The notes under the pieces were generated by a model. It ran no database searches, was not told the origin of the DNA, and saw nothing but the letters and a program-made list of their open reading frames with translations. A DNA stretch of 64,000 bases from Olleya namhaensis (GTDB lineage: Bacteria > Bacteroidota > Bacteroidia > Flavobacteriales > Flavobacteriaceae): the NCBI RefSeq assembly GCF_900114005.1, contig NZ_FORM01000005.1, positions 62,001 through 126,000 of the forward strand. Reading direction: 5' to 3'. Numbering within the stretch: position 1 is the stretch's first letter; every line of letters starts with the position of its first letter. The translations under genes and the position numbers were made by a program. Below are positions 1 through 64,000 of the stretch, in pieces.

Positions 1-1
1 G

Positions 2-1339
2 TTATCTTTTGCTTTAAAACATTTAGGATGCCACTGTGGTATTGTACTAACAGCATCACATAACCCACCAGAATATAATGGTTATAAAGTGTATTGGCAA
101 GATGGTGGACAATTAGTACCACCACAAGATGGCGAAATTATTAACCTAATTAATGCGCTTGATTATGCCGAAATTAAATTTGAAGCAAAACCAGAATTAA
201 TTGAATATATAGGAGAAGCTGTAGATAACGTATTTATTGACGCAGCAGTAAAAAACGGAAGTTTTGACACGCCTCAAAAAGATAAAGACAATTTAAACGT
301 TGTATTTACATCGTTACACGGGACGTCAATAACCACTATTCCAGAAACTTTTGAACGTGCTGGATACAAAAATGTACATATTGTTGAAGAACAACGTGAG
401 CCTAATGGCGATTTTCCAACAGTTAAATCTCCAAACCCAGAAGAACCTGAGGCACTTAAAATGGCTTTAGATTTAGCTAAAAAAGTTGATGGTGACATTG
501 TTATAGGTACAGACCCTGACAGTGACAGAGTTGGTGTTGCAGTAAGAGGCCTTGATAATAAAATGATTTTATTAAACGGAAATCAAACCATGGTCATGAT
601 GACCGAGTTTTTATTACAACAATGGAAAAGTAAAAACAAAATAAATGATAATCAATTTATAGGAAGCACCATTGTATCTACTCCAATGATGTCTGCTCTT
701 GCGGATGCCTTTAATGTAGAGTGCAAAATTGGACTAACTGGATTTAAATGGATTGCAAAAATGATTAAAGACTTTCCTAACCAAGAGTTTATTGGTGGTG
801 GAGAAGAAAGTTTTGGTTTTATGGTTGGTGACTTTGTAAGAGACAAAGATGCTGTAACCTCTGCTTTACTTGCATGCGAAATTGCAGCCCAAGCTAAAGC
901 AAAAGGGAGTACTTTTTATAAAGAATTAATACAACTTTACACTAAACATGGCTTTTATAAAGAGCGTTTGATATCTATCACTAAAAAAGGTATTGAAGGT
1001 GCTCAAGAAATCAAACAAATGATGATTGATGCTAGAGAAAATCCACTAACAACAGTTAATGGATCTAAAGTAATCAAGATTGAAGACTATCAATTATCCG
1101 AAGCAAAAAACACGTTAGACAATACAACAACTGTAATAGACATACCAAAATCTAATGTTTTAATTTACTACACAGAAGATGGTAGTAAAATTGCGTTAAG
1201 ACCAAGTGGTACAGAACCAAAAATAAAATTCTACATCAGCGTTAACACAACATTAGACAATGTGTCAGAATTTGAAGCTACGGAACAAAAATTGGAAAGC
1301 AAGATTGATGCTATATTAAAAGATATGCAGCTAAACTAA
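2..1339 (+). CDS. phosphoglucomutase/phosphomannomutase family protein, 5' end outside window
   Basis: This is the C-terminal three quarters of an alpha-D-phosphohexomutase, a cytoplasmic enzyme that moves phosphate between C1 and C6 of hexose phosphates and feeds cell-envelope sugar synthesis. The frame is open to the left edge, so the start lies outside the window. The catalytic serine loop [13 protein letters not shown] is encoded at about 50-88. The Mg-binding loop [10 protein letters not shown] follows at about 509, the sugar-specificity loop GGGEESFG at about 797 and the phosphate-binding RPSGTEPK near 1198. All four family loops are present, so the enzyme should be active. About 446 residues are visible; relatives in Bacteroidota are commonly near 570. 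The stop codon abuts the ATG of the next gene, so the two are probably cotranscribed. Substrate choice (glucose or mannose) cannot be decided from sequence alone. Confidence 0.93.
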
Positions 1340-3169
1340 ATGAAAAAAATAATACATCAACTTTTACCATTTATAAAAAAATTTAAAAAGCACGTCGTTT
1401 TTAACGTGCTTTTTAACTTATTATATGCGCTATTTAGTGCGTTAGCATTTATCTCTTTAATACCAATGCTAAATGTATTATTTGGTCAAACTACTACAGA
1501 AACAACAGCTCCAGTTTGGACTGGGCTTTCAGACATAAAAAACTATGGAGAGCAATTATTAAACTATAAAGTTAGCGGATACTTAGATTCTGGTAATCCA
1601 CAAATGGCATTAGTTATTGTAATTGCATTAGTAATATCTACTTTTATTCTTAAAAATTTATTTGGTTATTTTGCTAATCAACACATGATGTATCTTAAAA
1701 ATGGGGTTCTAAACGACCTAAGAAAAGATATGTATCAGAAAATAATAAAACTTCCTTTAAGCTTTTATTCTAAAAGACAAAAAGGGGATGTTATGGCTAG
1801 GATTTTAGGAGATATAAACGAAATGCAAAATTCATTTTTTATTGCTCTAGAGTTAATAGTAAGAGAACCTGCAACCATTATATTTTCTTTAATATTCATG
1901 TTTTCATTTAGTTGGAAATTAACGCTGTTTGTTTTATTATTTATACCGTTTGCAGGATTTCTAATCTCTAGAATAGGAAAAAGTCTTAAAAGCAACTCAT
2001 TAAAAGCACAGCAAGAATCAGGAAAATTAATTTCGATTGTAGAAGAATCTTTAACGGGTCTAAAGATTGTAAAAAGTTATAATGCTGAAAATATTTTCTC
2101 TAATAATTTTACAAATTCATCAAATAGAATCCTTAAACTATCCAATAAAATAGGTATAAAAAACAATCTTGCTGGACCTGTAAGTGAGGTGTTAGGTATC
2201 GCAACTATTGCGGTACTATTATGGTATGGTGGACAACTTGTACTTGTTGAAAACATTATAAAAGGAACAGACTTTTTAGCATTTATGGGACTTGCTTACG
2301 CAATACTAACACCTGCGAAAGCAATAAGTAAAGCCTCTTACAAAGTTAAAAATGGGATGGCTGCTGCTGATCGTGTATTTGAAATTTTACACGAAGAAGA
2401 CACATTACCAGACTTACCTAATGCTACTGTTTTAAATGGTTTTGAAAGCGAATTAAAAGTTGATAATATCTCCTTTAAATATGATGATGACTATGTATTA
2501 AAAAACTTTAGTATCAATGTTACAAAAGGAAAAACTATAGCGCTTGTAGGGCAATCAGGTAGTGGAAAAAGTACAATAGCAAATCTAGTTACACGTTTTT
2601 ACGACATTAATGATGGTAATATTACTGTTGATGGGCAAAATATTAAAAACGTCACTAAAAAGTCATTACGTAGTTTAATGGGACTTGTTACTCAAGACTC
2701 TATCTTATTTAATGATACTATTAAAAATAATATATTAATAGGTAAACCAGATGCTACAGAAGCGCAAATAATTGATGCTTTAAAAATAGCAAATGCTTGG
2801 GAGTTTGTTAGCGAATTGCCAAACGGTATTGAAACTAACGTCGGTGATGCTGGAAATAATTTTTCTGGTGGACAAAAACAACGTTTAAGTATTGCTAGAG
2901 CTGTACTAAAAAATCCTCCAATTATGATATTGGATGAAGCAACGTCAGCTTTAGATACTGAAAGCGAACGATTAGTGCAAGTTGCCTTAGAAAACATGAT
3001 GAAAAACAGAACGTCTATTGTCATTGCACACAGGCTGTCAACTATTCAAAATGCAGATGAAATAATTGTCATGCAAAAAGGTCAAATTGTAGAGCAAGGT
3101 ACACACACACAATTAATAGAAAAAGATGGTATGTATAAGCGACTAGTAGAAATGCAAAGCTTTGAATAA
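1340..3169 (+). CDS. ABC transporter, fused permease and ATP-binding domains (MsbA-like)
   Basis: This is an inner-membrane ABC half-transporter of 609 residues, with a six-helix type-1 exporter membrane domain over roughly residues 1-330 and a nucleotide-binding domain after residue about 370. The Walker A motif GQSGSGKST is near residue 402, the signature NFSGGQKQR near 507, Walker B MILDEATSALD near 528 and the H-loop IVIAHRLST after it. Such homodimers export lipid A precursors, other lipids or drugs. Its ATG directly follows the stop of the phosphosugar mutase, and a strong terminator ends the unit at 3191-3225. MsbA is the closest functional guess, but the substrate cannot be read from the sequence. 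Confidence 0.92.
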   Translation: MKKIIHQLLPFIKKFKKHVVFNVLFNLLYALFSALAFISLIPMLNVLFGQTTTETTAPVWTGLSDIKNYGEQLLNYKVSGYLDSGNPQMALVIVIALVISTFILKNLFGYFANQHMMYLKNGVLNDLRKDMYQKIIKLPLSFYSKRQKGDVMARILGDINEMQNSFFIALELIVREPATIIFSLIFMFSFSWKLTLFVLLFIPFAGFLISRIGKSLKSNSLKAQQESGKLISIVEESLTGLKIVKSYNAENIFSNNFTNSSNRILKLSNKIGIKNNLAGPVSEVLGIATIAVLLWYGGQLVLVENIIKGTDFLAFMGLAYAILTPAKAISKASYKVKNGMAAADRVFEILHEEDTLPDLPNATVLNGFESELKVDNISFKYDDDYVLKNFSINVTKGKTIALVGQSGSGKSTIANLVTRFYDINDGNITVDGQNIKNVTKKSLRSLMGLVTQDSILFNDTIKNNILIGKPDATEAQIIDALKIANAWEFVSELPNGIETNVGDAGNNFSGGQKQRLSIARAVLKNPPIMILDEATSALDTESERLVQVALENMMKNRTSIVIAHRLSTIQNADEIIVMQKGQIVEQGTHTQLIEKDGMYKRLVEMQSFE

Positions 3170-3190
3170 TTTTACAAAATAGAATACATT

Positions 3191-3225
3191 AAAAAAGGAT
3201 AAACATATGTTTATCCTTTTTTTTT
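3191..3225 (+). terminator. Rho-independent terminator after ABC transporter
   Basis: A perfect inverted repeat, AAAGGATAAAC-AT-GTTTATCCTTT, is followed by a run of T. It lies about 20 bases after the transporter stop codon and should end the mutase/transporter unit. Confidence 0.85.
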
Positions 3226-3303
3226 AAGTCAATGTTAGATTTGGGGCTAACAACAAAATAATAACTATGCTGTAAATATAAAGTAATATTATTCAATAAC
3301 AGC

Positions 3304-3343
3304 AAAAAACAACGTTTAATCGATAAAAAACAACACTTAACCG
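3304..3343 (+). repeat. two 19-base direct repeats 21 bases apart, possible operator
   Basis: The sequences AAAAAACAACGTTTAATCG (3304-3322) and AAAAAACAACACTTAACCG (3325-3343) match at 16 of 19 positions and start 21 bases apart, two helical turns. They lie about 105-145 bases upstream of the ECF sigma start. Same-face direct repeats of this kind fit a regulator binding site, but no regulator is identified. Confidence 0.35.
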
Positions 3344-3447
3344 CTTAGTTTTATCATAACTACCTTTCTTACAGATTATTAAAAAACTAAACAAATAGTT
3401 CTTTTGTATATTAAACTTTCCTGCTATTTTAGAGTCTAAGAATTAAC

Positions 3448-3993
3448 ATGTCGGACAACGAAACTATTTTAGTGCAGCAACTACAATCTGATAAGGATAA
3501 AAACGCTGCTTTTAAGTCTTTAATATCGCTTTACAAAGAGCGATTATATTGGCATATCCGACATATTGTAAAGTCTCATGATGATGCTGATGATGTTTTA
3601 CAGAATACCTTTATTAAGGTTTTTAAAAATATTAATAACTTTAAAGGAGATAGTAAATTATACTCATGGCTTTATAGAATTGCAACAAATGAAGCCTTAA
3701 CCCTTCTTAAAAGAAACGCAAAATTAAAAGATATTAATAATCAGGACATACAAGATTTAACAATTAACAACTTACAATCTGATGTTTATTTTGAAGGTGA
3801 CGCCATTCAATTAAAATTACAAAAAGCAATTGCAACACTTCCTGAAAAGCAACAATTAGTTTTTAATATGAAATATTTTCAGGATTTAAAATACAGTCAA
3901 TTATCAGAAATACTGGACACAAGCGAGGGCGCTTTAAAAGCATCTTACCATCTAGCATCCAAGAAAATAGAAGCATATTTAAAAGCAAATTAA
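3448..3993 (+). CDS. ECF-type RNA polymerase sigma factor
   Basis: This is an extracytoplasmic-function sigma-70 family factor of 181 residues. Region 2 covers about residues 25-90, with the DDADDVLQNTFIKVFKNI helix and SWLYRIATNEAL. Region 4 covers about 125-178, with LPEKQQLVFNMKYFQ and a helix-turn-helix around YSQLSEILDTSEGALK. Regions 1 and 3 are absent, as expected for ECF factors. The two following genes encode a one-TM protein and a Spy-like periplasmic protein, a common flavobacterial arrangement that suggests envelope-stress sensing. A possible promoter lies at TTTTG (3402) and TATTTTAG (3425), but it is weak. The signal and regulon are unknown. Confidence 0.9.
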   Translation: MSDNETILVQQLQSDKDKNAAFKSLISLYKERLYWHIRHIVKSHDDADDVLQNTFIKVFKNINNFKGDSKLYSWLYRIATNEALTLLKRNAKLKDINNQDIQDLTINNLQSDVYFEGDAIQLKLQKAIATLPEKQQLVFNMKYFQDLKYSQLSEILDTSEGALKASYHLASKKIEAYLKAN

Positions 3994-4026
3994 ACCATTT
4001 AAGATTTTAGTAGTCTTAGTAATAGA

Positions 4027-4509
4027 ATGAAAAAAGAAAACCTAAATACAATTAACAATTCCGGATTTAAAGCCCCAAAAGACTATTTTGAAGGTTTAGA
4101 AGATGCTATCCTAACGCAAGCTAAGTTAGAAGCGCATTCTAAAACCGTTAGTTTTAAAGTTCCGGATAATTATTTTGAAACTATTGAAGACTCAATAGTA
4201 GCTAAACTAAATAAGCCTGAACCAAAAGTTTTTAACTTGTTTAGTAAAAAAGTAATTACATCTGTATCTAGTATTGCTGCAGCTATTGTTTTATTATTTA
4301 GTCTAAATCTTTTTAAAAGCACACCTACTCTTGAAAATTTAGACACAGCAACGGTAGAGAATTATATTTTAGATGAAATTGAAATTAATGAACTTGATTT
4401 ATTAATTGATACTTCAGAACTATCACAAAATGATTTTATTAATTACGATTTAATAGAAATCGATGATTATATAGACGATATAGAGTTAAACGATTTATAT
4501 CAAGACTAA
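4027..4509 (+). CDS. putative one-TM anti-sigma protein
   Basis: This 160-residue protein follows the ECF sigma factor by 33 bases. Residues 1-75 are cytoplasmic in the predicted topology and hold an internal repeat: FKAPKDYFEGLEDAI near residue 14 and FKVPDNYFETIEDSI near 43. A single membrane helix (SVSSIAAAIVLLFSLNLF) lies near residues 80-97, and a very acidic Asp/Glu-rich tail follows outside. This layout fits an anti-sigma factor whose N-terminal helices hold the sigma factor. No zinc anti-sigma motif (HxxxCxxC) is present, so the role rests on position and topology only. Confidence 0.6.
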   Translation: MKKENLNTINNSGFKAPKDYFEGLEDAILTQAKLEAHSKTVSFKVPDNYFETIEDSIVAKLNKPEPKVFNLFSKKVITSVSSIAAAIVLLFSLNLFKSTPTLENLDTATVENYILDEIEINELDLLIDTSELSQNDFINYDLIEIDDYIDDIELNDLYQD

Positions 4510-4521
4510 AAAAAAACAGCT

Positions 4522-4968
4522 ATGAAAACACACATTATAACAGTATTAATCTTGCTATTCTCTTTTAGTGCTATTGCACAAAGTGATCATGATAAGCAAC
4601 ATGAAAAACTAAAAGCGTTAAAAGTAGCGCATATTACAGAACAATTAAACTTTAGCACCAAAGAAGCGGAAGCTTTTTGGCCTGTTTACAATAATTTTGA
4701 AGCAGAAAAACACAAACTACGTGAAACTTCTACTGCTAAAAGAAATGATGTAGATTTAGAAAAACTAACAGATAAAGACGCGGAAACCTTAATAAAAGAA
4801 ATGCAAGCCTTAGAACAAGAAAAAGTGCAGAGTTATAAGGTTTACATAGATAAACTTTCTAAAATAATTGGCTACAAAAAAATAGTTTTACTTTTTTCGG
4901 CAGAACGCACATTCAAGAAAAAAATGATACAAGAATATCGTAACAGACATAGAAACGATAAAAAATAA
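4522..4968 (+). CDS. Spy/CpxP-like periplasmic protein (sensor of ECF sigma)
   Basis: This is a 148-residue secreted protein with a signal peptide ending near SAIAQ (residue 20). The mature part is highly charged and helical, with the family-typical stretch LNFSTKEAEAFWPVYNNFEAEKHKLRE. That resembles the LTxxQ-type motifs of Spy, CpxP and CnrX-like proteins, which are small periplasmic chaperones or metal sensors. It lies 12 bases after the putative anti-sigma gene and is followed by a terminator. It probably modulates the sigma/anti-sigma pair from the periplasm; this is inferred from position. Confidence 0.65.
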   Translation: MKTHIITVLILLFSFSAIAQSDHDKQHEKLKALKVAHITEQLNFSTKEAEAFWPVYNNFEAEKHKLRETSTAKRNDVDLEKLTDKDAETLIKEMQALEQEKVQSYKVYIDKLSKIIGYKKIVLLFSAERTFKKKMIQEYRNRHRNDKK

Positions 4969-4970
4969 GA

Positions 4971-5003
4971 AAAAAAAAGAAGCCATTTGGCTTCTTTTTT
5001 TTT
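4971..5003 (+). terminator. Rho-independent terminator of sigma operon 1
   Basis: An AGAAGCC-ATTT-GGCTTCT hairpin is followed by nine T. It begins directly after the stop of the Spy-like gene and closes the three-gene unit. Confidence 0.85.
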
Positions 5004-5154
5004 GCATTAAACTTAACTTATTTAAATCTTATATTCTTTGAGTTAATAATTATGGAATTCTGAAATAAATTCAGAATGACGCCCTTTAACCATTTCAACC
5101 AATGATATAGATTTTATTTAAAAACATTGCTGTAAACTATGCTTTTAAAACAGT

Positions 5155-6252
5155 CTATTTAAACGTTAATTTACTAATCTTTTTATTCCCGGCTGCATAC
5201 GCTGTAGTTTCGTCTATAAATCTAAGTGTATAATACCCATCGTCACTTAAATGCGTCCAAGTATTACCAGCATCACTACTGTAATCAATACCCTTAAAAC
5301 CAATAACAACTAATTGCTGCGCATTACTATTTGGTACGTATTGTACACAACTTCTATAACCTGGTCCAGAACCATCAGCCATAAGTTGCCATGTTTTTCC
5401 GCCATCAGTAGTCTTTATTTTATTAGCCACATTATCATCTGCTTTGGTGTAATCCCCGCCTACTGCAAAACCATTATTTTCATCATAAAAATCTATACTA
5501 TAAATCCCTGTTGTTTCTAAGCCTTGTATAATTGGCGTCTCAAAGACTTCCCAAGTGTTTCCTTTATCCGGAGAATATAAAATACGACTAGCTTTACCAC
5601 CAGTGGCTACCCAAGTTTTATCACCTACAATTGCTATATTAGTATCACTTGCTGCAAATGCAGCTTCACCCGCTTTTGCTTTTGGTAACACATCACACGA
5701 AAGTTTTGTCCAAGTTTTCCCTCTATTTCTAGTAATAATGATACTTAAACAGTTGTCCGTAGGATCTCCTATTGCAATACCTTCACTGTCATTCCAAAAT
5801 TCCATAGAATCATAAAATGCTTTTTCATGGTTTTCTTGATACACAACAGTATTTTTATGTAAATCAACATCCAAATTAAATACCAATGCTGGAGAAGCAA
5901 TACTAACCCCAAACGCACGGTTTTTGGTGACTGCCAAAGCTCTAAAATTTGGCGTTATAGTATCATGTTTTACAGTAATTGGAAATACTGATTTTACTTG
6001 ATCAGTAACCGCTGCATTTTTATTAAAATACATTCCAAATTGCCCATTAGATGTAAGATAAACCAAACCTGTAGTATCCATTATTTCAATAGCTCTTACA
6101 TTTAAGGCATCATCTTCAATTAACGTTTCAATCTGAACAGCAGTAAAGGTTGTTTTAATTGGTTTTGGTACCGTTTTATATTTACCAACACCACAGCCTC
6201 CTAAACCAACTATTAGTGAGAAACTAAAAACAAGGTATATTACTTTTTTCAT
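5155..6252 (-). CDS. lipoprotein beta-propeller with BNR/YCF48-like repeats
   Basis: This is a 365-residue lipoprotein: the N-terminus has a hydrophobic stretch and a lipobox ending LGGCG near residue 20. Four Asp-box/BNR motifs are visible: RNRGKTW, SPDKGNTW, TTDGGKTW and SSDAGNTW. These motifs mark blades of sialidase, VPS10 and YCF48-type beta-propellers. Relatives in Bacteroidota are often named oxidoreductase, without support in this sequence. It lies downstream of the SCO1 gene but is separated from it by a terminator-like hairpin (6268-6306). It may be a separate unit or a read-through member of the cluster. It probably binds proteins or assembles complexes at the outer membrane; enzymatic activity is not supported. 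Confidence 0.75.
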   Translation of the reverse strand: MKKVIYLVFSFSLIVGLGGCGVGKYKTVPKPIKTTFTAVQIETLIEDDALNVRAIEIMDTTGLVYLTSNGQFGMYFNKNAAVTDQVKSVFPITVKHDTITPNFRALAVTKNRAFGVSIASPALVFNLDVDLHKNTVVYQENHEKAFYDSMEFWNDSEGIAIGDPTDNCLSIIITRNRGKTWTKLSCDVLPKAKAGEAAFAASDTNIAIVGDKTWVATGGKASRILYSPDKGNTWEVFETPIIQGLETTGIYSIDFYDENNGFAVGGDYTKADDNVANKIKTTDGGKTWQLMADGSGPGYRSCVQYVPNSNAQQLVVIGFKGIDYSSDAGNTWTHLSDDGYYTLRFIDETTAYAAGNKKISKLTFK

Positions 6253-6267
6253 AAATTTTAATATTTC

Positions 6268-6306
6268 TATAAAAATAGAAAAGCTCCACCATTACAGCGA
6301 AGCTTT
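6268..6306 (-). terminator. terminator-like hairpin after SCO1 gene
   Basis: On the minus strand, AAAGCTTCGC and GTGGAGCTTT pair (with two G-U pairs) around a short loop, followed by a T-rich tail. It fits the end of the YHYH-YwqK-SCO1 unit. Confidence 0.6.
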
Positions 6307-6328
6307 CCTGAAAAATAATCAACCAAAA

Positions 6329-6994
6329 TTATTTATCTTCAATTTCTAAGGTTTTAATATCTGCAATTAATTGTTGTACAGCAGTTTTATTTAAACCATT
6401 ATATATTCCTCTGATGTGTTTATCCTTATCAATTAACACAAAATTTTCAGTATGTAAAAAATCATCATCCGTCTTTTCTCCCCCCAAATCTTCTTCAACA
6501 AAATAAGCTTGTCGTCCTAAGTCATAAATTTGTTTTCGATCTCCGGTTACTAAATGCCATTTATTAGAAATAACACCTTTACCTTCTGCGTAATGTTTTA
6601 ATGTTGACACAGAATCTTTTACTGGTGTAACAGAATGTGACAATAATAAAACCTCAGCATCATCCTTAAATGCGTCTTGTAAAACAGACATGTTTTCCGT
6701 CATTTTTGGACAAATCCCAGGACATGATGTAAAAAAGAAATCGGTAACATAAATTTTATTATCAAACGTCTTCTCTGTAACTTCTTGACCATCTTGGTCC
6801 GTTAAATTAAACTTAGGTATTTTATGAAATGTACTTAAAGCTTCACTTTTACTATCCAACCAATGTGGTGTAAAACTGGCGTCACTATAGTAAGGAAGTC
6901 CATCTACCCTACTACTTTTTTCTTCTACTTGCTCTTTACAACTTAACACGATAAGTGTAATTAGAGCTATAATTATTAGGTTATATTTTTTCAT
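6329..6994 (-). CDS. SCO1/SenC/PrrC family copper protein
   Basis: This is a 221-residue membrane-anchored lipoprotein (lipobox LSCKE near residue 19) with a thioredoxin-like fold. SCO proteins bind copper and deliver it to, or reduce thiols of, the CuA site of cytochrome oxidase. The copper-binding pair CPGIC is near residue 92, after FFFTS, and the third ligand His is in DDFLHTENF near residue 182. All three ligands are kept, so copper binding is expected. It overlaps the upstream YwqK-like gene by 14 bases and ends the unit that starts at the YHYH gene. In this place it may serve the secreted cluster rather than, or as well as, respiration. No oxidase genes are in view. Confidence 0.9.
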   Translation of the reverse strand: MKKYNLIIIALITLIVLSCKEQVEEKSSRVDGLPYYSDASFTPHWLDSKSEALSTFHKIPKFNLTDQDGQEVTEKTFDNKIYVTDFFFTSCPGICPKMTENMSVLQDAFKDDAEVLLLSHSVTPVKDSVSTLKHYAEGKGVISNKWHLVTGDRKQIYDLGRQAYFVEEDLGGEKTDDDFLHTENFVLIDKDKHIRGIYNGLNKTAVQQLIADIKTLEIEDK

Positions 6995-7613
6995 CTTGAA
7001 CTATTTCTTCTTCTAATTGAAAACATAAATTGGCTCTTTTTAGTCCAAAAATACGCCCGTTTTTAGCTTCGTAATTATTGTAAATCTTACCATTACGTCG
7101 CCATGCTTGTTGCATACCTTCTTCTTTACCATTTACAATAGTCATCTGTTTAAATTTTTCGCCAGAAACATACCATTGTTTTTGAATCCCATTTGCAATT
7201 CCGTTAACAAAAATAGACTCTGATCTTAAATTACTGTTAGACCACCAAGATCTAGAAATACCGTTTAATTTTCCTTTAGAATAAAACGCTTCAAAGCTTA
7301 ATAATCCATCCTGAAACCATTTTTTAAAAGCGCCTTCTTTTTCTCCATTTATATAATCGACAGTTTCTGCTTTTTTACCGTTTGGATAATATAAAACCGA
7401 AACCCCACTAAAAGGCTTGTCTTGATAATACACAAGCCCTATGTTTTGTTTAAAGACTAATTTAGACTTAAGAATAAGGACTTCAGACATTCCAATTTGA
7501 GCACTACTTGCAACGTCCTTTTTAACTGCTTTATCTTGGCAATTAAAAAAGAATATAAAACTGAATAAAAAACAGCTTTTATTGAATATTGCTTGGAGTT
7601 CCTTGATAGTCAC
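6981..7613 (-). CDS. YwqK-like MORN-variant repeat protein
   Basis: This is a 210-residue protein built of repeats of the form YYPNGKKAETVDYINGEKEG, GLLSFEAFYSKGKLNG and WYVSGEKFKQMTIVNGKEEG. They match the antitoxin YwqK/MORN-variant family (beta-hairpin repeats). A lipobox-like FFFNC follows a hydrophobic stretch near residue 24, so it is probably a surface or periplasmic lipoprotein. The start chosen is GTG at 7613. It overlaps the end of the YHYH gene by 35 bases and no ATG gives a full signal peptide, so the exact start is uncertain. It is translationally linked to its neighbours on both sides. The toxin-antitoxin name is historical; no toxin is next to it. Confidence 0.65.
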   Translation of the reverse strand: MTIKELQAIFNKSCFLFSFIFFFNCQDKAVKKDVASSAQIGMSEVLILKSKLVFKQNIGLVYYQDKPFSGVSVLYYPNGKKAETVDYINGEKEGAFKKWFQDGLLSFEAFYSKGKLNGISRSWWSNSNLRSESIFVNGIANGIQKQWYVSGEKFKQMTIVNGKEEGMQQAWRRNGKIYNNYEAKNGRIFGLKRANLCFQLEEEIVQDEKI

Positions 7614-8415
7614 CTGGGAATAATATATAGTATGCGTTTAAATATAATTCGTTTTCAATATGGTAATGGTACTCTGCAGTTGTTGTATGTTGTGTAGTAC
7701 TTGTATGCCCTCCTGATACGTCTAAATCTGTAGGGTATGTTCCTGTAGCGTTACATTTACGTCCATAAAGAAAAAAACCATCTGCTATAATACCAATTAA
7801 CTCTTCGTCATCATCAGACCAAGCTTTAGGCTCTAAATGGTAATGGTAACTTTGCGGTCCTGTATGTGCTGCTGTATAATCTAAAGATCCAACTGCGTTA
7901 TCTAAAGGGACATTTGGTCCTTCCTCATCGTTATAAATCACTGATCCAGATACTGATATTCCAATTGCACCTAACCCCGTTGCTGTAGAGCTACTTGCTA
8001 GTTGTGGATCTGCAGATACTGTTAATGAATATGACCCATTAAAATCATCAATATTTCCAGGTGCCATTTGATCATAACTTGTTACCGTTGGCTCTACCCA
8101 CAAAGCGTGATTTGAACTAGAAACGGTAGTCATTGTTTCTCCTCCAGGACCAACTAAAGATCTAGATACTGTATTTGACCAATATGGTGATGTGTGATCA
8201 GGCAATCCATTAGTCTGTATTGTTACATTTGTACCACTTAGTGCTATTGATGTGTTAGTTGTACTAAACTCGCCAAAAGCAGCATGTAACGTTGCTGTAG
8301 TCCCTTCTGAGTCTGTATCTGTATCTGTACTAGATGATGCGTCATCATCACTACATGATACAAAGACTGCACATGCGGTTAATATTAAAAAAGATAATTT
8401 AAATACGTTTTTCAT
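7579..8415 (-). CDS. YHYH-domain lipoprotein 1
   Basis: This is a 278-residue lipoprotein with lipobox VSCSD at about residue 21, then an acidic Ser/Asp/Thr linker. The YHYH domain carries its name motif twice, at about residues 190 (QSYHYHLEPKAW) and 248 (AEYHYHIENE). The intermediate GIIADGFFLYG and DLDVSGGHTS segments are conserved in all four paralogues of this cluster. The YHYH family has no established biochemical role; the clustered histidines suggest metal binding (inference). It has its own copy of the cluster promoter 28 bases upstream of the start and leads a unit with the YwqK-like and SCO1 genes. Confidence 0.82.
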   Translation of the reverse strand: MKNVFKLSFLILTACAVFVSCSDDDASSSTDTDTDSEGTTATLHAAFGEFSTTNTSIALSGTNVTIQTNGLPDHTSPYWSNTVSRSLVGPGGETMTTVSSSNHALWVEPTVTSYDQMAPGNIDDFNGSYSLTVSADPQLASSSTATGLGAIGISVSGSVIYNDEEGPNVPLDNAVGSLDYTAAHTGPQSYHYHLEPKAWSDDDEELIGIIADGFFLYGRKCNATGTYPTDLDVSGGHTSTTQHTTTAEYHYHIENELYLNAYYILFPGDYQGTPSNIQ

Positions 8416-8443
8416 TTTATATAATTATTAGTGGTTTATATTC

Positions 8444-8473
8444 TTTAGATGCGTGTTAGAAAAAAAACTTGCG
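8444..8473 (-). promoter_or_regulatory. ECF promoter site P5
   Basis: On the minus strand: CGCAAGTT (8473-8466), 14 bases, then CATCTAAA (8451-8444). It lies 28 bases before the start of the YHYH gene at 8415. It is identical in both boxes to three other sites in the cluster. The A/T runs flanking its -35 box could also form a weak terminator hairpin for the operon upstream. Confidence 0.8.
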
Positions 8474-8486
8474 CTTTTTTTCAAAA

Positions 8487-9629
8487 TTAATTTCTTCCGC
8501 CTTGAGGACGTCCTCCTTGTGGTCTTTGCACTCTACTTTTTGAGGCCTTTTCTATCTCTTCTTTAGTAATAAAACCATCGCTATTACTATCTATTTTTGA
8601 AAAGTCTTCTTTTAAAGGGCCTTTAGCTTCGTTAACAGACAATTTACCATCATTATTAGCATCCATTTGTTCTATTATTTGAGATGGGTTTGGTCGTTCT
8701 CCTTGTCCATTTGGTTGTCCATTTGGTGGTCCTTGTTGCTCTGTTTCTACTTCTCCCATAACGCAACGTCCAACATAAGGAAACTGATTAGTCACTAAAT
8801 ACATATATTTACCATCTACAGTAATACCATTACACTCATCTAAATCTCCATAACCAGCTACATACTCGTAATCAGAGCCATATGTCCCGTCATGATGGCC
8901 ACCAACAGCAATATCCATATGCTGCTTTGGATTATCATAAGTACAATCTTCTCCTTCTCTTGTTCCATCTAATAACTTAAAGCTTGGTTTGTATTGTCCG
9001 CTTTTAGAATAATACATAGGAAAACCATCATGTGCAAAACCAATATGAACTAAATCTTGTCCGCTATCAAATTTAGAAATCATTGATGTAGGTGTCCCGT
9101 GATAATGATACGCTCCGGTTGGTTGTACATGTGCATGATTAAAATCTAAACCAAGATCTATAACATCTTGAATAGCCTCTACACGGTAATTTTCTCCCGT
9201 ATCACAAACTACCACCTCTGCAGTTTGAGGCTCAAATTTAATTCCGTTTAAAGCAACGCCTGGCTCTCTCATCCATTGTGCTTTTCCTGTGAACTTTGGT
9301 GTTACCGGAAATTTATAAGTAATATTTTGAGATGCTATAGTATTTGGGTTACCTGGATTAGGAAAGGTTCCTGTTTCATGATTTGGTAATGAGTTAGTAA
9401 CCATTACACGAGTATCTCCAACAATAGTCACTTTAGTTTTAGTTCCAAAAGCACCATCCTCTAAATCATAATTACCGTAATAATTAGTTGTAGACTTAAC
9501 GACACTTTCTGTGTCATGGGAATGGTTTTCTGAACCATCATGACTATGAGATGTTGTCTTTTTTTGACTATTACAACCATACAAAAGACCTATAATTACG
9601 ACTGCTAAAATTTTAAATATATGTTTCAT
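8487..9629 (-). CDS. YHYH-domain lipoprotein with C-terminal EF-hand pair
   Basis: This is a 380-residue lipoprotein (lipobox LLYGCNS, residue 19). A His-rich stretch SHSHDGSENHSHD comes right after the anchor. The YHYH domain has GAYHYHGT near residue 174, GFAHDGFPMYY near 197 and a GGHHDGTYG loop. After a Pro/Gly/Gln linker come two canonical EF-hand loops, DANNDGKLSVNE and DSNSDGFITKEE, near residues 328-362. The EF-hand pair is very close to the stand-alone protein at 15867-16151, which shares the GPLK.DF.KID spacer. It probably binds calcium through the EF-hands and possibly another metal through the histidines. It is the last gene of the six-gene unit that begins at 13434. Confidence 0.85.
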   Translation of the reverse strand: MKHIFKILAVVIIGLLYGCNSQKKTTSHSHDGSENHSHDTESVVKSTTNYYGNYDLEDGAFGTKTKVTIVGDTRVMVTNSLPNHETGTFPNPGNPNTIASQNITYKFPVTPKFTGKAQWMREPGVALNGIKFEPQTAEVVVCDTGENYRVEAIQDVIDLGLDFNHAHVQPTGAYHYHGTPTSMISKFDSGQDLVHIGFAHDGFPMYYSKSGQYKPSFKLLDGTREGEDCTYDNPKQHMDIAVGGHHDGTYGSDYEYVAGYGDLDECNGITVDGKYMYLVTNQFPYVGRCVMGEVETEQQGPPNGQPNGQGERPNPSQIIEQMDANNDGKLSVNEAKGPLKEDFSKIDSNSDGFITKEEIEKASKSRVQRPQGGRPQGGRN

Positions 9630-9652
9630 CTGTTAGTTTAAATTAATAAAAA

Positions 9653-10174
9653 TTAATCTTTGTTTTTACGTTTAGGTTGCTCCTGATTATCATAAAAAGT
9701 TTTTAGCTCTTCCAAATCTAGTTCACCATCACTATTGGTATCAATCTCACTAAAATGATCCATTAATTCCAATTTCTTTTTAACAGCAACTTCTAATTCG
9801 TTTAATGTTCCGTCTCCGTTATCATCAACTTCCTTAAGTAGTTTTTTAGCTGAAATCTTTTTAGGCTTCTTTCCGTCTAACGAAGCTTTAAGCTCATCCA
9901 AATCTATTACCTCATCTCCATTAGTATCAATAACATCAAAATCCTCTGCTATTTTTCCTCTTTTATCATTTGCAGCTTCGTCTTTATCGATAACCTTATC
10001 TTTATTAGTGTCTAATTTTGAAAGAATCTCTGATGCATCCGGTTTACCACCTCGATCTTGGCCTTTTCCGCCACCTCTTCCGCCTTGACCACCACCCGGA
10101 GGTCCTTGAGCAAATACGCTAAAACATAATAGCATAGAAAAGAGTGTAAGTACTGTTTTAAGATTGTGTTTCAT
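9653..10174 (-). CDS. secreted four-EF-hand protein
   Basis: This is a 173-residue secreted protein: the signal peptide ends at FAQG (residue 22) and a Gly/Arg-rich stretch follows. Four EF-hand loops are seen: DTNKDKVIDKDE, DTNGDEVIDLDE, DDNGDGTLNELE and DTNSDGELDLEE. All keep acidic residues at positions 1, 3, 5 and 12, though the first has Lys in place of the usual Gly. Calcium binding in the periplasm or outside the cell is likely. Its start overlaps the end of the upstream membrane-protein gene by 17 bases, which indicates coupled translation. Confidence 0.85.
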   Translation of the reverse strand: MKHNLKTVLTLFSMLLCFSVFAQGPPGGGQGGRGGGKGQDRGGKPDASEILSKLDTNKDKVIDKDEAANDKRGKIAEDFDVIDTNGDEVIDLDELKASLDGKKPKKISAKKLLKEVDDNGDGTLNELEVAVKKKLELMDHFSEIDTNSDGELDLEELKTFYDNQEQPKRKNKD

Positions 10175-10775
10175 TTTGGTTTGATTTTTTTATATATTTA
10201 TTTGTAACTATTACTACAGGAATCAGAAAAAGAACAAATAGATAACTTTTATTAATTTTTTCTTTTTTTAATATCGCTTTATTATCACTAAATTCTAGTG
10301 CGACTTTATAGTTATTTTCTTTATTTAAAATAACTCTGCTTGTTTTATTATCTATTAAAATTGAAAACACCGATTGATGCAGATTATTTTCTTTAAAAGC
10401 GTCAATATGCACATCCAATGTATTGATATGTTTAGGAAAAAGATCTATAATAAATTTCAAATCAGTTTCATGGTTTCCTAATTTTATTCCGCCTTCTAAA
10501 AGCTTAATTGTAACACCATTTACAATTAAACTAAAATTATCTTTTATATACCCAATTGCTTTTTGCTTATAATCCGCTGCTGATAGTGTTTCCAGATTCA
10601 AATTACTAAAATGTTTTTTTAAAGCTTCATTCAAACCGTTTTGACTTAAACTGATATTTAATATATTAATATCTTCTTTCACTTCTAAATAATACATTGC
10701 TGACAATGGATTATGTGCTCTCACCGAAGTAAAAACAGCTAATAATATTAGCAGTATAATGGTCTTTTTTTTCAT
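10158..10775 (-). CDS. membrane-anchored periplasmic protein with predicted N-terminal His, paralogue A
   Basis: This 205-residue protein is of a family I do not recognise with certainty; it resembles DUF6702-type proteins in layout. The signal peptide is predicted to be cut after SVRA, leaving His-Asn-Pro at the new N-terminus. A periplasmic beta-rich domain (about 21-175) follows, then one C-terminal membrane helix (SYLFVLFLIPVVIVTNKY) and a short basic tail. It is a paralogue of the product of 11749-12366: both begin AH(N/Q)P and share the IKDN(F/L) and LGHET-like segments. A free N-terminal His is a known copper ligand in other families (LPMO, CopC); here this is only a suggestion. It lies 3 bases after the YHYH gene at 10779. 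Confidence 0.6.
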   Translation of the reverse strand: MKKKTIILLILLAVFTSVRAHNPLSAMYYLEVKEDINILNISLSQNGLNEALKKHFSNLNLETLSAADYKQKAIGYIKDNFSLIVNGVTIKLLEGGIKLGNHETDLKFIIDLFPKHINTLDVHIDAFKENNLHQSVFSILIDNKTSRVILNKENNYKVALEFSDNKAILKKEKINKSYLFVLFLIPVVIVTNKYIKKSNQNETQS

Positions 10776-10778
10776 AAT

Positions 10779-11759
10779 TTATTGGAATGAAAAACTATTA
10801 ACCGCTGCGACACCTTTTAAACATTTTGGTACATTAGGCGCGTCTGTTGTACTTGCTACATAATGATAAACACCATCAGGATATTCTGTAGTACTTGCAG
10901 TAATACCACCACACTCATCTAAATCAGAAGGTTCTACTTGATAAGCATATATTGGGAATCCGTCTTTAGCAAAACCTATTAACTGACTTCCTGACACTTG
11001 GTTAATTAATGTACAAGCAACATCATCTATACCGTTAGCTTCTAAAACTTGATTCATTACTTCTGGCACAAAATGCCAATGGTAATAACCTGCAGGATCA
11101 TGATGACCACCACAAGGATCTAAAGAAGGAATATTACCACCAGAGATTCCAGGAACACCGGGACCATTGACTACAGATGGTGGATCTCCATTAATTGGTA
11201 CGCCATCTAAAGACAAACCAACTAATTCTACCGTGTCAATCACGTTGTTACTTGATGCTAAAACTGGCGTCGCTGGAATTAAAAAAGTTAGCAATAAATT
11301 ATTATTAGGAGCAGCTTCTAAACAATACGCAAAATCTGGATTTGTTGCGCCAGAATTGAAATCATCGATATGTATATCGCCATTATCATCCACAATATCA
11401 TAGCCATCAGCTTCCATTGCATTAAACAAACTAGCTTTCATGACCTGAAACCCTGGGTTTGTTGCACCATCATAAATCCCTAATCCTCCAACATCATCAA
11501 TAGTCGTTGGGCAATAAGGACCATTTTCTACCGGATTACTGCTAAACACTAATTGATAACAGTCTCCTTGCGAGCCATCTTCCAATGTACAATCTACTTT
11601 CTCATAAGACACCAGCGATGTCGCATTAAAAAAAGCTTCTTGGATTATATCATCACTTTGATCTTCTGCACTTATACTATCACTATCATCACTGCTGCAG
11701 CTAATAAAAGAAAATACAACCGATACTATTAATCCAAAAATTAGAGTTTTATTTTTCAT
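10779..11759 (-). CDS. YHYH-domain lipoprotein, YHWH variant
   Basis: This is a 326-residue lipoprotein with lipobox ISCSS near residue 21 and an acidic linker. The name motif is changed to YYHWHF near residue 227, preceded by a GGHHDPAG loop. The usual LIGFAKDGFPIYAY and DLDECGG segments follow, with a second, partly lost motif YHYVAS near 301. Several cysteines in the N-terminal half (VDCTLEDG, GDCYQ, YCPTT) match positions in the 12397-13434 paralogue and may form disulfides. It overlaps the upstream gene by 11 bases and is followed 3 bases later by paralogue A, so it repeats the pairing of a YHYH gene with an N-terminal-His gene. Confidence 0.8.
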   Translation of the reverse strand: MKNKTLIFGLIVSVVFSFISCSSDDSDSISAEDQSDDIIQEAFFNATSLVSYEKVDCTLEDGSQGDCYQLVFSSNPVENGPYCPTTIDDVGGLGIYDGATNPGFQVMKASLFNAMEADGYDIVDDNGDIHIDDFNSGATNPDFAYCLEAAPNNNLLLTFLIPATPVLASSNNVIDTVELVGLSLDGVPINGDPPSVVNGPGVPGISGGNIPSLDPCGGHHDPAGYYHWHFVPEVMNQVLEANGIDDVACTLINQVSGSQLIGFAKDGFPIYAYQVEPSDLDECGGITASTTEYPDGVYHYVASTTDAPNVPKCLKGVAAVNSFSFQ

Positions 11760-12366
11760 ATTGTACTTTTTTTGAGATTACTGCTTTTAATAAAATCCCT
11801 AAACCTAAAACCATTAATAAAGCAGAAAGTATTAAAGGAGAAAAGAAGCTAGCTTCATTTACTGTAACTACAACAAACTTGTTATCCTTACTCGCTAACT
11901 TTAGTCTATGATTATTTTTTTTATTTAAAACGAAATGTTCTTTATTAAAGCCATCTTTTAACAGGACTAAAGCACTTTTATTATTATAAATATCTTTAAA
12001 TGCTGTATTTTGAACAGAAACAGTCTTTATAACTGAAGGCACTCCAAGTATTTCATAAACCACTTTTGTTTCATGTCCTAATTTGACAACACCCTTACTA
12101 AGTGTAATGTTTTGGTTATCGTTAAATGTAATTACCAAATTATTTTTAATGTGTTCTAAGACCATTTCCTGAAATTCTTCCGGAGTTTTATATTCAGGAA
12201 AATGTGTTCTGACTTCTTTTTGAAATGCTGTTAAAGACGCACTAATTTGTAGTACCCAAACGTTATTTTCGTTTTGAACCAACATAGTCGTAGAAACTTC
12301 TGGCTGATGCGCTTTCGCTGAAACACCAATCAGTAAAAAAAGAATTAATATAAATTTATTTAGCAT
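11749..12366 (-). CDS. membrane-anchored periplasmic protein with predicted N-terminal His, paralogue B
   Basis: This is a 205-residue protein of the same length and layout as the product of 10158-10775. The signal peptide is probably cut after SAKA, leaving His-Gln-Pro at the mature N-terminus. A periplasmic domain follows with LGHETKVVYEILGVPS near residue 98, then a C-terminal membrane helix (PLILSALLMVLGLGILL) and a basic tail. The family is not firmly recognised and resembles DUF6702 in outline. It lies 30 bases after the first YHYH gene of the unit and overlaps the next by 11 bases. Copper binding through the N-terminal His is a hypothesis. Confidence 0.6.
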   Translation of the reverse strand: MLNKFILILFLLIGVSAKAHQPEVSTTMLVQNENNVWVLQISASLTAFQKEVRTHFPEYKTPEEFQEMVLEHIKNNLVITFNDNQNITLSKGVVKLGHETKVVYEILGVPSVIKTVSVQNTAFKDIYNNKSALVLLKDGFNKEHFVLNKKNNHRLKLASKDNKFVVVTVNEASFFSPLILSALLMVLGLGILLKAVISKKVQYEK

Positions 12367-12396
12367 AATTATATGTTTTAACTCAAAGCGTTGAAC

Positions 12397-13434
12397 CTAT
12401 TCGCTTATGGCGTAAGCTCCTTTTAACCCATTGATAAAATTATTATTACCTGCTTCATCTACATGATAATGGTACCCTCTGCTGTCATCTGTATGACCTC
12501 TTAGCTCATCTAAATCCGAAGGCAAATTACCAGCCTCATCTACTAACTCAAAAATACCATGTCCATCTAAAGCATAACCAATTAAAGCAGAATGGCCATC
12601 TTCTTGTACTATTTTAGTACTAAACCCTGTAGCTGCATGATAGTGATATCCTTGATTTACGTTAATATGCCCACCTGCATCATCAAAAGGTGCTAATGTA
12701 TATGCTGCAAGAATATTATCTGTAGGTGCTGGTGCAGAAAACTCTATACCGTTTAATGCTAGCCCACGTGTTGATGGCACCTCGTCTACAGGTTCTCCAC
12801 CTGGTCCTCCAGGTCCTCCTGCGCCTCCTGCTGTAGCAAATAGTACCGCTTCATCTTGAAGCACTGGAGTAATAGGTATTAACCATGTTTGTGTTAAATC
12901 CGCGATGTAAGACGGAAGACACTCTACACAAAAATTTGCATACTCCTCGCCTACATTTGGATTTGCTGCATTAATACAATCATCTTCTGTTGCTGTGACA
13001 TAAACATCTCCGTTGGCATCATACATCATCCAATTATCGTCGTTATAAAAAGTGGCAAGGTTTTCTATAAAAGCACCATCCACATCGTAAACAGTACCAC
13101 CTTCTAACCAAATCCCTCCATTGTCTGAGGTATCACTTATATTATCCGGACACCAAGGTCCCATTGCATGATCTGATGGCGCACTACTAGTTACAATTTG
13201 ATAACAATCTGTTATTGTACCATCAGATAATGTACAAGGTACTGTAGTAATAGTAACAGAACCACTATCTGTAGTAAAGTAAGTTACATCCACTGCTACC
13301 ACCTGAGAATCTGTATCTGTATCTGTATCTGTATCTGTTGCGTTAGTATTATCATCGCTACTGCAAGAAATAAAACTGACAACAATTACTATTAGAGCAG
13401 GGATTATAGCCCCTTTAATTAATGTGTTTTTCAT
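12397..13434 (-). CDS. YHYH-domain lipoprotein, first gene of six-gene unit
   Basis: This is a 345-residue lipoprotein with lipobox ISCSS near residue 24, followed by a run of alternating Asp and Thr encoded by a hexanucleotide repeat. Paired cysteines are in the N-terminal half. The YHYH domain has QGYHYHAATG near residue 264, ALIGYALDGHGIF near 285, DLDELRGHTDD and a second RGYHYHVDE near 321. It is the first gene after promoter site P4 and starts a closely packed run of six genes down to 8487. Its function is unknown; a secreted or surface metal-binding protein is the simplest guess. Confidence 0.82.
   Translation of the reverse strand: MKNTLIKGAIIPALIVIVVSFISCSSDDNTNATDTDTDTDTDSQVVAVDVTYFTTDSGSVTITTVPCTLSDGTITDCYQIVTSSAPSDHAMGPWCPDNISDTSDNGGIWLEGGTVYDVDGAFIENLATFYNDDNWMMYDANGDVYVTATEDDCINAANPNVGEEYANFCVECLPSYIADLTQTWLIPITPVLQDEAVLFATAGGAGGPGGPGGEPVDEVPSTRGLALNGIEFSAPAPTDNILAAYTLAPFDDAGGHINVNQGYHYHAATGFSTKIVQEDGHSALIGYALDGHGIFELVDEAGNLPSDLDELRGHTDDSRGYHYHVDEAGNNNFINGLKGAYAISE
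13309..13338 (-). repeat. hexanucleotide repeat, five copies
   Basis: Five perfect copies of ATCTGT (ACAGAT on the coding strand) encode a Thr-Asp run just after the lipobox of the YHYH lipoprotein. Copy-number change would lengthen or shorten the linker by two residues without a frameshift. A shorter version (two copies) is in the paralogue near 8315-8328. Confidence 0.9.
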
Positions 13435-13479
13435 GATATTTATTACTTTTAAAGTTGTTTTTATTTAATTGAACTATTC

Positions 13480-13509
13480 TTTAGATGACTTATCTAATCA
13501 AAACTTGCG
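13480..13509 (-). promoter_or_regulatory. ECF promoter site P4
   Basis: On the minus strand: CGCAAGTT (13509-13502), 14 bases, then CATCTAAA (13487-13480). It lies 45 bases before the start of the YHYH gene at 13434. It shares the longer strings GCGCAAGTTTT and CATCTAAAGAATA with P5. Confidence 0.82.
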
Positions 13510-13528
13510 CTAGCGTTATACTTTAAAT

Positions 13529-14278
13529 CTAATTATCTATCTCCTTATTTAACTTATAAGACATCGTCTGTGTTTTTACTCTTAAAATCTTACTATTTAA
13601 TAGTTGGTTTTCGGTCTGCAAAAGTCTATCTACCAGAGCATTTTGATAAGCACGACTATTTAAAAGATCCATATAATTAGAGGTTCTAGTAAACGTTTTA
13701 GTTTTTTTATAACTTAAACCTCGCTCCGATATAATATCTATTAAGGATATGTGAGATTCGATCGCTGGTTGTAAGCGATTAATAATTATATTTTCGATTT
13801 TATTTTCCTGACTTTCAAAACTATCAAGCTCATTTGGATAGCTAGCAATTAGATCTTTTAATAAAACACTTTCTATAAACTCAAATTTATTAGTACTATT
13901 AATCGAGTTTACTGCCCCATTATGAAGTTGAGTTGGTTTATAATTAACTTCTACAATAGCTTTTTTAATTTTATCTGTTAATTGTTCTTTCTCTAAACCA
14001 ATACTTTTAATAGTCTGATTAATATTTTTCACATCTAAGGTGTATCTGTCAATCGACGAGTCTAATAGTGTCAGATTAGCATCTAATTCCTCATTTAGCG
14101 TTTGATATATTTTTAATTCTACAATCCTATTTTTTCTTATTTCATTCATACTATTAATCTTCCACGCTATTAATATTCCAATAACAATTAACAGTATCTC
14201 TCCTAAAGCATACACTAGATAACTCTTTGTTTTTCCTGAGAAGACTAATGAAAGTCTAATTTTCCTGAATACTTTCAT
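13529..14278 (-). CDS. DUF6090-type membrane protein
   Basis: This 249-residue protein has the N-terminal signature of the flavobacterial DUF6090 family: a basic amphipathic start (MKVFRKIRLSLV) and one membrane helix, SYLVYALGEILLIVIGILIAW, near residues 19-39. A long helical, probably periplasmic region follows. No function is established for the family. It sits between the CotH terminator and promoter P4 and has no copy of the cluster promoter motif, so it may be the one gene here outside the regulon or depend on read-through. Confidence 0.7.
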   Translation of the reverse strand: MKVFRKIRLSLVFSGKTKSYLVYALGEILLIVIGILIAWKINSMNEIRKNRIVELKIYQTLNEELDANLTLLDSSIDRYTLDVKNINQTIKSIGLEKEQLTDKIKKAIVEVNYKPTQLHNGAVNSINSTNKFEFIESVLLKDLIASYPNELDSFESQENKIENIIINRLQPAIESHISLIDIISERGLSYKKTKTFTRTSNYMDLLNSRAYQNALVDRLLQTENQLLNSKILRVKTQTMSYKLNKEIDN

Positions 14279-14317
14279 TATTATTTATGTTTTAAAAGTT
14301 ATTAACTCATCCTAATT

Positions 14318-14359
14318 AAAAGAGAAAAGGCCTCTTGAGTTTTACCTCATGAAGCCTTT
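14318..14359 (-). terminator. Rho-independent terminator after CotH gene
   Basis: On the minus strand, AAAGGCTTCATGAG pairs with CTCAAGAGGCCTTT across a short loop (one mismatch, one G-U), followed by a T-rich tail. It ends the EF-hand/CotH unit before the DUF6090 gene. Confidence 0.75.
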
Positions 14360-14393
14360 AACTACCAATCAACCAAAACTTATCATTTTATAT

Positions 14394-15833
14394 TTAATCT
14401 AAATAATCACTAACTGCTGCAGCTCGCGATGTAACATGTGTATTCAACTCGTTAACTGCATTTTGAAAGTCTGAACTATTTTCTAAAAAGCTATACCCTG
14501 CAACTTCCGATGCTGCATAAGGCTCAATTAAAGCTGCATAAGTTGCATACAAAGATTGCATTGTGCTGATACTAAAGGCATCATCCACCACTTCTTGTAC
14601 ATATGTATCATATTGTGTTTTATATACTGCATCTTGATACAAATAGCCAATTAATGGCCATTCAGTACTATTTAGTCCGGAAAAATCTAGTGGTAAAGAC
14701 CCTCCCATTTTCCCTGTTTGTAAGGCTTCATTATTATCCCAAGGAATCCATGTTAATTTACTAGTATCCGGATTATTGTATAAAAAATAATTGTGTGTCA
14801 TTCTACCATACGTATCCCAGTTTTGAACCACTGTATTTACTGCTAAGTATTTTAAAAACACATCCGTATCTAATACAGCATCTAGGTTTGTTCTCCAAGT
14901 CGCAGGGTCAGATGTTCTAGACCCATCATTTACGATAGCTAATAAACTAGCAACATCATCAAAATCGCCTTCATCTTCGTTTGTTTTTTTAACGTATTCG
15001 CTTTCATTATAAGAGCCCAACGCAAAACTTGCGGCATCACCATCTGGCTTGTATAAATTACCATCGTCATCAGAAAACTGTGTATCTAAAACCGTATCAT
15101 CCACTTCTTCCACCATAGTATAAACTCCAAAATACTGTGGTCCATCTCCATGATCTACATACACTGTATAAAATGCGGTATGTGATGCTACTAATCCTGC
15201 ATTTCTGAAAACATCTGTTGCTACTTTTTCACGTAACATAGACTTGTCGTCAAAGTTATTTTTAAGACTTAATTTTTTAAAGCCATAAAAACGTTGGTTA
15301 TCTATTTGCGGATAATCATCTTCAAACTCGTCAAAATCTAATTTAAAAGATAATTTTAAAATCCCATTTTGCCAGCTAGTTTGTAAGCTAGAATTCCCTT
15401 TAAATCTTACACCAACACGGTACCATTCTTTACCATTATAAAATACTTCTGCCGGCACAAAAATTGGATCTTCATCTGTCTCGGTTAGACCGCCACCAGG
15501 TCCTCCAGCGCCAGCGCCAAATGTTCCGTAAAGATTTGTCATATCATCCAACATACTTTGCCAACGTGCTTCTGTAACAACAATATCCAATCGTTTTACT
15601 GCATTATCTTCAAAAACTTCATCAAAATTTGCATCGGCATCTTTACTATGCGTTTCTGCTGTCCAATCTGTGGTTTCAAAATCAGAATCGTCAGTATCTA
15701 CAACAACTTCACCTTCTTCTTCTGTAGTCGTTACGACATCATCATCGTTATTACAAGAGCTAAAGGTTACTAATGTTATACTAAATACTACTGCGACTAC
15801 TAATAGATTTAATTTGCTTTTAATGTATTTCAT
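14394..15833 (-). CDS. CotH kinase family lipoprotein
   Basis: This is a 479-residue lipoprotein with lipobox FSSCNND near residue 27 and an acidic linker. The rest is a CotH domain, an atypical protein-kinase fold known from spore coats, where it phosphorylates secreted coat proteins. Typical segments are visible: RFKGNSSLQTSW near residue 140, the FKKLSLKNNFDDKSMLREK stretch near 190, a YFGVYTMVEEVD segment near 235, NWDTYGRMTHNYFLY near 338 and WIPWDNNEAL near 365. The last two hold the conserved Asp residues of the catalytic and metal sites. It lies 33 bases after a small EF-hand gene and shares promoter P3 with it. Candidate substrates are the co-regulated secreted proteins, which is inference. 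Confidence 0.88.
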   Translation of the reverse strand: MKYIKSKLNLLVVAVVFSITLVTFSSCNNDDDVVTTTEEEGEVVVDTDDSDFETTDWTAETHSKDADANFDEVFEDNAVKRLDIVVTEARWQSMLDDMTNLYGTFGAGAGGPGGGLTETDEDPIFVPAEVFYNGKEWYRVGVRFKGNSSLQTSWQNGILKLSFKLDFDEFEDDYPQIDNQRFYGFKKLSLKNNFDDKSMLREKVATDVFRNAGLVASHTAFYTVYVDHGDGPQYFGVYTMVEEVDDTVLDTQFSDDDGNLYKPDGDAASFALGSYNESEYVKKTNEDEGDFDDVASLLAIVNDGSRTSDPATWRTNLDAVLDTDVFLKYLAVNTVVQNWDTYGRMTHNYFLYNNPDTSKLTWIPWDNNEALQTGKMGGSLPLDFSGLNSTEWPLIGYLYQDAVYKTQYDTYVQEVVDDAFSISTMQSLYATYAALIEPYAASEVAGYSFLENSSDFQNAVNELNTHVTSRAAAVSDYLD

Positions 15834-15866
15834 ATTTTCTTTGGTAAAGTGGTTATGGTAAAAAAA

Positions 15867-16151
15867 TTAGTTACGTGATTTTCTTTCTGGTTTAGGCGCT
15901 TTTTTAAATTCGGCTTCAGAAATAAATCCATCTTCATCTGTATCAATTTTATCAAAATCATTCTTTAAAGGTCCTTTGATTTCTGCTTTAGATAATTTAC
16001 CATCCTCGTCCTTATCCATTTCTTCTAATAACTGACTAAATGTTGGCGGTTCTTTTTTCTGTCTATCATTAGATTGTGCGTTAACACTATTTACATTTAA
16101 TACTGTTAATCCAAAAACTAATACCGCTGTACTTAATATGTTCTTTTTCAT
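15867..16151 (-). CDS. small secreted EF-hand protein
   Basis: This is a 94-residue secreted protein: the signal peptide ends near VNAQS (residue 26). One EF-hand pair follows, DKDEDGKLSKAE and DTDEDGFISEAE, joined by IKGPLKNDFDKI. The pair is nearly the same as that at the C-terminus of the YHYH protein at 8487-9629. It is the first gene after promoter P3 and is followed by CotH. Periplasmic or extracellular calcium binding is likely, and it could be a regulator or a substrate of the kinase next to it. Confidence 0.85.
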   Translation of the reverse strand: MKKNILSTAVLVFGLTVLNVNSVNAQSNDRQKKEPPTFSQLLEEMDKDEDGKLSKAEIKGPLKNDFDKIDTDEDGFISEAEFKKAPKPERKSRN

Positions 16152-16177
16152 ATCTAAATATTTTATTTGTTATGGTA

Positions 16178-16207
16178 TTTAGATGTCTAGTTTTAAAATA
16201 ACTTGTG
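16178..16207 (-). promoter_or_regulatory. ECF promoter site P3
   Basis: On the minus strand: CACAAGTT (16207-16200), 14 bases, then CATCTAAA (16185-16178). It lies 26 bases before the start of the EF-hand gene. It differs from the other four sites by one base in the first box. Confidence 0.78.
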
Positions 16208-16230
16208 CTTAGTTATGTTAAACAAAACAC

Positions 16231-16263
16231 AAAAAAAAGACCTTCATATTACTGAAGGTCTTT
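16231..16263 (-). terminator. Rho-independent terminator of sigma operon 2
   Basis: On the minus strand, AAAGACCTTCA-GTAATA-TGAAGGTCTTT is a perfect stem followed by a run of T. It closes the sigma/anti-sigma/Spy-like unit just before promoter P3. Confidence 0.88.
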
Positions 16264-16289
16264 ATACTATTAATTATCTAGGTTTTGTA

Positions 16290-16751
16290 CTACTCTGATC
16301 TACTCGGATGTTCTGGACCAGGCATATCAAATCGTCGTGCTTTTGTTATAATACTTTTAAACTGCTCTTTTTGAGTGTCATCACACAACTGGTAAATACC
16401 TCTTAGCCTTTTAAACAATTCATTTTCCTTTAAAACAACTTTACCAGCTATGGACGTTGTTAAATTATTTATGTCCTGTTGATTTACGGAGGCTGCAGTG
16501 ATGTTATCAAACAGTTGATCTTTTAACGATTTAATTTCATCTCCTACAGCACGCATAACCTTATGATGCTTAATCTCTAAACTTTTAAACTGTTCTAACT
16601 GCGCGTCGTCAAACTTTAACTCTTTAGCAATAAAATTACCCGACTCTTTTGGACCATTCTGACCAGGACGTCCAATATAATTGAATAGAAAAAAACCATT
16701 CATTATAATTAGTACAATTAATAAAAGATATAAAACTGTATTTTTTTTCAT
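16290..16751 (-). CDS. Spy/CnrX-like periplasmic heavy-metal sensor protein
   Basis: This is a 153-residue protein with an N-terminal membrane anchor (LYLLLIVLIIMNGFFLFNYI) and a helical periplasmic domain. The domain has ELKFDDAQLEQFKSLEIKHHKVMR near residue 45 and LCDDTQKEQFKSII near 128, which correspond to the paired LTxxQ-like motifs of Spy/CpxP/CnrX proteins. CnrX-type proteins sense periplasmic metals and control an ECF sigma factor through an anti-sigma factor. The adjacent HH pair fits a metal site. The gene starts 2 bases after the putative anti-sigma gene. Metal sensing is inferred from family and context. Confidence 0.72.
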   Translation of the reverse strand: MKKNTVLYLLLIVLIIMNGFFLFNYIGRPGQNGPKESGNFIAKELKFDDAQLEQFKSLEIKHHKVMRAVGDEIKSLKDQLFDNITAASVNQQDINNLTTSIAGKVVLKENELFKRLRGIYQLCDDTQKEQFKSIITKARRFDMPGPEHPSRSE

Positions 16752-16753
16752 GA

Positions 16754-17068
16754 TTATAAATTGATTAATGAGCCCTCTGTATTTGAGTTTAACCCGTAAT
16801 CTGAGGCAAAACTAGAAATAGCTTCATTATATTTTGTGCTTTTTATTTGTTGTATTGCGTATACATTTAAAACAACCACGCAAACCAATGTTGCCAACTG
16901 TAACTGTGGCGTAAACCAATACCATGACTTAGATGCTACTTCTTTTTCAGTAAATAAGCGTTGCATTGTTTTATCTTTAAAAAAAGGAGAGACAGTAACC
17001 GCGTCGATACTTTGGGCAGCGTTAATAGTCTGATCTATTTTATCTTGTATGTTTGTATTTGTTTTCAT
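16754..17068 (-). CDS. putative anti-sigma protein, one TM
   Basis: This is a 104-residue protein beginning at ATG 17068 (MKTNTNIQDKIDQ). An in-frame upstream ATG at 17098 overlaps the -35 box of promoter P2, so it is not used here. The short cytoplasmic part has TVSPFFKDKTMQRLF, which resembles the N-terminal segment of other small flavobacterial anti-sigma proteins. One membrane helix (LATLVCVVVLNVYAI) spans about residues 65-80, with a short periplasmic tail. It stands between the sigma gene and the Spy-like gene, the CnrY position in CnrYXH-type systems. The role rests on this context. Confidence 0.62.
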   Translation of the reverse strand: MKTNTNIQDKIDQTINAAQSIDAVTVSPFFKDKTMQRLFTEKEVASKSWYWFTPQLQLATLVCVVVLNVYAIQQIKSTKYNEAISSFASDYGLNSNTEGSLINL

Positions 17069-17078
17069 AATTCTTAGT

Positions 17079-17108
17079 TTTAGATGTTTTATTTTCAAAA
17101 AACTTGCG
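17079..17108 (-). promoter_or_regulatory. ECF promoter site P2
   Basis: On the minus strand: CGCAAGTT (17108-17101), 14 bases, then CATCTAAA (17086-17079). The last base of the second box is 10 bases before ATG 17068, so the transcript would have almost no leader. It would let anti-sigma and sensor be made separately from the sigma factor. Confidence 0.78.
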
Positions 17109-17109
17109 T

Positions 17110-17697
17110 CTAATTATGGTTTTTATAAAATTCTTTTAAAATAATTTGTAAATTCTTTTTAGCTCTAAACAATAAAGACTCGATAGAGCCAATACTCTTT
17201 TTTGTTATTTCGCTTATTTCTTTATAGCTTTTATCATCAATTTTATTTAATGTAAAAACAATACGCTGTGCTTCTGGCAGTTTATTAATTGCTAAAAACA
17301 AGGTTTCGCTAGTTTCTTTTTGCTCCATTACTAATCCAGGATGATTAATCTCTGTAAAATAACTAGCTTTATCTAAGTTATAATCGTTTCCTGATAGGGA
17401 TTGTAAAAAGGCAAAACGTTTCTTAGCTTTCCCCTTCCTGATAAACTCTAAACATTTATTAGTTGCTATTCTATAAATCCAAGTAGACAATTTAGACTGT
17501 CCTTTAAATTTATTTATAGAATTAAAAACTTCTACAAACACCTCCTGCGCAATATCCTCTGCATCCTGTTTATTGGGCACAAACGACAAGCACGTCCCAA
17601 ACACCTTTTGTTGGAAATCGTCCAAAAGCTTACCATAAGCAGCACTTGTTTGGTTTTTAAGTTGTTCTATAAATTCAGTTTCGGTCAAAAAAGGCAA
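17110..17697 (-). CDS. ECF-type sigma factor, proposed master regulator of the YHYH/CotH cluster
   Basis: This is a 195-residue ECF sigma factor. Region 2 holds NKQDAEDIAQEVFVEVFNSI and LSTWIYRIATNKCLEFIRKG (about residues 40-92). Region 4 holds INKLPEAQRIVFTLNKI and the helix-turn-helix KSYKEISEITKKSIGSIESLLFR (about 138-180). It is the head of the minus-strand cluster and has a copy of the repeated promoter motif (P1) directly in front of its start, so autoregulation is likely. Because the same motif precedes four other units down to 8.4 kb, this factor is the best candidate for recognising it. Confidence 0.9.
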   Translation of the reverse strand: MPFLTETEFIEQLKNQTSAAYGKLLDDFQQKVFGTCLSFVPNKQDAEDIAQEVFVEVFNSINKFKGQSKLSTWIYRIATNKCLEFIRKGKAKKRFAFLQSLSGNDYNLDKASYFTEINHPGLVMEQKETSETLFLAINKLPEAQRIVFTLNKIDDKSYKEISEITKKSIGSIESLLFRAKKNLQIILKEFYKNHN

Positions 17698-17714
17698 TTA
17701 TTGTGTTAACTATA

Positions 17715-17744
17715 TTTAGATGCATAAGTTTTAAAAAACTTGCG
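17715..17744 (-). promoter_or_regulatory. ECF promoter site P1 (autoregulatory)
   Basis: On the minus strand: CGCAAGTT (17744-17737), 14 bases, then CATCTAAA (17722-17715). It ends 17 bases before the ATG of the sigma gene. It matches P2, P4 and P5 exactly in both boxes and in spacing. Confidence 0.83.
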
Positions 17745-17824
17745 TTTATTTTAAAAATATTTTTTCAAAAGGTAAAACTATATATCTTAATACAAAAAAG
17801 CATCAAAAATTAGTGTTATTTAAG

Positions 17825-17832
17825 TAACTTTG
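17825..17832 (+). promoter_or_regulatory. Bacteroidota -7 element TAACTTTG
   Basis: TAACTTTGCAC fits the TAnnTTTG element of the housekeeping sigma factor in this phylum and lies 21 bases before the ATG at 17854. It shows that an upstream TTG at 17830 lies inside the promoter and is not the start. Confidence 0.65.
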
Positions 17833-17853
17833 CACGTTATTAAATACAAAAAA

Positions 17854-19065
17854 ATGCGCTTACACAAAAATTTATGCTTTGCTACCGTTGATGGGTTATT
17901 ATTAATCTTTAACGAAGGTCATTATGCTGATAAAGTTGTACAACAATTACTTAAACGTGACAAACGTTGGGGAAGTCGTGACAGAGGTTTTGTTGCCGAA
18001 ACTACTTACGATATAGTACGTTGGAAACGTCTTTATGCAGAAATTGCTGAAGTAAAAGAACCATTTAACAGAGACGAAATCTGGCGTATGTTTGCGGTTT
18101 GGGCTACTTTAAAAGGAATTACACTTCCCGACTGGAAGTATTTTGAAAATACACCAACAAGAAAAATTAAAGGTCGTTTTGACGAGTTATCTAAGACTAG
18201 AAAGATTAAAGAATCTTTTCCAGATTGGATGGATGCGTTAGCCGAAAAAGAATTAGGTGAAAAAATATGGTCTAAAGAAGCAACTGCTTTAAACCAACAA
18301 GCTGATGTTGTCCTAAGAGTAAACACTCTTAAAACGACTAAAGAGAAATTAAAAGAAGAATTATTCGATTTAGATATTGAAACTGAAGAAGTACCAAAGC
18401 ATGTTAATGCTTTAAAACTTGTCGAGCGTGCCAATGTGTTTACAACAGATATGTTTCAAAAAGGACATTTTGAAGTTCAAGATGGATCGTCTCAATTAGT
18501 TGCTGAATACTTAGAGGTAGAACCAGGAATGCGTGTGGTTGACACATGTGCTGGTGCTGGTGGTAAAACACTACACCTTGCATCTATAATGGAAAACAAA
18601 GGTCAAATTATAGCTTTAGATATTTATGCTAATAAATTAAAAGAACTAAAGCGTCGTGCAAAAAGAGCTGGCGCGCATAATATCGAGCCAAGACATATTG
18701 ACTCCACAAAGGTTATCAAAAAATTATACGATCAAGCGGATCGTGTATTAATTGATGCGCCCTGTTCTGGATTAGGTGTATTAAGAAGAAACCCTGATGC
18801 GAAATGGAAAATGCAACCTGAATTTATTGAAAAAATCAAGGAAACACAAGCCGAAATTTTAAATAGCTACTCAAGAATGGTTAAATCTGGTGGTAAATTA
18901 GTGTATGCGACATGCTCTATCTTACCTTCTGAAAATCAAGAACAAGTTGCTAAATTTCTAGCTTCAGATAACGGAAAAGAATTTTCTTTAGTAAAAGACA
19001 AGAAAATTTTATCTCATCAATCTGGTTTTGATGGCTTTTATATGGCTTTATTAGAAAGAAAATAA
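17854..19065 (+). CDS. RsmB/NOP family class I SAM-dependent RNA methyltransferase
   Basis: This is a 403-residue cytoplasmic enzyme of the RsmB/NOP2/Sun family, which makes 5-methylcytosine in rRNA or tRNA. The SAM-binding motif VVDTCAGAGGKTLHLAS is near residue 228 and ALDIYANKL follows. The motif IV stretch DAPCSGLGVLRRNP near residue 308 and motif VI YATCSILPSENQEQ near 350 carry the two catalytic cysteines. The N-terminal half is the helical RNA-binding part. The start is set at ATG 17854 because of the promoter element just upstream. The exact RNA target is not certain. Confidence 0.9.
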   Translation: MRLHKNLCFATVDGLLLIFNEGHYADKVVQQLLKRDKRWGSRDRGFVAETTYDIVRWKRLYAEIAEVKEPFNRDEIWRMFAVWATLKGITLPDWKYFENTPTRKIKGRFDELSKTRKIKESFPDWMDALAEKELGEKIWSKEATALNQQADVVLRVNTLKTTKEKLKEELFDLDIETEEVPKHVNALKLVERANVFTTDMFQKGHFEVQDGSSQLVAEYLEVEPGMRVVDTCAGAGGKTLHLASIMENKGQIIALDIYANKLKELKRRAKRAGAHNIEPRHIDSTKVIKKLYDQADRVLIDAPCSGLGVLRRNPDAKWKMQPEFIEKIKETQAEILNSYSRMVKSGGKLVYATCSILPSENQEQVAKFLASDNGKEFSLVKDKKILSHQSGFDGFYMALLERK

Positions 19066-19092
19066 TTACAATTATATTTAAACACAACTACT

Positions 19093-20931
19093 ATGAAACA
19101 CTTTTACTTACTTTTTTCATTTTTAATCTCTGCATTAAGTTATGCACAACTAACACCACCGACTGAGCTTCAAGCTTATTACAATGGGGTTGACTTTACA
19201 AAAACACAATTAGATTTGTTTGATGATTTAGCGGCAACTACAGCTGCAAATCATACTAATGCTTTAAGTTACACACCAGGAATCTGGGAAGCTAGTAAAG
19301 TAACTGATGAGGATATTGACAACCCAAACAATGTTATTTTATTTTACGGATATAGCGATACAGACGGAAACGGTGTAACTGATAGATCTAGAAATAAAAA
19401 TTTAAACGGTGGTGGTAACGGAGATTGGAACAGAGAACATGTATTTCCAAACTCTTTAGCTAATCCTAGTTTAAACAGTTCTGGTACATCTGGACCTCCA
19501 TATGCGGACGGACACAACTTAAGACCGTCTGACGTACAAATGAACTCTGATCGTGGAAACAAAAAATTTGCTGCGGGATCTGGTAATGCAGGAAACACAA
19601 GTACTAGCTCTAGCTTATGGTATGCTGGAGATGAGTATAAAGGTGATGCTGCAAGAATAATTATGTACATGTACGCTAGATATGGTACACAATGTCTACC
19701 TTATTTTGCTGTTTCAGGAGCAACTAACAGTATTGACCCTAACATGATTGATTTATTGTTAGAGTGGAATGCTGAAGATCCTGTGTCTTTAATTGAAGAT
19801 AACAGAAACGCTTACCATGGTGATTTATCTAATACATATGCACAAGGTAACCGTAACCCTTTTATTGACAATCCATATTTAGCAACTGTTATTTGGGGAG
19901 GTACTCCTGCAGAAAACAGATGGGGAGAACAACCTGAAGCAGATACAGAAGCGCCAACAGTTCCTACAGGATTAGTTGCAAGTAATCCAACAGAAGATAC
20001 TGTTGATTTAACTTGGACGGCTTCTACAGATGATACTGCGGTTGTAACCTATATTATATACGTAGATGGTGTTTTATACACATCAACTAACGGAACAGCA
20101 ACTACATTTACAGTTACAGGATTAAACCCTGAAACTACATATGTCTTTACCGTTTTAGCTAAAGATGCAGCCAATAACTCATCAGCACAAAGTACATCAG
20201 ATACTGCTACAACATTAGCAGGGACACCTGCTGGAACAAGTTGTGTTAACCCTGTCGAACAAGATTTTGAATTAATGCCTGCAAACAGTAGCTCATACTC
20301 TTCAAGAACTTGGACAGATAGCTACGGAGAATGGAATGCAACTAGAGCTAGAACAGACCAAAACATAAACGGATCTAGAGCAATAGTAATTGACATGAGA
20401 ACTAATAGTGCAGGTACATTAACTTCACCACTAATAGCAGGAGGTATTGCAGATCTTACATTAACAACGCAACAAGTGTTTTCTGGTTCAGGAGGGACGC
20501 TTAACATTTATGTAAATGGTGTTTTAAAAGGAGATGTAACTTATGACGCAACTGTGCAAACAGCTACCGTTTCTGGTATTAATACTGAAGGAAACATTAC
20601 AGTAGTAATTCAAGATGATAGTGACTCTAGCGGAGCAAGAGTTGCAATTGACAATTTATTTTGGACGTGTTACGAAACATTAAGTACACCAGAATTTGAT
20701 TTAAATCAAACTAAAATCTATCCAAATCCATTAAATGGATCGCTTTTAAATATTGAAGTAAAACAAGACACACGTTTTGAGATTTACGATATCTTAGGAA
20801 AAAGCATCATAACTGGTAATGTTACACCAACTAACAAAGAAGCAAATGTATCGCGTCTTAGTAAAGGTGTTTACATCATGAAATTAGAGTCTGCTAATGG
20901 AACGATCACAAAAAAAATAATTAAAAATTAA
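19093..20931 (+). CDS. secreted endonuclease I with FnIII and type IX sorting domain
   Basis: This is a 612-residue extracellular nuclease. A signal peptide ends near LSYAQ (residue 19). The endonuclease I (EndA/NucM-like, His-Me finger) domain covers about residues 30-285, with WNREHVFPNS near 113 (catalytic His) and DGHNLRPSDVQMNSDRGNKKF near 140. A fibronectin type III domain (about 293-375) follows, then a beta-sandwich region. The C-terminus has the type IX sorting signature: KIYPNPLNG, YDILGK, LSKGVYIMKLE and a final KKIIKN. It therefore should be exported by T9SS and released or anchored outside the cell, where it would degrade DNA or RNA for nutrients. It lies 27 bases after the methyltransferase, with a terminator behind it. 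Confidence 0.92.
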   Translation: MKHFYLLFSFLISALSYAQLTPPTELQAYYNGVDFTKTQLDLFDDLAATTAANHTNALSYTPGIWEASKVTDEDIDNPNNVILFYGYSDTDGNGVTDRSRNKNLNGGGNGDWNREHVFPNSLANPSLNSSGTSGPPYADGHNLRPSDVQMNSDRGNKKFAAGSGNAGNTSTSSSLWYAGDEYKGDAARIIMYMYARYGTQCLPYFAVSGATNSIDPNMIDLLLEWNAEDPVSLIEDNRNAYHGDLSNTYAQGNRNPFIDNPYLATVIWGGTPAENRWGEQPEADTEAPTVPTGLVASNPTEDTVDLTWTASTDDTAVVTYIIYVDGVLYTSTNGTATTFTVTGLNPETTYVFTVLAKDAANNSSAQSTSDTATTLAGTPAGTSCVNPVEQDFELMPANSSSYSSRTWTDSYGEWNATRARTDQNINGSRAIVIDMRTNSAGTLTSPLIAGGIADLTLTTQQVFSGSGGTLNIYVNGVLKGDVTYDATVQTATVSGINTEGNITVVIQDDSDSSGARVAIDNLFWTCYETLSTPEFDLNQTKIYPNPLNGSLLNIEVKQDTRFEIYDILGKSIITGNVTPTNKEANVSRLSKGVYIMKLESANGTITKKIIKN

Positions 20932-20946
20932 TTTTTTAATTTCTTT

Positions 20947-20981
20947 AAAAAAGCGACTCAGAAATGAGTCGCTTTTTTTTT
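20947..20981 (+). terminator. Rho-independent terminator after endonuclease
   Basis: AAGCGACTCA-GAAA-TGAGTCGCTT is a perfect 10-base-pair stem followed by T residues, directly after the nuclease gene. Confidence 0.92.
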
Positions 20982-21049
20982 GTTAAAAACCTAGTGAATA
21001 ACTCTTAAATTAAGCAAGAAATATTACCTACAATTAGCACTAAAAAACC

Positions 21050-21057
21050 TAAATTTG
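21050..21057 (+). promoter_or_regulatory. -7 element TAAATTTG before purL
   Basis: TAAATTTG matches the TAnnTTTG consensus exactly and lies 37 bases before the purL ATG. No clear -33 TTTG is at the expected distance. Confidence 0.45.
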
Positions 21058-21094
21058 TTTCTTTATAAAAAACAACACTCAAACTAAAAACATA

Positions 21095-24000
21095 ATGATT
21101 CATTTCTTCGGAAACCAAAACAGTAAAGTCTTTGCTGTTCAAGCAACAAAAGAATTATCAACTCAAACCATCTCAAAGTTGACATGGTTATTTGGCGACC
21201 AACCAAAAATAGAACAAGCATCGTTAGATGCTTTTTTTGTTGGCCCAAGAGCTGCTATGATTACACCTTGGAGTACTAATGCTGTGGAAATCACCCAAAA
21301 CATGGGTATTGAAGGCATCATCAGAATTGAAGAATTTGAAGCTTCAAGCAAAGATTTTAAAGGTTTTGACCCTATGATTTCTGAAAAATATAGTACCTTA
21401 ACTCAAGAGTCATTTACTATTAATATTCAGCCAGAGCCTATCTTAAATATCGATGATATCTCAGCATATAACCAACAAGAAGGTTTAGCGCTAAACGATG
21501 AGGAAATCGCTTATTTAGATGGTGTTTCTAAAAAAATAGGACGACCATTAACAGACTCTGAAGTATTTGGATTCTCTCAGGTAAACTCAGAACATTGTCG
21601 TCACAAAATCTTTAATGGAACATTTATAATTGATGGTGAAGAAAAACCAACATCTCTTTTTAAATTAATTAAAGAAACAGCAAAGCAACATCCAAACACT
21701 ATTGTTTCTGCTTATAAAGATAATGTCGCTTTTATAAAAGGTCCAAAAGTGGAGCAATTTGCACCAAAACGAGCTGATGTACCTGATTATTACACAAAAA
21801 CAGATTACGATTCTGTTATTTCGCTTAAAGCGGAAACACATAACTTCCCAACCACTGTAGAACCTTTTAATGGTGCTGCAACAGGTTCTGGAGGAGAAAT
21901 TAGAGACAGACTTGCTGGAGGAAAGGGATCTTTACCTTTAGCTGGAACAGCTGTTTACATGACTTCTTACTCTAGATTAGAAGATAACAGACCTTGGGAA
22001 CAAGCTATGGACGCACGTCCTTGGTTATACCAAACACCAATGGATATTTTAATTAAAGCTAGTAATGGTGCTTCGGATTTTGGAAACAAATTTGGACAAC
22101 CACTTATCTGTGGTTCCGTACTAACTTTTGAGCATGACGAAACTAAAGATGCCAAACCTAATGCTGTCAAAGGATCTCAACGTAAATTAGGTTACGATAA
22201 AGTAATCATGCAAGCTGGTGGTATTGGATATGGTAAAGCAGACCAAGCATTAAAAGACACGCCTAAAAAAGGTGATAAAATAGTAATATTAGGAGGAGAA
22301 AACTACCGTATTGGTATGGGTGGTGCTGCAGTATCTTCTGCAGACACTGGAGAGTTTGCGTCAGGGATTGAACTTAATGCTGTACAACGTTCAAACCCAG
22401 AAATGCAGAAACGTGCTGCCAATGCTGTACGTGGAATGGTAGAAAGTGAAGAAAACTTTATTGTTTCTATACATGATCATGGTGCAGGTGGACACTTAAA
22501 CTGTTTATCAGAATTAGTGGAAGATACCGGAGGAACTATTGATTTAGATGCCTTACCTGTTGGAGACCCAACCTTATCTGCAAAAGAAATTATTGGTAAT
22601 GAGTCTCAAGAACGTATGGGACTAGTTATTGCAGAAAAGCATTTAGAGCACTTAAATAGAATTGCAGACAGAGAACGTTCTCCAATGTATACCGTAGGTG
22701 ACGTAACAGAAAATCACAGATTTACATTCCAATCTAAAACAAAAGGTGATAAACCTATGGATTTAGCTTTAGAGGATATGTTTGGAAGTTCTCCAAAAAC
22801 TATAATGACGGATACTACGGTTGCCAGAGATTATGGTAATTTAGAGTATACTCCTAACCAATTTCATAGCTACCTAGACCAAGTATTACAATTAGAAGCT
22901 GTAGCTTGTAAAGACTGGTTAACAAACAAAGTAGACCGTTGTGTTGGTGGTAAAGTTGCCAAACAACAATGTGTTGGACCATTACAAATACCACTTAATA
23001 ATCTAGGTGTAATGGCTTTAGATTATAAAGGTGTAGAAGGAATTGCAACCTCAATTGGGCATTCTCCCATTTCTGGTTTAATTAACCCTGTTGCTGGAAG
23101 TAGAAACAGTATCACAGAAGCTTTAACTAATATTATTTGGGCACCATTAAAAGATGGGTTAGAATCAGTTTCATTATCCGCTAACTGGATGTGGCCTTGT
23201 AAAAACGAAGGTGAAGACGCACGTTTATATGAAGCAGTTAAAGCTATTTCGGAATACGCTATTGACTTAGGAATCAATGTTCCAACAGGAAAAGATTCGT
23301 TATCAATGAAACAGAAATACCAAAATGAAGAAGTTATTTCTCCAGGGACGGTAATTATTTCTGCAGCAGCAAATTGTAACAATATAAAAAATGTAATCGA
23401 ACCTGTTCTTAAAAATAACGGTGGAGACATTTATTACATAAACATATCTCAAGACGATTTTAAATTAGGTGGTAGTAGTTTTGCACAAACACTTAATAAA
23501 ATAGGAAACAGCACTCCTAATACTAAGGATGCTAAATATGTAAAAACAGTATTTAATACAATACAACAACTAATAAAAGACAATCAAATTATTGCTGGTC
23601 ATGATGTGGCTTCCGGTGGTTTAATTACAACTTTATTAGAATTATGTTTTGCTGACACTAATTTAGGTGCCACTTTAGACATTACTGCTTTAAACGAGAA
23701 AGATTCTTGTAAAGTACTATTTGCTGAAAATTCTGGTATTGTTTTTCAATCTAAAGATACCACGATAGAAAAAGTACTTTCTGATGCTAATATCACTTTT
23801 TATAACATTGGTAAAGTAACAACTGGTGACACTTTAAATATTACAAACGGAACAGAAAAATTATCTATGACTATCTCTAAATTAAGAGATACATGGTATA
23901 AAACATCTTTTTTGTTAGACCAAAAGCAAACAGCAAATGGCTTAGCAAAAACACGTTTTGATAATTTCAAAAATCAACCTTTAGATTATAAGTTCCCTGA

Positions 24001-24790
24001 ACATTTTACAGGAAAACTACCAAGTATAGACACTACAAAACCAAGACCTAAAGCTGCAATTTTACGTGAAAAAGGAAGTAATTCTGAACGCGAAATGGCA
24101 AATGCTATGTATTTAGCTGGCTTTGATGTTAAAGATGTACACATGACAGATTTAATATCTGGTCGCGAAACATTGGAAGATATTCAGTTTTTAGGTGCTG
24201 TTGGTGGGTTTTCTAATAGTGATGTTTTAGGATCTGCAAAAGGTTGGGCTGGAGCAATAAAATATAACGATAACGCTAATAAGGTAATAAATAACTTCTT
24301 TAAAAGAGAAGACACTTTATCTGTTGGTATTTGCAATGGTTGTCAGCTCTTTATGGAATTAGAGCTAATTAATCCTGAGCATGATGTACATGGAAAGATG
24401 CACCATAACGACTCTAAGAAACACGAAAGTGCGTTTACATCAGTAACCGTTCAAGACAATAATTCTGTAATGCTTTCTTCTTTAAAAGACACTACTTTAG
24501 GGGTTTGGATAAGTCACGGAGAAGGTAAATTTAACTTGCCAAAATCAGAGCAAGATTATAATATTGTTGCCAAATATGGTTATGATAGCTACCCATCAAA
24601 TCCTAATGGCTCAGACTTTAATACTGCCATGTTGTGTGATAAAACTGGACGTCACCTTGTTATGATGCCGCATATCGAGCGTTCTACATTCCAATGGAAT
24701 TGGGCAAATTATCCAGAAAACAGAACAGACGACGTCTCTCCTTGGATTGAGGCATTTGTTAACGCTAAAGAATGGATAATTAATAAATAA
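21095..24790 (+). CDS. purL: phosphoribosylformylglycinamidine synthase, large single-chain type
   Basis: This is a 1231-residue single-chain FGAR amidotransferase, which converts FGAR to FGAM with glutamine and ATP in the fourth step of purine synthesis. The length fits the fused form that joins PurS-like, PurL and PurQ parts. The synthetase part has GFSQVNSEHCRHKIF near residue 163, the ATP-site segment LKAETHNFPTTVEPFNGAATG near 250 and IHDHGAGGHLNCLSE near 460. The C-terminal glutaminase has GFSNSDVLGSAKGWA near 1040, the nucleophile Cys in GICNGCQLF near 1077 and the His-Glu pair near HIERSTFQWN. It is a single gene after its own promoter; no other pur genes are next to it. Confidence 0.97.
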   Translation: MIHFFGNQNSKVFAVQATKELSTQTISKLTWLFGDQPKIEQASLDAFFVGPRAAMITPWSTNAVEITQNMGIEGIIRIEEFEASSKDFKGFDPMISEKYSTLTQESFTINIQPEPILNIDDISAYNQQEGLALNDEEIAYLDGVSKKIGRPLTDSEVFGFSQVNSEHCRHKIFNGTFIIDGEEKPTSLFKLIKETAKQHPNTIVSAYKDNVAFIKGPKVEQFAPKRADVPDYYTKTDYDSVISLKAETHNFPTTVEPFNGAATGSGGEIRDRLAGGKGSLPLAGTAVYMTSYSRLEDNRPWEQAMDARPWLYQTPMDILIKASNGASDFGNKFGQPLICGSVLTFEHDETKDAKPNAVKGSQRKLGYDKVIMQAGGIGYGKADQALKDTPKKGDKIVILGGENYRIGMGGAAVSSADTGEFASGIELNAVQRSNPEMQKRAANAVRGMVESEENFIVSIHDHGAGGHLNCLSELVEDTGGTIDLDALPVGDPTLSAKEIIGNESQERMGLVIAEKHLEHLNRIADRERSPMYTVGDVTENHRFTFQSKTKGDKPMDLALEDMFGSSPKTIMTDTTVARDYGNLEYTPNQFHSYLDQVLQLEAVACKDWLTNKVDRCVGGKVAKQQCVGPLQIPLNNLGVMALDYKGVEGIATSIGHSPISGLINPVAGSRNSITEALTNIIWAPLKDGLESVSLSANWMWPCKNEGEDARLYEAVKAISEYAIDLGINVPTGKDSLSMKQKYQNEEVISPGTVIISAAANCNNIKNVIEPVLKNNGGDIYYINISQDDFKLGGSSFAQTLNKIGNSTPNTKDAKYVKTVFNTIQQLIKDNQIIAGHDVASGGLITTLLELCFADTNLGATLDITALNEKDSCKVLFAENSGIVFQSKDTTIEKVLSDANITFYNIGKVTTGDTLNITNGTEKLSMTISKLRDTWYKTSFLLDQKQTANGLAKTRFDNFKNQPLDYKFPEHFTGKLPSIDTTKPRPKAAILREKGSNSEREMANAMYLAGFDVKDVHMTDLISGRETLEDIQFLGAVGGFSNSDVLGSAKGWAGAIKYNDNANKVINNFFKREDTLSVGICNGCQLFMELELINPEHDVHGKMHHNDSKKHESAFTSVTVQDNNSVMLSSLKDTTLGVWISHGEGKFNLPKSEQDYNIVAKYGYDSYPSNPNGSDFNTAMLCDKTGRHLVMMPHIERSTFQWNWANYPENRTDDVSPWIEAFVNAKEWIINK

Positions 24791-24798
24791 TAAAAAAA

Positions 24799-24841
24799 TT
24801 ACACCATAAACTGTAAGTAATTTCATAAGTTTATGGTGTAA
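24799..24841. repeat. 13-base perfect inverted repeat between purL and araC-like gene
   Basis: TTACACCATAAAC (24799-24811) and its exact complement (24829-24841) flank a 17-base loop. It follows purL by 8 bases. On the plus strand it lacks a T-run, so it is a poor classical terminator there; an A-run precedes it. It may be a 3' stabilising stem, a weak terminator, or an operator for the regulator that starts 23 bases later. Confidence 0.6.
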
Positions 24842-24864
24842 TAATTCAGTACAAAAAGCTATTA

Positions 24865-25671
24865 ATGAATTTTAGATACATAAAAAGTGCTAACACTAAC
24901 CAGTTAGTTCAAAATTTTTATGAGCTTAACGTCGCGGAAACTAGTATACCGCTAAGTTCAAAAATAATACCAACCGCACAGTCACATATTATATTTGTGG
25001 ACTCAGAGGAAGGTATAGAAACAAATTTTAAAAGTATTACCTATAAAAGTTTGGGGTTAATAGTCTTAGGCCAGTCGTATAAATCATACACCTTAAAAGC
25101 TATAAAACCTTATTTTAATTTTGGTATTAGCTTCCACCCTACTGCACTTTATAAATTATTAAAGACAGACATCTCTAAATTTACAGATAAACATATCGAC
25201 CTTTCAAAGGTAGACAGTCCTTTATATAGTTTACTTAATCCTATTTTTAAAGAAAACTTAAAAGGAGAAGCGCTAGCCTCTAAAATTGAAAATCAACTTG
25301 CTAAATTGGATATTTACGAAAGTAAAAACACCATACTAGTAGACGAAGTGATCAAAGTAATTTATGAAAGAGAAGGTATTATTAATGTGGAAGAATTATT
25401 AAAGATCTTTCCTATTTCTCAAAAAAACTTAGAAATTCAGTTCAAAAAAATAATAGGTTTAACCCCTTTAAAATTCATTAAATTATATAAGTTTTTATGC
25501 TTAATGAGACAGTACGAATCTAACAAAGCAACCATCTCTCAATTAATAGATTACTACGCTTATTACGATTTTTCTCACTTTTCTAAAGACTTCAAGCTTT
25601 TTATGAATTTAAAGCCCGCAGACTACTTTAAAACCGAAAATAAATTTTTAAGTAATTATTTAAAAGAATAA
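24865..25671 (+). CDS. AraC-family transcriptional regulator
   Basis: This is a 268-residue regulator. The N-terminal part (about 1-150) has the fold pattern of DUF6597-type sensor domains (SHIIFVDSEEG, FGISFHPTALYKLLK). The C-terminal part (about 165-262) is a degenerate AraC DNA-binding domain, with FPISQKNLEIQFKKIIGLTPLKFIKLYKF as the first helix-turn-helix and the family-typical YDFSHFSKDFKLFMNLKPADYF as the second. Its target is unknown. It lies upstream of the acyl-CoA ligase but is separated by 260 bases with a terminator, so the two are not an operon. Confidence 0.85.
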   Translation: MNFRYIKSANTNQLVQNFYELNVAETSIPLSSKIIPTAQSHIIFVDSEEGIETNFKSITYKSLGLIVLGQSYKSYTLKAIKPYFNFGISFHPTALYKLLKTDISKFTDKHIDLSKVDSPLYSLLNPIFKENLKGEALASKIENQLAKLDIYESKNTILVDEVIKVIYEREGIINVEELLKIFPISQKNLEIQFKKIIGLTPLKFIKLYKFLCLMRQYESNKATISQLIDYYAYYDFSHFSKDFKLFMNLKPADYFKTENKFLSNYLKE

Positions 25672-25679
25672 TTTTTACG

Positions 25680-25866
25680 ATTATTTACAATTAATTTCGT
25701 TAGATTTTACATAATTTAGCTTAGAATTTGTGCATTTTATTTAATTTAAATGAAAGTTAAGGGATTCATTTAAACATAGTTAGTTATTAAATAAAAATCA
25801 AAAAGCATGTATTCACGCTATCAATCAGTTAGCTTAGGAGCTGTTTAATTACGGCTCCTTTTTTTT
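25680..25866 (+). other. possible small RNA or long 3' UTR ending in a terminator
   Basis: No reading frame is seen here. The stretch is AT-rich until about 25806, then becomes more mixed (a GCATGTATTCACGC segment) and ends in a clear terminator at 25836-25866, 165 bases after the AraC stop. It could be the 3' UTR of that gene or an independent small RNA. No convincing promoter was found. Confidence 0.3.
25836..25866 (+). terminator. Rho-independent terminator
   Basis: An AGGAGC stem pairs with GCTCCT across a 12-base loop and is followed by eight T. It ends transcription 67 bases before the acyl-CoA ligase start. Confidence 0.8.
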
Positions 25867-25873
25867 GCAACTG

Positions 25874-25903
25874 TTTGAATTAGAATTTAATTTTCATACT
25901 TTG
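25874..25903 (+). promoter_or_regulatory. promoter of the acyl-CoA ligase
   Basis: TTTG at 25874-25877 and ATACTTTG at 25896-25903 are separated by 18 bases. This fits the -33/-7 pattern of Bacteroidota with one mismatch, 30 bases before the start codon. Confidence 0.6.
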
Positions 25904-25932
25904 CAATACTTATTAACTTCGCAATATATCAG

Positions 25933-27705
25933 ATGATAGAAATTACTCGCCTTTTTGATTTCCCTTATTACCAACAAGAAAAACATAATTTAGATGCTGC
26001 TTTAGTAACTAAAAAAGATGGTGTGTGGGAAAAAACATCAACCCAAGAATATTTGGACAAAGCTAATGCTGTAAGTAGAGCTTTACTAAAATTAGGGGTC
26101 AATAAAGATGAAAAAATTGCTGTAATTTCTACAAATAACAGAACAGAGTGGAATATTATGGACATTGGTATCCTGCAGTTAGGAGCTCAAAACGTACCAA
26201 TTTATCCTACCATATCTGCTGAAGATTATGAATATATCTTAAACCACAGTGGATCTACCTATTGTTTTGTTTCTGATGCAGGCGTATTAGAAAAAGTAAA
26301 CAAAGTTAGAGCTAAGACCCAATTAAAAGAGGTGTATAGTTTTGACCATATAGAAGGTTGTAAACATTACTCTGAATTATTTGAATTAGGAAAAGACACT
26401 GCCAATCAAGTAGAAGTTCAAAAAAGAATGGATAGTGTTAAGCCTAATGACTTAGCTACAATTATATATACATCAGGAACAACAGGAAAACCTAAAGGTG
26501 TAATGTTATCGCATGACAATATTACAAGTAACGTACTAAGTAGTGTACCACGCTTGCCTTTAGCACACGAAAACCCAAGAATACTAAGCTTTTTACCAAT
26601 TTGTCACGTATTTGAACGTGTACTTATATACCTATACCAACACGCCGGTGTTTCTATTTATTATGCAGAAGGCATTGATAAAATTGGAGAAAATGCTCAA
26701 GAAATTAAACCTAATTTAATGAGTGTCGTCCCAAGGCTATTAGAAAAAGTATACGACAAAATATATGCTAAAGGTGCCGAATTAACTGGTATCAAAAAAG
26801 GATTATTTATGTGGGCCATTAAACTTGGAGAGCAATGGAAACCCTATGGTGAAAATGGAGCTTGGTATGAGTTTCAATTAAAAATAGCCAACAAGCTGAT
26901 TTTTAGTAAATGGAGAGATGCACTTGGAGGCGAATTAACAACTATGGTTTCTGGTAGCGCTGCATTGCAACCAAGATTAACACGTATTTTTTGTGCTGCT
27001 GGAATGCAAGTCATGGAAGGTTATGGTTTAACAGAAACATCTCCAGTGGTATCTGTTGGTCAATATGCTAACAATATGTTTAGAGTTGGTACGGTTGGAA
27101 AACCTATTGACGGTGTAGATGTTAAGATAGCTGAAGATGGCGAATTACTTATAAAAGGTAGAAACGTCATGTTAGGATACTTTAACGATCCTGAAAAAAC
27201 AGCTAGCGTAATGACTGGTGACTATTTTCATACAGGAGATAAAGGAGAAATTGATGCTGACGGATTCTTAAAAATCACAGGGCGTAAAAAAGAAATGTTT
27301 AAAACTTCTGGTGGTAAATATGTAATTCCGACACTTTTAGAAAACGAATTAAAACAATCAAGATTTATAGAGCAAATCATGGTTGTTGGTGAAGGCGAAA
27401 AAATGCCAGCTGCTATTATTCAGCCTAACTTTGAATTTATTGAAGAATGGATCCAAAGAAAAGCGTTAAATATTGAAAAAAATCCACAAGCCATTATTAG
27501 CTCTCAAATAGTAATTGATAGAATACAAGAAGAAATAGACGACTGCAATTCGCACTTTGGAAAATGGGAACGTATTAAACGTTTTGAACTAACGCCAGAT
27601 GTTTGGTCTATTGATGGTGGACATTTAACACCAACATTAAAAATGAAACGGGATATCATTAAAGGCATCTATCAAGACCTTTATGATAAAATATACAGAA
27701 GTTAA
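25933..27705 (+). CDS. long-chain fatty acid--CoA ligase (AMP-binding)
   Basis: This 590-residue ANL-superfamily enzyme activates fatty acids to acyl-CoA with ATP through an acyl-adenylate. The phosphate loop YTSGTTGKPKGVMLSH is near residue 180, FLPICHVFER near 222, the adenine-binding GYGLTETSPVVS near 363, and FHTGDKGEIDADGFLKITGRK near 432. The catalytic Lys of the C-terminal hinge is near the end. It stands upstream of the MarR-fadN-fadA-fadE group and probably supplies its substrates, although it has its own promoter and terminator. Confidence 0.93.
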   Translation: MIEITRLFDFPYYQQEKHNLDAALVTKKDGVWEKTSTQEYLDKANAVSRALLKLGVNKDEKIAVISTNNRTEWNIMDIGILQLGAQNVPIYPTISAEDYEYILNHSGSTYCFVSDAGVLEKVNKVRAKTQLKEVYSFDHIEGCKHYSELFELGKDTANQVEVQKRMDSVKPNDLATIIYTSGTTGKPKGVMLSHDNITSNVLSSVPRLPLAHENPRILSFLPICHVFERVLIYLYQHAGVSIYYAEGIDKIGENAQEIKPNLMSVVPRLLEKVYDKIYAKGAELTGIKKGLFMWAIKLGEQWKPYGENGAWYEFQLKIANKLIFSKWRDALGGELTTMVSGSAALQPRLTRIFCAAGMQVMEGYGLTETSPVVSVGQYANNMFRVGTVGKPIDGVDVKIAEDGELLIKGRNVMLGYFNDPEKTASVMTGDYFHTGDKGEIDADGFLKITGRKKEMFKTSGGKYVIPTLLENELKQSRFIEQIMVVGEGEKMPAAIIQPNFEFIEEWIQRKALNIEKNPQAIISSQIVIDRIQEEIDDCNSHFGKWERIKRFELTPDVWSIDGGHLTPTLKMKRDIIKGIYQDLYDKIYRS

Positions 27706-27711
27706 ACTTTC

Positions 27712-27742
27712 AAAAGCTATCTAAATTTAGATAGCTTTTTTT
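27712..27742 (+). terminator. Rho-independent terminator after acyl-CoA ligase
   Basis: A perfect palindrome, AAAAGCTATCTAAAT and its complement, is followed by T residues, 7 bases after the stop. Confidence 0.88.
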
Positions 27743-27763
27743 ATGCACTAATTTTAAATTTAC

Positions 27764-27775
27764 TATGCGTGCATA
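27764..27775. promoter_or_regulatory. palindrome TATGCGTGCATA, candidate MarR operator
   Basis: TATGC-GT-GCATA has perfect 5-base arms and ends 12 bases before the -7 element at 27788, so it overlaps the -33 region. A second half-site TTATGCAC at 27741-27748 pairs with GTGCATAA at 27769-27776. The position fits self-repression by the MarR protein. Confidence 0.5.
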
Positions 27776-27787
27776 ATAAATTTTTAC

Positions 27788-27795
27788 TATCTTTA
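27788..27795 (+). promoter_or_regulatory. -7 element TATCTTTA before the marR-fad unit
   Basis: TATCTTTA matches TAnnTTTG except in the last base and is 29 bases before the marR start. Confidence 0.5.
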
Positions 27796-27824
27796 CAATA
27801 TCACTAAATAATTATGTTTAAAAT

Positions 27825-28280
27825 ATGAAGGACAAAACCATAGACTACATGCTTAGAACCACGTGGTTAGCTGTCAACAAAATGTATAATGAGGAGGCTG
27901 CTAAATTTGGGACTACAATGGCTACTGGTTTTACTTTGTTAAGTATTGATCAAGAAGAAGGAACCCCTTCTACTTCATTAGGTCCTATAATGGGAATGGA
28001 AGCAACTAGTTTGTCTCGTATTTTAAAACGCATGGAAGAATTAAATTTAATAGTGCGTAAACCAAATCCAAATGATGGACGCGGTGTACTAATCTATTTA
28101 ACAGAGTTTGGAAAACAAAAACGTCAAGATGCTAAAGAGCGTGTATTAGTTTTTAATGACGCCATTAAAAATCATATTTCTGAAGAAAAGCTAAAACACT
28201 TTTTTGAAGTTTCTGATACTATCAACGAATTGATTTCAAACAAAAAAATATACAATCAAAAAGAACACATTTTAAAATAA
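27825..28280 (+). CDS. MarR-family regulator of fatty acid degradation (proposed)
   Basis: This is a 151-residue winged-helix protein of the MarR family. The recognition region ATSLSRILKRMEELNLIVRKPNPNDGRGVLIYLTEFG (about residues 64-100) includes the typical DGR wing motif. It is the first gene of the unit and its stop is followed one base later by the fadN start, so it is cotranscribed with the beta-oxidation genes. Regulation of them, with acyl-CoA as possible ligand, is inferred from this position. Confidence 0.85.
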   Translation: MKDKTIDYMLRTTWLAVNKMYNEEAAKFGTTMATGFTLLSIDQEEGTPSTSLGPIMGMEATSLSRILKRMEELNLIVRKPNPNDGRGVLIYLTEFGKQKRQDAKERVLVFNDAIKNHISEEKLKHFFEVSDTINELISNKKIYNQKEHILK

Positions 28281-28281
28281 T

Positions 28282-30690
28282 ATGAGCAAACGTAGAATTA
28301 AAAAAGTTGCGATTATTGGTTCCGGAATCATGGGATCAGGTATCGCTTGTCACTTCGCCAATATTGGTGTAAATGTATTACTATTAGACATTGTTCCTAG
28401 AGAACTAAACGACAAAGAGAAAGCTAAAGGTTTTACTTTAGAAGACAAAGTCGTAAGAAACAGATTAGTAAACGATGCTTTAACTGCATCTTTAAAATCT
28501 AAACCATCACCTATTTACAGTCAGGCTTTTGCTAGTCGTATCACTACAGGAAACCTAGAAGATGACATTGCAAAAGTCGCAGATGTAGATTGGATTATGG
28601 AAGTTGTAGTTGAAAGATTAGACATCAAAAAAATGGTGTTTGAAAACTTAGAAAAATACAGAACTCCAGGTACGTTAATTACGTCTAACACGTCTGGAAT
28701 CCCTATTAATTTTATGAGTGAAGGTCGTAGTGAAGATTTCCAGAAGCATTTCTGCGGAACGCACTTCTTTAACCCTGCACGTTACTTAAAATTATTCGAA
28801 ATCATTCCTGGACCAAAAACAGATCCTTCTGTTTTAGAATTTTTAAATGAATATGGCGAAAAATTCTTAGGAAAAACATCTGTTATTGCTAAAGATACGC
28901 CTGCTTTTATCGGAAACAGAGTTGGTATTTTTAGTATCCAAAGTTTATTTCACGCAGTTAAAGATTTAGATTTAACTATTGAGGAAGTAGATAAATTATC
29001 AGGACCAGTTATTGGTCGTCCAAAATCGGCAACTTTCCGTACGGTTGATGTTGTTGGTTTAGATACTTTGGTTCACGTGGCAAACGGAATTAGAGAAAAC
29101 TGTCCTAAAGACGAACGTTTAGAGTTATTTGAATTACCAGATTTCATCAACACGATGATGGAAAACAAATGGTTAGGAAGTAAAACTGGACAAGGTTTTT
29201 ATAAAAAAACGGTGTCTGCTGAAGGGAAAAAAGAAATTTTATCTCTTGACTTAAACACACTAGAATACCGTGCTGCTAAACGTGCAAAATTTGCAACTTT
29301 AGAATTAACGAAAACGATTGATAAAGTAGTTGACCGTTTTAAAGTATTAGTAAAAGGAAAAGATAAAGCAGGTGAGTTTTACAGAAAAAGCTTCACTGCA
29401 TTATTTGCTTACGTATCTAATCGTATTCCTGAAATTTCAGACGAGCTTTATAAGATTGATGATGCCATGAAAGCTGGTTTTGGTTGGGAACACGGACCGT
29501 TTCAAATTTGGGATGCTATTGGAGTAGAAAAAGGAATTGAATTAATGAAAGCGGAAGGTTTAGAACCTGCTGCTTGGGTTAACGATATGGTTGCTTCTGG
29601 TAACACATCTTTCTATTCTGTAAAAGAAGGAGCTTCTTTCTTTTATGATATTGCGTCTAAAAAACAAACTAAAATACCTGGTCAAGACAGTTTTATTATC
29701 CTTGATAATATTAGAAAAACAAACGAAGTGTTTAAAAACTCTGGTGTTGTTATCGAAGATATCGGAGACGGAATCCTTAACCTAGAATTCCAATCTAAAA
29801 TGAACACTATTGGTGGAGACGTTTTAGCTGGATTAAATAAAGCTATTGATTTAGCAGAAAAAGATTTTGCTGGTTTAGTAGTTGGTAACCAAGCTGCAAA
29901 CTTCTCTGTTGGTGCAAACATCGGAATGATTTTCATGATGGCTGCAGAGCAGGAATATGATGAGCTTAACATGGCTATCAAATATTTCCAAGATTCTATG
30001 ATGCGTATGCGTTATTCTTCTATCCCAACTATCTCTGCTCCTCACGGAATGGCTTTAGGTGGTGGATGTGAATTATCATTACACGCAGATAAAGTAGTTG
30101 CAGCAGCAGAAACTTACATGGGACTTGTAGAGTTTGGTGTTGGTGTTATTCCTGGTGGTGGTGGTTCTAAAGAAATGGCTTTAAGAGCGCAAGACCTTTT
30201 CCATAAAGGCGATGTACAATTAAACGTTTTACAAGAGCATTTCTTAACTATAGGTATGGCTAAAGTATCTACTTCTGCTTACGAAGCTTTTGACTTAAAC
30301 TTATTGCAAAAAGGAAAAGATGTTGTGGTTGTAAACAAAGACCGTCAAATAGCAGTTGCAAAACAACACGCTATGCTAATGGCTAATTCAGGTTACACAC
30401 AACCAGTAAAAAGAGATGACGTTTTAGTTTTAGGTAAACAAGCATTAGGAATGTTTATGGTAGGTACAGACTCTATGGAAGACTCTAACTACATTTCTGA
30501 ACACGATATGAAAATCGCTAATAAATTAGCTTACGTAATGGCTGGTGGAGATTTATCTGAACCAACACGCGTAACAGAACAATATTTATTGGATTTAGAG
30601 CGTGAAGCTTTCTTAAGTTTATGTACAGAACGTAAAACTTTAGAGCGTATTCAGCACATGTTAACAAAAGGTAAACCTTTAAGAAACTAA
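28282..30690 (+). CDS. fadN: 3-hydroxyacyl-CoA dehydrogenase / enoyl-CoA hydratase fusion
   Basis: This 802-residue bifunctional beta-oxidation enzyme hydrates enoyl-CoA and oxidises 3-hydroxyacyl-CoA with NAD. The dehydrogenase is N-terminal: the NAD-binding VAIIGSGIMGSGIACHFAN is near residue 9 and GTHFFNPARYLKLFEIIPG near 154. The crotonase-like hydratase is C-terminal (about 490-690), with SAPHGMALGGGCELSLHAD near 590 and GLVEFGVGVIPGGGGSKEM near 614, where the oxyanion hole and catalytic Glu are expected. This order is opposite to enteric FadB and matches the FadN type. It is followed 5 bases later by the thiolase. Confidence 0.93.
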   Translation: MSKRRIKKVAIIGSGIMGSGIACHFANIGVNVLLLDIVPRELNDKEKAKGFTLEDKVVRNRLVNDALTASLKSKPSPIYSQAFASRITTGNLEDDIAKVADVDWIMEVVVERLDIKKMVFENLEKYRTPGTLITSNTSGIPINFMSEGRSEDFQKHFCGTHFFNPARYLKLFEIIPGPKTDPSVLEFLNEYGEKFLGKTSVIAKDTPAFIGNRVGIFSIQSLFHAVKDLDLTIEEVDKLSGPVIGRPKSATFRTVDVVGLDTLVHVANGIRENCPKDERLELFELPDFINTMMENKWLGSKTGQGFYKKTVSAEGKKEILSLDLNTLEYRAAKRAKFATLELTKTIDKVVDRFKVLVKGKDKAGEFYRKSFTALFAYVSNRIPEISDELYKIDDAMKAGFGWEHGPFQIWDAIGVEKGIELMKAEGLEPAAWVNDMVASGNTSFYSVKEGASFFYDIASKKQTKIPGQDSFIILDNIRKTNEVFKNSGVVIEDIGDGILNLEFQSKMNTIGGDVLAGLNKAIDLAEKDFAGLVVGNQAANFSVGANIGMIFMMAAEQEYDELNMAIKYFQDSMMRMRYSSIPTISAPHGMALGGGCELSLHADKVVAAAETYMGLVEFGVGVIPGGGGSKEMALRAQDLFHKGDVQLNVLQEHFLTIGMAKVSTSAYEAFDLNLLQKGKDVVVVNKDRQIAVAKQHAMLMANSGYTQPVKRDDVLVLGKQALGMFMVGTDSMEDSNYISEHDMKIANKLAYVMAGGDLSEPTRVTEQYLLDLEREAFLSLCTERKTLERIQHMLTKGKPLRN

Positions 30691-30695
30691 GAAAA

Positions 30696-31886
30696 ATGAA
30701 AACAGCATATATAGTAAAAGCATATAGAACCGCAGTTGGTAAAGCACCAAAAGGCGTGTTCCGTTTTAAAAGAACAGATGAATTGGCAGCCGAAACCATC
30801 AAGTATATGATGAAGGAATTGCCTGGTTTAGACCCAAAGCGTATTGACGATGTTATTGTTGGTAACGCAATGCCAGAAGGTTCTCAAGGATTAAATATGG
30901 CACGTTTAATCTCTTTAATGGGATTAGATATTGTGGATGTTCCTGGTGTAACTGTAAACCGTTTTTGCTCTTCTGGAGTAGAAACAATTGGTATGGCAAC
31001 TGCAAAAATACAAGCTGGAATGGCAGATTGTATTATTGCTGGTGGAGCAGAAAGTATGAGTAGCGTACCAATGACTGGTTTTAAACCAGAATTGAACTAC
31101 GATATCGTAAAAGCAGGTCATGAAGATTATTATTGGGGAATGGGAAATACTGCAGAAGCTGTTGCAAAACAGTTTAAAGTATCTCGTGAAGACCAAGATG
31201 AATTTGCATTCAATTCGCATATGAAAGCATTAAGAGCGCAAGCTGAAAATCGTTTTCAAGATCAAATAGTACCAATTGAAGTAGAACAAACTTACATTGA
31301 TGCTAACGGAAAGAAAGCAACAAAATCTTACACAGTAACTAAAGATGAAGGACCTCGTGCAGGAACAAGTAAAGAAGCTTTAGCAAAACTTAGAGCAGTA
31401 TTTGCTGCTGGAGGAAGTGTTACAGCTGGTAACTCGTCACAAATGAGTGATGGTGCTGCTTTTGTAATGGTTATGAGTGAAGATATGGTTAAAGAGTTAG
31501 GTTTAGAGCCAATTGCAAGAATGGTAAACTATGCTGCTGCAGGTGTTGAGCCTCGTATTATGGGTATTGGACCAGTAAAAGCTATTCCAAAAGCACTAAA
31601 ACAAGCAGGATTAAAACAAGACGATTTATCTTTAATTGAGTTAAATGAAGCTTTTGCTTCTCAATCTTTAGCGGTAATTAGAGAGTTAGGTCTTAACCCA
31701 GATATTATTAACGTAAATGGTGGTGCAATTGCATTGGGTCACCCATTAGGATGTACAGGAGCAAAATTATCTGTACAACTTTTTGACGAAATGCGTAAGC
31801 GTGACATGCAAGGCAAATATGGTGCAGTTACCATGTGTGTTGGAACAGGTCAAGGCGCTTGCGGAATATTCGAATTCCTTAATTAA
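30696..31886 (+). CDS. fadA: acetyl-CoA C-acyltransferase (thiolase)
   Basis: This 396-residue thiolase cleaves 3-ketoacyl-CoA to acetyl-CoA and a shortened acyl-CoA. The nucleophilic Cys is in NRFCSSGVETIGMA near residue 90. The His of GGAIALGHPLGCTGAK near 350 and the second Cys of CVGTGQGACGIFE near 381 complete the active site. It is adjacent to fadN and upstream of an acyl-CoA dehydrogenase, the order seen in the Bacillus fadNAE operon. A biosynthetic thiolase is possible from sequence but unlikely in this context. Confidence 0.94.
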   Translation: MKTAYIVKAYRTAVGKAPKGVFRFKRTDELAAETIKYMMKELPGLDPKRIDDVIVGNAMPEGSQGLNMARLISLMGLDIVDVPGVTVNRFCSSGVETIGMATAKIQAGMADCIIAGGAESMSSVPMTGFKPELNYDIVKAGHEDYYWGMGNTAEAVAKQFKVSREDQDEFAFNSHMKALRAQAENRFQDQIVPIEVEQTYIDANGKKATKSYTVTKDEGPRAGTSKEALAKLRAVFAAGGSVTAGNSSQMSDGAAFVMVMSEDMVKELGLEPIARMVNYAAAGVEPRIMGIGPVKAIPKALKQAGLKQDDLSLIELNEAFASQSLAVIRELGLNPDIINVNGGAIALGHPLGCTGAKLSVQLFDEMRKRDMQGKYGAVTMCVGTGQGACGIFEFLN

Positions 31887-31900
31887 TACAACACATGATT

Positions 31901-31978
31901 TCTGTCCGGTCGAGCGCAGTCGAGACTTTTTAAATCGGATAGTAAAAAAAATAGTACTCGACTACGCTTGAACAGACA
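31901..31978. repeat. imperfect inverted repeat, REP-like element
   Basis: Left arm CTGTCCGGTCGAGCGCAGTC (then GAG) and right arm CTCGACTACGCTTGAACAGA are nearly complementary; AGCGyAGTCGAG is kept in both. It lies between the thiolase and the acyl-CoA dehydrogenase inside the fad unit. Elements with TCGAGCGCAGTCGAG cores are common between genes in flavobacteria. Confidence 0.6.
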
Positions 31979-32013
31979 AACAATAATAAGTATAACAAGA
32001 TTATAATATAGTT

Positions 32014-33822
32014 ATGGCAACAGAAGAAAAAGATATATTAAGAGGAGGTCAATTCCTTGTAAAAGAAACAAATTGTGAAGACGTGTTTACTCCTGAAGAT
32101 TTTTCAGAAGAACAATCAATGATGAAAGATTCTGTAATGGAATTTAATGATCGTGAGATCATTCCTCATAAAGCACGTTTTGAAGCTAAAGATTATGCAT
32201 TAACTGAAGAAGTTATGCGTAAAGCTGGAGACATGGGCTTTTTAAGTGTCGCAGTACCTGAAGCTTTTGGCGGAATGGGAATGGGATTTGTTTCTACAGT
32301 ATTAACTTGTGATTATATTTCTTCTGGAACTGGATCATTTAGTACTGCTTTTGGTGCTCATACAGGAATTGGTACTATGCCAATTACTTTATATGGTACA
32401 GAGGAGCAAAAACAAAAATACGTACCAAAATTAGCATCTGGAGAGTGGTTTGGAGCTTACTGTTTAACAGAGCCTGGAGCTGGATCTGATGCAAATTCTG
32501 GTAAAACAACTGCAGAGCTTTCTGCAGATGGAAAATCATACAAAATTAACGGTCAAAAAATGTGGATCTCAAATGCAGGTTTCTGTAGCGTGATGATCGT
32601 TTTTGCTCGTATTGAAGGTGATAAAAATATTACTGGATTTATAGTAGAATATAATGGAGATACTCCAAATGGGATTACTTTAGGTGAAGAAGAACATAAA
32701 TTAGGTATTCGTGCCTCTTCTACGCGTCAAGTATTTTTTAACGACACTGTTGTTCCTGCTGAAAATATGTTAGCTGGTCGTGGTGAAGGTTTCAAAATTG
32801 CGATGAATGCACTTAACGTTGGTCGTATTAAATTAGCTGCTGCATGTTTAGATTCTCAAAGAAGAATTTTAACTACTGCTGTAAATTATGCTAAAGAGCG
32901 TAAGCAATTTAAAACACCTATTGCAGATTTTGGAGCAATTAAAGTAAAGTTAGCTGAAATGGCTGCAAGTGCTTATGCTGGTGAATCTGCTACTTATAGA
33001 GCTGCTAAAAATATTGAAGACAGAATCGCAATGCGTGAAGCTGCTGGAAATACACATCAAGAAGCAGAACTTAAAGGTGTTGAAGAATATGCAATTGAGT
33101 GTTCTATCTTAAAAGTTGCTGTGTCTGAAGATGTACAAAATTGTGCAGATGAAGGAATCCAAATTTTTGGTGGAATGGGATTCTCTGAAGAAACGCCTAT
33201 GGAGTCAGCTTGGAGAGATGCTAGAATTGCACGTATTTATGAAGGAACTAACGAGATTAACAGAATGTTAGCTGTTGGTATGTTAGTAAAAAAGGCAATG
33301 AAAGGTCATGTAGACTTATTAGGTCCTGCTTCTAAAGTACAAGAAGAATTAATGGGTATACCATCTTTTGAAACGCCTGATTACTCTGAGTTATTTTCAG
33401 AAGAAAAAATCATGATAGCAAAACTTAAGAAAACATTCTTAATGGTTGCTGGTGGTGCTGTTCAAAAATATGGTCCTCAATTAGAAGATCATCAACAATT
33501 ATTAATTGCAGCTGCAGATATCTTAATTGAAATCTACATGGCAGAATCTGCAATTTTAAGAACAGAGAAAAATGTTAAGCGTACTAGCGAAAAAGAGCAA
33601 TCTGCTCAAATCGCAATGGCTAAATTATATTTATATCATGCTGTAGATATCGTTGAAGAAAAAGGAAAAGAAAGTATTATTTCTTTTGCTGAAGGAGACG
33701 AACAACGTATGATGTTAATGGGGCTTAAGCGTTTTACAAAATATGCTAACTATCCAGATATCGTAGATTTACGTATCGAGATTGCTGAAAAAGTAAAAGC
33801 AGAAGGAAAATACTGCTTCTAA
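32014..33822 (+). CDS. fadE: acyl-CoA dehydrogenase, long form
   Basis: This 602-residue FAD enzyme catalyses the first step of beta-oxidation. The signature YCLTEPGAGSDANSGKT is near residue 149 and KINGQKMWISNAG near 178. The flavin-binding segment QIFGGMGFSEETPMESAWRD is near 384 and the catalytic Glu lies in RIYEGTNEINR near 407. A helical extension of about 170 residues follows the core, as in very-long-chain types. It is separated from the thiolase by 127 bases holding a REP-like hairpin, and is followed by a strong terminator. Chain-length preference cannot be told. Confidence 0.94.
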   Translation: MATEEKDILRGGQFLVKETNCEDVFTPEDFSEEQSMMKDSVMEFNDREIIPHKARFEAKDYALTEEVMRKAGDMGFLSVAVPEAFGGMGMGFVSTVLTCDYISSGTGSFSTAFGAHTGIGTMPITLYGTEEQKQKYVPKLASGEWFGAYCLTEPGAGSDANSGKTTAELSADGKSYKINGQKMWISNAGFCSVMIVFARIEGDKNITGFIVEYNGDTPNGITLGEEEHKLGIRASSTRQVFFNDTVVPAENMLAGRGEGFKIAMNALNVGRIKLAAACLDSQRRILTTAVNYAKERKQFKTPIADFGAIKVKLAEMAASAYAGESATYRAAKNIEDRIAMREAAGNTHQEAELKGVEEYAIECSILKVAVSEDVQNCADEGIQIFGGMGFSEETPMESAWRDARIARIYEGTNEINRMLAVGMLVKKAMKGHVDLLGPASKVQEELMGIPSFETPDYSELFSEEKIMIAKLKKTFLMVAGGAVQKYGPQLEDHQQLLIAAADILIEIYMAESAILRTEKNVKRTSEKEQSAQIAMAKLYLYHAVDIVEEKGKESIISFAEGDEQRMMLMGLKRFTKYANYPDIVDLRIEIAEKVKAEGKYCF

Positions 33823-33843
33823 AAATTAAGTTTTAATTACCCT

Positions 33844-33879
33844 AAAAAAGCTGTTTTGTAATGAAACAGCTTTTTTTTT
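33844..33879 (+). terminator. Rho-independent terminator of the fad unit
   Basis: AAAAGCTGTTT-TGTAATG-AAACAGCTTTT is a perfect stem followed by T residues, 22 bases after the dehydrogenase stop. Confidence 0.88.
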
Positions 33880-33913
33880 AATTCAAACAAAACCTAAGTC
33901 GTAAATTATTAGT

Positions 33914-33948
33914 TAAAAGCCATTTCAAATTGAAGTGGTTTTTTATTT
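33914..33948 (+). terminator. second hairpin with T-run
   Basis: AAAGCCATTTCAA pairs with TTGAAGTGGTTTT with one bulge and one G-U pair, then T-rich sequence. It may be a back-up terminator; it lies 31 bases before the next start codon. Confidence 0.5.
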
Positions 33949-33978
33949 TTCATTAATTTAGAAGAAATTTTAAAAGTA

Positions 33979-34725
33979 ATGAAACAACTCATCATTCTAC
34001 TCTTTACAACACTTCTATTAATAAGCTGTAAGGAAGATAAAACTATTATTCCAAAACCAGCTAAACAACTTAAAGTTGTACACAAAGCTATTACTAGTCC
34101 AACAATAGATGGAAAAGCTACAGAAGCTATTTGGAAATCTTCAAAATGGTATCCAATTGATCAAAAATGGTTGGGAGACACCTACTCTGAAGACGATTTT
34201 AAAGGTCAATATAAATTAGCCTGGGACGCCAATGCTTTATATGCTTTAGTAGAAATACATGATGATTTACTAACTACAATAAACAAAGAGCCCTTAAAAC
34301 TATGGTGGGATAACGATTGTGTCGAGGTGTTTATAGATGAAGATAATAGTGGTGGGCAACATCAATATAATCATAATGCTTTTGCCTATCACGTAGGATT
34401 AGATGGCAATGTCGTGGATATTGCACCTGGTGACATACCAACATTATACAATAATCATGTCCAATCTAAACGTATCACTTCTGAAAACACGTCTATTTGG
34501 GAACTTAAAATAAATATATATGACGATAGTTTTGTAGATGGAAAACAAAATAATCCAGTAACACTAAAAACGGATAAAAATATAGGATTTGCTATTGCAT
34601 ACTGCGATAATGACAAAAGTAAAACTCGAGAAAACTTTATTGGGTCTGAAGCTATTGAAGGAAAAGATAAAAATAGAGGATGGATAGACGCTTCCGTTTT
34701 CGGAACTTTAATTTTAAAAGAATAA
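33979..34725 (+). CDS. CBM9-like sugar-binding lipoprotein
   Basis: This is a 248-residue lipoprotein (lipobox LISCKE near residue 16). The rest matches the carbohydrate-binding module family 9-like fold: ITSPTIDGKATEAIWKSSKW near 40, FKGQYKLAWDANALYALVEIHDD near 73, WWDNDCVEVFIDEDNSGG near 113, and a final WIDASVFGTLILK. Such proteins bind sugar or polymer ends at the surface or sit next to hydrolases. Here two secreted peptidases follow 2-8 bases after each stop, so it may help a peptide or glycoprotein-degrading unit. Confidence 0.8.
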   Translation: MKQLIILLFTTLLLISCKEDKTIIPKPAKQLKVVHKAITSPTIDGKATEAIWKSSKWYPIDQKWLGDTYSEDDFKGQYKLAWDANALYALVEIHDDLLTTINKEPLKLWWDNDCVEVFIDEDNSGGQHQYNHNAFAYHVGLDGNVVDIAPGDIPTLYNNHVQSKRITSENTSIWELKINIYDDSFVDGKQNNPVTLKTDKNIGFAIAYCDNDKSKTRENFIGSEAIEGKDKNRGWIDASVFGTLILKE

Positions 34726-34727
34726 CT

Positions 34728-36062
34728 ATGAAAAAGATATACCTTGTAATAAGTTTTTTAACTTTCACCTTAATAACAACCGCACAAACTAGCCAAAAGA
34801 TATATGATATTATTGATGCTGTTTCCGCAGAACGCATTGAAAAAGACATTCAAAAATTAGTCGATTTTGGTACTAGAAACACCTTTAGTGATACTATTTC
34901 AGAAACTAGAGGAATTGGTGCTGCACGACGATGGATAAAATCAGAATTTGAAGCTATTTCTTCCGACTGTAAAAATTGCTTAGACGTAACGTATCAAAAA
35001 GACTTTGTTACTAAAGAAGGTAACAAGCGCGTACCACACGATGCTTGGATTGTCAATGTTGTGGCTATTCAAAAAGGAACGAAATATCCAAATCGTTATA
35101 TTATAATGAGTGGTGATATCGACTCTCGTGGAAGTGATACCATGGAGTTTACAAAAGATGCACCTGGGGCAAACGATAATGCTTCTGGTATGGCCGGAAC
35201 TATTGAGGCTGCAAGAGTTTTGTCCAAATACAAATTTGAAAACAGTATTGTTTATGTTGGTTTATCTGGAGAAGAGCAAGGTCTTTTTGGCGGTAGTGGC
35301 TTAGCAAAATATGCTAAAGCGCAAGGTTGGGATATTATCGGAATACTTAACAATGACATGATTGGAAACATTAAAGGTGTTGATGGTGTTATTGATAATC
35401 GCACTTTTAGAATTTTTTCAGAACCTGTTCCTGCTAACGAAACCGAGAGAGAACGTACACTTAGACGTTTTTATGGGGGAGAAGTCGATGGGATTTCTCG
35501 TCAATTAGCCCGTTACGTACATAAAACAGTAAAAACATACATGCCAGAAATGAATCCGATGATGGTTTATAGATTAGATCGTTTTGGACGCGGTGGACAC
35601 CATAGACCTTTTAACGACTTAGGATTTGCAGGGATCCGAATTATGGAAGCGCACGAAAACTATGTACAGCAACACCAAGATATTAGAGAAGAAAATGGCA
35701 TAAAATATGGCGATGTTATTGAGCACGTCAATTTTGAATACGCAAAAAAACTGACTACTGTTAACGCTATAAATATGGCTAATTTGGCTTGGGCACCTCC
35801 TGCTCCAAAAACAGTTGCTATTGGTGGTATTGTAGAACCTTCCGTTAAATTTAAATGGGATAAAGTTGAAGGTGCAATCGGTTATAAAATTTACTGGAGA
35901 GATACCACATCTCCTACTTGGGACAACAGTCGTTATGTTGGTGATGTCTCAGAATTTATGCTAGATGGCATCGTTATTGACAACTATTTCTTCGGGATTG
36001 CTTCTGTTGGAAAAGACGGTTTTGAAAGCCCTGTGGTGTTTCCTAATAAAATAATAAGATAA
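34728..36062 (+). CDS. M28 family zinc peptidase, secreted
   Basis: This is a 444-residue secreted aminopeptidase-type enzyme. The start is ATG 34728, which gives a signal peptide ending TTAQ (residue 20); an in-frame ATG at 34680 inside the previous gene does not. The zinc-binding pattern of M28 is present: DIDSRGSD near residue 127, APGANDNASG near 144, the catalytic/ligand GEEQGLFGGSG near 183, NNDMIGN near 207 and HRPFNDLGFAGIRIMEAHENY near 290. The C-terminus (about 355-440) is a fibronectin type III-like domain. It probably acts on peptides outside the cell, with the M1 peptidase encoded next. Confidence 0.88.
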   Translation: MKKIYLVISFLTFTLITTAQTSQKIYDIIDAVSAERIEKDIQKLVDFGTRNTFSDTISETRGIGAARRWIKSEFEAISSDCKNCLDVTYQKDFVTKEGNKRVPHDAWIVNVVAIQKGTKYPNRYIIMSGDIDSRGSDTMEFTKDAPGANDNASGMAGTIEAARVLSKYKFENSIVYVGLSGEEQGLFGGSGLAKYAKAQGWDIIGILNNDMIGNIKGVDGVIDNRTFRIFSEPVPANETERERTLRRFYGGEVDGISRQLARYVHKTVKTYMPEMNPMMVYRLDRFGRGGHHRPFNDLGFAGIRIMEAHENYVQQHQDIREENGIKYGDVIEHVNFEYAKKLTTVNAINMANLAWAPPAPKTVAIGGIVEPSVKFKWDKVEGAIGYKIYWRDTTSPTWDNSRYVGDVSEFMLDGIVIDNYFFGIASVGKDGFESPVVFPNKIIR

Positions 36063-36070
36063 ATTTCAGA

Positions 36071-37720
36071 ATGAATAAAACACTAATTTCAACCTTAGTT
36101 TTAGTTATAACGCTCTGTGTCAATGCAAATGCACAAGGCTTACTTCAAGAAAAAAACAAGTTTACGCATCAAGACACACTGCGCGGAAGTATCACGCCAG
36201 AGCGTGAATGGTGGAATTTAACCTATTACCATTTAGATATAAAGGTTAATCCGGAGACCAAAACTATTGCTGGTAAAAACACAATTCAGTATACTGTTTT
36301 AAAACCAAACCAAGTATTACAAATTGATTTGCAAGAACCATTAGTATTGACTAAAGTGACTCAAAATGATAAAGCATTAGAGATTAAACACGATGGAAAT
36401 GCACATTTTATTACACTTAAAGACCAACAAAATATAGGCGAAACAAATAGCGTAATTGCTTATTACGAAGGGAAACCACGTGAAGCTATTAGAGCGCCTT
36501 GGGATGGCGGAATCTCTTGGAAAAAAGACAATAATGGTAATCATTTTATTGCCTCATCCTGTCAAGGTCTTGGAGCTAGCGTTTGGTGGCCAAACAAAGA
36601 CCACATGTATGATGAAGTTGATAGTATGGATATTAGTGTCACTGTACCAAAAGGTTTAATGAATGTTTCTAATGGAAGACTTAAAAGTGTTATTGATAAT
36701 AAAGATGAAACTATAACTACCAATTGGCACGTTGCCAACCCAATTAATAATTATGGAGTCAATATAAATATTGGTAACTATGCTAATTTCTCTGAAGTTT
36801 ATAAAGGTGAAAAAGGTGATTTAGATATGAATTACTTCGTCTTAAAAGAAAACCTTGAAAAAGCAAAAGAGCATTTTAAAGATGCCCCAAAAATGATGAA
36901 AGCATTTGAGCATTGGTTTGGACCGTATCCTTTTTACGAAGATAGTTTTAAGTTAGTCGAAGTGCCTTATTTAGGAATGGAGCATCAAAGCTCTGTAACC
37001 TACGGAAATAAATATATGAATGGCTATCTAGGTGATGATTTATCCGGAACTGGTTGGGGTTTAAAATTTGATTTTATAATCATCCATGAATCTGGACACG
37101 AGTGGTTTGCCAATAATATTACCAATATAGATATTGCAGATATGTGGATTCATGAGAGTTTTACATCTTATTCTGAAAACCTATTTTTAGATTACTATTA
37201 CGGAAAAGAAGCTGCTGCTGAATATGTCATTGGTAAAAGAAAAAACGTAAGAAACGATAGACCATTAATAGGGCAATATAATGTAAACAATGAAGGCTCT
37301 GGAGATATGTATTACAAAGGAGAAAATATGTTACACACCTTACGTCAATTAGTTAATGACGACGAAAAATGGAGACAGATACTACGTACGTTAAATAGTA
37401 AGTTTTATCATCAAACGGTAACAACACAGCAAATTGAAGATTATTTAGCAGAAGCATCTGGTTTAGATTTAAAAGGCTTTTTTAATCAGTATTTAAGGAG
37501 TATTAAAATTCCTGTTTTAGAATATAAAGTTGAAGGTAAAAAACTTAACTACAAATGGACTAATACCGTTGATGGCTTTGTAATGCCTATTCAAATTGAA
37601 ATTAATGGTCAGTCCCAATGGATTTTGCCAACTTCAAAAAATCAAACTTTAAAATTAAAGTCTAAAAATTCTAAAGTAGTCGTGGATAGAGACTTTTATA
37701 TTACGGTAAAAGAATTTTAA
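36071..37720 (+). CDS. M1 family metallopeptidase
   Basis: This is a 549-residue secreted gluzincin peptidase. The signal peptide ends near NANAQ (residue 22). The N-terminal beta domain (about 45-250) has the family start WWNLTYYHLDIKVNPETKTIAGKN. The zinc site HESGHEWFAN is near 339 and the third ligand Glu is in WIHESFTSYSENL near 358. The exopeptidase motif GxMEN is replaced by LGMEHQSSVTYG near 305, so specificity may differ from aminopeptidase N. It lacks the long C-terminal helical domain of the larger enzymes. It starts 8 bases after the M28 gene. Confidence 0.9.
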   Translation: MNKTLISTLVLVITLCVNANAQGLLQEKNKFTHQDTLRGSITPEREWWNLTYYHLDIKVNPETKTIAGKNTIQYTVLKPNQVLQIDLQEPLVLTKVTQNDKALEIKHDGNAHFITLKDQQNIGETNSVIAYYEGKPREAIRAPWDGGISWKKDNNGNHFIASSCQGLGASVWWPNKDHMYDEVDSMDISVTVPKGLMNVSNGRLKSVIDNKDETITTNWHVANPINNYGVNINIGNYANFSEVYKGEKGDLDMNYFVLKENLEKAKEHFKDAPKMMKAFEHWFGPYPFYEDSFKLVEVPYLGMEHQSSVTYGNKYMNGYLGDDLSGTGWGLKFDFIIIHESGHEWFANNITNIDIADMWIHESFTSYSENLFLDYYYGKEAAAEYVIGKRKNVRNDRPLIGQYNVNNEGSGDMYYKGENMLHTLRQLVNDDEKWRQILRTLNSKFYHQTVTTQQIEDYLAEASGLDLKGFFNQYLRSIKIPVLEYKVEGKKLNYKWTNTVDGFVMPIQIEINGQSQWILPTSKNQTLKLKSKNSKVVVDRDFYITVKEF

Positions 37721-37722
37721 AA

Positions 37723-38295
37723 ATGAATTTAGAAGAATACTATTTTAAATCAGACACAGCATGGCGAGAATGGTTACACATCAATCACGACAGTGATGAT
37801 GGTATCTACCTCATCTTTTACAAAGTAAACCACAAAAACAAAAGTATGCGTTGGGAAGAAGCTGTAAAAGTAGCCTTGTGCTATGGTTGGATAGATAGTA
37901 CTGTCAAGAGTTTAGGAGATGGAAAACGAAGGCAATACTTTTGTAAACGTAATCCTAAAAGTGTCTGGAGTGCACTTAACAAAAGACATATAAAAACCTT
38001 ACTTGCCGAAGATTTAATGCATCCAAAAGGCTTAGAAATAATTAAAACAGGTAAGAAAAACGGAAGTTGGACTGCTTTAGATGAAGTTGAGAAAGGTATC
38101 ATTCCAGAAGCATTACAATTGGCATTTGAAGATAATCCTAAAGCTTTTGAAAACTATAACAACTTTGCCCCATCTTACAAAAAACATTATTTGTATTGGC
38201 TAAATCAAGCAAAACGAGAAGCTACAAAACAAAAGAGAATTGTAGAAATCATTAAATTTTGCGAAGCGAATATTAAATCTAGAAATACTTGGTAA
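37723..38295 (+). CDS. YdeI/OmpD-associated family protein
   Basis: This 190-residue cytoplasmic protein starts 2 bases after the M1 peptidase. The family-typical N-terminus has the pattern DGIYLIFYKVNHKNKSMRWEEAV followed by LCYGWIDSTVKSLGDGKRRQYFCKRNPKSVWSALN near 50-85. The C-terminal part, AFENYNNFAPSYKKHYLYWLNQAKREATKQKRI, is the YdeI repeat. The family has been linked to bacteriocin protection, but no biochemical role is settled. Confidence 0.82.
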   Translation: MNLEEYYFKSDTAWREWLHINHDSDDGIYLIFYKVNHKNKSMRWEEAVKVALCYGWIDSTVKSLGDGKRRQYFCKRNPKSVWSALNKRHIKTLLAEDLMHPKGLEIIKTGKKNGSWTALDEVEKGIIPEALQLAFEDNPKAFENYNNFAPSYKKHYLYWLNQAKREATKQKRIVEIIKFCEANIKSRNTW

Positions 38296-38351
38296 TATAA
38301 TTATTTGAAAGGCTTTCACTTTTTTTCGACTTAATATAAAATCGCAACACA

Positions 38352-39563
38352 ATGAATATTCAAAAAATAAATTTCACTAATGCAGAAGGGCAACAATTAG
38401 TTGGTCGTTTAGAACTTCCAATAAATCAACATCCTCATAATTTTGCCATATTCGCACATTGTTTTACTTGTAATAAAAACTTATCTGCAGTAAAAAATAT
38501 TACTCGCGAATTAACCTCTAATGGCTTTGGTGTATTACGTTTTGATTTTACTGGTTTAGGAGAAAGTGAAGGTGATTTTGAAAATACTAATTTTTCAGGA
38601 AATGTGGATGATTTAATTAGTGCCTCTAATTATTTAAAAGAAAACTATACCGCTCCTACCCTTTTAATTGGACATTCTTTAGGTGGTGCTGCTGTTATTT
38701 TTGCAGCTTCTACAATAGATTCCGTTAAAGCTGTTGCAACAATTGGAGCGCCTTCAAATCCAAAACATGTCGAGAATCTCATTAAAAGTAGTGTTGACGA
38801 AATAAAAGCTACAGGAAAAGCAAATGTGAGTATTGGCGGGCGTCCGTTTACAATCAAAAAACAATTTTTAGACGACATAGAAACAAAGTCGTTGCCAAAC
38901 GTTGCTAAAAACTTACGTAAAGCTTTGTTAGTAATGCACTCGCCACAAGACACTACGGTTGGAATTGAAAATGCAGAAGAAATTTACGTTGCTGCTAGAC
39001 ATCCAAAAAGTTTTGTATCTCTTGATGGTGCCGATCATTTATTAATGCGAAAGGAAGATTCTATTTATGTTGGAAGTGTAATAGCTAGTTGGGCAAAACG
39101 CTATATTTCTATCCCTAAAACAGATACGGTTTCCACAACACACCAAGCAGTTGCAAGTCTAGATGCAGAAGATGGTTTCACTACACAAATGACCGTGGGA
39201 AGCCATACCATGATGGCTGATGAGCCTACTAGTTTTGGTGGAAATGATTTTGGTCCTTCACCATATGAGTTTGTTTCTGCGGGATTATCTGCTTGTACGG
39301 CCATGACTGTTCAGATGTATGTTAAACGAAAAGGTTGGGATTTGCAAAACATTGAAGTGCACACCTCGCATACTAAAGTAGCGAAACAGATTGTTGAAAA
39401 TGGTGAGCAAAAAGAAATCAAAGTAGACACTTTTAATAGAGAAATTAAACTGAAAGGAAATTTAGACGATAAACAAATACAGCGTATTCTTCAAATTGCT
39501 GATAAATGTCCAGTGCATAAAACACTACATAGCGATATAGACGTAGTAACTAAAATAGTTTAG
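38352..39563 (+). CDS. alpha/beta hydrolase fused to OsmC domain
   Basis: This is a 403-residue fusion. Residues 1-250 are an alpha/beta hydrolase: FAIFAHCFTCNKN near 31, the nucleophile elbow LIGHSLGGAAV near 100 and the catalytic His in GADHLLM near 228. Residues 270-403 are an OsmC/Ohr-type peroxidase domain, with GPSPYEFVSAGLSACTAMTVQMY near 300 and DKCPVHKTLHSDI near 384, which hold the two redox cysteines. Such fusions are known in several bacteria. The role is probably detoxification of organic peroxides or esters; the natural substrate is not known. Confidence 0.9.
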   Translation: MNIQKINFTNAEGQQLVGRLELPINQHPHNFAIFAHCFTCNKNLSAVKNITRELTSNGFGVLRFDFTGLGESEGDFENTNFSGNVDDLISASNYLKENYTAPTLLIGHSLGGAAVIFAASTIDSVKAVATIGAPSNPKHVENLIKSSVDEIKATGKANVSIGGRPFTIKKQFLDDIETKSLPNVAKNLRKALLVMHSPQDTTVGIENAEEIYVAARHPKSFVSLDGADHLLMRKEDSIYVGSVIASWAKRYISIPKTDTVSTTHQAVASLDAEDGFTTQMTVGSHTMMADEPTSFGGNDFGPSPYEFVSAGLSACTAMTVQMYVKRKGWDLQNIEVHTSHTKVAKQIVENGEQKEIKVDTFNREIKLKGNLDDKQIQRILQIADKCPVHKTLHSDIDVVTKIV

Positions 39564-39659
39564 TACCGTGTGTTTTTAATGTTACGGAAAGTTAAAATTA
39601 ACTAATTTTTAAGAATTCTTGTTCATCAAATTCTTTAGAATAGTTGTTAATTATATCCC

Positions 39660-40223
39660 GTGAAAAAGAAGAACAAAAACTTAGCAAAATCGACACGTTG
39701 GTATCGTAAAACGCACCGGATTGTAGCTGTCTCATTATTACTATTTATAGTTATCATGAGTGCAACGGGTTTACTTTTAGCATGGAAGGACCAACTTGGT
39801 TTTAAACCTTCTACCGTAAAAGTAGCATCTAACAACACCCCTTTAATTTCATTAGCTAAAATAGAGCAAAACGCAATACAATATATTGATAGTCTTAAAC
39901 TGTCAACCGCTATAAATAGGATAGACTACAGACCTAGAAAAGGTATTGCTAAAGTTAGATTTGAAGACCATTTTACGGAGTTACAAATCAATTGTTATAC
40001 TGGGGAAATAATTTCGGCAAAAACAAGAACAGCGGATTTAATTGAAATGATTCATGATGGCTCTATTGTCGATTATTTATTAAACTTCAAAACGACGCCT
40101 CTAAAATTGATCTACTCCACGATTATTGGACTAGGCTTATTATTTATTTCTTTTAGTGGTTTTTTATTATGGTTAAAACCGAAACAGATTAAAAAAAATA
40201 AACGCATCCTATCAGAGCAGTAA
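39660..40223 (+). CDS. PepSY-domain membrane protein
   Basis: This is a 187-residue protein with a GTG start. It has a basic N-terminus with WYRKTHRIVA, a first membrane helix near residues 22-42 (VSLLLFIVIMSATGLLLAW), a periplasmic PepSY-like domain (about 55-140) and a second helix near 155-175 ending LLWLKPKQ. This is the short PepSY-associated type, often linked to iron or flavin reduction at the membrane. It stands alone, with a terminator behind it. Confidence 0.78.
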   Translation: MKKKNKNLAKSTRWYRKTHRIVAVSLLLFIVIMSATGLLLAWKDQLGFKPSTVKVASNNTPLISLAKIEQNAIQYIDSLKLSTAINRIDYRPRKGIAKVRFEDHFTELQINCYTGEIISAKTRTADLIEMIHDGSIVDYLLNFKTTPLKLIYSTIIGLGLLFISFSGFLLWLKPKQIKKNKRILSEQ

Positions 40224-40237
40224 ACAATTAATAATAT

Positions 40238-40273
40238 AAAAAAAGCAACCTCAAATTGAGATTGCTTTTTTTT
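40238..40273. terminator. bidirectional terminator between convergent genes
   Basis: AAAAAGCAACCTCAA and TTGAGATTGCTTTTT pair with one mismatch, with A and T runs on both sides. It serves the PepSY gene on the plus strand and the AAA gene on the minus strand. Confidence 0.8.
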
Positions 40274-40294
40274 ATTTATTCTAGTGTTATTATT

Positions 40295-41761
40295 TTATAA
40301 TCCACTTATAAAACTACCATAAGGGTCTTTAAACTGAATCCCTTCCGTAAATCTATATTTACTTAATTGCTTATATTCTACTAAAGCCCAAAGTACAAAT
40401 TCTTTAACAAAATAACTTTCTTGTTTTGTTAGTTTGGCTTGGTGTTTTCCTAATAAATCATCTAAAGGAGATACAGCATCTAATAGTGCTTTGTATTCTT
40501 TATCACGCAAACCATCTAACAATTCAAACCCTTCTGAATTATTAAAAAACCATGATACGATATCGTCATAAGGACTTTCGTCTTCTTGCTTTTGAAGTTT
40601 TTCTATTTTAGGAAAAAACTCAGGAAATAAACTTTTAACTGCTTCACCAATTAAGTTGTAAGCCACTTGTGCTGCGCCTTCTTGTTCTCCTTCATAAACC
40701 AATTCTACTTTACCTGTAATTGCAGGAATAATTCCTAAAAAGTCAGATAATCTAATGGTTGTAGTATCATCTCCATTCTTTAAAGCACGAAGTTCTGCAG
40801 TACTTAATAAGTTTTCAAAAGCGGTAATACTTAAACGTGCACTTACACCACTTTTTTCGTCAATAAAATCACTGTCTCTAGCTTCAAATACAATTTGTTC
40901 TAATAAGTCTTTTGCTAATTCTGGTACATGAATACTATCTTTTTGACGACCATCAGATTTAGCTTCTTGTTGCGTAATAATTTTAGCAGTTTCAATATCT
41001 TTTGGATAATGCGTTAAAATTTGCGATCCAATTCTATCTTTTAAAGGCGTTACAATACTTCCTCTATTGGTATAATCTTCAGGATTTGCAGTAAAAATAA
41101 ACTGCATATCTAAAGGTAAACGCAATTTAAATCCTCTAATCTGTATATCACCTTCTTGTAGAATATTAAATAAAGCCACTTGTATTCTAGCTTGTAAATC
41201 TGGTAGTTCATTAATAACAAAAATACAACGGTTTGCACGCGGAATCATCCCATAATGTATTACTCTGTCATCTGCATAACTCAACTTTAAGTTTGCTGCT
41301 TTTATTGGATCTACATCACCAATAATATCTGCAACAGTAACATCTGGAGTTGCTAATTTCTCTGCAAAACGCTCGCTTCTATGCATCCAAGTAATTGGTG
41401 TTTTATCTCCTTTTTCTGTAATCAATTCTGTTGCAAAACGTGAGATTGGTTGTAATGGATCGTCATTAATTTCGGACCCTTCAACCACAGGAATATACTC
41501 ATCCAATAAATTTAGCATTAAACGCGCTAAGCGGGTTTTAGCTTGACCACGTAATCCTAAAAAGTTAATATTATGTCGTGATAAAATAGCACGTTATAAC
41601 TCAGGAATCACAGTATTTTCGTAACCATGCACACCTTCAAAAACAGTTGTTTTACTTTTTATTCTTTCAATTAAATTATCTCTTAATTCGTCTTTAATAG
41701 ACTTACTTTTATATCCAGCTTTTTTTAATTCGCCTAAAATCTTTATATTTTTTATTTCCAT
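40295..41761 (-). pseudogene. MoxR-type AAA ATPase (Mg-chelatase-like), interrupted by an in-frame stop
   Basis: The frame from ATG 41761 encodes MEIKNIKILGELKKAGYKSK and onward for 55 codons, meets a TAA at 41594-41596, then goes on in the same frame for 432 codons to 40295. The break reads PEL-stop-RAILSRHNINFLGLRG. The Walker A loop GLRGQAKTRLAR comes directly after the stop, and the rest has a Walker B-like CIFVINELPDLQ stretch and an FTANPEDYTNRG sensor segment. A restart at ATG 41518 would lack Walker A and should not bind ATP. A single base change (CAA or GAA to TAA) explains it. The downstream part shows no decay, so this is a recent mutation or a sequence error. It pairs with the VWA gene upstream. 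Confidence 0.85.
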
Positions 41762-41917
41762 ATCTAATTTTTAGAAAAGAGATAATAGACAAAAGAAAAT
41801 AGACTTAACATTACGTCTTCTCTACTCTGTTTTTTCTATCCTCTTTATTCTTTTATTTTTTTTATTAATTGGAGTGAGAAATTTTTCACTTTTCACTCTT
41901 AATTCTTAACTAAAACA

Positions 41918-43045
41918 CTATCCTTTAATTCTCTTTTTTCTGTTTGTTTCGTAATCTTCAAAAATCATCTCACCTAGTCCTTTCAAACCTGTATAAAAGG
42001 CTTTTCCTTGATTGGCATGCGTAAATTCTTCTACAAATTGCATTAGATAAGGATCTTGAGCAATCATAAATGTAGTGATTGGAATATGCAATTTTCTAGC
42101 TTGCTGCGCTTGGGCATAGCATTTATTAGTGATGTATGGATTTAAGCCATTACTATCTTTATAATAGGTTCCGTCAGGCAAACGCAAGCAACTTGGTTTA
42201 CCATCTGTTATCATAAAAATTTGCTTGTTAGTATTACGCTTACGACGCAATAAATCCATTGCTAATTTTAAACCGGCTACAGTGTTTGTATGGTAAGGTC
42301 CAACATTTAAATAGGGTAAATCTTTAATTTTAATTGGCCAAGCATCGTTACCAAAAACTAAAATATCTAAGGTATCTTTTGGGTAGCGTGTTGTAATTAA
42401 TTCGGCTAAAGCCATCGCGACTTTTTTGGCAGGCGTAATTCTATCTTCACCATACAAAATCATACTGTGACTGATATCTATCATTAACACCGTACTCATT
42501 TGCGATTTGTGTGTGGTTTCCTCAACCACCAAATCATCCTCGGTTAAATTAAAATCGCCAATACCATGATTAATTTGTGCGTTTCGCAAACTTTCCGTCA
42601 TAGACACTTTATCCAAACTGTCTCCAAATTGGTAGTTTCTAAAATCGCCAGTATGCTCATCTCCTATTCCAACACCTTTACTTTTGTGGTTTCCGGATCC
42701 GCTGCGTTTAATATTACCAAATATTTGATCTAACGCAGATTGTCTAATAGCGCGCTCAGTTTTTGCTGTAATAGCGTTACCTTTTTTACCGTCTGGTTTA
42801 ATTTCTTCACGTATGTAGCCTTTAGCTTTAAGGTCTTCTACAAAGTCGTCAATTGTATAATCCGGAGTCGTTAATTTGTATTCTTTATCTAACTCGCGAA
42901 GCCAATCTATAGCTTCGTCAAAATCTCCGGAGGTATGCGTAATCAACTCTTTAAAAACATCAAAAAGCTTTTCGAAAGGGGATTGTGAAGGGGCTTCGTA
43001 TGGTTTAAATACAAAGCCTTTTCTGTTATTATTTTTGTTTTTCAT
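41918..43045 (-). CDS. VWA-domain protein, MoxR partner
   Basis: This is a 375-residue cytoplasmic protein. The C-terminal von Willebrand A domain (about 185-370) keeps the metal site: MIDISHSMILYG near 189, the Thr of GPYHTNTVAG near 250 and ITDGKPS near 278. The N-terminal half is helical and charged. It is upstream of the AAA ATPase gene, separated by 156 bases, the usual MoxR/VWA pairing in which the ATPase acts with the VWA protein as a metal-dependent chaperone. With the ATPase gene broken, the pair may not work in this strain. Confidence 0.85.
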   Translation of the reverse strand: MKNKNNNRKGFVFKPYEAPSQSPFEKLFDVFKELITHTSGDFDEAIDWLRELDKEYKLTTPDYTIDDFVEDLKAKGYIREEIKPDGKKGNAITAKTERAIRQSALDQIFGNIKRSGSGNHKSKGVGIGDEHTGDFRNYQFGDSLDKVSMTESLRNAQINHGIGDFNLTEDDLVVEETTHKSQMSTVLMIDISHSMILYGEDRITPAKKVAMALAELITTRYPKDTLDILVFGNDAWPIKIKDLPYLNVGPYHTNTVAGLKLAMDLLRRKRNTNKQIFMITDGKPSCLRLPDGTYYKDSNGLNPYITNKCYAQAQQARKLHIPITTFMIAQDPYLMQFVEEFTHANQGKAFYTGLKGLGEMIFEDYETNRKKRIKG

Positions 43046-43113
43046 GCAGTATAAAAATACGACATTTTAACACCAAAATAAATGTCTTAACATCTATTTA
43101 AGATAATGTTGAT

Positions 43114-43121
43114 TAACTTTA
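43114..43121 (+). promoter_or_regulatory. -7 element TAACTTTA
   Basis: TAACTTTA matches TAnnTTTG except in the last base and lies 20 bases before ATG 43142. It is inside the reading frame that starts at 43106, which supports the later start. Confidence 0.5.
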
Positions 43122-43141
43122 GGCAAACTAATCAATCCAAT

Positions 43142-46100
43142 ATGAAAAAATTATCCTTTATCTTTTTACTACTCTTCTCTTTGACAGGGTTTTCGCAAGA
43201 ATTCTCTATGGATTTAGTCAAAAACATGACACCAAGAAACATTGGTCCTGGCGGAATGTCTGGACGCGTTACATCTATAGACGTTGTACATAGCAACCCA
43301 GATATTATGTACGTTGGTACGGCATCTGGCGGTTTATGGAAATCGACTTCTGGTGGTATAAAATGGAACCCTGTATTTGACAAAGAGGTTACCGCATCTG
43401 TGGGAGCTGTTGCTATACAACAATCTAACCCTAGCGTTATTTGGGTTGGTACAGGAGAAGGTAATCCTAGAAATAGTTTAAATGGTGGTTACGGAATATA
43501 TAAATCTTTAGACGCAGGAAAAACGTGGCAATCTATGGGTTTAGAAAACACGAGACATATCCATCGCGTAGTCATAGACCCAACAAATCCTGATATTGTT
43601 TATGCTGCTGCAATTGGTAGTCCATGGGGAGAACATCCAGAACGTGGTATTTTTAAAACAACAGATGGTGGTAAATCATGGAAAAAAATATTATTTGCTA
43701 ACAATAAAACAGGAGCTGCAGACTTAGTTATGGATCCTACCAATCCTAACAAATTAATTGCAACACTTTGGGAGCACAAACGTGACCCTTGGTTTTTTAA
43801 ATCTGGGGGATCAGGTTCTGGATTACATATTACTCATGATGGTGGAGAACACTGGACTAAAGTAACAGAAAAAGAAGGTTTTCCTAAAGGAGAATTAGGG
43901 CGTATTGGTGTTGCAATTGCTGCTAATAAACCAAATATTATTTATGCTTTAGTCGAAGCTAAAAAAAATGCCCTTTACAAAAGTGAAGATGGAGGTTTTA
44001 AATGGAAAAAAGTAAATGACAAAAGTGATATTGGAAATAGACCTTTTTATTATTCTGAAATATATGTAGACCCACAAAACGAAAACCGTGTGTATTCTGT
44101 TTACACCTATATAAATGTTAGTGAAGATGGCGGTAAAAACTTCAAGCAATTAATGCCTGCTTATGGCGCAGACAATGGTGTACACCCTGACCATCATGCT
44201 TGGTGGATCCACCCGACTAATGGTGATTTTATGATTGATGGTAATGATGGTGGATTAAACATTACAAAAGATGGTGGAAAAAACTGGCGTTTTGTTGGTA
44301 ATATTCCAGTTGCACAGTTTTACCATATCAATGTAGATAATGAGTATCCATATAATGTATATGGAGGGATGCAAGATAATGGATCTTGGAGAGGTCCAGC
44401 TTACGTTTGGCGTGCACAAGCTATAAGAAATAGCTATTGGCAAGAAATTAGTTTTGGAGATGGGTTTGATGTCGTACCGGATAAAGACAATTCGCGTTAC
44501 GGTTGGTCTATGAGTCAGCAAGGCTCTGTGAGCAGATACGACTGGCAGACAGGAAACAATTATACTGTAAAACCAATACATCCTGATAAAGATGTAATGC
44601 TTAGATTTAACTGGAATAGTGCTATAAATATTGATCCATTTGATAATAGCACCATTTATTTTGGTAGTCAATTTGTACATAAATCTACAGATAAAGGATT
44701 GACTTGGACGGTTATTTCTCCAGATTTAACCACTAACGATCCTGAAAAACAAAAACAGCACGAAAGTGGTGGTTTAACAATGGATGCAACGGGTGCAGAA
44801 AACCATTGTACTATTTTGGTTATCGAACCATCTGTTGTTGAAAAAGATGTGTTTTGGGTAGGTACAGATGATGGTCGTGTACATGTCACTAAAAATGGAG
44901 GACAGAGTTATGACGACGTTTCTAACAACCTAAGAGGTTTGCCAAAAGGAAGTTGGGTAGCGCAAATAAAAGCAAGTAATAAAAATAAAGGAGAAGCATT
45001 GCTTATCGCGAATGATTATAGACGTTTTAATTACACACCGTATGCTTACCGTACTAAAAACTACGGAAAGACCTGGGAACGTATCGTAGATGAAAATGAT
45101 GTTAAAAGTTACACCTTATCTATTGTTGAAGATTTAGTAGAGCCAAACTTAATGTTTTTAGGGACTGATGATGGGTTATACATATCTGTTGATGCAGGAG
45201 ATAAATGGACTAAATGGACTTCAGGTTTCCCTACGGTATCTGTAAAAGATTTAGTAATCCATCCAAGAGAACACGATTTAGTAATTGGTACTTTTGGACG
45301 TGCTGCTTGGGTATTGGATGATATTAGACCATTGCGTGCTATTGCAAAAAGCAAGCAGGTAATTGCTAATAAAATTCAACTATTCTCACCTCCTACTGCT
45401 TATCAAGCTGCTTACCAACAGCCTACAGGAAGTCGATTTGGTGCAGACGCCATGTTTCATGGAGAAAACAGAGGTCGTGGTGCACAATTCACGTATTTAG
45501 TTAATCCGGTAAAAGCTTTAAAAGAAGATAAAAAAGATACAGATGATGATAACGCTGAAGCTGAAACAGAAAGCAGTAAAAACGCTATCAAGTGGGATTC
45601 TATTTCACTTAAACTATACAACGGAGACAAATTAATTAGAACCTTAAAACGTAAAGTTCCTGAGGAAAAAGGCCTACACAAATGGACTTGGTACATGGAC
45701 GAAAAAGGAGGCGATAGACCTTCAAGAACCATTAGAAAACAAAAAAGAGAATCTGGTGGTGTTGATGTAAAACCCGGAACATACAAAGCTGTTTTAGAAT
45801 ATGGCGATCAATCTTCTGAAACGATGATCACGGTAGCTTCAGACCCTAGATTAGAGGTCTCTGCAAAAAACACGGACGACGTTTATGCTGCTTTAAAAGA
45901 AATACAAAACATGCGACAAATTGCTGCGGATGCCACAAAGCAATTAGCTAAAAATAAAACCTTAGCTGAAAAGTATAAAACAGAATTAACAGCATTAGAT
46001 AAAGACAAGTATAAAGACCAAATAAAAGCCTCTAAAGACATTATTAAAGAGATAGATACGCTTTTAGATATCTATGTTGGAAAACAAGATAAGCGACAAG

Positions 46101-46351
46101 GAATTACAAAAACCTTAGATGTAAGTGTTAATAACAGATTAGGAGGCGCTTCTTGGTACACAGCAACAAGACAATCTGGACTAACAAGTACAGAACATAC
46201 GTTGCTACAGCATGCTAAAACCGATTTAAAAGCAGCACTTGATAAAACAAATCGCTTTTTTGATGAGACCTTTAAACCTTATTACCAGTCCATTATTAAG
46301 ATAAATATGACTAAAGCAATAGATGAAATTAAAACCTTTACTTTAGATTAA
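43142..46351 (+). CDS. large secreted VPS10/sortilin-like beta-propeller protein
   Basis: This is a 1069-residue secreted protein. The start at 43142 gives a signal peptide ending GFSQ (residue 19). The main part (about 25-720) is built of Asp-box repeats such as STSGGIKWNP, SLDAGKTWQS, TTDGGKSWKK, SEDGGFKWKK, TKDGGKNWRF and SVDAGDKWTK, the signature of 10-blade VPS10/sortilin propellers. A beta-sandwich and a long helical C-terminal part follow. Relatives are often called glycosyl hydrolase, but no catalytic pair can be named here. A role in binding or processing of peptides or glycans at the surface is possible. There is no type IX sorting signature at the end. Confidence 0.82.
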   Translation: MKKLSFIFLLLFSLTGFSQEFSMDLVKNMTPRNIGPGGMSGRVTSIDVVHSNPDIMYVGTASGGLWKSTSGGIKWNPVFDKEVTASVGAVAIQQSNPSVIWVGTGEGNPRNSLNGGYGIYKSLDAGKTWQSMGLENTRHIHRVVIDPTNPDIVYAAAIGSPWGEHPERGIFKTTDGGKSWKKILFANNKTGAADLVMDPTNPNKLIATLWEHKRDPWFFKSGGSGSGLHITHDGGEHWTKVTEKEGFPKGELGRIGVAIAANKPNIIYALVEAKKNALYKSEDGGFKWKKVNDKSDIGNRPFYYSEIYVDPQNENRVYSVYTYINVSEDGGKNFKQLMPAYGADNGVHPDHHAWWIHPTNGDFMIDGNDGGLNITKDGGKNWRFVGNIPVAQFYHINVDNEYPYNVYGGMQDNGSWRGPAYVWRAQAIRNSYWQEISFGDGFDVVPDKDNSRYGWSMSQQGSVSRYDWQTGNNYTVKPIHPDKDVMLRFNWNSAINIDPFDNSTIYFGSQFVHKSTDKGLTWTVISPDLTTNDPEKQKQHESGGLTMDATGAENHCTILVIEPSVVEKDVFWVGTDDGRVHVTKNGGQSYDDVSNNLRGLPKGSWVAQIKASNKNKGEALLIANDYRRFNYTPYAYRTKNYGKTWERIVDENDVKSYTLSIVEDLVEPNLMFLGTDDGLYISVDAGDKWTKWTSGFPTVSVKDLVIHPREHDLVIGTFGRAAWVLDDIRPLRAIAKSKQVIANKIQLFSPPTAYQAAYQQPTGSRFGADAMFHGENRGRGAQFTYLVNPVKALKEDKKDTDDDNAEAETESSKNAIKWDSISLKLYNGDKLIRTLKRKVPEEKGLHKWTWYMDEKGGDRPSRTIRKQKRESGGVDVKPGTYKAVLEYGDQSSETMITVASDPRLEVSAKNTDDVYAALKEIQNMRQIAADATKQLAKNKTLAEKYKTELTALDKDKYKDQIKASKDIIKEIDTLLDIYVGKQDKRQGITKTLDVSVNNRLGGASWYTATRQSGLTSTEHTLLQHAKTDLKAALDKTNRFFDETFKPYYQSIIKINMTKAIDEIKTFTLD

Positions 46352-46361
46352 TTGTTTGTAA

Positions 46362-46393
46362 TTTGCAAAAGCATAATTATCTGCTTAACTTTA
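46362..46393 (+). promoter_or_regulatory. promoter of sodC
   Basis: TTTG at 46362-46365 and TAACTTTA at 46386-46393 are separated by 20 bases, a good fit to the Bacteroidota -33/-7 pattern, 26 bases before the start. Confidence 0.6.
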
Positions 46394-46419
46394 AACAAAT
46401 CAAATAAAAAAATCATACA

Positions 46420-46977
46420 ATGAAAAAAATATCATTACTACTATTAGTGTTAACCTTTGGCGTATTTATAAGCTGTAAAAAGGACAAAACACAACCTGAA
46501 ACTGAAAAAACAGTAGCGGAAACTGCTAAAAAAATCAAATTAAAATTAGAATCTAAAAGCGGAAGTACTGCAACTGGAAATGCTGTATTTACAGAAGAAG
46601 ACGGAAAAATTAAATTTACTGCAATGTTAAGTGGATTAGAGCCAGGTATGCATGCAATCCATATTCATCAAACAGCAGATTGTTCTTCAGATGACGGAAA
46701 ATCTACAGGAGGACATTGGAACCCAACTGGAGCACCTCACGGAAAATGGGGAAGCCCGGAAGGTTACCATAAAGGAGATATTGGAAACATGGAAGCAGAT
46801 GCTAATGGACATGCAACAATTATGCTATCTACTGATGAATGGTGTATTGGATGTGGAGACAAAAACAAAGACATTGTAGGAAGAGCAATTATTGTACATG
46901 CAGGTACAGATGACTACACAACGCAACCAACTGGTGCAGCTGGTGGACGTGTAAGCTGTGGTGGAATTATAGAATAA
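46420..46977 (+). CDS. sodC: Cu/Zn superoxide dismutase lipoprotein
   Basis: This is a 185-residue periplasmic or surface lipoprotein (lipobox FISCKK near residue 19) that converts superoxide to peroxide and oxygen. The copper ligands HIH are in HAIHIHQTADC near residue 78, with the further metal histidines in GGHWNPTGAPHG near 99-107, GYHKGDIGN near 115 and IIVHAGTDDY near 160. The disulfide cysteines (TADCSS and RVSCGG) are kept, as is the Arg of GGRVSCG. Two extra cysteines (WCIGCG) are present. It is followed by a terminator and then by the third ECF sigma gene. Confidence 0.93.
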   Translation: MKKISLLLLVLTFGVFISCKKDKTQPETEKTVAETAKKIKLKLESKSGSTATGNAVFTEEDGKIKFTAMLSGLEPGMHAIHIHQTADCSSDDGKSTGGHWNPTGAPHGKWGSPEGYHKGDIGNMEADANGHATIMLSTDEWCIGCGDKNKDIVGRAIIVHAGTDDYTTQPTGAAGGRVSCGGIIE

Positions 46978-46997
46978 TTACCCTACCATATTATTAT

Positions 46998-47025
46998 AAA
47001 AAAATCGCTTTTAAGCGATTTTTTT
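46998..47025 (+). terminator. Rho-independent terminator after sodC
   Basis: AAAAAATCGCTT and AAGCGATTTTTT form a perfect stem with a T-run, 20 bases after the stop. Confidence 0.85.
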
Positions 47026-47039
47026 ATGCCATTAAATCA

Positions 47040-47047
47040 TATCTTAG
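47040..47047 (+). promoter_or_regulatory. -7 element TATCTTAG before sigma/rskA unit
   Basis: TATCTTAG is close to TAnnTTTG and lies 19 bases before the sigma start. It is a weak call. Confidence 0.35.
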
Positions 47048-47066
47048 AAGTCACATTAATTCGTAT

Positions 47067-47594
47067 ATGGATTTAGACAATTTAGTAATACAATTTAAAA
47101 ATAAGGACGAAAAAGCATTCGAGAAACTATACAATATGTATAGTGATAGTATGCATGGCGTTATTTACAATATTGTTAGAGATAACACTATTGCTGAAGA
47201 ACTTATGCAAGACGTTTTTATAAAAGCTTGGCACAAATCAGATAGCTACGACGTTAAAAAAGGACGTTTTTTTACTTGGTTAATTAATATTGCTAGAAAT
47301 GCGGCGATAGACAAAACAAGATCTAAAGCGTTTAAAAATGCAAGTAAAAACCTTAACTCCGATTTTTTCGTAGATATAATAGAGTCTCAAGATAATTTAG
47401 ACAGTAGTACTGATGCTATTGGAATAAAGAAATTTGTAGACAAATTAGCAAAAAAATGTATCGAAGTTATAGAGCTATTATACTTTAAAGGCTTTACACA
47501 AAAAGAAGCTTCAGAAGAATTGAATATGCCTATTGGTACGATAAAGACTAGAAATAGAAATTGCATTAAAGAATTAAGAGAATCCGTATTATAA
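47067..47594 (+). CDS. ECF-type sigma factor paired with RskA-type anti-sigma
   Basis: This is a 175-residue ECF sigma factor. Region 2 has NTIAEELMQDVFIKAWHKSD and FFTWLINIARNAAIDKTRSK (about 42-90). Region 4 has KKCIEVIELLYFKGFTQKEASEELNMPIGTIKTRNRNCIKELR (about 130-172). One base separates it from the membrane anti-sigma gene downstream, so the two are translated together. This sigma/RskA pairing is the SigK type, in which release of sigma follows proteolysis or a redox signal. The next gene upstream is sodC, which could be part of an oxidative response, but each has its own promoter. Confidence 0.92.
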   Translation: MDLDNLVIQFKNKDEKAFEKLYNMYSDSMHGVIYNIVRDNTIAEELMQDVFIKAWHKSDSYDVKKGRFFTWLINIARNAAIDKTRSKAFKNASKNLNSDFFVDIIESQDNLDSSTDAIGIKKFVDKLAKKCIEVIELLYFKGFTQKEASEELNMPIGTIKTRNRNCIKELRESVL

Positions 47595-47595
47595 T

Positions 47596-48396
47596 ATGAA
47601 CATTAACGACTACATAAACTCAGGTATACTAGAACTATACGTTGCAGGTCAGCTTTCTGAAACAGAGAGTAAAGAAGTGTATGACCTAATGTTAAAACAC
47701 CCTGAAGTATTAAAAGAAGTTTTAGAGATTGAGGCAGCCATAGTAAAACTAACAGCAAGCGTCTCTCCTAAAAAAGATATTTCGTTTAATACTATTAAAG
47801 GGCGATTAAATAATAATAGTACTTCTGGTAAAGTTATTAGCTTAAATAGATCTAAAACTAAATGGATAAATTATTCAGGTTGGGCAGCTGCTGTAGTATT
47901 AGCAGGTGGATTAATTTGGACTATTAATATGAAATCTACTTTAGAAAATCAAATACAAACGGTTACTACGGAAAAAGACTTTTTAGAAATCCAGATGGAA
48001 ACTTCTAAAACAGATTTAGCCGAAACTAAAAACTTACTAAATATAATTAGAGACAAAAGTATTATTAACATCCCTCTAGAAGGTCAAGCAGCCGCTCCAG
48101 GAGCTTATGCTAACGTATATTGGGATAAAAAAGATGATACAGTCTATTTAGATTTAAAAGGTTTACCGGAACCACCTGAAGGTAAAGAGTACCAAGTATG
48201 GTCGTTAACATTAAACCCGTTAACACCCACTAGTTTAGGTACAATAAACGACTTTATACAGGATGACAACAAAATTTTTAAGCTTAAAAACGCTAATCAA
48301 TCTCAAGCTTTTGGTATAACGTTAGAGCCTGCTGGCGGAAGTCCGACACCAACAATGGAACAACTATACACATTAGGAGTATTAGCGTCATTATAA
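47596..48396 (+). CDS. anti-sigma factor with RskA domain
   Basis: This is a 266-residue membrane protein. The cytoplasmic N-terminal domain (about 1-90) has the zinc-less anti-sigma pattern INSGILELYVAGQLSETESKEVYDLM. One membrane helix (YSGWAAAVVLAGGLIWTINM) is near residues 94-113, then a coiled-coil stretch and a periplasmic RskA domain with YANVYWDKKDDTVYLDLKGLPEPPEGKEYQVW near 155-195. It should hold the sigma factor encoded just upstream until an envelope signal arrives. Confidence 0.9.
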   Translation: MNINDYINSGILELYVAGQLSETESKEVYDLMLKHPEVLKEVLEIEAAIVKLTASVSPKKDISFNTIKGRLNNNSTSGKVISLNRSKTKWINYSGWAAAVVLAGGLIWTINMKSTLENQIQTVTTEKDFLEIQMETSKTDLAETKNLLNIIRDKSIINIPLEGQAAAPGAYANVYWDKKDDTVYLDLKGLPEPPEGKEYQVWSLTLNPLTPTSLGTINDFIQDDNKIFKLKNANQSQAFGITLEPAGGSPTPTMEQLYTLGVLASL

Positions 48397-48420
48397 CAAA
48401 TCCTAATTTTAAATAGTAAT

Positions 48421-48450
48421 AAAAAAGACACCACATTGGGTGTCTTTTTT
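48421..48450 (+). terminator. Rho-independent terminator after rskA-like gene
   Basis: AAAAAGACACC-ACATT-GGGTGTCTTTTTT pairs well and ends in T residues, 25 bases after the stop. Confidence 0.88.
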
Positions 48451-48499
48451 ATTGGAGTACATTCAACTTATAAAAACACTACCAAAGGATTAGAAACAA

Positions 48500-48535
48500 G
48501 AAAGTGTTTGATAATTTAAATTATCAAACACTTTC
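48500..48535. repeat. 36-base perfect palindrome
   Basis: GAAAGTGTTTGATAATTT is followed at once by its exact complement, with no loop. It lies between the convergent sigma/anti-sigma unit and the TonB receptor gene. There is no strong T-run on either side, so it is not a classical terminator; cruciform or protein binding is possible. Confidence 0.85.
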
Positions 48536-48669
48536 AAAACAAACTAACAAAAACCAACCTTACTTTTTCATAGTATCAAACATTATACTTGTTAGTTGTG
48601 CAATTAATTATTTCCCTAAATTGATTGCACTATACTTACGTAAATTTTATGAGTAAGGTTTTATTGTTT

Positions 48670-50898
48670 TTAAAACGAATAACTTAATGTCGTTTTAAAA
48701 TAAAATGGTGTTCCTGGTGTAAAATGAATTTCTTCTACAGCCTGGTCTTCATTTTGTAATCTTGACTCCGTTAAAAACTGAGTTTCCTTCCAATCAGTAT
48801 CAAAAACATTTTCAATACTTACGCCTAATTTCCATTGGGTATTAAAAGCATAGTTCAGGTTTAGATCGGTTACAAAATAACCTTCGGCTTGAACCGAATT
48901 ATCCTCGTTTGCGGGTCTGTCATCCACATACCTGTAATTTATTCCTCCTGAAAAATTATTAATATCCTTAAAAGACACCCCTCCTACTAAAGTAAAATCT
49001 GGAGCTAATGGTATATAATCGTTACCATCCGTTTCTTCTAAACTTCTTGCTCTTGTTAACGTTGCATCTGTATTAAAATATATGTTGTCTGATAACTGAT
49101 ATCTTATCCCTAAGTCCAATCCATAACGTTCAGATTTTCCGCTAGGCTCAATAATTCCGGCATCACCAACGTACACAAATTCTTCTTCAGAAAATAAATA
49201 CCATAATGCCGTATTTATAACAACTTTACTTGATGGTTTCCAAATGTTACCAAAATCGACGCCATATGCTTTTGGTAAAGCATTATCTATATTTTGATTT
49301 AAAACCACTCTAGAGTCGTTTGAGTGAAATCCAATTCCTGATTTTAAAAACCATTGTAAATTATTATTCTGATTATATTGAATACTTAATTTTGGTAATA
49401 CAGCAACTTCACTTTGTGTCAGATTACTATACGTATCACTTAATTGATCTTGGTACTGAAACTTGATATACTCCAAACGTACTGCAGGTGTAATTTTTAC
49501 TTTTCCCAAATCAATTTCAGCATTAAAAAACCCATATAAATTACGCTGATTAACATCTCCTAATTGTATATTTTCTAAAGTTGTTTTTCTATTTAAAGTA
49601 TGTGACAATTCGATATCATTAACATCATCATATCGTAAACCAACTCCTGAAGTATAACTAACATCAAACGTATTATAATCTACGTTTTTTTTGAACTGTG
49701 TATTAAATCCAAAAATATTTCGGTTTTCCTTTTGCTTAATTTGATCTCCATTTATTGGGTCGTCCAAGAAAAAGGTGAAATTTGAATACAACTGAAACTT
49801 ATAATTAGAATAAAACGCATTGGTTTGCATTTCAACATCATTATCTAAAATAGTACTGTGCTGAATATTAAAATTTGTACGACTAGTTTCTCCTCCTTCC
49901 GTATCATCTACCGCTCCAAAATTAGAAAGCGTTCCGTTATCTACTAAACGCTGCGGGATTTGCCCTGATGCATCCCATTGACTGGTAAAATGACTTAACG
50001 TTAACGCGACTTTAGAATTAGAGTTTATAAAGGCATTATACTTACCAATAAGGTTTAATCTATCAAAATTTTGTGGTGACTTAAAAGGACCGTCCGTTTC
50101 AATATATTCTACAGCAACATAGGCATTTTGAGAATTGTTTTTATCCAAAAGATTAAACATACCTAAAGTTCTAAGTGAATTAAACTGACCTGCAGAAAAG
50201 CTAATTAAATTATCATCTAACTTGTCTTTAGTCTTAAAATCTACAAATCCAGCAGTATTAAAATCACCGTGATTAGCATAATAAGGTCCTTTTCCAAAAC
50301 TAATTGTATTAATTGTTTCTGGTATTAAAAAGTGTAAATCACTATACCCTTGACCATGTGCATGAGACACCATGTTTACAGGCATACCGTCTACAGATAG
50401 ACCAACATCAGTACCATGGTCTACGTCAAAACCTCTTAAAAACAGTTGCTCAGCTTTACCACCACCAGCGTGTTGACCTATAATTAAACCAGGTACTTTC
50501 CTTAAAATTTCTTGAGACGAATTTATCGGACTCGTCGCCAAATCAATCTTAACCATGCTATTAATAACATTAACCGGCTCTGTTAAAACCAACTCGTCTA
50601 ATAAAAAAGCTTTCGTTTCTAAATTAATAATTAATGACGAATTTAAAAGCCCTTTTGTTAACAAGATGTTTTGCTTTTGATACCCTAGTAGCCCAATAAC
50701 TAAACTGTCTCCAACTTTAGTTTCATTAATTACAAACTGTCCTAATTGGTTAGTGTGCGCATGTTGTTTTGAGTTTTGATTATATACATAAGCATTCTCT
50801 AAAGGTTGATTGTCACTTAGAACAATCCCCTTAATGGTCTGAGCTTTAGCGGAAAAAATAAAACCTACTAAAACTATTAAAAGAAGTGTGTTTTTCAT
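48670..50898 (-). CDS. TonB-dependent receptor with carboxypeptidase-like N-domain
   Basis: This is a 742-residue outer-membrane receptor. A signal peptide ends near AKAQ (residue 19). A carboxypeptidase-D regulatory-like domain (about 20-100) comes first, then the plug (about 115-225), with VPGLIIGQHAGGGKAEQLFLRGFD and VNMVSHAHGQGYSDLHFLIPE. A 22-strand barrel follows, ending in a C-terminal Phe after KTTLSY. The HAHGQ segment in the plug is also seen in receptors thought to import metals, which is only suggestive. It is the last gene of a unit with two DUF4331 proteins and a TPR lipoprotein, 11 bases after the TPR gene. The substrate is unknown. Confidence 0.9.
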   Translation of the reverse strand: MKNTLLLIVLVGFIFSAKAQTIKGIVLSDNQPLENAYVYNQNSKQHAHTNQLGQFVINETKVGDSLVIGLLGYQKQNILLTKGLLNSSLIINLETKAFLLDELVLTEPVNVINSMVKIDLATSPINSSQEILRKVPGLIIGQHAGGGKAEQLFLRGFDVDHGTDVGLSVDGMPVNMVSHAHGQGYSDLHFLIPETINTISFGKGPYYANHGDFNTAGFVDFKTKDKLDDNLISFSAGQFNSLRTLGMFNLLDKNNSQNAYVAVEYIETDGPFKSPQNFDRLNLIGKYNAFINSNSKVALTLSHFTSQWDASGQIPQRLVDNGTLSNFGAVDDTEGGETSRTNFNIQHSTILDNDVEMQTNAFYSNYKFQLYSNFTFFLDDPINGDQIKQKENRNIFGFNTQFKKNVDYNTFDVSYTSGVGLRYDDVNDIELSHTLNRKTTLENIQLGDVNQRNLYGFFNAEIDLGKVKITPAVRLEYIKFQYQDQLSDTYSNLTQSEVAVLPKLSIQYNQNNNLQWFLKSGIGFHSNDSRVVLNQNIDNALPKAYGVDFGNIWKPSSKVVINTALWYLFSEEEFVYVGDAGIIEPSGKSERYGLDLGIRYQLSDNIYFNTDATLTRARSLEETDGNDYIPLAPDFTLVGGVSFKDINNFSGGINYRYVDDRPANEDNSVQAEGYFVTDLNLNYAFNTQWKLGVSIENVFDTDWKETQFLTESRLQNEDQAVEEIHFTPGTPFYFKTTLSYSF

Positions 50899-50909
50899 GG
50901 GCGCAAATA

Positions 50910-52193
50910 TTATAAATTATTGACATTTTTAAAAGTTAAAGGTCCTAATTCATACCCACTGTCTAACAAATCTTCTTTTAACATTGCTACTTCTTTTAGC
51001 TTACCATTAGCCTTATAAATTTTTGCTAAATGGTACTGCACTTCTGGTTCAAATGTTTTGCCCGCAACGTATTGTTCTGCTATTTTTAAAGCTTCGGTAG
51101 GATTATCATTATTAAAATAACTCCATGCTAATAAATCATAAGATAGCGGTGTTGGTCTATTTTCTACTTCTATTTTAGCTAAGGCAATTGCTTTTTCGCT
51201 TTTACTTTCTGCTAATATTTTTGAAGAATACACATTATACATATCGCCATAATCACGATCTTCAATTGCTAAAAAATAAGACTTTAAATAATTGTTTTTA
51301 ATTAACTCTTTATTCTGAAATTCTGCAATTTCAGCCTTAAACAACAAATAATCTGGTGCATTATGTAATTGTGTAATGGCATCCAAAATACGATTAGCTT
51401 CTGTTGGATTTTTTTCATGAGAATAAACAATCCAAGCAATTCCTTTTTTAGCATAAGCGTCGTTTGGGTTTAGAGCTAATGCTTTTAAATAATGATTATA
51501 AGATTGTTGTATTTGTCCATCGTGTCCATAAAAATCGGCAAGATTAGTATAAGACCATTCTTTTAAATTATCTACTTTAGAAGACTCTGCTTTAGCTGTT
51601 GCTTTTTCTAAATATTTTATTGCCGAATCTAAATCACCATTATGATCACTCCATTTAGACAATCTAATTAAATAACCAAAATTATTTAAATCCTTAACCG
51701 TTTCTAGATAGTTTTTAGCTAGATCATAGTTCCCTAATTCCATATGTACATCAAAAAGCATTTTTTGAGTGCCATCAAGGTTTTGACCATTTTCTTCCGC
51801 TTTATTAAGTAGTACTAAAGCTGATTTAAATTTATGTTGAGAAATATAATTACGTGCCAAAGCCCTTAAGTATCCGGCAGCTTTATATTGTGTTTTTTCG
51901 TTTAAAGTTACTAATGCATGTTCAGCATTTTTAAGATGACTGATAGACCCTGTAGATTTAAATAACCTAGATTCTGCACCTGCTATTTGAGATAAATAAG
52001 AAATTTGGTTTGGTGCTATCTCCAGCTTATTGGACCAAAAATCATATTCTGAAGTTGCATTGAGTGTTTCAGTATTTGTTTTTAAAGATAAAAACTGGTT
52101 ATAATCTTCTGGATTAGTAATGTTTTTAGTGTTTTCTGAACAACTAGTTGCTGTGATTATAACAAGTAGTAGCATGTATAGTTTTGTGTTCAT
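50910..52193 (-). CDS. TPR-repeat lipoprotein
   Basis: This is a 427-residue lipoprotein (lipobox ATSCSE near residue 18) with tandem tetratricopeptide repeats over most of its length. Examples are KSALVLLNKAEENGQNLDG, LDSAIKYLEKATAKAE, QSYNHYLKALALNPNDAYAKKG and EALKIAEQYVAG. It should be a periplasmic scaffold. It is encoded between the DUF4331 pair and the TonB receptor and may connect these secreted proteins with the receptor. Confidence 0.8.
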   Translation of the reverse strand: MNTKLYMLLLVIITATSCSENTKNITNPEDYNQFLSLKTNTETLNATSEYDFWSNKLEIAPNQISYLSQIAGAESRLFKSTGSISHLKNAEHALVTLNEKTQYKAAGYLRALARNYISQHKFKSALVLLNKAEENGQNLDGTQKMLFDVHMELGNYDLAKNYLETVKDLNNFGYLIRLSKWSDHNGDLDSAIKYLEKATAKAESSKVDNLKEWSYTNLADFYGHDGQIQQSYNHYLKALALNPNDAYAKKGIAWIVYSHEKNPTEANRILDAITQLHNAPDYLLFKAEIAEFQNKELIKNNYLKSYFLAIEDRDYGDMYNVYSSKILAESKSEKAIALAKIEVENRPTPLSYDLLAWSYFNNDNPTEALKIAEQYVAGKTFEPEVQYHLAKIYKANGKLKEVAMLKEDLLDSGYELGPLTFKNVNNL

Positions 52194-52283
52194 AATGTTT
52201 TGTTGTTTGTTGTTTGCTGTTTTAGGAAATGGAAATAATAAAAACCTAGAGTATGTTAAAAGTACTCTAGGTTAAAATTTGGT

Positions 52284-52844
52284 CTACCAAGGAGACGCTA
52301 AATAAGGGAAAGTTGTTAAAAATGCTTTATCATTTACATCTACATTATCATTAGATAGTGTAGGGTTTTCGGTAAAATCTTCTCCACCAAAAATCAATAA
52401 TAACTCTACAGTAATAACATCATCAGCCAAATTACGCCCTGTTAATACATTTGTACCGTCATAAAAAGTAGTTGTTCCGTCTAAAGACACATTAAGCACA
52501 TCTGTAGCTAACAATCCTGTAAAAGTAGCAGCATCTTGTCCTAAAGCATTAGCGTCTCCTGCATTTGCAAAAGCTGGACTTAATGCTGTTAAGTTAGTTT
52601 CAAACATGGCTTGAAAAGCACCACTTTGAGCAGTTGGTACTGTTGTGTTAAACATATCTTTAGATCCTGAAGACACAAATACTGTATTTACAGCCGGTCT
52701 ACCCATTTGGTCTTGTTGAGTATAAGTACCCGCAAAATCTGGTCCTGTTGGTGTAACTATACCTGTTGCATCATCATCGTCTGAACAGTTAAACGCTACC
52801 AATGTTACTAGAAGTACGGTAAATATATTTTTGAAATTTTTCAT
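52284..52844 (-). CDS. DUF4331-type lipoprotein, C-terminal half
   Basis: This is a 186-residue lipoprotein (lipobox AFNCSD near residue 20). The segment QQDQMGRPAVNTVFVSSGSKDMFNTTVP resembles the second half of DUF4331 proteins, where a conserved MG.P.VN pattern precedes a KD.FN stretch. The first half is found in the gene just upstream (52872-53519). So the family domain seems to be split over two neighbouring genes, each with its own export signal. The function of DUF4331 is not known. Confidence 0.65.
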   Translation of the reverse strand: MKNFKNIFTVLLVTLVAFNCSDDDDATGIVTPTGPDFAGTYTQQDQMGRPAVNTVFVSSGSKDMFNTTVPTAQSGAFQAMFETNLTALSPAFANAGDANALGQDAATFTGLLATDVLNVSLDGTTTFYDGTNVLTGRNLADDVITVELLLIFGGEDFTENPTLSNDNVDVNDKAFLTTFPYLASPW

Positions 52845-52871
52845 AATTTGTAAGTTTTAAAAAGTTTGTTA

Positions 52872-53519
52872 TTATTTAGACTTAGATTCTACCCAAGTAT
52901 TTATTGTTCCAGATCCACCAATCATTGCTTTTGGTACTTCAATTACTATAGACATCACATTACTACCAGCAAAAGTGTCTGTTCCAGGATTGTTAAACGC
53001 TGTAGCAGTACCACCAATAATTGCAGAATATTGGTTAAAATCAAAGAAAAAAGGATCATCTCTTGGTCCTGCAAAAGCAGTAATACCATTACTTGACTCA
53101 GTCATTGCAGTTTCACCATAAGCAGTAATATCTACTACAGTTTGCGTTGCATTAGTCAAAATTGTACTACTTAATCCTGTTGTACCTGGAGCCACTGGCC
53201 CAAAAAAGTACATTTTACCATCTCTTGGTATAGCTTGGATTACTAAATCTTCAACATTGTCTCCTGTATTGTCAATGTTAAACTCAATCATGACGTTTTC
53301 GTCAAAACTAGCACTAGCTGATGCGGTAGGACTTAATAACCCTTGCACGTTTGCTACAAATACTAAATTGTTTGTGTCTTCACCCTGAAAAGCGTAAAAG
53401 TCTGTAATGTCACTTGTACCACCTTGTACTGCTGGAGCATCAATGTGATCTGCTGATAAGAAGAAGAAACTTGCTGCTGCAAATACACCTACTCCTAAAA
53501 TAAATTTGAAATTTTTCAT
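52872..53519 (-). CDS. DUF4331-type secreted protein, N-terminal half
   Basis: This is a 215-residue secreted protein. After a signal peptide ending near FFLSA (residue 22) it has ADHIDAPAVQGGTSDITDFYAFQ, the typical start of DUF4331 domains, with the HxDAP and DxTDFYAF patterns. MIEFNIDNTGDNVEDLVIQ near 74 and PRDDPFFFDFNQY near 152 also fit. It ends with SIVIEVPKAMIG before the usual second half. It is the first gene of the unit DUF4331-DUF4331-TPR-TonB receptor on the minus strand. Confidence 0.7.
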   Translation of the reverse strand: MKNFKFILGVGVFAAASFFFLSADHIDAPAVQGGTSDITDFYAFQGEDTNNLVFVANVQGLLSPTASASASFDENVMIEFNIDNTGDNVEDLVIQAIPRDGKMYFFGPVAPGTTGLSSTILTNATQTVVDITAYGETAMTESSNGITAFAGPRDDPFFFDFNQYSAIIGGTATAFNNPGTDTFAGSNVMSIVIEVPKAMIGGSGTINTWVESKSK

Positions 53520-53644
53520 AATGTTTTTGAGATTTTTGTTAATTTATATTTTTGGTTCTCGAAGACACTTACGCAACTTTTACAATAGCGGTTTTATAAA
53601 AGTTTAGTTTTTTTGAAAAAATGTGAAAAATAATTTTAAAAAAG

Positions 53645-53652
53645 TATCTTTG
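53645..53652 (+). promoter_or_regulatory. -7 element TATCTTTG
   Basis: TATCTTTG matches TAnnTTTG exactly and lies 21 bases before the start of the LETM1-related gene. A TGTG at 53622-53625 is at the right distance for a weak -33 element. Confidence 0.65.
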
Positions 53653-53673
53653 ACCTTATAATTACAAACAACA

Positions 53674-54855
53674 ATGAACCCATCTGCTTCAGGCTGGATT
53701 AAAAAATTAATTAAAGAGCTAAAACCCGAAAAACTCTTTAAATACAATGACTTAGAAGTGTACTACAGACATTTTAGAGACTGTGGTTTTATATACGGAA
53801 GCAACGTAACAATTGTAAATAACTGGATTGAAAATGATGATTTTGAAGCAGACGAAATTTGTAAAATAAATTTAGTAATTGCTTTACTTATTGCCTATAC
53901 TAACCATAATACTAGTCAAGATTTTTATACAGAAGTTGTTAATTTTTACAACACTATTAATAAAAAAAGAGTCTCTTTTTTACAATTTATAATAGCGTCT
54001 AAAGACGTAAAAGATCAAACCGAGAACATTATCAATAAGCGTATACAAATAGACGACAACCTTATTGATAAAAGTTTTAACTATTTTATTACCAACGCCT
54101 TACTTTTTGTAGATGTTTTAGCGTTTAGACAGTATTTAAAAACAGGCGCAATAAGTGAAGACTATATACAGCGCTACGAAGCTATAATAGAAAGTATTGT
54201 TTTGAATACTTTAAATAGTAAAAAAGAAAAATCTGAATACGATAAAAGTTTAATTAATCTGTTTGAGCAATCATTACGCTACCAGCGTGATACTGTATTA
54301 TTATATAACGAAGCTATTAAAAATGTGGATAGCAATTTATTTTCGCGCTATTGCTTAGACCTAGCAGCTATGGCTACTTGGACGGATGCAACATTGGATA
54401 ACGAAGAAGTTGTATTTTTAAATACTTTAGGCAAAAACCTTAATCTAACACAACATCAGACAGACGAAGCTTCAAAAACCATTGAAGAATTTTATAAAAC
54501 GTACAGACAAAAAGTACCGTTATTAGGCTCTAAAAATATTGTGAAAACGTTTTACGATAACTCTACTAACATGGTATTTAAACTGATTAAACGTAACAGT
54601 AAACGCTTAACAAAGGAGTTATTAGAAAGTAAAGAACTGGTTATTTTATTATCAAAATCCACTGTTAGAGATTTAAGTAAAGAAGAACAAAGAAAAGTTC
54701 AGGAACAGTTACTTGACATCTTTAAATCGGTACCAAGTTTGGCTATATTTTTACTACCCGGTGGTGCTTTACTATTACCATTAGTAGTTAAATTTATACC
54801 TAAATTATTACCAAGTGCTTTTGATGACAACAGAATTGAAGACGAAGAAGAGTAA
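53674..54855 (+). CDS. LETM1-related protein
   Basis: This is a 393-residue protein with a helical body that I recognise mainly by its C-terminus. STVRDLSKEEQRKVQEQLLDIFKSVPSLAIFLLPGGALLLPLVVKFIPKLLPSAFDD (split here over residues 330-387) fits the LETM1-like ribosome-binding/membrane segment, with one hydrophobic hairpin. Flavobacterial relatives have been called LETM1-related biofilm-associated proteins. No enzymatic motif is visible. It is a single gene, convergent with the response regulator and only 3 bases from it. Confidence 0.7.
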   Translation: MNPSASGWIKKLIKELKPEKLFKYNDLEVYYRHFRDCGFIYGSNVTIVNNWIENDDFEADEICKINLVIALLIAYTNHNTSQDFYTEVVNFYNTINKKRVSFLQFIIASKDVKDQTENIINKRIQIDDNLIDKSFNYFITNALLFVDVLAFRQYLKTGAISEDYIQRYEAIIESIVLNTLNSKKEKSEYDKSLINLFEQSLRYQRDTVLLYNEAIKNVDSNLFSRYCLDLAAMATWTDATLDNEEVVFLNTLGKNLNLTQHQTDEASKTIEEFYKTYRQKVPLLGSKNIVKTFYDNSTNMVFKLIKRNSKRLTKELLESKELVILLSKSTVRDLSKEEQRKVQEQLLDIFKSVPSLAIFLLPGGALLLPLVVKFIPKLLPSAFDDNRIEDEEE

Positions 54856-54858
54856 ACA

Positions 54859-55614
54859 TTACTCTAACCACTCTTTAAAATCCTTTACACGCTCTCTAGC
54901 CACAATAACCTCATCTTCATTATAATTGTTAAGCTTTATTTGTAAACGCGAGTTAGTGTAGCTTATAATGTCTTTAATAGCATTTATATTAATAAAGAAT
55001 TTACGATTGATTCTAAAAAAGGTATCTGGTTCCAATTCATTTTCCAAAGCCTCTAATGTGGTGTCTAACAAATAATTTCGACCTTCCGTAGTATATAGAT
55101 AAGTCCCTTTGTTTTCGCTGTAAAAGCACTCTACATCATCAATATTTACTAATTTTAAATGTTGCCCTACTTTAACCGAAAACCGTTTTTTATAAACCCT
55201 GTCAATTGGATTAATCAATAACTTTTTAATATCCTCAAAATCTAAGGCAATATTAGTTTTCTGCGGAAGCCTAGTTTTATATTTAGCAACAGCTGTTTCT
55301 AAATCTTCATCATCGATAGGTTTTAATAAATAATCGATACTATTTAGTTTAAAAGCTTGCAAAGCATATTCGTCATAAGCAGTTGTAAATATAATAGCCG
55401 ATTTAACCTCAACCTGATCAAAAATCTCAAAAGACAAACCATCACTAAGCTGAATGTCTAAAAAGATAACATCTGGATGTGGATTATTATTAAACCATTG
55501 GATAGATTCTTCTACCGAATGCAACATTGTTTCCGCAGTAATATCAATTGCTTCTAACATACGTTTTAAACGTCTTGCAGATGGTTTTTCGTCTTCTATA
55601 ATTATGACTTTCAT
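54859..55614 (-). CDS. LytTR-family response regulator
   Basis: This is a 251-residue response regulator. The receiver domain (about 1-118) has the acidic pair in IIEDEKPSARR, the phosphorylated Asp in VIFLDIQLSDG near residue 56, and the Lys in DYLLKPID near 104. The LytTR DNA-binding domain (about 145-250) has VECFYSENKGTYLYT and FFRINRKFFININAI. It is the last gene of the operon that begins with a TPR protein and a LytS-type histidine kinase, and is its output component. The target genes are unknown. Confidence 0.92.
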   Translation of the reverse strand: MKVIIIEDEKPSARRLKRMLEAIDITAETMLHSVEESIQWFNNNPHPDVIFLDIQLSDGLSFEIFDQVEVKSAIIFTTAYDEYALQAFKLNSIDYLLKPIDDEDLETAVAKYKTRLPQKTNIALDFEDIKKLLINPIDRVYKKRFSVKVGQHLKLVNIDDVECFYSENKGTYLYTTEGRNYLLDTTLEALENELEPDTFFRINRKFFININAIKDIISYTNSRLQIKLNNYNEDEVIVARERVKDFKEWLE

Positions 55615-55741
55615 TAGTACTATAATTTGGTTGGTTTGTTATATTATTTTACTCTATTATTCTAGATAGGTTTCAATTAAAAAAATTTAAGACTAATAGG
55701 CTATCGCTAGTTTTAATTAATTTTCAACTTATCCCTTACAA

Positions 55742-55781
55742 CTTTAGCCTTTTGCCTTTAGCCTTTTGCCTTTAGCCTTTT
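55742..55781. repeat. 14-base tandem repeat, 2.9 copies
   Basis: CTTTAGCCTTTTGC is repeated twice and then followed by CTTTAGCCTTTT. It lies between the 2TM gene and the response regulator of one operon. It has no coding meaning and is a good candidate for length variation between strains. Confidence 0.85.
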
Positions 55782-55798
55782 AAACTTCCTCTAATCAC

Positions 55799-56146
55799 CT
55801 ACTCCCAACGTCTATTGTCCTTTTCTTTATTCATGTATCTTTCAATTTTACGCTGTTCCCAGTCTTTTCCAAAGAGGTAATCCGTACCAAAAACGCCTAA
55901 AAAATGAAACCCAACGCCTATTCCCCAAAATAAAGGAGTAGACCAGACAGCAAAACTCCAAAACGGTTCTCCTGACTTAGAATAAATCATTACTATTAAA
56001 AAAATATTAACGACAATATAGATCGCAAAGTGCCAATAAAAACCGACAATTTTATCCACTTTTTTCTTAGCTCTTAAATACGCTTCTTCTTTTTCAAATC
56101 TAGACTGTTGATTGTCTTCCAGATATGTATCAATGTCATTTTTCAT
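55799..56146 (-). CDS. 2TM-domain protein
   Basis: This is a 115-residue protein with two membrane helices (about 33-53 and 63-88) between charged ends, the 2TM domain (PF13239). EAYLRAKKKVDKIVGFYWHFAIY and GKDWEQRKIERYM mark the two conserved flanks. It is a paralogue of the C-terminal domain of the histidine kinase encoded 11 bases upstream. It probably associates with that kinase in the membrane. Confidence 0.85.
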   Translation of the reverse strand: MKNDIDTYLEDNQQSRFEKEEAYLRAKKKVDKIVGFYWHFAIYIVVNIFLIVMIYSKSGEPFWSFAVWSTPLFWGIGVGFHFLGVFGTDYLFGKDWEQRKIERYMNKEKDNRRWE

Positions 56147-56157
56147 AATGCGCTAAT

Positions 56158-57498
56158 TTAATTATAACGTTGTTGATTATCCTCTTCCATAAACTTTCTA
56201 ATCTTCTTGTCTTCCCATGATTTACCAAGCATACCATCATTTACAAACACTTTATAAGCGTGAAAAGATAAGCCTACCGCCCAACCAAACATTGGAAAGA
56301 AAAACCATTTATAGTCCCAACTTGTTTTATAATTAATAAAAATTAAAAACGGAATAACAATACAGTACGATATCAGGTTATAGTAAAACTCTTTTAATTC
56401 TTCTACATGTTTACGGGCTCTAACGTAAGAGTCGTCTAACTGTTTTTGTGGTATTTGTTTCATTATCGAAATTTCTTTACTAAGCATTGGTATTGACACT
56501 AAAAAACTAGTGCTATTCTGATTAATACTGACACGCTTATTAGTTAATAATTGGTAGCGTTGTTTGATATTTTCTAAGCCAACACCACTACTCTTTTTTA
56601 CAATTTGTTTAGGTTGCAGATTGTTTTCTACAACTAGATTTTGTTCGGTTTCATAAATCTTAATATGTAACGGTTTGCCACTAGTAACAATATTATGCTT
56701 TACAGCATTTTCTAGTAACAACTGTAACGCTAATGGCACCACTTTACTTTCTGGGTCTAAAGCCTGTTCTGGAATATCAAAGATGATGCTGTCTTCAAAT
56801 CTCATTTTAAGTAAAGACATATATGTTTTTGCGAATTTTAACTCTTCATCTACTGTAACTAATTCTTTATTTTTCTGTTCTAAAACATAACGATAAACTT
56901 TAGATAAGCTAGTCGTGAATTTTTGTGCGCTTTCTGGATTTTCTTCAATTAAACTAGTTAATACATTTAAGCTATTAAATAAAAAATGAGGATCCAATTG
57001 GTTTTTTAAAGCATCAAATTTTGCGCTTGCCGTACCAGCAATAACTTTTTGTTCTTTTAATTTATTTTTCTGAAATCTGTTATAAAAATAAACCACATGA
57101 AACACAGATACTATGGTCAACGTTATCCATAGCCCAAAGGAGTAACCACTCCATGACTCGTTAGCAATAAAAAATTTAAACGAGTTACCTACGTAAACAA
57201 TAGATGTAAAAGCTCTTAATAAAAACAAGCCTAAAAGCGTAATTAACGTAGAACCAACAATACCTAGAAGGATTCTTTTAATATACGCTCCAGGTTTCCA
57301 ATTGATACGTTCCATAAAACCAAAAAACGTCATATTAGAAAACCCTAAAACAATAGCATATAACTGATAGAATATAAAATCCTCTATAAATTGCCCAACC
57401 GAATCGTAGCTAAATCCATTAGACATGTATTGTCCAACAACAAAAACTAAGCACCCAATTGCAAAGGTTAAAACAATATTTTTTAAAATTTTATTCAT
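56158..57498 (-). CDS. LytS-type sensor histidine kinase with C-terminal 2TM domain
   Basis: This is a 446-residue membrane kinase from ATG 57498 (a GTG 24 bases upstream is possible but gives no better signal). Four membrane helices fill the first 150 residues. The His_kinase domain has the phospho-acceptor in LDPHFLFNSLNVLTSLI near 185, and the ATPase has LLLENAVKHNIV near 275 and SSGVGLENIKQRY near 320. After it (about 355-446) comes a 2TM domain with ARKHVEELKEFYYNLISY and GKSWEDKKIRKFMEE. This fusion is unusual in that the same domain is also encoded next door on its own. The partner is the LytTR regulator at 54859. Confidence 0.9.
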   Translation of the reverse strand: MNKILKNIVLTFAIGCLVFVVGQYMSNGFSYDSVGQFIEDFIFYQLYAIVLGFSNMTFFGFMERINWKPGAYIKRILLGIVGSTLITLLGLFLLRAFTSIVYVGNSFKFFIANESWSGYSFGLWITLTIVSVFHVVYFYNRFQKNKLKEQKVIAGTASAKFDALKNQLDPHFLFNSLNVLTSLIEENPESAQKFTTSLSKVYRYVLEQKNKELVTVDEELKFAKTYMSLLKMRFEDSIIFDIPEQALDPESKVVPLALQLLLENAVKHNIVTSGKPLHIKIYETEQNLVVENNLQPKQIVKKSSGVGLENIKQRYQLLTNKRVSINQNSTSFLVSIPMLSKEISIMKQIPQKQLDDSYVRARKHVEELKEFYYNLISYCIVIPFLIFINYKTSWDYKWFFFPMFGWAVGLSFHAYKVFVNDGMLGKSWEDKKIRKFMEEDNQQRYN

Positions 57499-57527
57499 AG
57501 TTATTACTTTTAAAACACGCACTATAG

Positions 57528-58154
57528 CTATTGGTTACAAGCTTTAGTTAATTGTTCTGCACGCTCTTGTCCCCAATTTGGATCAAATGCTGTTTCTGGT
57601 TTAAAGTTAGCAAAAAGTTGCAGAGATTTTTCTATTTGCTCACAAAATGGCTTAGTATCTTTTCCAAAATACTTTGCGGTTCCCATATCCCATTCTGCTT
57701 TACTTAACATAACTCTAGGATTATCAGGCGCTAATTGTGCTGCTTGGCTATATAAAGCATTTATTTTACCAGATAACGTCATCCCATAAGTTGCACCATC
57801 ACTAACGACATAAACCATGTGCAGCATAGCTTGCAAAACCAATATTTCGGGATTATCTTTAGACTGGGCAGTCGCATTATCCACAAAACCTTGTGCTTTT
57901 TTTAACTGAGCATCTAAAACATCTTTCTCTTTTAATTTAGAAAATCCGTCCAAGATTAATACTTGCGCAGCATAATATGAAGGCAACCAATTATCGGTTT
58001 CTGCAGTTGCAATGCGCTCAAATAAATTAGAAGCTTCTGTTATTTGACCTTGTTCCCAAAGCTCAAAAGCTTTGTTCATTCCTGATTTATACGTGGTTTG
58101 TGCTTGTAACATTGACGTTATAAAAAACACAATAGTAAAAGTTAATTTATACAT
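57528..58154 (-). CDS. secreted TPR-like protein
   Basis: This is a 208-residue protein from ATG 58154, which gives a signal peptide ending near LQAQ (residue 19); the frame upstream lies in a promoter-like region. Weak tetratricopeptide-like helices are seen (AFELWEQGQITEASNLFERIA, INALYSQAAQLAPDNPRVMLSKAEWDMG). It is the first gene of the operon with the histidine kinase. Its role may be sensing or scaffolding in the periplasm, but nothing enzymatic is visible. Confidence 0.7.
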   Translation of the reverse strand: MYKLTFTIVFFITSMLQAQTTYKSGMNKAFELWEQGQITEASNLFERIATAETDNWLPSYYAAQVLILDGFSKLKEKDVLDAQLKKAQGFVDNATAQSKDNPEILVLQAMLHMVYVVSDGATYGMTLSGKINALYSQAAQLAPDNPRVMLSKAEWDMGTAKYFGKDTKPFCEQIEKSLQLFANFKPETAFDPNWGQERAEQLTKACNQ

Positions 58155-58179
58155 GATTATAGAGTTATTAATTACACTA

Positions 58180-58187
58180 CAAAGATG
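58180..58187 (-). promoter_or_regulatory. -7 element CATCTTTG of the TPR-LytS unit
   Basis: On the minus strand, CATCTTTG matches TAnnTTTG at 7 of 8 positions and lies 25 bases before ATG 58154. No -33 TTTG is seen at the normal distance. Confidence 0.45.
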
Positions 58188-58331
58188 CTGCACAAACCGG
58201 CTTATTAAAAAAAAGCATGACCCAACTGTTATTTTTTTAGGCTGAATTGTAAGTCGTATTCAGTTACATAAACATAGCTATTGTATTTACCTGACAAAAC
58301 AGTAACTTTAAATCATCAAAACCAGTTACTT

Positions 58332-58745
58332 ATGCCTATTAAAACAGTCGAAATCATTGTATTTAGTATCATCGGATTATTAATACTCCTTAATTTACTT
58401 TTAAACATTAATAAGTATAAAAACGACACTATTAATGTTGTTATTAAAAACTGGAGTCACAATAAATACTTTTTTATAACTTTTGTTTGGGGTGTATTTG
58501 GAGGTCACTTTTTTTTAGGTAGTAAAAAGCCTGTTTTAGATATTTTTATTACCCATTGGGAAATCCCGCCAATTGCATTAGTGCTAATTGTTATAATCAT
58601 GATTATCTATGGTAGAAAATTACCTAAAGATTTAATTATAAAAACGAAACACCAAGTATTACTATTAATTTCTGGGCTACTATTTGGGCATTTTATATGG
58701 TCTCAACGCCATGAAGAGTTTATTAATTTCGCCTTAAACAATTAA
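58332..58745 (+). CDS. small membrane protein, four helices, paralogue 1
   Basis: This is a 137-residue integral membrane protein from ATG 58332; a TTG at 58281 in frame lies in the promoter area. Four hydrophobic helices are seen, with the charged pieces NKYKNDTINVVIKNWSHNKY and GRKLPKDLI between them. It shows the same helix order as the next gene (FFLGSKK against FFTTKH after a WG start), so the two are diverged tandem copies. The family is not recognised and no function is proposed. Confidence 0.65.
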   Translation: MPIKTVEIIVFSIIGLLILLNLLLNINKYKNDTINVVIKNWSHNKYFFITFVWGVFGGHFFLGSKKPVLDIFITHWEIPPIALVLIVIIMIIYGRKLPKDLIIKTKHQVLLLISGLLFGHFIWSQRHEEFINFALNN

Positions 58746-58749
58746 AAAT

Positions 58750-59184
58750 ATGCAACCAATAAACCAACTGTTAGACCAAGATACTTTTATCAAAAAAGTA
58801 CAGTATTTAATAATTACTTTATTTTTATTACTAATTGCATTTGATATTTATCTAGCTGTAGATACAACGACAGATAACGACACTATTAGCCGAATTATAA
58901 AAAATTATACTGATAATGGGTTATATGTCCTAACCTTTTTTTGGGGTGCATTAGCAGCAAATTTCTTCTTTACTACCAAACACGTTTTATTAGTTAGCGG
59001 TACCATTGGAAGTATAATTTTAGTCGTGCTTGCTTTTTTTATCTATTGGTTTAGCTTAGGAACAAAAGTTGAAACTTTTATTGGCCCCACGGAAAATGAT
59101 ATACGTATCGCACATGCTATTTACATGATCATTGGGTTTTTAATAGCATTTTTAGTTTGGAGACAGCGTGGTGTGCACGGGTAA
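58750..59184 (+). CDS. small membrane protein, four helices, paralogue 2
   Basis: This is a 144-residue integral membrane protein starting 4 bases after paralogue 1. Helices lie near 21-40, 66-78, 84-105 and 120-140. NDTISRIIKNYTDNGLYVLTFFWGALAANFFFTTKH aligns with the corresponding part of paralogue 1 (split into helix and loop). The C-terminus ends in FLVWRQRGVHG, matching FIWSQRHEEF in the other. The function is unknown. Confidence 0.65.
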   Translation: MQPINQLLDQDTFIKKVQYLIITLFLLLIAFDIYLAVDTTTDNDTISRIIKNYTDNGLYVLTFFWGALAANFFFTTKHVLLVSGTIGSIILVVLAFFIYWFSLGTKVETFIGPTENDIRIAHAIYMIIGFLIAFLVWRQRGVHG

Positions 59185-59220
59185 TAGATAAATTGAATTA
59201 TATTTACATAAAAAATAATC

Positions 59221-59733
59221 ATGTCATCAACATTCGCTGCAATAGATTTTGAAACTGCAAAAAGCCATCATATTTGTTCGGTAGGAATTGTGACGTTTAA
59301 AGACGGGGTTATTGTGGACGAGTTTCATGCGTTAATACAACCACCAAACAACGATTATAATTTTCACAATATACAAGTCCATGGTATTACTGAGGATGAC
59401 ACACGATTTGCACCAAATTTTAAAGCGGTATACCCTGAAATAAAAAAACGGATTTCGGGAATCACAACCGTTGCGCACAATGAGTCTTTTGACCGTACTG
59501 TTTTACAAAAAACGATGACAGATTATAACATTCCACATTCTGATTTGATTATGGAACATCGTTGGGAGTGTACATTAAAACTATATCGTAATAAAGGCTA
59601 CAAACCAGCTAAATTAGACGCGTGTTGTAAAGTGCATAATATTGCACTAAAACATCACGACGCGTTATCTGATGCTAGAGCATGCGGTAAGTTGTTTTTA
59701 ATTGCTCAATTTGAGTCTTTACCTTTGTTTTAA
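59221..59733 (+). CDS. DEDDh 3'-5' exonuclease (DnaQ-like)
   Basis: This is a 170-residue nuclease of the DnaQ/RNase T superfamily. The catalytic acidic residues are in AAIDFETAKSH near residue 6 (Asp, Glu), in TVAHNESFDRTVL near 85 (Asp) and in HHDALSDARACGK near 152 (His, Asp). It is the stand-alone short form, similar to the epsilon-type exonuclease fold but without a polymerase-binding tail. It may act in DNA repair or in RNA trimming. It starts 36 bases after the membrane paralogue. Confidence 0.88.
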   Translation: MSSTFAAIDFETAKSHHICSVGIVTFKDGVIVDEFHALIQPPNNDYNFHNIQVHGITEDDTRFAPNFKAVYPEIKKRISGITTVAHNESFDRTVLQKTMTDYNIPHSDLIMEHRWECTLKLYRNKGYKPAKLDACCKVHNIALKHHDALSDARACGKLFLIAQFESLPLF

Positions 59734-59923
59734 CGGTTCTCGATACACTTCTCCTACGTCGAAGCACTCGAACTGACGTAATTCGTTTACTCACACTTAA
59801 ACAGAAACCTTATCACATTATAAGCACGTATCGTCACTTCGAGTGGTTTGTGAGGTACGAGCAAATTGTATCGAGAAGTTATTCAAACAGTAACGGTTCT
59901 TGATACACTTCTCCTACGTCGAA
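59731..59923. repeat. REP-like element: two direct copies and one inverted core
   Basis: TAACGGTTCTCGATACACTT (then CTCCTACGTCGAA) at 59731-59763 recurs at 59891-59923 with one change, a distance of 160 bases. Between them, GTATCGAGAA at 59868-59877 is the exact complement of TTCTCGATAC at 59737-59746. This makes a large hairpin that resembles REP/BIME elements. It starts two bases before the end of the exonuclease gene. Confidence 0.75.
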
Positions 59924-60050
59924 TTACTAAAACTGACATGGTGTAATTATTCATGTGTGATTACTCTTGATTACATCCAAAACAAAAAAAAATAGCAAAC
60001 TGAGTTTTATCTCTGCTTACTATTAATTAATACTATTTAAAACGTTGCGT
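59734..60050. other. gene-free stretch with repeat copies
   Basis: There is no reading frame of note over 317 bases. It holds two 33-base direct repeats (59731-59763 and 59891-59923) and an inverted copy of their core at 59868-59877. The last 100 bases are AT-rich and without visible structure. Confidence 0.7.
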
Positions 60051-60557
60051 TTATTCAACATTATAAGTAATCAGACTACTGCATTCTGTAGTGCTTCTTG
60101 TTCTGTAATAAGAAATGCTTCTATCGTCATTCTCTTTGGTTACTGAGTATGTGTTATCACAATACACCGTTATAAATCTAGTCCCCACAAAAGCATCATT
60201 TGTATTGTCTACATCTACTGTATAATTGTAAAGATAACGTCCGTCTTCTATTTTCTCCCAGGTTCCAGTTGCTGTTTCTACAGTTGCATAAAACTCCATA
60301 AAAGTCCCATCGGAATTAAAGGTTATTAATATTTCTGAGTCTTCAAAAACACTTTTAAACCATCTGTCAACAAGCGTCCATTCTGTCCCGGTCCATTCGT
60401 CTAAAGTAGATTCTAAGCTTTCTGATCGGTACATTTGCCAATCCCCGATGACTTGGTTGACTTCTTCAGGATTGTCCGCAGTATCGTCGTCGTTATTACA
60501 CGACACAACACTAATTAGGGATAAGATAATAAAGGCATTTAAAACATAATTTTTCAT
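60051..60557 (-). CDS. lipocalin-like lipoprotein
   Basis: This is a 168-residue lipoprotein (lipobox VVSCNN near residue 19). It has the small beta-barrel pattern of lipocalin-like proteins common in Bacteroidota: VIGDWQMYRSESLESTLDEW near 36, ILITFNSDGTFMEFYATVETATGTW near 75, then YLYNYTV strands. It is a single gene. Ligand and role are unknown. Confidence 0.7.
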   Translation of the reverse strand: MKNYVLNAFIILSLISVVSCNNDDDTADNPEEVNQVIGDWQMYRSESLESTLDEWTGTEWTLVDRWFKSVFEDSEILITFNSDGTFMEFYATVETATGTWEKIEDGRYLYNYTVDVDNTNDAFVGTRFITVYCDNTYSVTKENDDRSISYYRTRSTTECSSLITYNVE

Positions 60558-60651
60558 AGCAGTGAAAATTTAAAGTTAGTTATTTATTAATATAACCAAT
60601 ATGCACCTTTATTTCCTACCCTAGATGGCTTTTACTTTAAAAACCAAACTT

Positions 60652-62805
60652 TTAAAGATTATCTAATTGATTGTCTGTTCCCTTCTCACTAATCGTCCAA
60701 AAGAAACCTACGAAGAAAAACTGATCCGCTGCCGGACGTAATGCTCGCCTATTAAACTGCCCATTTAAATCTGCTGTATTAGCATATTGATAGCCATTAA
60801 TATTTTTAAATCCTAAGGCATTGTTAACTGAAAAATATAAGATTTTTTGGGGACTTAATAAGTACGCCCAATTAACACTTAAGCTATTATAAGATTTAGT
60901 TTTTTGATTTAAAAAACCCGTTTGATTAGGATCAGTGTAAGTTCTACCCGAAGCAAAATTATAACTTAAACCTACTTGGCTTTTCCAGCTATCTATCCAA
61001 TATTTACCAACAACGGATAAGTTATGTGTGTTAGCAAAATTAGGTTGTGCTGAGGTCGTGTAATTTTTATAATTACGTGCTGTATCCAAAAATGAATAGC
61101 TGACCCAATAATCAATATTATTGATGCTTTTATTATCTCTAAAAAACAAATCTATTCCTTTTGCATAACCACTTCCTGAATTATCAAAATCAGTTTCAAA
61201 ATTGGTAAAATCTGAATCATATTTAACAAAATCGCTATATTTTTTATAATAGGTTTCTGCTCTAAAAATTTTACCATCGGAATTAAACTGATAATTTAAA
61301 ATATAATGTTGGGCTTGTTGTGCTTCTAAATTTTGATCAAACTTTAAAATAGCACTGTTAGGTTGTTGGAAAAAATTACCATAAGCTAATGATAATTGGC
61401 TTTTACTACCTGTTTTATAAGCTAATGATGCTCTTGGAGATGCTGTTACTTTATCAAATAACTGACTATACTCTGCACGAAACCCTGCTTTTAAAGCTAG
61501 TTTTTTAGAAAAGAAAATATCCGCTTCTGTAAATGCTGCTGTTAGATTATTATTATACCCATAATTAACATTATCTATAACTTGATCGTTGTAGTTTTCG
61601 TTGAATTTAGTAGCAAATTGTTCTGCTCCAAAATTTAATTTAAAACGATTACTGATTCGGTATTTTAGTTTTAACTTAGCATGTATAGAGTTTTCTGTAG
61701 TATTTATTTTACTATCAATTATACTAACCTTTCCTTTGGCGTAGGTATAACTTAAACCTCCAGAAATGGTCCAATCGCTATTTAAAACTTCTTTATAAGA
61801 ACCATTAAAATAGAAGTTTTTATTATTTAAAGCAAAGGATAATCCATCTTCTAAATTAATGTCTTCCTGAACTAAACTAAAGTCTGAGGTATCAAAAGCG
61901 GAGTATAATTTTAAGATTCCATTGTCTGTTTTATGTCTAAAAACAGCTTCACCAGAAACGGTTTGGAAAGGCTTTTTCCAATCGTTACGATCTTCAAACA
62001 ACTCTAAATAGGGTGCTAAATTAATATACGACGCGTTAACGCTTAAACTGTTTTTGCCCCATATTTGTGTGTTTCCTAAACTAGCTCCGACACTCATGAT
62101 ACCAATATCTGTTTTTTCTTGATCAGGTTGATTTATGGTATTAAGCTCTAAAACACTAGATAAGGCTTGCCCATACTCGGCACTATAACCACCTGTTGAA
62201 AAGGTAATTCCGTCAAATAAAAATGGCGAGTAGCGACCACGCGTTGGAATGTTATTTGTGGTTGGAGCATAAGGCGTAAATACACGCATCCCGTCAATAA
62301 ATATTTGTGTTTCTTCTGCTTCTCCTCCACGTACAAACAAGCGCCCATCCTCGGATACTGTTGTGGTCCCTGGTAAGGTTTGTAATGCGCCTACAAAATC
62401 GCCTAAAGCACTTGCTGTAGTAACTACATCCAAGGGTTTTAATACCGATACTTTACTATTATCTCCTGCTGCAAAGGTCCCGGCTGATATAACGACTGCG
62501 TCCAAAGTGTTTACGTCTTCTTTTAAGACTATTTTTATGTTTTTTAAAGCTGTTACTGTTTTGACTATTGTTAAGGTCTCAAAAGACACGAAAGACGTAA
62601 CCAGACGTTGTTGCCCTGTGGCTGTTGTTGTAAAACTAAAACTACCATCGGCTAGTGTACTTGCGCCATCATACGTCCCATCTAGATATACATTTGCTCC
62701 TAAAACGGGTTGGTTATTGGTGTCTGTTACGGTACCTGAGATTGTGTTTTGAGATAGTCCTAGCGTACTGATAATTAATGTTAATAGGGTTAGTGCAAGT
62801 TTCAT
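60652..62805 (-). CDS. TonB-dependent receptor
   Basis: This is a 717-residue outer-membrane receptor. A signal peptide ends near GLSQ (residue 19). The carboxypeptidase-like domain (about 20-105) has ISGTVTDTNNQPVLGANVYL. The plug domain (about 115-225) has LQTLPGTTTVSEDGRLFVRGGEAEETQIFIDGM and GGYSAEYGQALSSVLEL. The rest is a barrel. It lies divergent to the fourth ECF sigma gene, separated by 265 bases that contain a REP-like hairpin. No SusD-like partner is near, so a glycan import system is unlikely. The substrate is unknown. Confidence 0.88.
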   Translation of the reverse strand: MKLALTLLTLIISTLGLSQNTISGTVTDTNNQPVLGANVYLDGTYDGASTLADGSFSFTTTATGQQRLVTSFVSFETLTIVKTVTALKNIKIVLKEDVNTLDAVVISAGTFAAGDNSKVSVLKPLDVVTTASALGDFVGALQTLPGTTTVSEDGRLFVRGGEAEETQIFIDGMRVFTPYAPTTNNIPTRGRYSPFLFDGITFSTGGYSAEYGQALSSVLELNTINQPDQEKTDIGIMSVGASLGNTQIWGKNSLSVNASYINLAPYLELFEDRNDWKKPFQTVSGEAVFRHKTDNGILKLYSAFDTSDFSLVQEDINLEDGLSFALNNKNFYFNGSYKEVLNSDWTISGGLSYTYAKGKVSIIDSKINTTENSIHAKLKLKYRISNRFKLNFGAEQFATKFNENYNDQVIDNVNYGYNNNLTAAFTEADIFFSKKLALKAGFRAEYSQLFDKVTASPRASLAYKTGSKSQLSLAYGNFFQQPNSAILKFDQNLEAQQAQHYILNYQFNSDGKIFRAETYYKKYSDFVKYDSDFTNFETDFDNSGSGYAKGIDLFFRDNKSINNIDYWVSYSFLDTARNYKNYTTSAQPNFANTHNLSVVGKYWIDSWKSQVGLSYNFASGRTYTDPNQTGFLNQKTKSYNSLSVNWAYLLSPQKILYFSVNNALGFKNINGYQYANTADLNGQFNRRALRPAADQFFFVGFFWTISEKGTDNQLDNL

Positions 62806-62837
62806 AATAAAAAATGGTTTTTGATTGTTTGACTCTG

Positions 62838-62845
62838 CAAAGATG
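62838..62845 (-). promoter_or_regulatory. -7 element CATCTTTG of the TonB receptor
   Basis: On the minus strand, GCATCTTTGCA fits the TAnnTTTG pattern at 7 of 8 positions and lies 32 bases before the start codon. Confidence 0.5.
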
Positions 62846-62897
62846 CACGGAGGACTAAGGGTTTTAAATTATTAAATCCCGAAGTGTTGATTTTTAC

Positions 62898-62991
62898 GGA
62901 TGAGCTGCGTTAGCGGTTGCAGTGGTATCCTTTTTTTGCTGCCACTTATGGCAAAAAAAGATTTTAACGGAAAACGCGACCCTTGTGGTAA
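62898..62991. repeat. conserved flavobacterial intergenic hairpin element
   Basis: The sequence GAGCTGCGTTAGCGGTTGCA leads to TCCTTTTTTTGCTGCCACTT and then a nearly complementary ATGGCAAAAAAAGA and AACGGAAAACGCGACCC. From memory, elements with GCAGTGG.ATCC and a GC/AAAAAAAGA stem are frequent between genes in Flavobacteriaceae; this was not checked by a search. Confidence 0.5.
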
Positions 62992-63070
62992 CGCCCAAAA
63001 AAAATAATTCTAAATTTGTGTAACGTCTTTATAATTTTAACTACTAATAGTTAAACTAACCAAATAACCA

Positions 63071-63565
63071 TTGAGTAAACCATTAGAACAAAATTTTGTT
63101 GAATTGTTAGAGCAGCACCAGAATATTGTACATAAAGTTTGTAGACTTTATACCAATAACTATGATGCGCACAACGATTTATTTCAGGAAATAACCATCC
63201 AGCTATGGAAGGCTTTCCCGAAGTTTAGAGGGGATAGTAAATTTAGCACTTGGATGTATCGTGTGGGCTTAAATACCGCCATTACATTATACAGAAAGTC
63301 TAAACGTACTATCAACACTCAGCAATTTGACACAGTACAGTTTAAGATTAGTGCAGAGGAATATGATAGCACTGAGGAGGACCAATTAAAATTATTATAC
63401 AACGCTGTCCACCAATTAAATGATATTGAAAAGGCTTTAGTCTTTTTGTATCTGGAGGACAAAAATTATAAAGAGATAAGTGAAACAATGGGTATTACTG
63501 AGGTTAATGCTAGAGTGAAGATGAACAGAGTGAAAACCAAATTAAGAACCATTTTAAATCCGTAA
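63071..63565 (+). CDS. ECF-type sigma factor, TTG start
   Basis: This is a 164-residue ECF sigma factor. Region 2 has NNYDAHNDLFQEITIQLWKAF and FSTWMYRVGLNTAITLYRKS (about 29-80). Region 4 has AVHQLNDIEKALVFLYLEDKNYKEISETMGITEVNARVKMNR (about 112-155). The start is TTG at 63071: an in-frame stop lies two codons upstream (63065) and no ATG or GTG is available before region 2. A rare start codon would keep the protein level low. It is followed 3 bases later by a membrane protein. Confidence 0.88.
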   Translation: MSKPLEQNFVELLEQHQNIVHKVCRLYTNNYDAHNDLFQEITIQLWKAFPKFRGDSKFSTWMYRVGLNTAITLYRKSKRTINTQQFDTVQFKISAEEYDSTEEDQLKLLYNAVHQLNDIEKALVFLYLEDKNYKEISETMGITEVNARVKMNRVKTKLRTILNP

Positions 63566-63568
63566 CCT

Positions 63569-64000
63569 ATGGATGAATTAGAATTATTAAAAAAAGACTG
63601 GGTTAAGAGTGACGATAAATTTGAAAGAAAATCGACTGCCCAACTATATCCAATGCTATTAAAAAAATCGTCTAGTATTGTAAAGACGTTATTTTATATA
63701 AGTATTGCAGAACTGGTGTTTTGGGTCGCCATAAATACAATACCTTTTTTGATGTCTGATGCTTACAGAGCCAAACATGAAGAAATGTATACTAGTAATA
63801 TGTTTATAATTTTAAGCCTTTTGTCTTATGCTATTATATTACTTTTTGTGTATTTATTATACCGATCGCACAAATCAATTTCTGTTACAGACAATGCAAA
63901 AAAATTGATGCAAAACATATTAAAAACTAGAAAAATCATTAAATACTATGTGCTTTATAATTTAGTTTTGGCATCCGTATCAATGATCTTAGCGTTTATA
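63569..64000 (+). CDS. membrane protein, 3' end outside window
   Basis: The frame from ATG 63569 (MDELELLKKDWVKSDDKFER) is open to the window end for 144 codons. It has a charged N-terminal part and three hydrophobic helices (about 47-62, 81-103 and 127-144). It begins 3 bases after the sigma stop, so it is translated together with it. Proteins of this kind often follow ECF sigma genes in flavobacteria. They may act as the membrane partner of the sigma factor, but this one is not recognised by family. Confidence 0.7.
   Translation, partial: MDELELLKKDWVKSDDKFERKSTAQLYPMLLKKSSSIVKTLFYISIAELVFWVAINTIPFLMSDAYRAKHEEMYTSNMFIILSLLSYAIILLFVYLLYRSHKSISVTDNAKKLMQNILKTRKIIKYYVLYNLVLASVSMILAFI

Follow-up and report, generated by a model that had tools for sequence, protein, structure and literature searches.

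The window analysed here, a stretch of 64,000 nucleotides from the genome of Olleya namhaensis, contains a cluster of genes for uncharacterised exported proteins, and it raises the question of what regulates these genes and to which signal they might respond. ECF regulation is poorly mapped in the phylum of this bacterium, and according to PMC7406223 a class I anti-sigma domain lies near only 6% of Bacteroidetes ECFs. Comparison of the locus with its relatives makes it highly likely that five repeated sites in the cluster serve as promoters for the ECF sigma factor of gene 17110..17697, with the genes described below as members of its regulon, a reading that would name the regulator of the cluster, define its promoter sequence and list its members. 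The same switch very probably recurs in dozens of related bacteria, in which one stress-type sigma factor would turn on its own gene, that of its inhibitor and those of a group of exported proteins that perhaps handle metals.

Five copies of a bipartite element

The element CRCAAGTT-N14-CATCTAAA occurs five times in the window, always on the minus strand and with 0 mismatches. These predicted ECF promoters lie before the sigma gene (P1, 17715..17744), before the anti-sigma gene and one base past the sigma stop codon (P2, 17079..17108), before an EF-hand-CotH pair (P3, 16178..16207), before a six-gene YHYH operon (P4, 13480..13509) and before a YHYH-YwqK-SCO1 set (P5, 8444..8473). From the end of the second box to the start codon there are 10 nt for the anti-sigma gene, 26 for the EF-hand gene, 45 for the six-gene operon and 28 for YHYH-YwqK-SCO1, while the gap for the sigma gene is 26 nt if it starts at TTG 17688 and 17 nt if it starts at TTG 17697. 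Coordinates, strand, spacer and a gap of 10 to 45 nt all agree with the first-pass annotation of this DNA, which had also reported no other complete copy in the window. Allowing up to one mismatch returns the same five copies, and at three or fewer mismatches there are two extra matches, at 14374 (plus strand, 3 mismatches) and 27696 (plus strand, 2 mismatches), which is about the chance mean of 2.25 and therefore leaves no other complete copy. In 100 dinucleotide shuffles of the window the mean number of copies was 0.00 and the largest 0.

A genome-wide search, which had been suggested as a check, finds six copies at 0-1 mismatch in the whole genome (3.52 Mb) and 1 for the reversed pattern: the five described above and a sixth with one mismatch at C27:142837-142866, outside the window and 63 kb from the cluster. 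A larger regulon in this genome was considered and rejected, since the core pattern at two or fewer mismatches gives 51 matches and its reversed control 59, so that weaker copies are indistinguishable from noise. Subtraction of the cluster sites and the sixth site leaves 45 weak matches. For 24 of them (L013, L015-L037) the scores from the relatives' matrix are at most 12.6, compared with 21.7 for the sixth site and 32.5-39.3 for the five.

Conservation of the sites and co-occurrence with the sigma gene

The sites were compared over 80 related loci (L038-L117), which are the best among 196 relatives identified and all carry the same sigma gene. The sigma strand of these best 80 loci holds 236 exact and 65 one-mismatch sites, 301 in all, and the other strand and two reversed controls hold 0 + 0 each at 0-1 mismatch. 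Copies inside coding regions, which had been named as a ground for doubt, did not appear, none of the 301 sites lying inside a long ORF. When spacers of 8-22 were tried, 259 of 264 sites had a spacer of 14, and conservation around the sites was confined to the two boxes and a T run. The fixed spacer, the strand count and the empty shuffles together rule out a chance origin of the copies. In 17 distant loci of the phylum, with sigma proteins 42-50% identical to this one, a scan at 14-base spacing found 9 sites at three or fewer mismatches on the sigma strand (controls 1, 0 and 1); looser spacers of 13-15 added no site.

In a sample of 120 genomes of the family the exact motif is present in 12, all of them among the 13 (O. 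namhaensis included) with a sigma match at E 8.5e-78 or better; the count is 12/13 with a clear sigma homologue versus 0/107 in the rest (Fisher p 1.2e-15). Three of the 15 genomes with a sigma match at E 1e-30 or better (G076, G086 and G100) have no exact motif. This sample partly overlaps the best 80 loci, and the two tests are therefore not fully independent. Whole-genome searches, set up for 76 of the 80 loci (all except L084, L085, L094 and L099), covered 74 genomes and returned 255 exact sites versus 2 for the reversed pattern. Two of the 74 (G123 and G157) contain no exact site, and both have one-mismatch sites; the near-complete congener G591 has no site at 0-1 mismatch.

Since the motif travels with the sigma gene, and spacing, strand and position are promoter-like, the sites are read as ECF sigma promoters, as first proposed. 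Two conserved boxes at a fixed spacing could in principle also form a bipartite operator for a conventional DNA-binding regulator, but the 30-bp element is non-palindromic and locked to one strand, and its exact form occurs in the family sample only where the sigma gene is present. It also keeps a short, fixed distance to start codons: genes of the EF-hand type at 15867..16151 follow 47 of the 301 sites in the relatives, 46 of them at 21-34 nt. The sigma and sensor families are moreover the only ones present in all of the best 80 loci, and we regard an operator as very improbable. The same low probability attaches to the proposal that another ECF sigma factor reads these promoters, for example the one encoded in a second module (3448-4968). 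This second sigma-anti-sigma set adjoins the cluster, and families like its anti-sigma and its third gene occur in 48 and 51, respectively, of the best 80 loci, on the opposite strand. The motif, however, precedes the 17110-17697 sigma gene and its anti-sigma gene, not the second module; its presence follows the former sigma gene over the 120 genomes; and all of the best 80 loci have the anti-sigma site, although the stretch retrieved around about 30 of them showed no second module.

Least probable of all is a merely apparent regulon, in which the five copies arose by recent duplication of a single upstream region. Paralogous YHYH and EF-hand genes do point to growth of the cluster by duplication, but the spacer sequences differ among the five copies, and 27 of the 255 exact sites in the 74 genomes precede unrelated genes away from the cluster. 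As the origin of the copies, duplication is largely refuted by the strand counts and by conservation that is limited to the boxes and the T run.

Within the sigma-promoter reading the sites are unequally conserved. An equivalent of P2 precedes the anti-sigma gene in 76 of the best 80 loci at 0-1 mismatch and in 80/80 at two or fewer, and P1 has an equivalent at 0-1 mismatch in 48/80, the remaining 32 having no site before the sigma gene at two or fewer mismatches. Judged by sequence comparison, the conserved core of the system is thus the site before the anti-sigma and sensor genes, not sigma autoregulation. A housekeeping promoter, TANNTTTG, was considered for the sigma genes without an ECF site and is no commoner there (5/32 versus 17/48).

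The sigma, anti-sigma and sensor genes

The sigma gene (17110..17697, minus strand) encodes 195 aa as an ORF and probably starts at TTG 17688. Its product matches PF04542 and PF08281 above cut-off as well as TIGR02937, and with regions 2 and 4 only it belongs with the ECF (group 4) factors; the bipartite promoter before target genes, seen by comparison, and the site before its own gene, a common though not universal trait of such factors, fit this assignment. The nearest solved structure by sequence is E. coli sigma-E (1or7, E 9e-23). TTG stands at the sigma start in 80/80 of the best 80 loci, 78 of them without a nearby ATG, and a nearby ATG is available for the anti-sigma gene and for the sensor gene in 79/80 each.

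The predicted anti-sigma protein (16754..17068, minus strand, 104 aa) is assigned by its position and its layout with one hydrophobic segment, ahead of which a PFFKDKTMQ-type motif is conserved (alignment A2, 25 of 78 anti-sigmas plus the window protein). It matches no Pfam family above cut-off. Homology to CnrY was considered, and the A2 profile gave no match to it at E up to 10, such domains being very divergent. Sigma, anti-sigma and sensor genes are consecutive in 78/80 of the best 80 loci, with the topology read from the sequence.

The third gene (16290..16751, minus strand) is absent from the first-pass account. It is predicted to encode a membrane-anchored periplasmic sensor of the LTXXQ/heavy-metal-resistance type, in the CnrX/Spy fold group. 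In an alignment of 43 of the 80 sensors plus the window protein, the Pfam families Metal_resist and LTXXQ each match 18/44 at E 0.01 or better, the window sensor itself falling below the curated cut-offs. By sequence the sensor profile matches Spy (E 3.5e-4), not CnrX. The structural model (pLDDT 84) has CnrX as its first match in Foldseek (E 0.017, probability 1.00, target-normalised TM 0.76-0.85, none reaching E 0.001), and VIA likewise ranks CnrX first (Z 11.9 across 104 residues, a Z below about 13 being weak for helical bundles); CpxP and Spy are also among the fold matches. Membership in the wider Spy/LTXXQ group is supported by these comparisons. Candidate metal ligands are H62 (43/44), M66 (36/44) and D78 (41/44); a later His is present in 27/44 and is Arg in the window sensor, so that the invariance of the ligands is not full. 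A terminator-like hairpin with an 11-pair stem and a T run (16236..16263, minus strand) follows the sensor gene, one of 7 such sites in the region, a number not above the chance mean of 6.1.

The target genes

The target genes, all on the minus strand, appear mostly to encode exported proteins. Behind P3 are a secreted EF-hand protein of 94 aa (15867..16151; PF13202 and PF00036 above cut-off) and a CotH-type protein kinase, a lipoprotein by its N-terminus (14394..15833; PF08757, E 1.5e-73). CotH was considered as a hallmark of the regulon and is not enriched, occurring in 6/13 genomes with the sigma gene versus 33/107 without it (p 0.35). The six-gene operon behind P4 begins with a YHYH lipoprotein (12397..13434; PF14240, 34.9 bits, cut-off 25) and continues with a DUF6702-like exported protein (11749..12366; PF20420 at 17.3 bits, below the cut-off of 24), a second YHYH lipoprotein (10779..11759; PF14240, 84.8 bits), an exported protein that on reading resembles the product of 11749-12366 in size and layout (10158..10775; 0 Pfam families), a secreted EF-hand protein of 173 aa (9653..10174; PF13405 and PF13202) and a YHYH protein with C-terminal EF-hands (8487..9629; PF14240, 183.2 bits, and EF-hand). 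Behind P5 lie a YHYH lipoprotein (7579..8415; PF14240, 44 bits) of a type present in 62 of the best 80 loci, a YwqK/MORN_2-repeat protein whose gene overlaps its neighbours (6981..7613; PF07661, 30.7 bits, cut-off 29.6) and a SCO1/SenC-type protein (6329..6994; PF02630, E 2.8e-26) in which CPGIC and a later His can be read, followed by a terminator-like hairpin of 15 pairs (6277..6309, minus strand).

Four proteins of the window thus exceed the PF14240 cut-off, and YHYH, MORN and SCO1 genes are consecutive in 60 of the best 80 loci. One further YHYH gene of the O. namhaensis genome has no site, and YHYH genes occur in 20 of the 107 genomes without the sigma gene. No function for the YHYH family, 42 of 68 relatives of which were aligned with the window protein, emerged from the present searches, and its fold model is poor (mean pLDDT 55). 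An N-terminal hydrophobic stretch is found in 186/190 non-regulator first genes behind sites, and by a crude test a hydrophobic N-terminus is present in 384/402 members of the cluster families versus 274/570 opposite-strand neighbours.

The sixth site precedes an operon for MbnP (PF20243, 1.2e-44) and an MbnH-like di-haem protein (PF03150 above cut-off; TIGR04039 at 1.7e-67, below its cut-off), and exact sites stand ahead of MbnP-MbnH operons in two congeners. In a search that drew on 40 of the 80 loci, 3 of 17 MbnP-bearing relatives had an upstream site at three or fewer mismatches. The regulator and member list first proposed for the cluster are supported by the comparison, but the members extend outside it, to MbnP-MbnH and to genes of other genera.

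Comparison with known systems

CnrY is a class II anti-sigma factor and CnrX a sensor. The present module resembles CnrYXH of Cupriavidus metallidurans in that an ECF sigma factor, a short single-pass anti-sigma protein and an anchored periplasmic sensor are encoded together, and since its third gene appears to encode a protein of the CnrX/Spy fold group whose model has CnrX as its first match, the module probably works like CnrYXH. In that cobalt and nickel resistance system, as described in the part of PMC9045368 that concerns it, the sigma-dependent promoters cnrYp and cnrCp precede the regulator genes and the targets; here too sigma-type sites precede both. The systems differ in gene order, which is sigma-anti-sigma-sensor here with a promoter between the first two genes, and in their targets, which are YHYH, EF-hand, CotH and SCO1 genes instead of an RND efflux pump, no RND metal efflux family being found in the genes that follow any of the six sites.

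The MbnIRT/FecI-FecR-type systems of methanotrophs likewise link an ECF sigma factor to an MbnP-MbnH pair, as outlined in PMC3621798, but neither the anti-sigma protein nor the sensor has a FecR domain, and the cluster genes include no TonB receptor. The SM6 promoters of Flavobacterium psychrophilum, for which PMC9723704 gives mapped starts and an ascription to an ECF sigma factor, one of them before a sigma-anti-sigma pair, have a -10 region with a conserved CGT and targets in type IX secretion, where the present sites have CATCTAAA with CRCAAGTT. Although the structures closest to the sigma protein by sequence are those of E. coli sigma-E (RpoE), no RseA/RseB-like partner is seen. CAAGTT-N16-TCTAAA has the spacing of sigma-E promoters, the -35 box of which differs from the CAAGTT element. 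CorE-type copper sigma factors carry a C-terminal Cys-rich domain, whereas the translation of the present gene has no C-terminal Cys cluster.

A proposed mechanism and its signal

While the cell is at rest, the single-pass protein of 104 aa would keep the sigma factor at the membrane, as CnrY does with CnrH, and the anchored CnrX/Spy-fold protein would monitor the periplasm, as CnrX does. A periplasmic signal might alter the sensor, upon which the anti-sigma protein would release the sigma factor and the holoenzyme would start the five transcripts. The output would be exported EF-hand, CotH, YHYH, YwqK-like and SCO1 proteins and, in the genus, also the distant MbnP-MbnH operon. By firing the dedicated promoter of the anti-sigma and sensor genes, the sigma factor would set up a negative feedback that is more conserved than its own positive loop, and its conserved TTG start should further hold it low relative to the ATG-started anti-sigma protein.

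The chances are about even that the signal is a periplasmic metal, with copper as the first candidate, the pointers being SCO1 behind YHYH-YwqK and MbnP-MbnH behind the sixth site. Nearly as likely is a signal of envelope damage or misfolded secreted protein, perceived by the same sigma factor and promoters through a Spy/CpxP-like sensor with copper uninvolved. The match of the sensor profile to Spy and not CnrX by sequence, the Spy and CpxP fold matches and the many secreted or type-IX-secreted targets favour envelope stress, as does, equally compatible with metal, the motif before a gene read as Spy-like beside the sigma gene, an arrangement of seven loci within a single distant family. Against it are the retention of SCO1 in the operon, the exact sites before MbnP-MbnH in two congeners, the Metal_resist matches of the sensors (though LTXXQ has as many) and the absence of any protease or chaperone family among the cluster genes of the window. 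A more specific proposal, which we consider rather unlikely, is a Bacteroidota periplasmic copper switch in which YHYH proteins would be secreted copper handlers acting with SCO1 and MbnP-MbnH, held down through a nearly leaderless, sigma-dependent anti-sigma transcript and an invariant weak TTG sigma start.

The function of YHYH proteins becomes testable through the metal or stress that induces their genes, and the highly specific promoter-sigma pair is a possible orthogonal part for use in Bacteroidota. Titles and abstract openings of the open-access literature, among the matches listed, contain nothing on the motif, the module or YHYH regulation, most subscription papers being outside this scope. 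In other genera the motif also precedes genes for sulfatase, CotH, YHYH and type-IX-secreted proteins. A one-mismatch site lies at G592:C7:80203, and in one genome both the sigma locus and two of the 27 distal exact sites (G193:C46) are situated at a contig end, and these two sites may continue its cluster.

Predicted promoter copies in the window and the genome

Five exact copies of the pattern CRCAAGTT-N14-CATCTAAA are present on the minus strand of the window, at 17744-17715 (P1), 17108-17079 (P2), 16207-16178 (P3), 13509-13480 (P4) and 8473-8444 (P5), the places at which the first-pass annotation had proposed the promoters of a single ECF sigma regulon; none was found in 100 shuffles. The annotation's statement that the window holds no other complete copy also stands, additional matches at 2-3 mismatches being at chance level, and a search of the whole genome (36 contigs, 3,522,968 bases) returned six copies at 0-1 mismatch. 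Comparison bears out the reading of these sites as predicted promoters of one regulon, since the sites are conserved and the motif co-occurs with the sigma gene, and as far as such comparison reaches the reading is right.

The predicted transcription units all lie on the minus strand. P1 precedes the sigma gene (17110-17697), and P2, which starts one base on from the sigma stop codon, precedes the predicted anti-sigma gene (16754-17068), a gene for a putative sensor (16290-16751) and a hairpin. P3 is followed by EF-hand and CotH genes, P4 by genes for YHYH, DUF6702-like, YHYH, exported, EF-hand and YHYH-EF proteins, and P5 by YHYH, YwqK and SCO1 genes and a hairpin. Between the CotH and YHYH operons lies a DUF6090-like gene (13529-14278; Pfam match below cut-off) without a promoter site of its own, whose family is present in 23 of the 80 related loci described next.

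Conservation of the sites and their link to the sigma gene

We compared the loci of the closest sigma relatives (67-89% identical; the best 80 of 196), each taken with flanks of at most 10 kb. The sigma strand of these 80 loci holds 236, 65, 13 and 16 sites at 0, 1, 2 and 3 mismatches, respectively, as against 0, 0, 1 and 18 on the opposite strand, and 0, 0, 1, 12 and 0, 0, 3, 19 with the reversed motif as a chance baseline. When spacers of 8-22 were allowed, the spacer was 14 in 259 of 264 core matches on the sigma strand, and the other strand gave one core match in total. No site fell within the long ORFs of the related loci. The aligned sites display two boxes, a run of T behind CAAGTT and a preference for A (76%) six bases past the second box, which might be the transcription start point.

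A sigma homologue occurs at E 1e-30 or better in 15 of 120 family genomes (our own counted) and at E 8.5e-78 or better in 13; the exact motif occurs in 12, all of them within those 13, and in none of the remaining 107 (p 1.2e-15). At least one exact site was detected in 72 of the 74 whole genomes to which the 80 loci belong, and these genomes contain 255 exact sites versus 2 for the reversed pattern. Within the genus, nine of ten genomes carry a site at 0-1 mismatch, the congener G591 having none at that threshold. In a sample of the phylum, homologues with E no higher than 1e-45 were detected in 18 of 395 genomes (our own counted). The 17 distant loci beyond the family (sigma 42-50% identical) hold nine sigma-strand sites at ≤3 mismatches, compared with 1, 0 and 1 in the controls. 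Seven of the nine belong to one distant family (L205, L206, L208, L209, L211, L213 and L215, of eight family loci), in which a promoter variant with 1-3 mismatches lies 5' of a Spy-like gene immediately upstream of sigma. Because sites occur at such distant sigma loci of the phylum, the promoter specificity looks older than the YHYH cluster.

Genes behind the sites

The 301 cluster sites of the 80 loci are followed by genes for anti-sigma (76), sigma (48), EF-hand (47 + 17), YHYH (47 + 14 + 9), CotH (18) and unassigned (15) proteins, or by no ORF (10). As families, the sensor and sigma are present in all 80 loci, the anti-sigma in 78, EF-hand and P5-type YHYH in 62 each, YwqK and SCO1 in 60 each, and CotH in 34. 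YHYH genes co-occur with the sigma gene (12/13 family genomes with it versus 20/107 without, p 2.3e-7); CotH genes show no such association (6/13 versus 33/107, p 0.35). Alignment of 43 YHYH sequences (7579-8415 of the window and relatives) revealed two YHYH motifs and six invariant histidines (74, 191, 193, 237, 250 and 252), suggestive of a metal site. A further YHYH gene of the same genome (C13:149561-149851), which follows ABC-transporter genes, has no promoter copy, the best match having 5 mismatches.

Among the 255 exact sites, 27 are distal, that is, on a different contig from sigma or hundreds of kilobases away; with one in G082 they make a set of 28. Ten of these (L170, L172 and L177-L184, all exact) precede a gene for a type-IX-secreted-type protein of 630-730 aa, and four each precede sulfatase, CotH and YHYH genes (the last being three genes). 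The others precede EF-hand genes (two), a VTC-domain gene (L176 3915-4664, minus strand; Pfam), a gene for a MauG-like di-haem peroxidase (one) and genes for unknown proteins (two). For the sulfatase, CotH and secreted-protein sets, Pfam was run on a single representative each, and the remaining genes were identified through resemblance or BLAST. The distal secreted protein of L181 contains a CHU_C type IX secretion domain. VTC-domain (polyphosphate-polymerase-like) genes, recognized by resemblance, also stand directly behind a site in four cluster loci, including L086 and L109.

A possible connection with copper

The last gene of the P5 operon encodes SCO1, in which CPGIC is followed further on by a His, and the order YHYH-YwqK-SCO1 is kept in 60 of the 80 loci. 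The sixth genomic copy (C27:142837-142866, L007 2338-2367; one mismatch), outside the window, lies upstream of an operon. Its genes encode a small CNGKC protein, MbnP, a di-haem protein resembling MbnH and a fourth protein without assignment; Pfam PF20243 and PF03150 score above cut-offs in this operon, and the matches to the NCBIfam models of MbnP and MbnH stay under the curated thresholds. An exact site occupies the equivalent place in two congeners, and upstream sites occur in O. marilimosa (1 mismatch), O. sediminilitoris (3) and a Lacinutrix (2). A search of 40 genomes turned up 17 relatives with MbnP; apart from the last three just named, the remaining 14 have no upstream site at ≤3 mismatches, and the link between promoter and MbnP is thus mostly genus-level. 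In methanotrophs, MbnP-MbnH genes are described as adjoining ECF sigma factors (PMC3621798), an article that also states that no data at the time linked close MbnP homologues to copper.

Proposed design of the switch and the putative sensor

The anti-sigma site is the most constant element of the cluster, present at 0-1 mismatch in 76 of the 80 loci and at ≤2 in all of them; a site lies upstream of sigma in 48. The box stands ≤15 nt from the anti-sigma ATG in 54 of 76 cases (median 9), and 21-34 nt from P3-type EF-hand genes in 46 of 47. If transcription begins about six bases past the box, the anti-sigma mRNA would be nearly leaderless; such mRNAs are reported as uncommon in F. psychrophilum, a studied relative (5.5% of the mRNAs examined; PMC9723704). 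At the position of TTG 17688 in sigma the codon is TTG in all 80 loci, and only two have an in-frame ATG close to it; for the anti-sigma and the sensor a nearby in-frame ATG exists in 79 of 80 loci each. The start is mixed among the 17 distant homologues, five of which have TTG at the equivalent place. This TTG would appear to be an invariant weak start in the 80 relatives. We infer from sequence that the switch would be held down because the sigma start is weak and the anti-sigma is produced promptly.

The sensor gene, absent from the first-pass annotation, encodes a protein that is anchored in the membrane by its N-terminus and folds as a helical hairpin (predicted model, pLDDT 84). Foldseek placed CnrX structures at the top and also matched Spy, ZraP and CpxP, none at E 0.001 or better, and VIA aligned the model with CnrX (Z 11.9, 104 residues, 2.3 A), a tool that cautions on helical bundles. 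The sequence profile matches Spy (E 3.5e-4), and Metal_resist and LTXXQ matches were each obtained for 18 of 44 family members. Residue H62 is conserved in 43 of the 44 sequences, M66 in 36 and D78 in 41, and a later His is found in only 27, being Arg in the window protein. The module, at most a candidate member of the CnrYXH group, probably works in like manner to CnrYXH. Our best guess for the signal is a metal, with envelope stress instead standing at about the same probability.

A second set of ECF sigma, anti-sigma and third gene lies at 3448-4968 on the plus strand of the window. Many of the 80 related loci carry, close to the cluster but on the opposite strand, families resembling the anti-sigma (48 loci) and the third gene (51 loci) of this second set.
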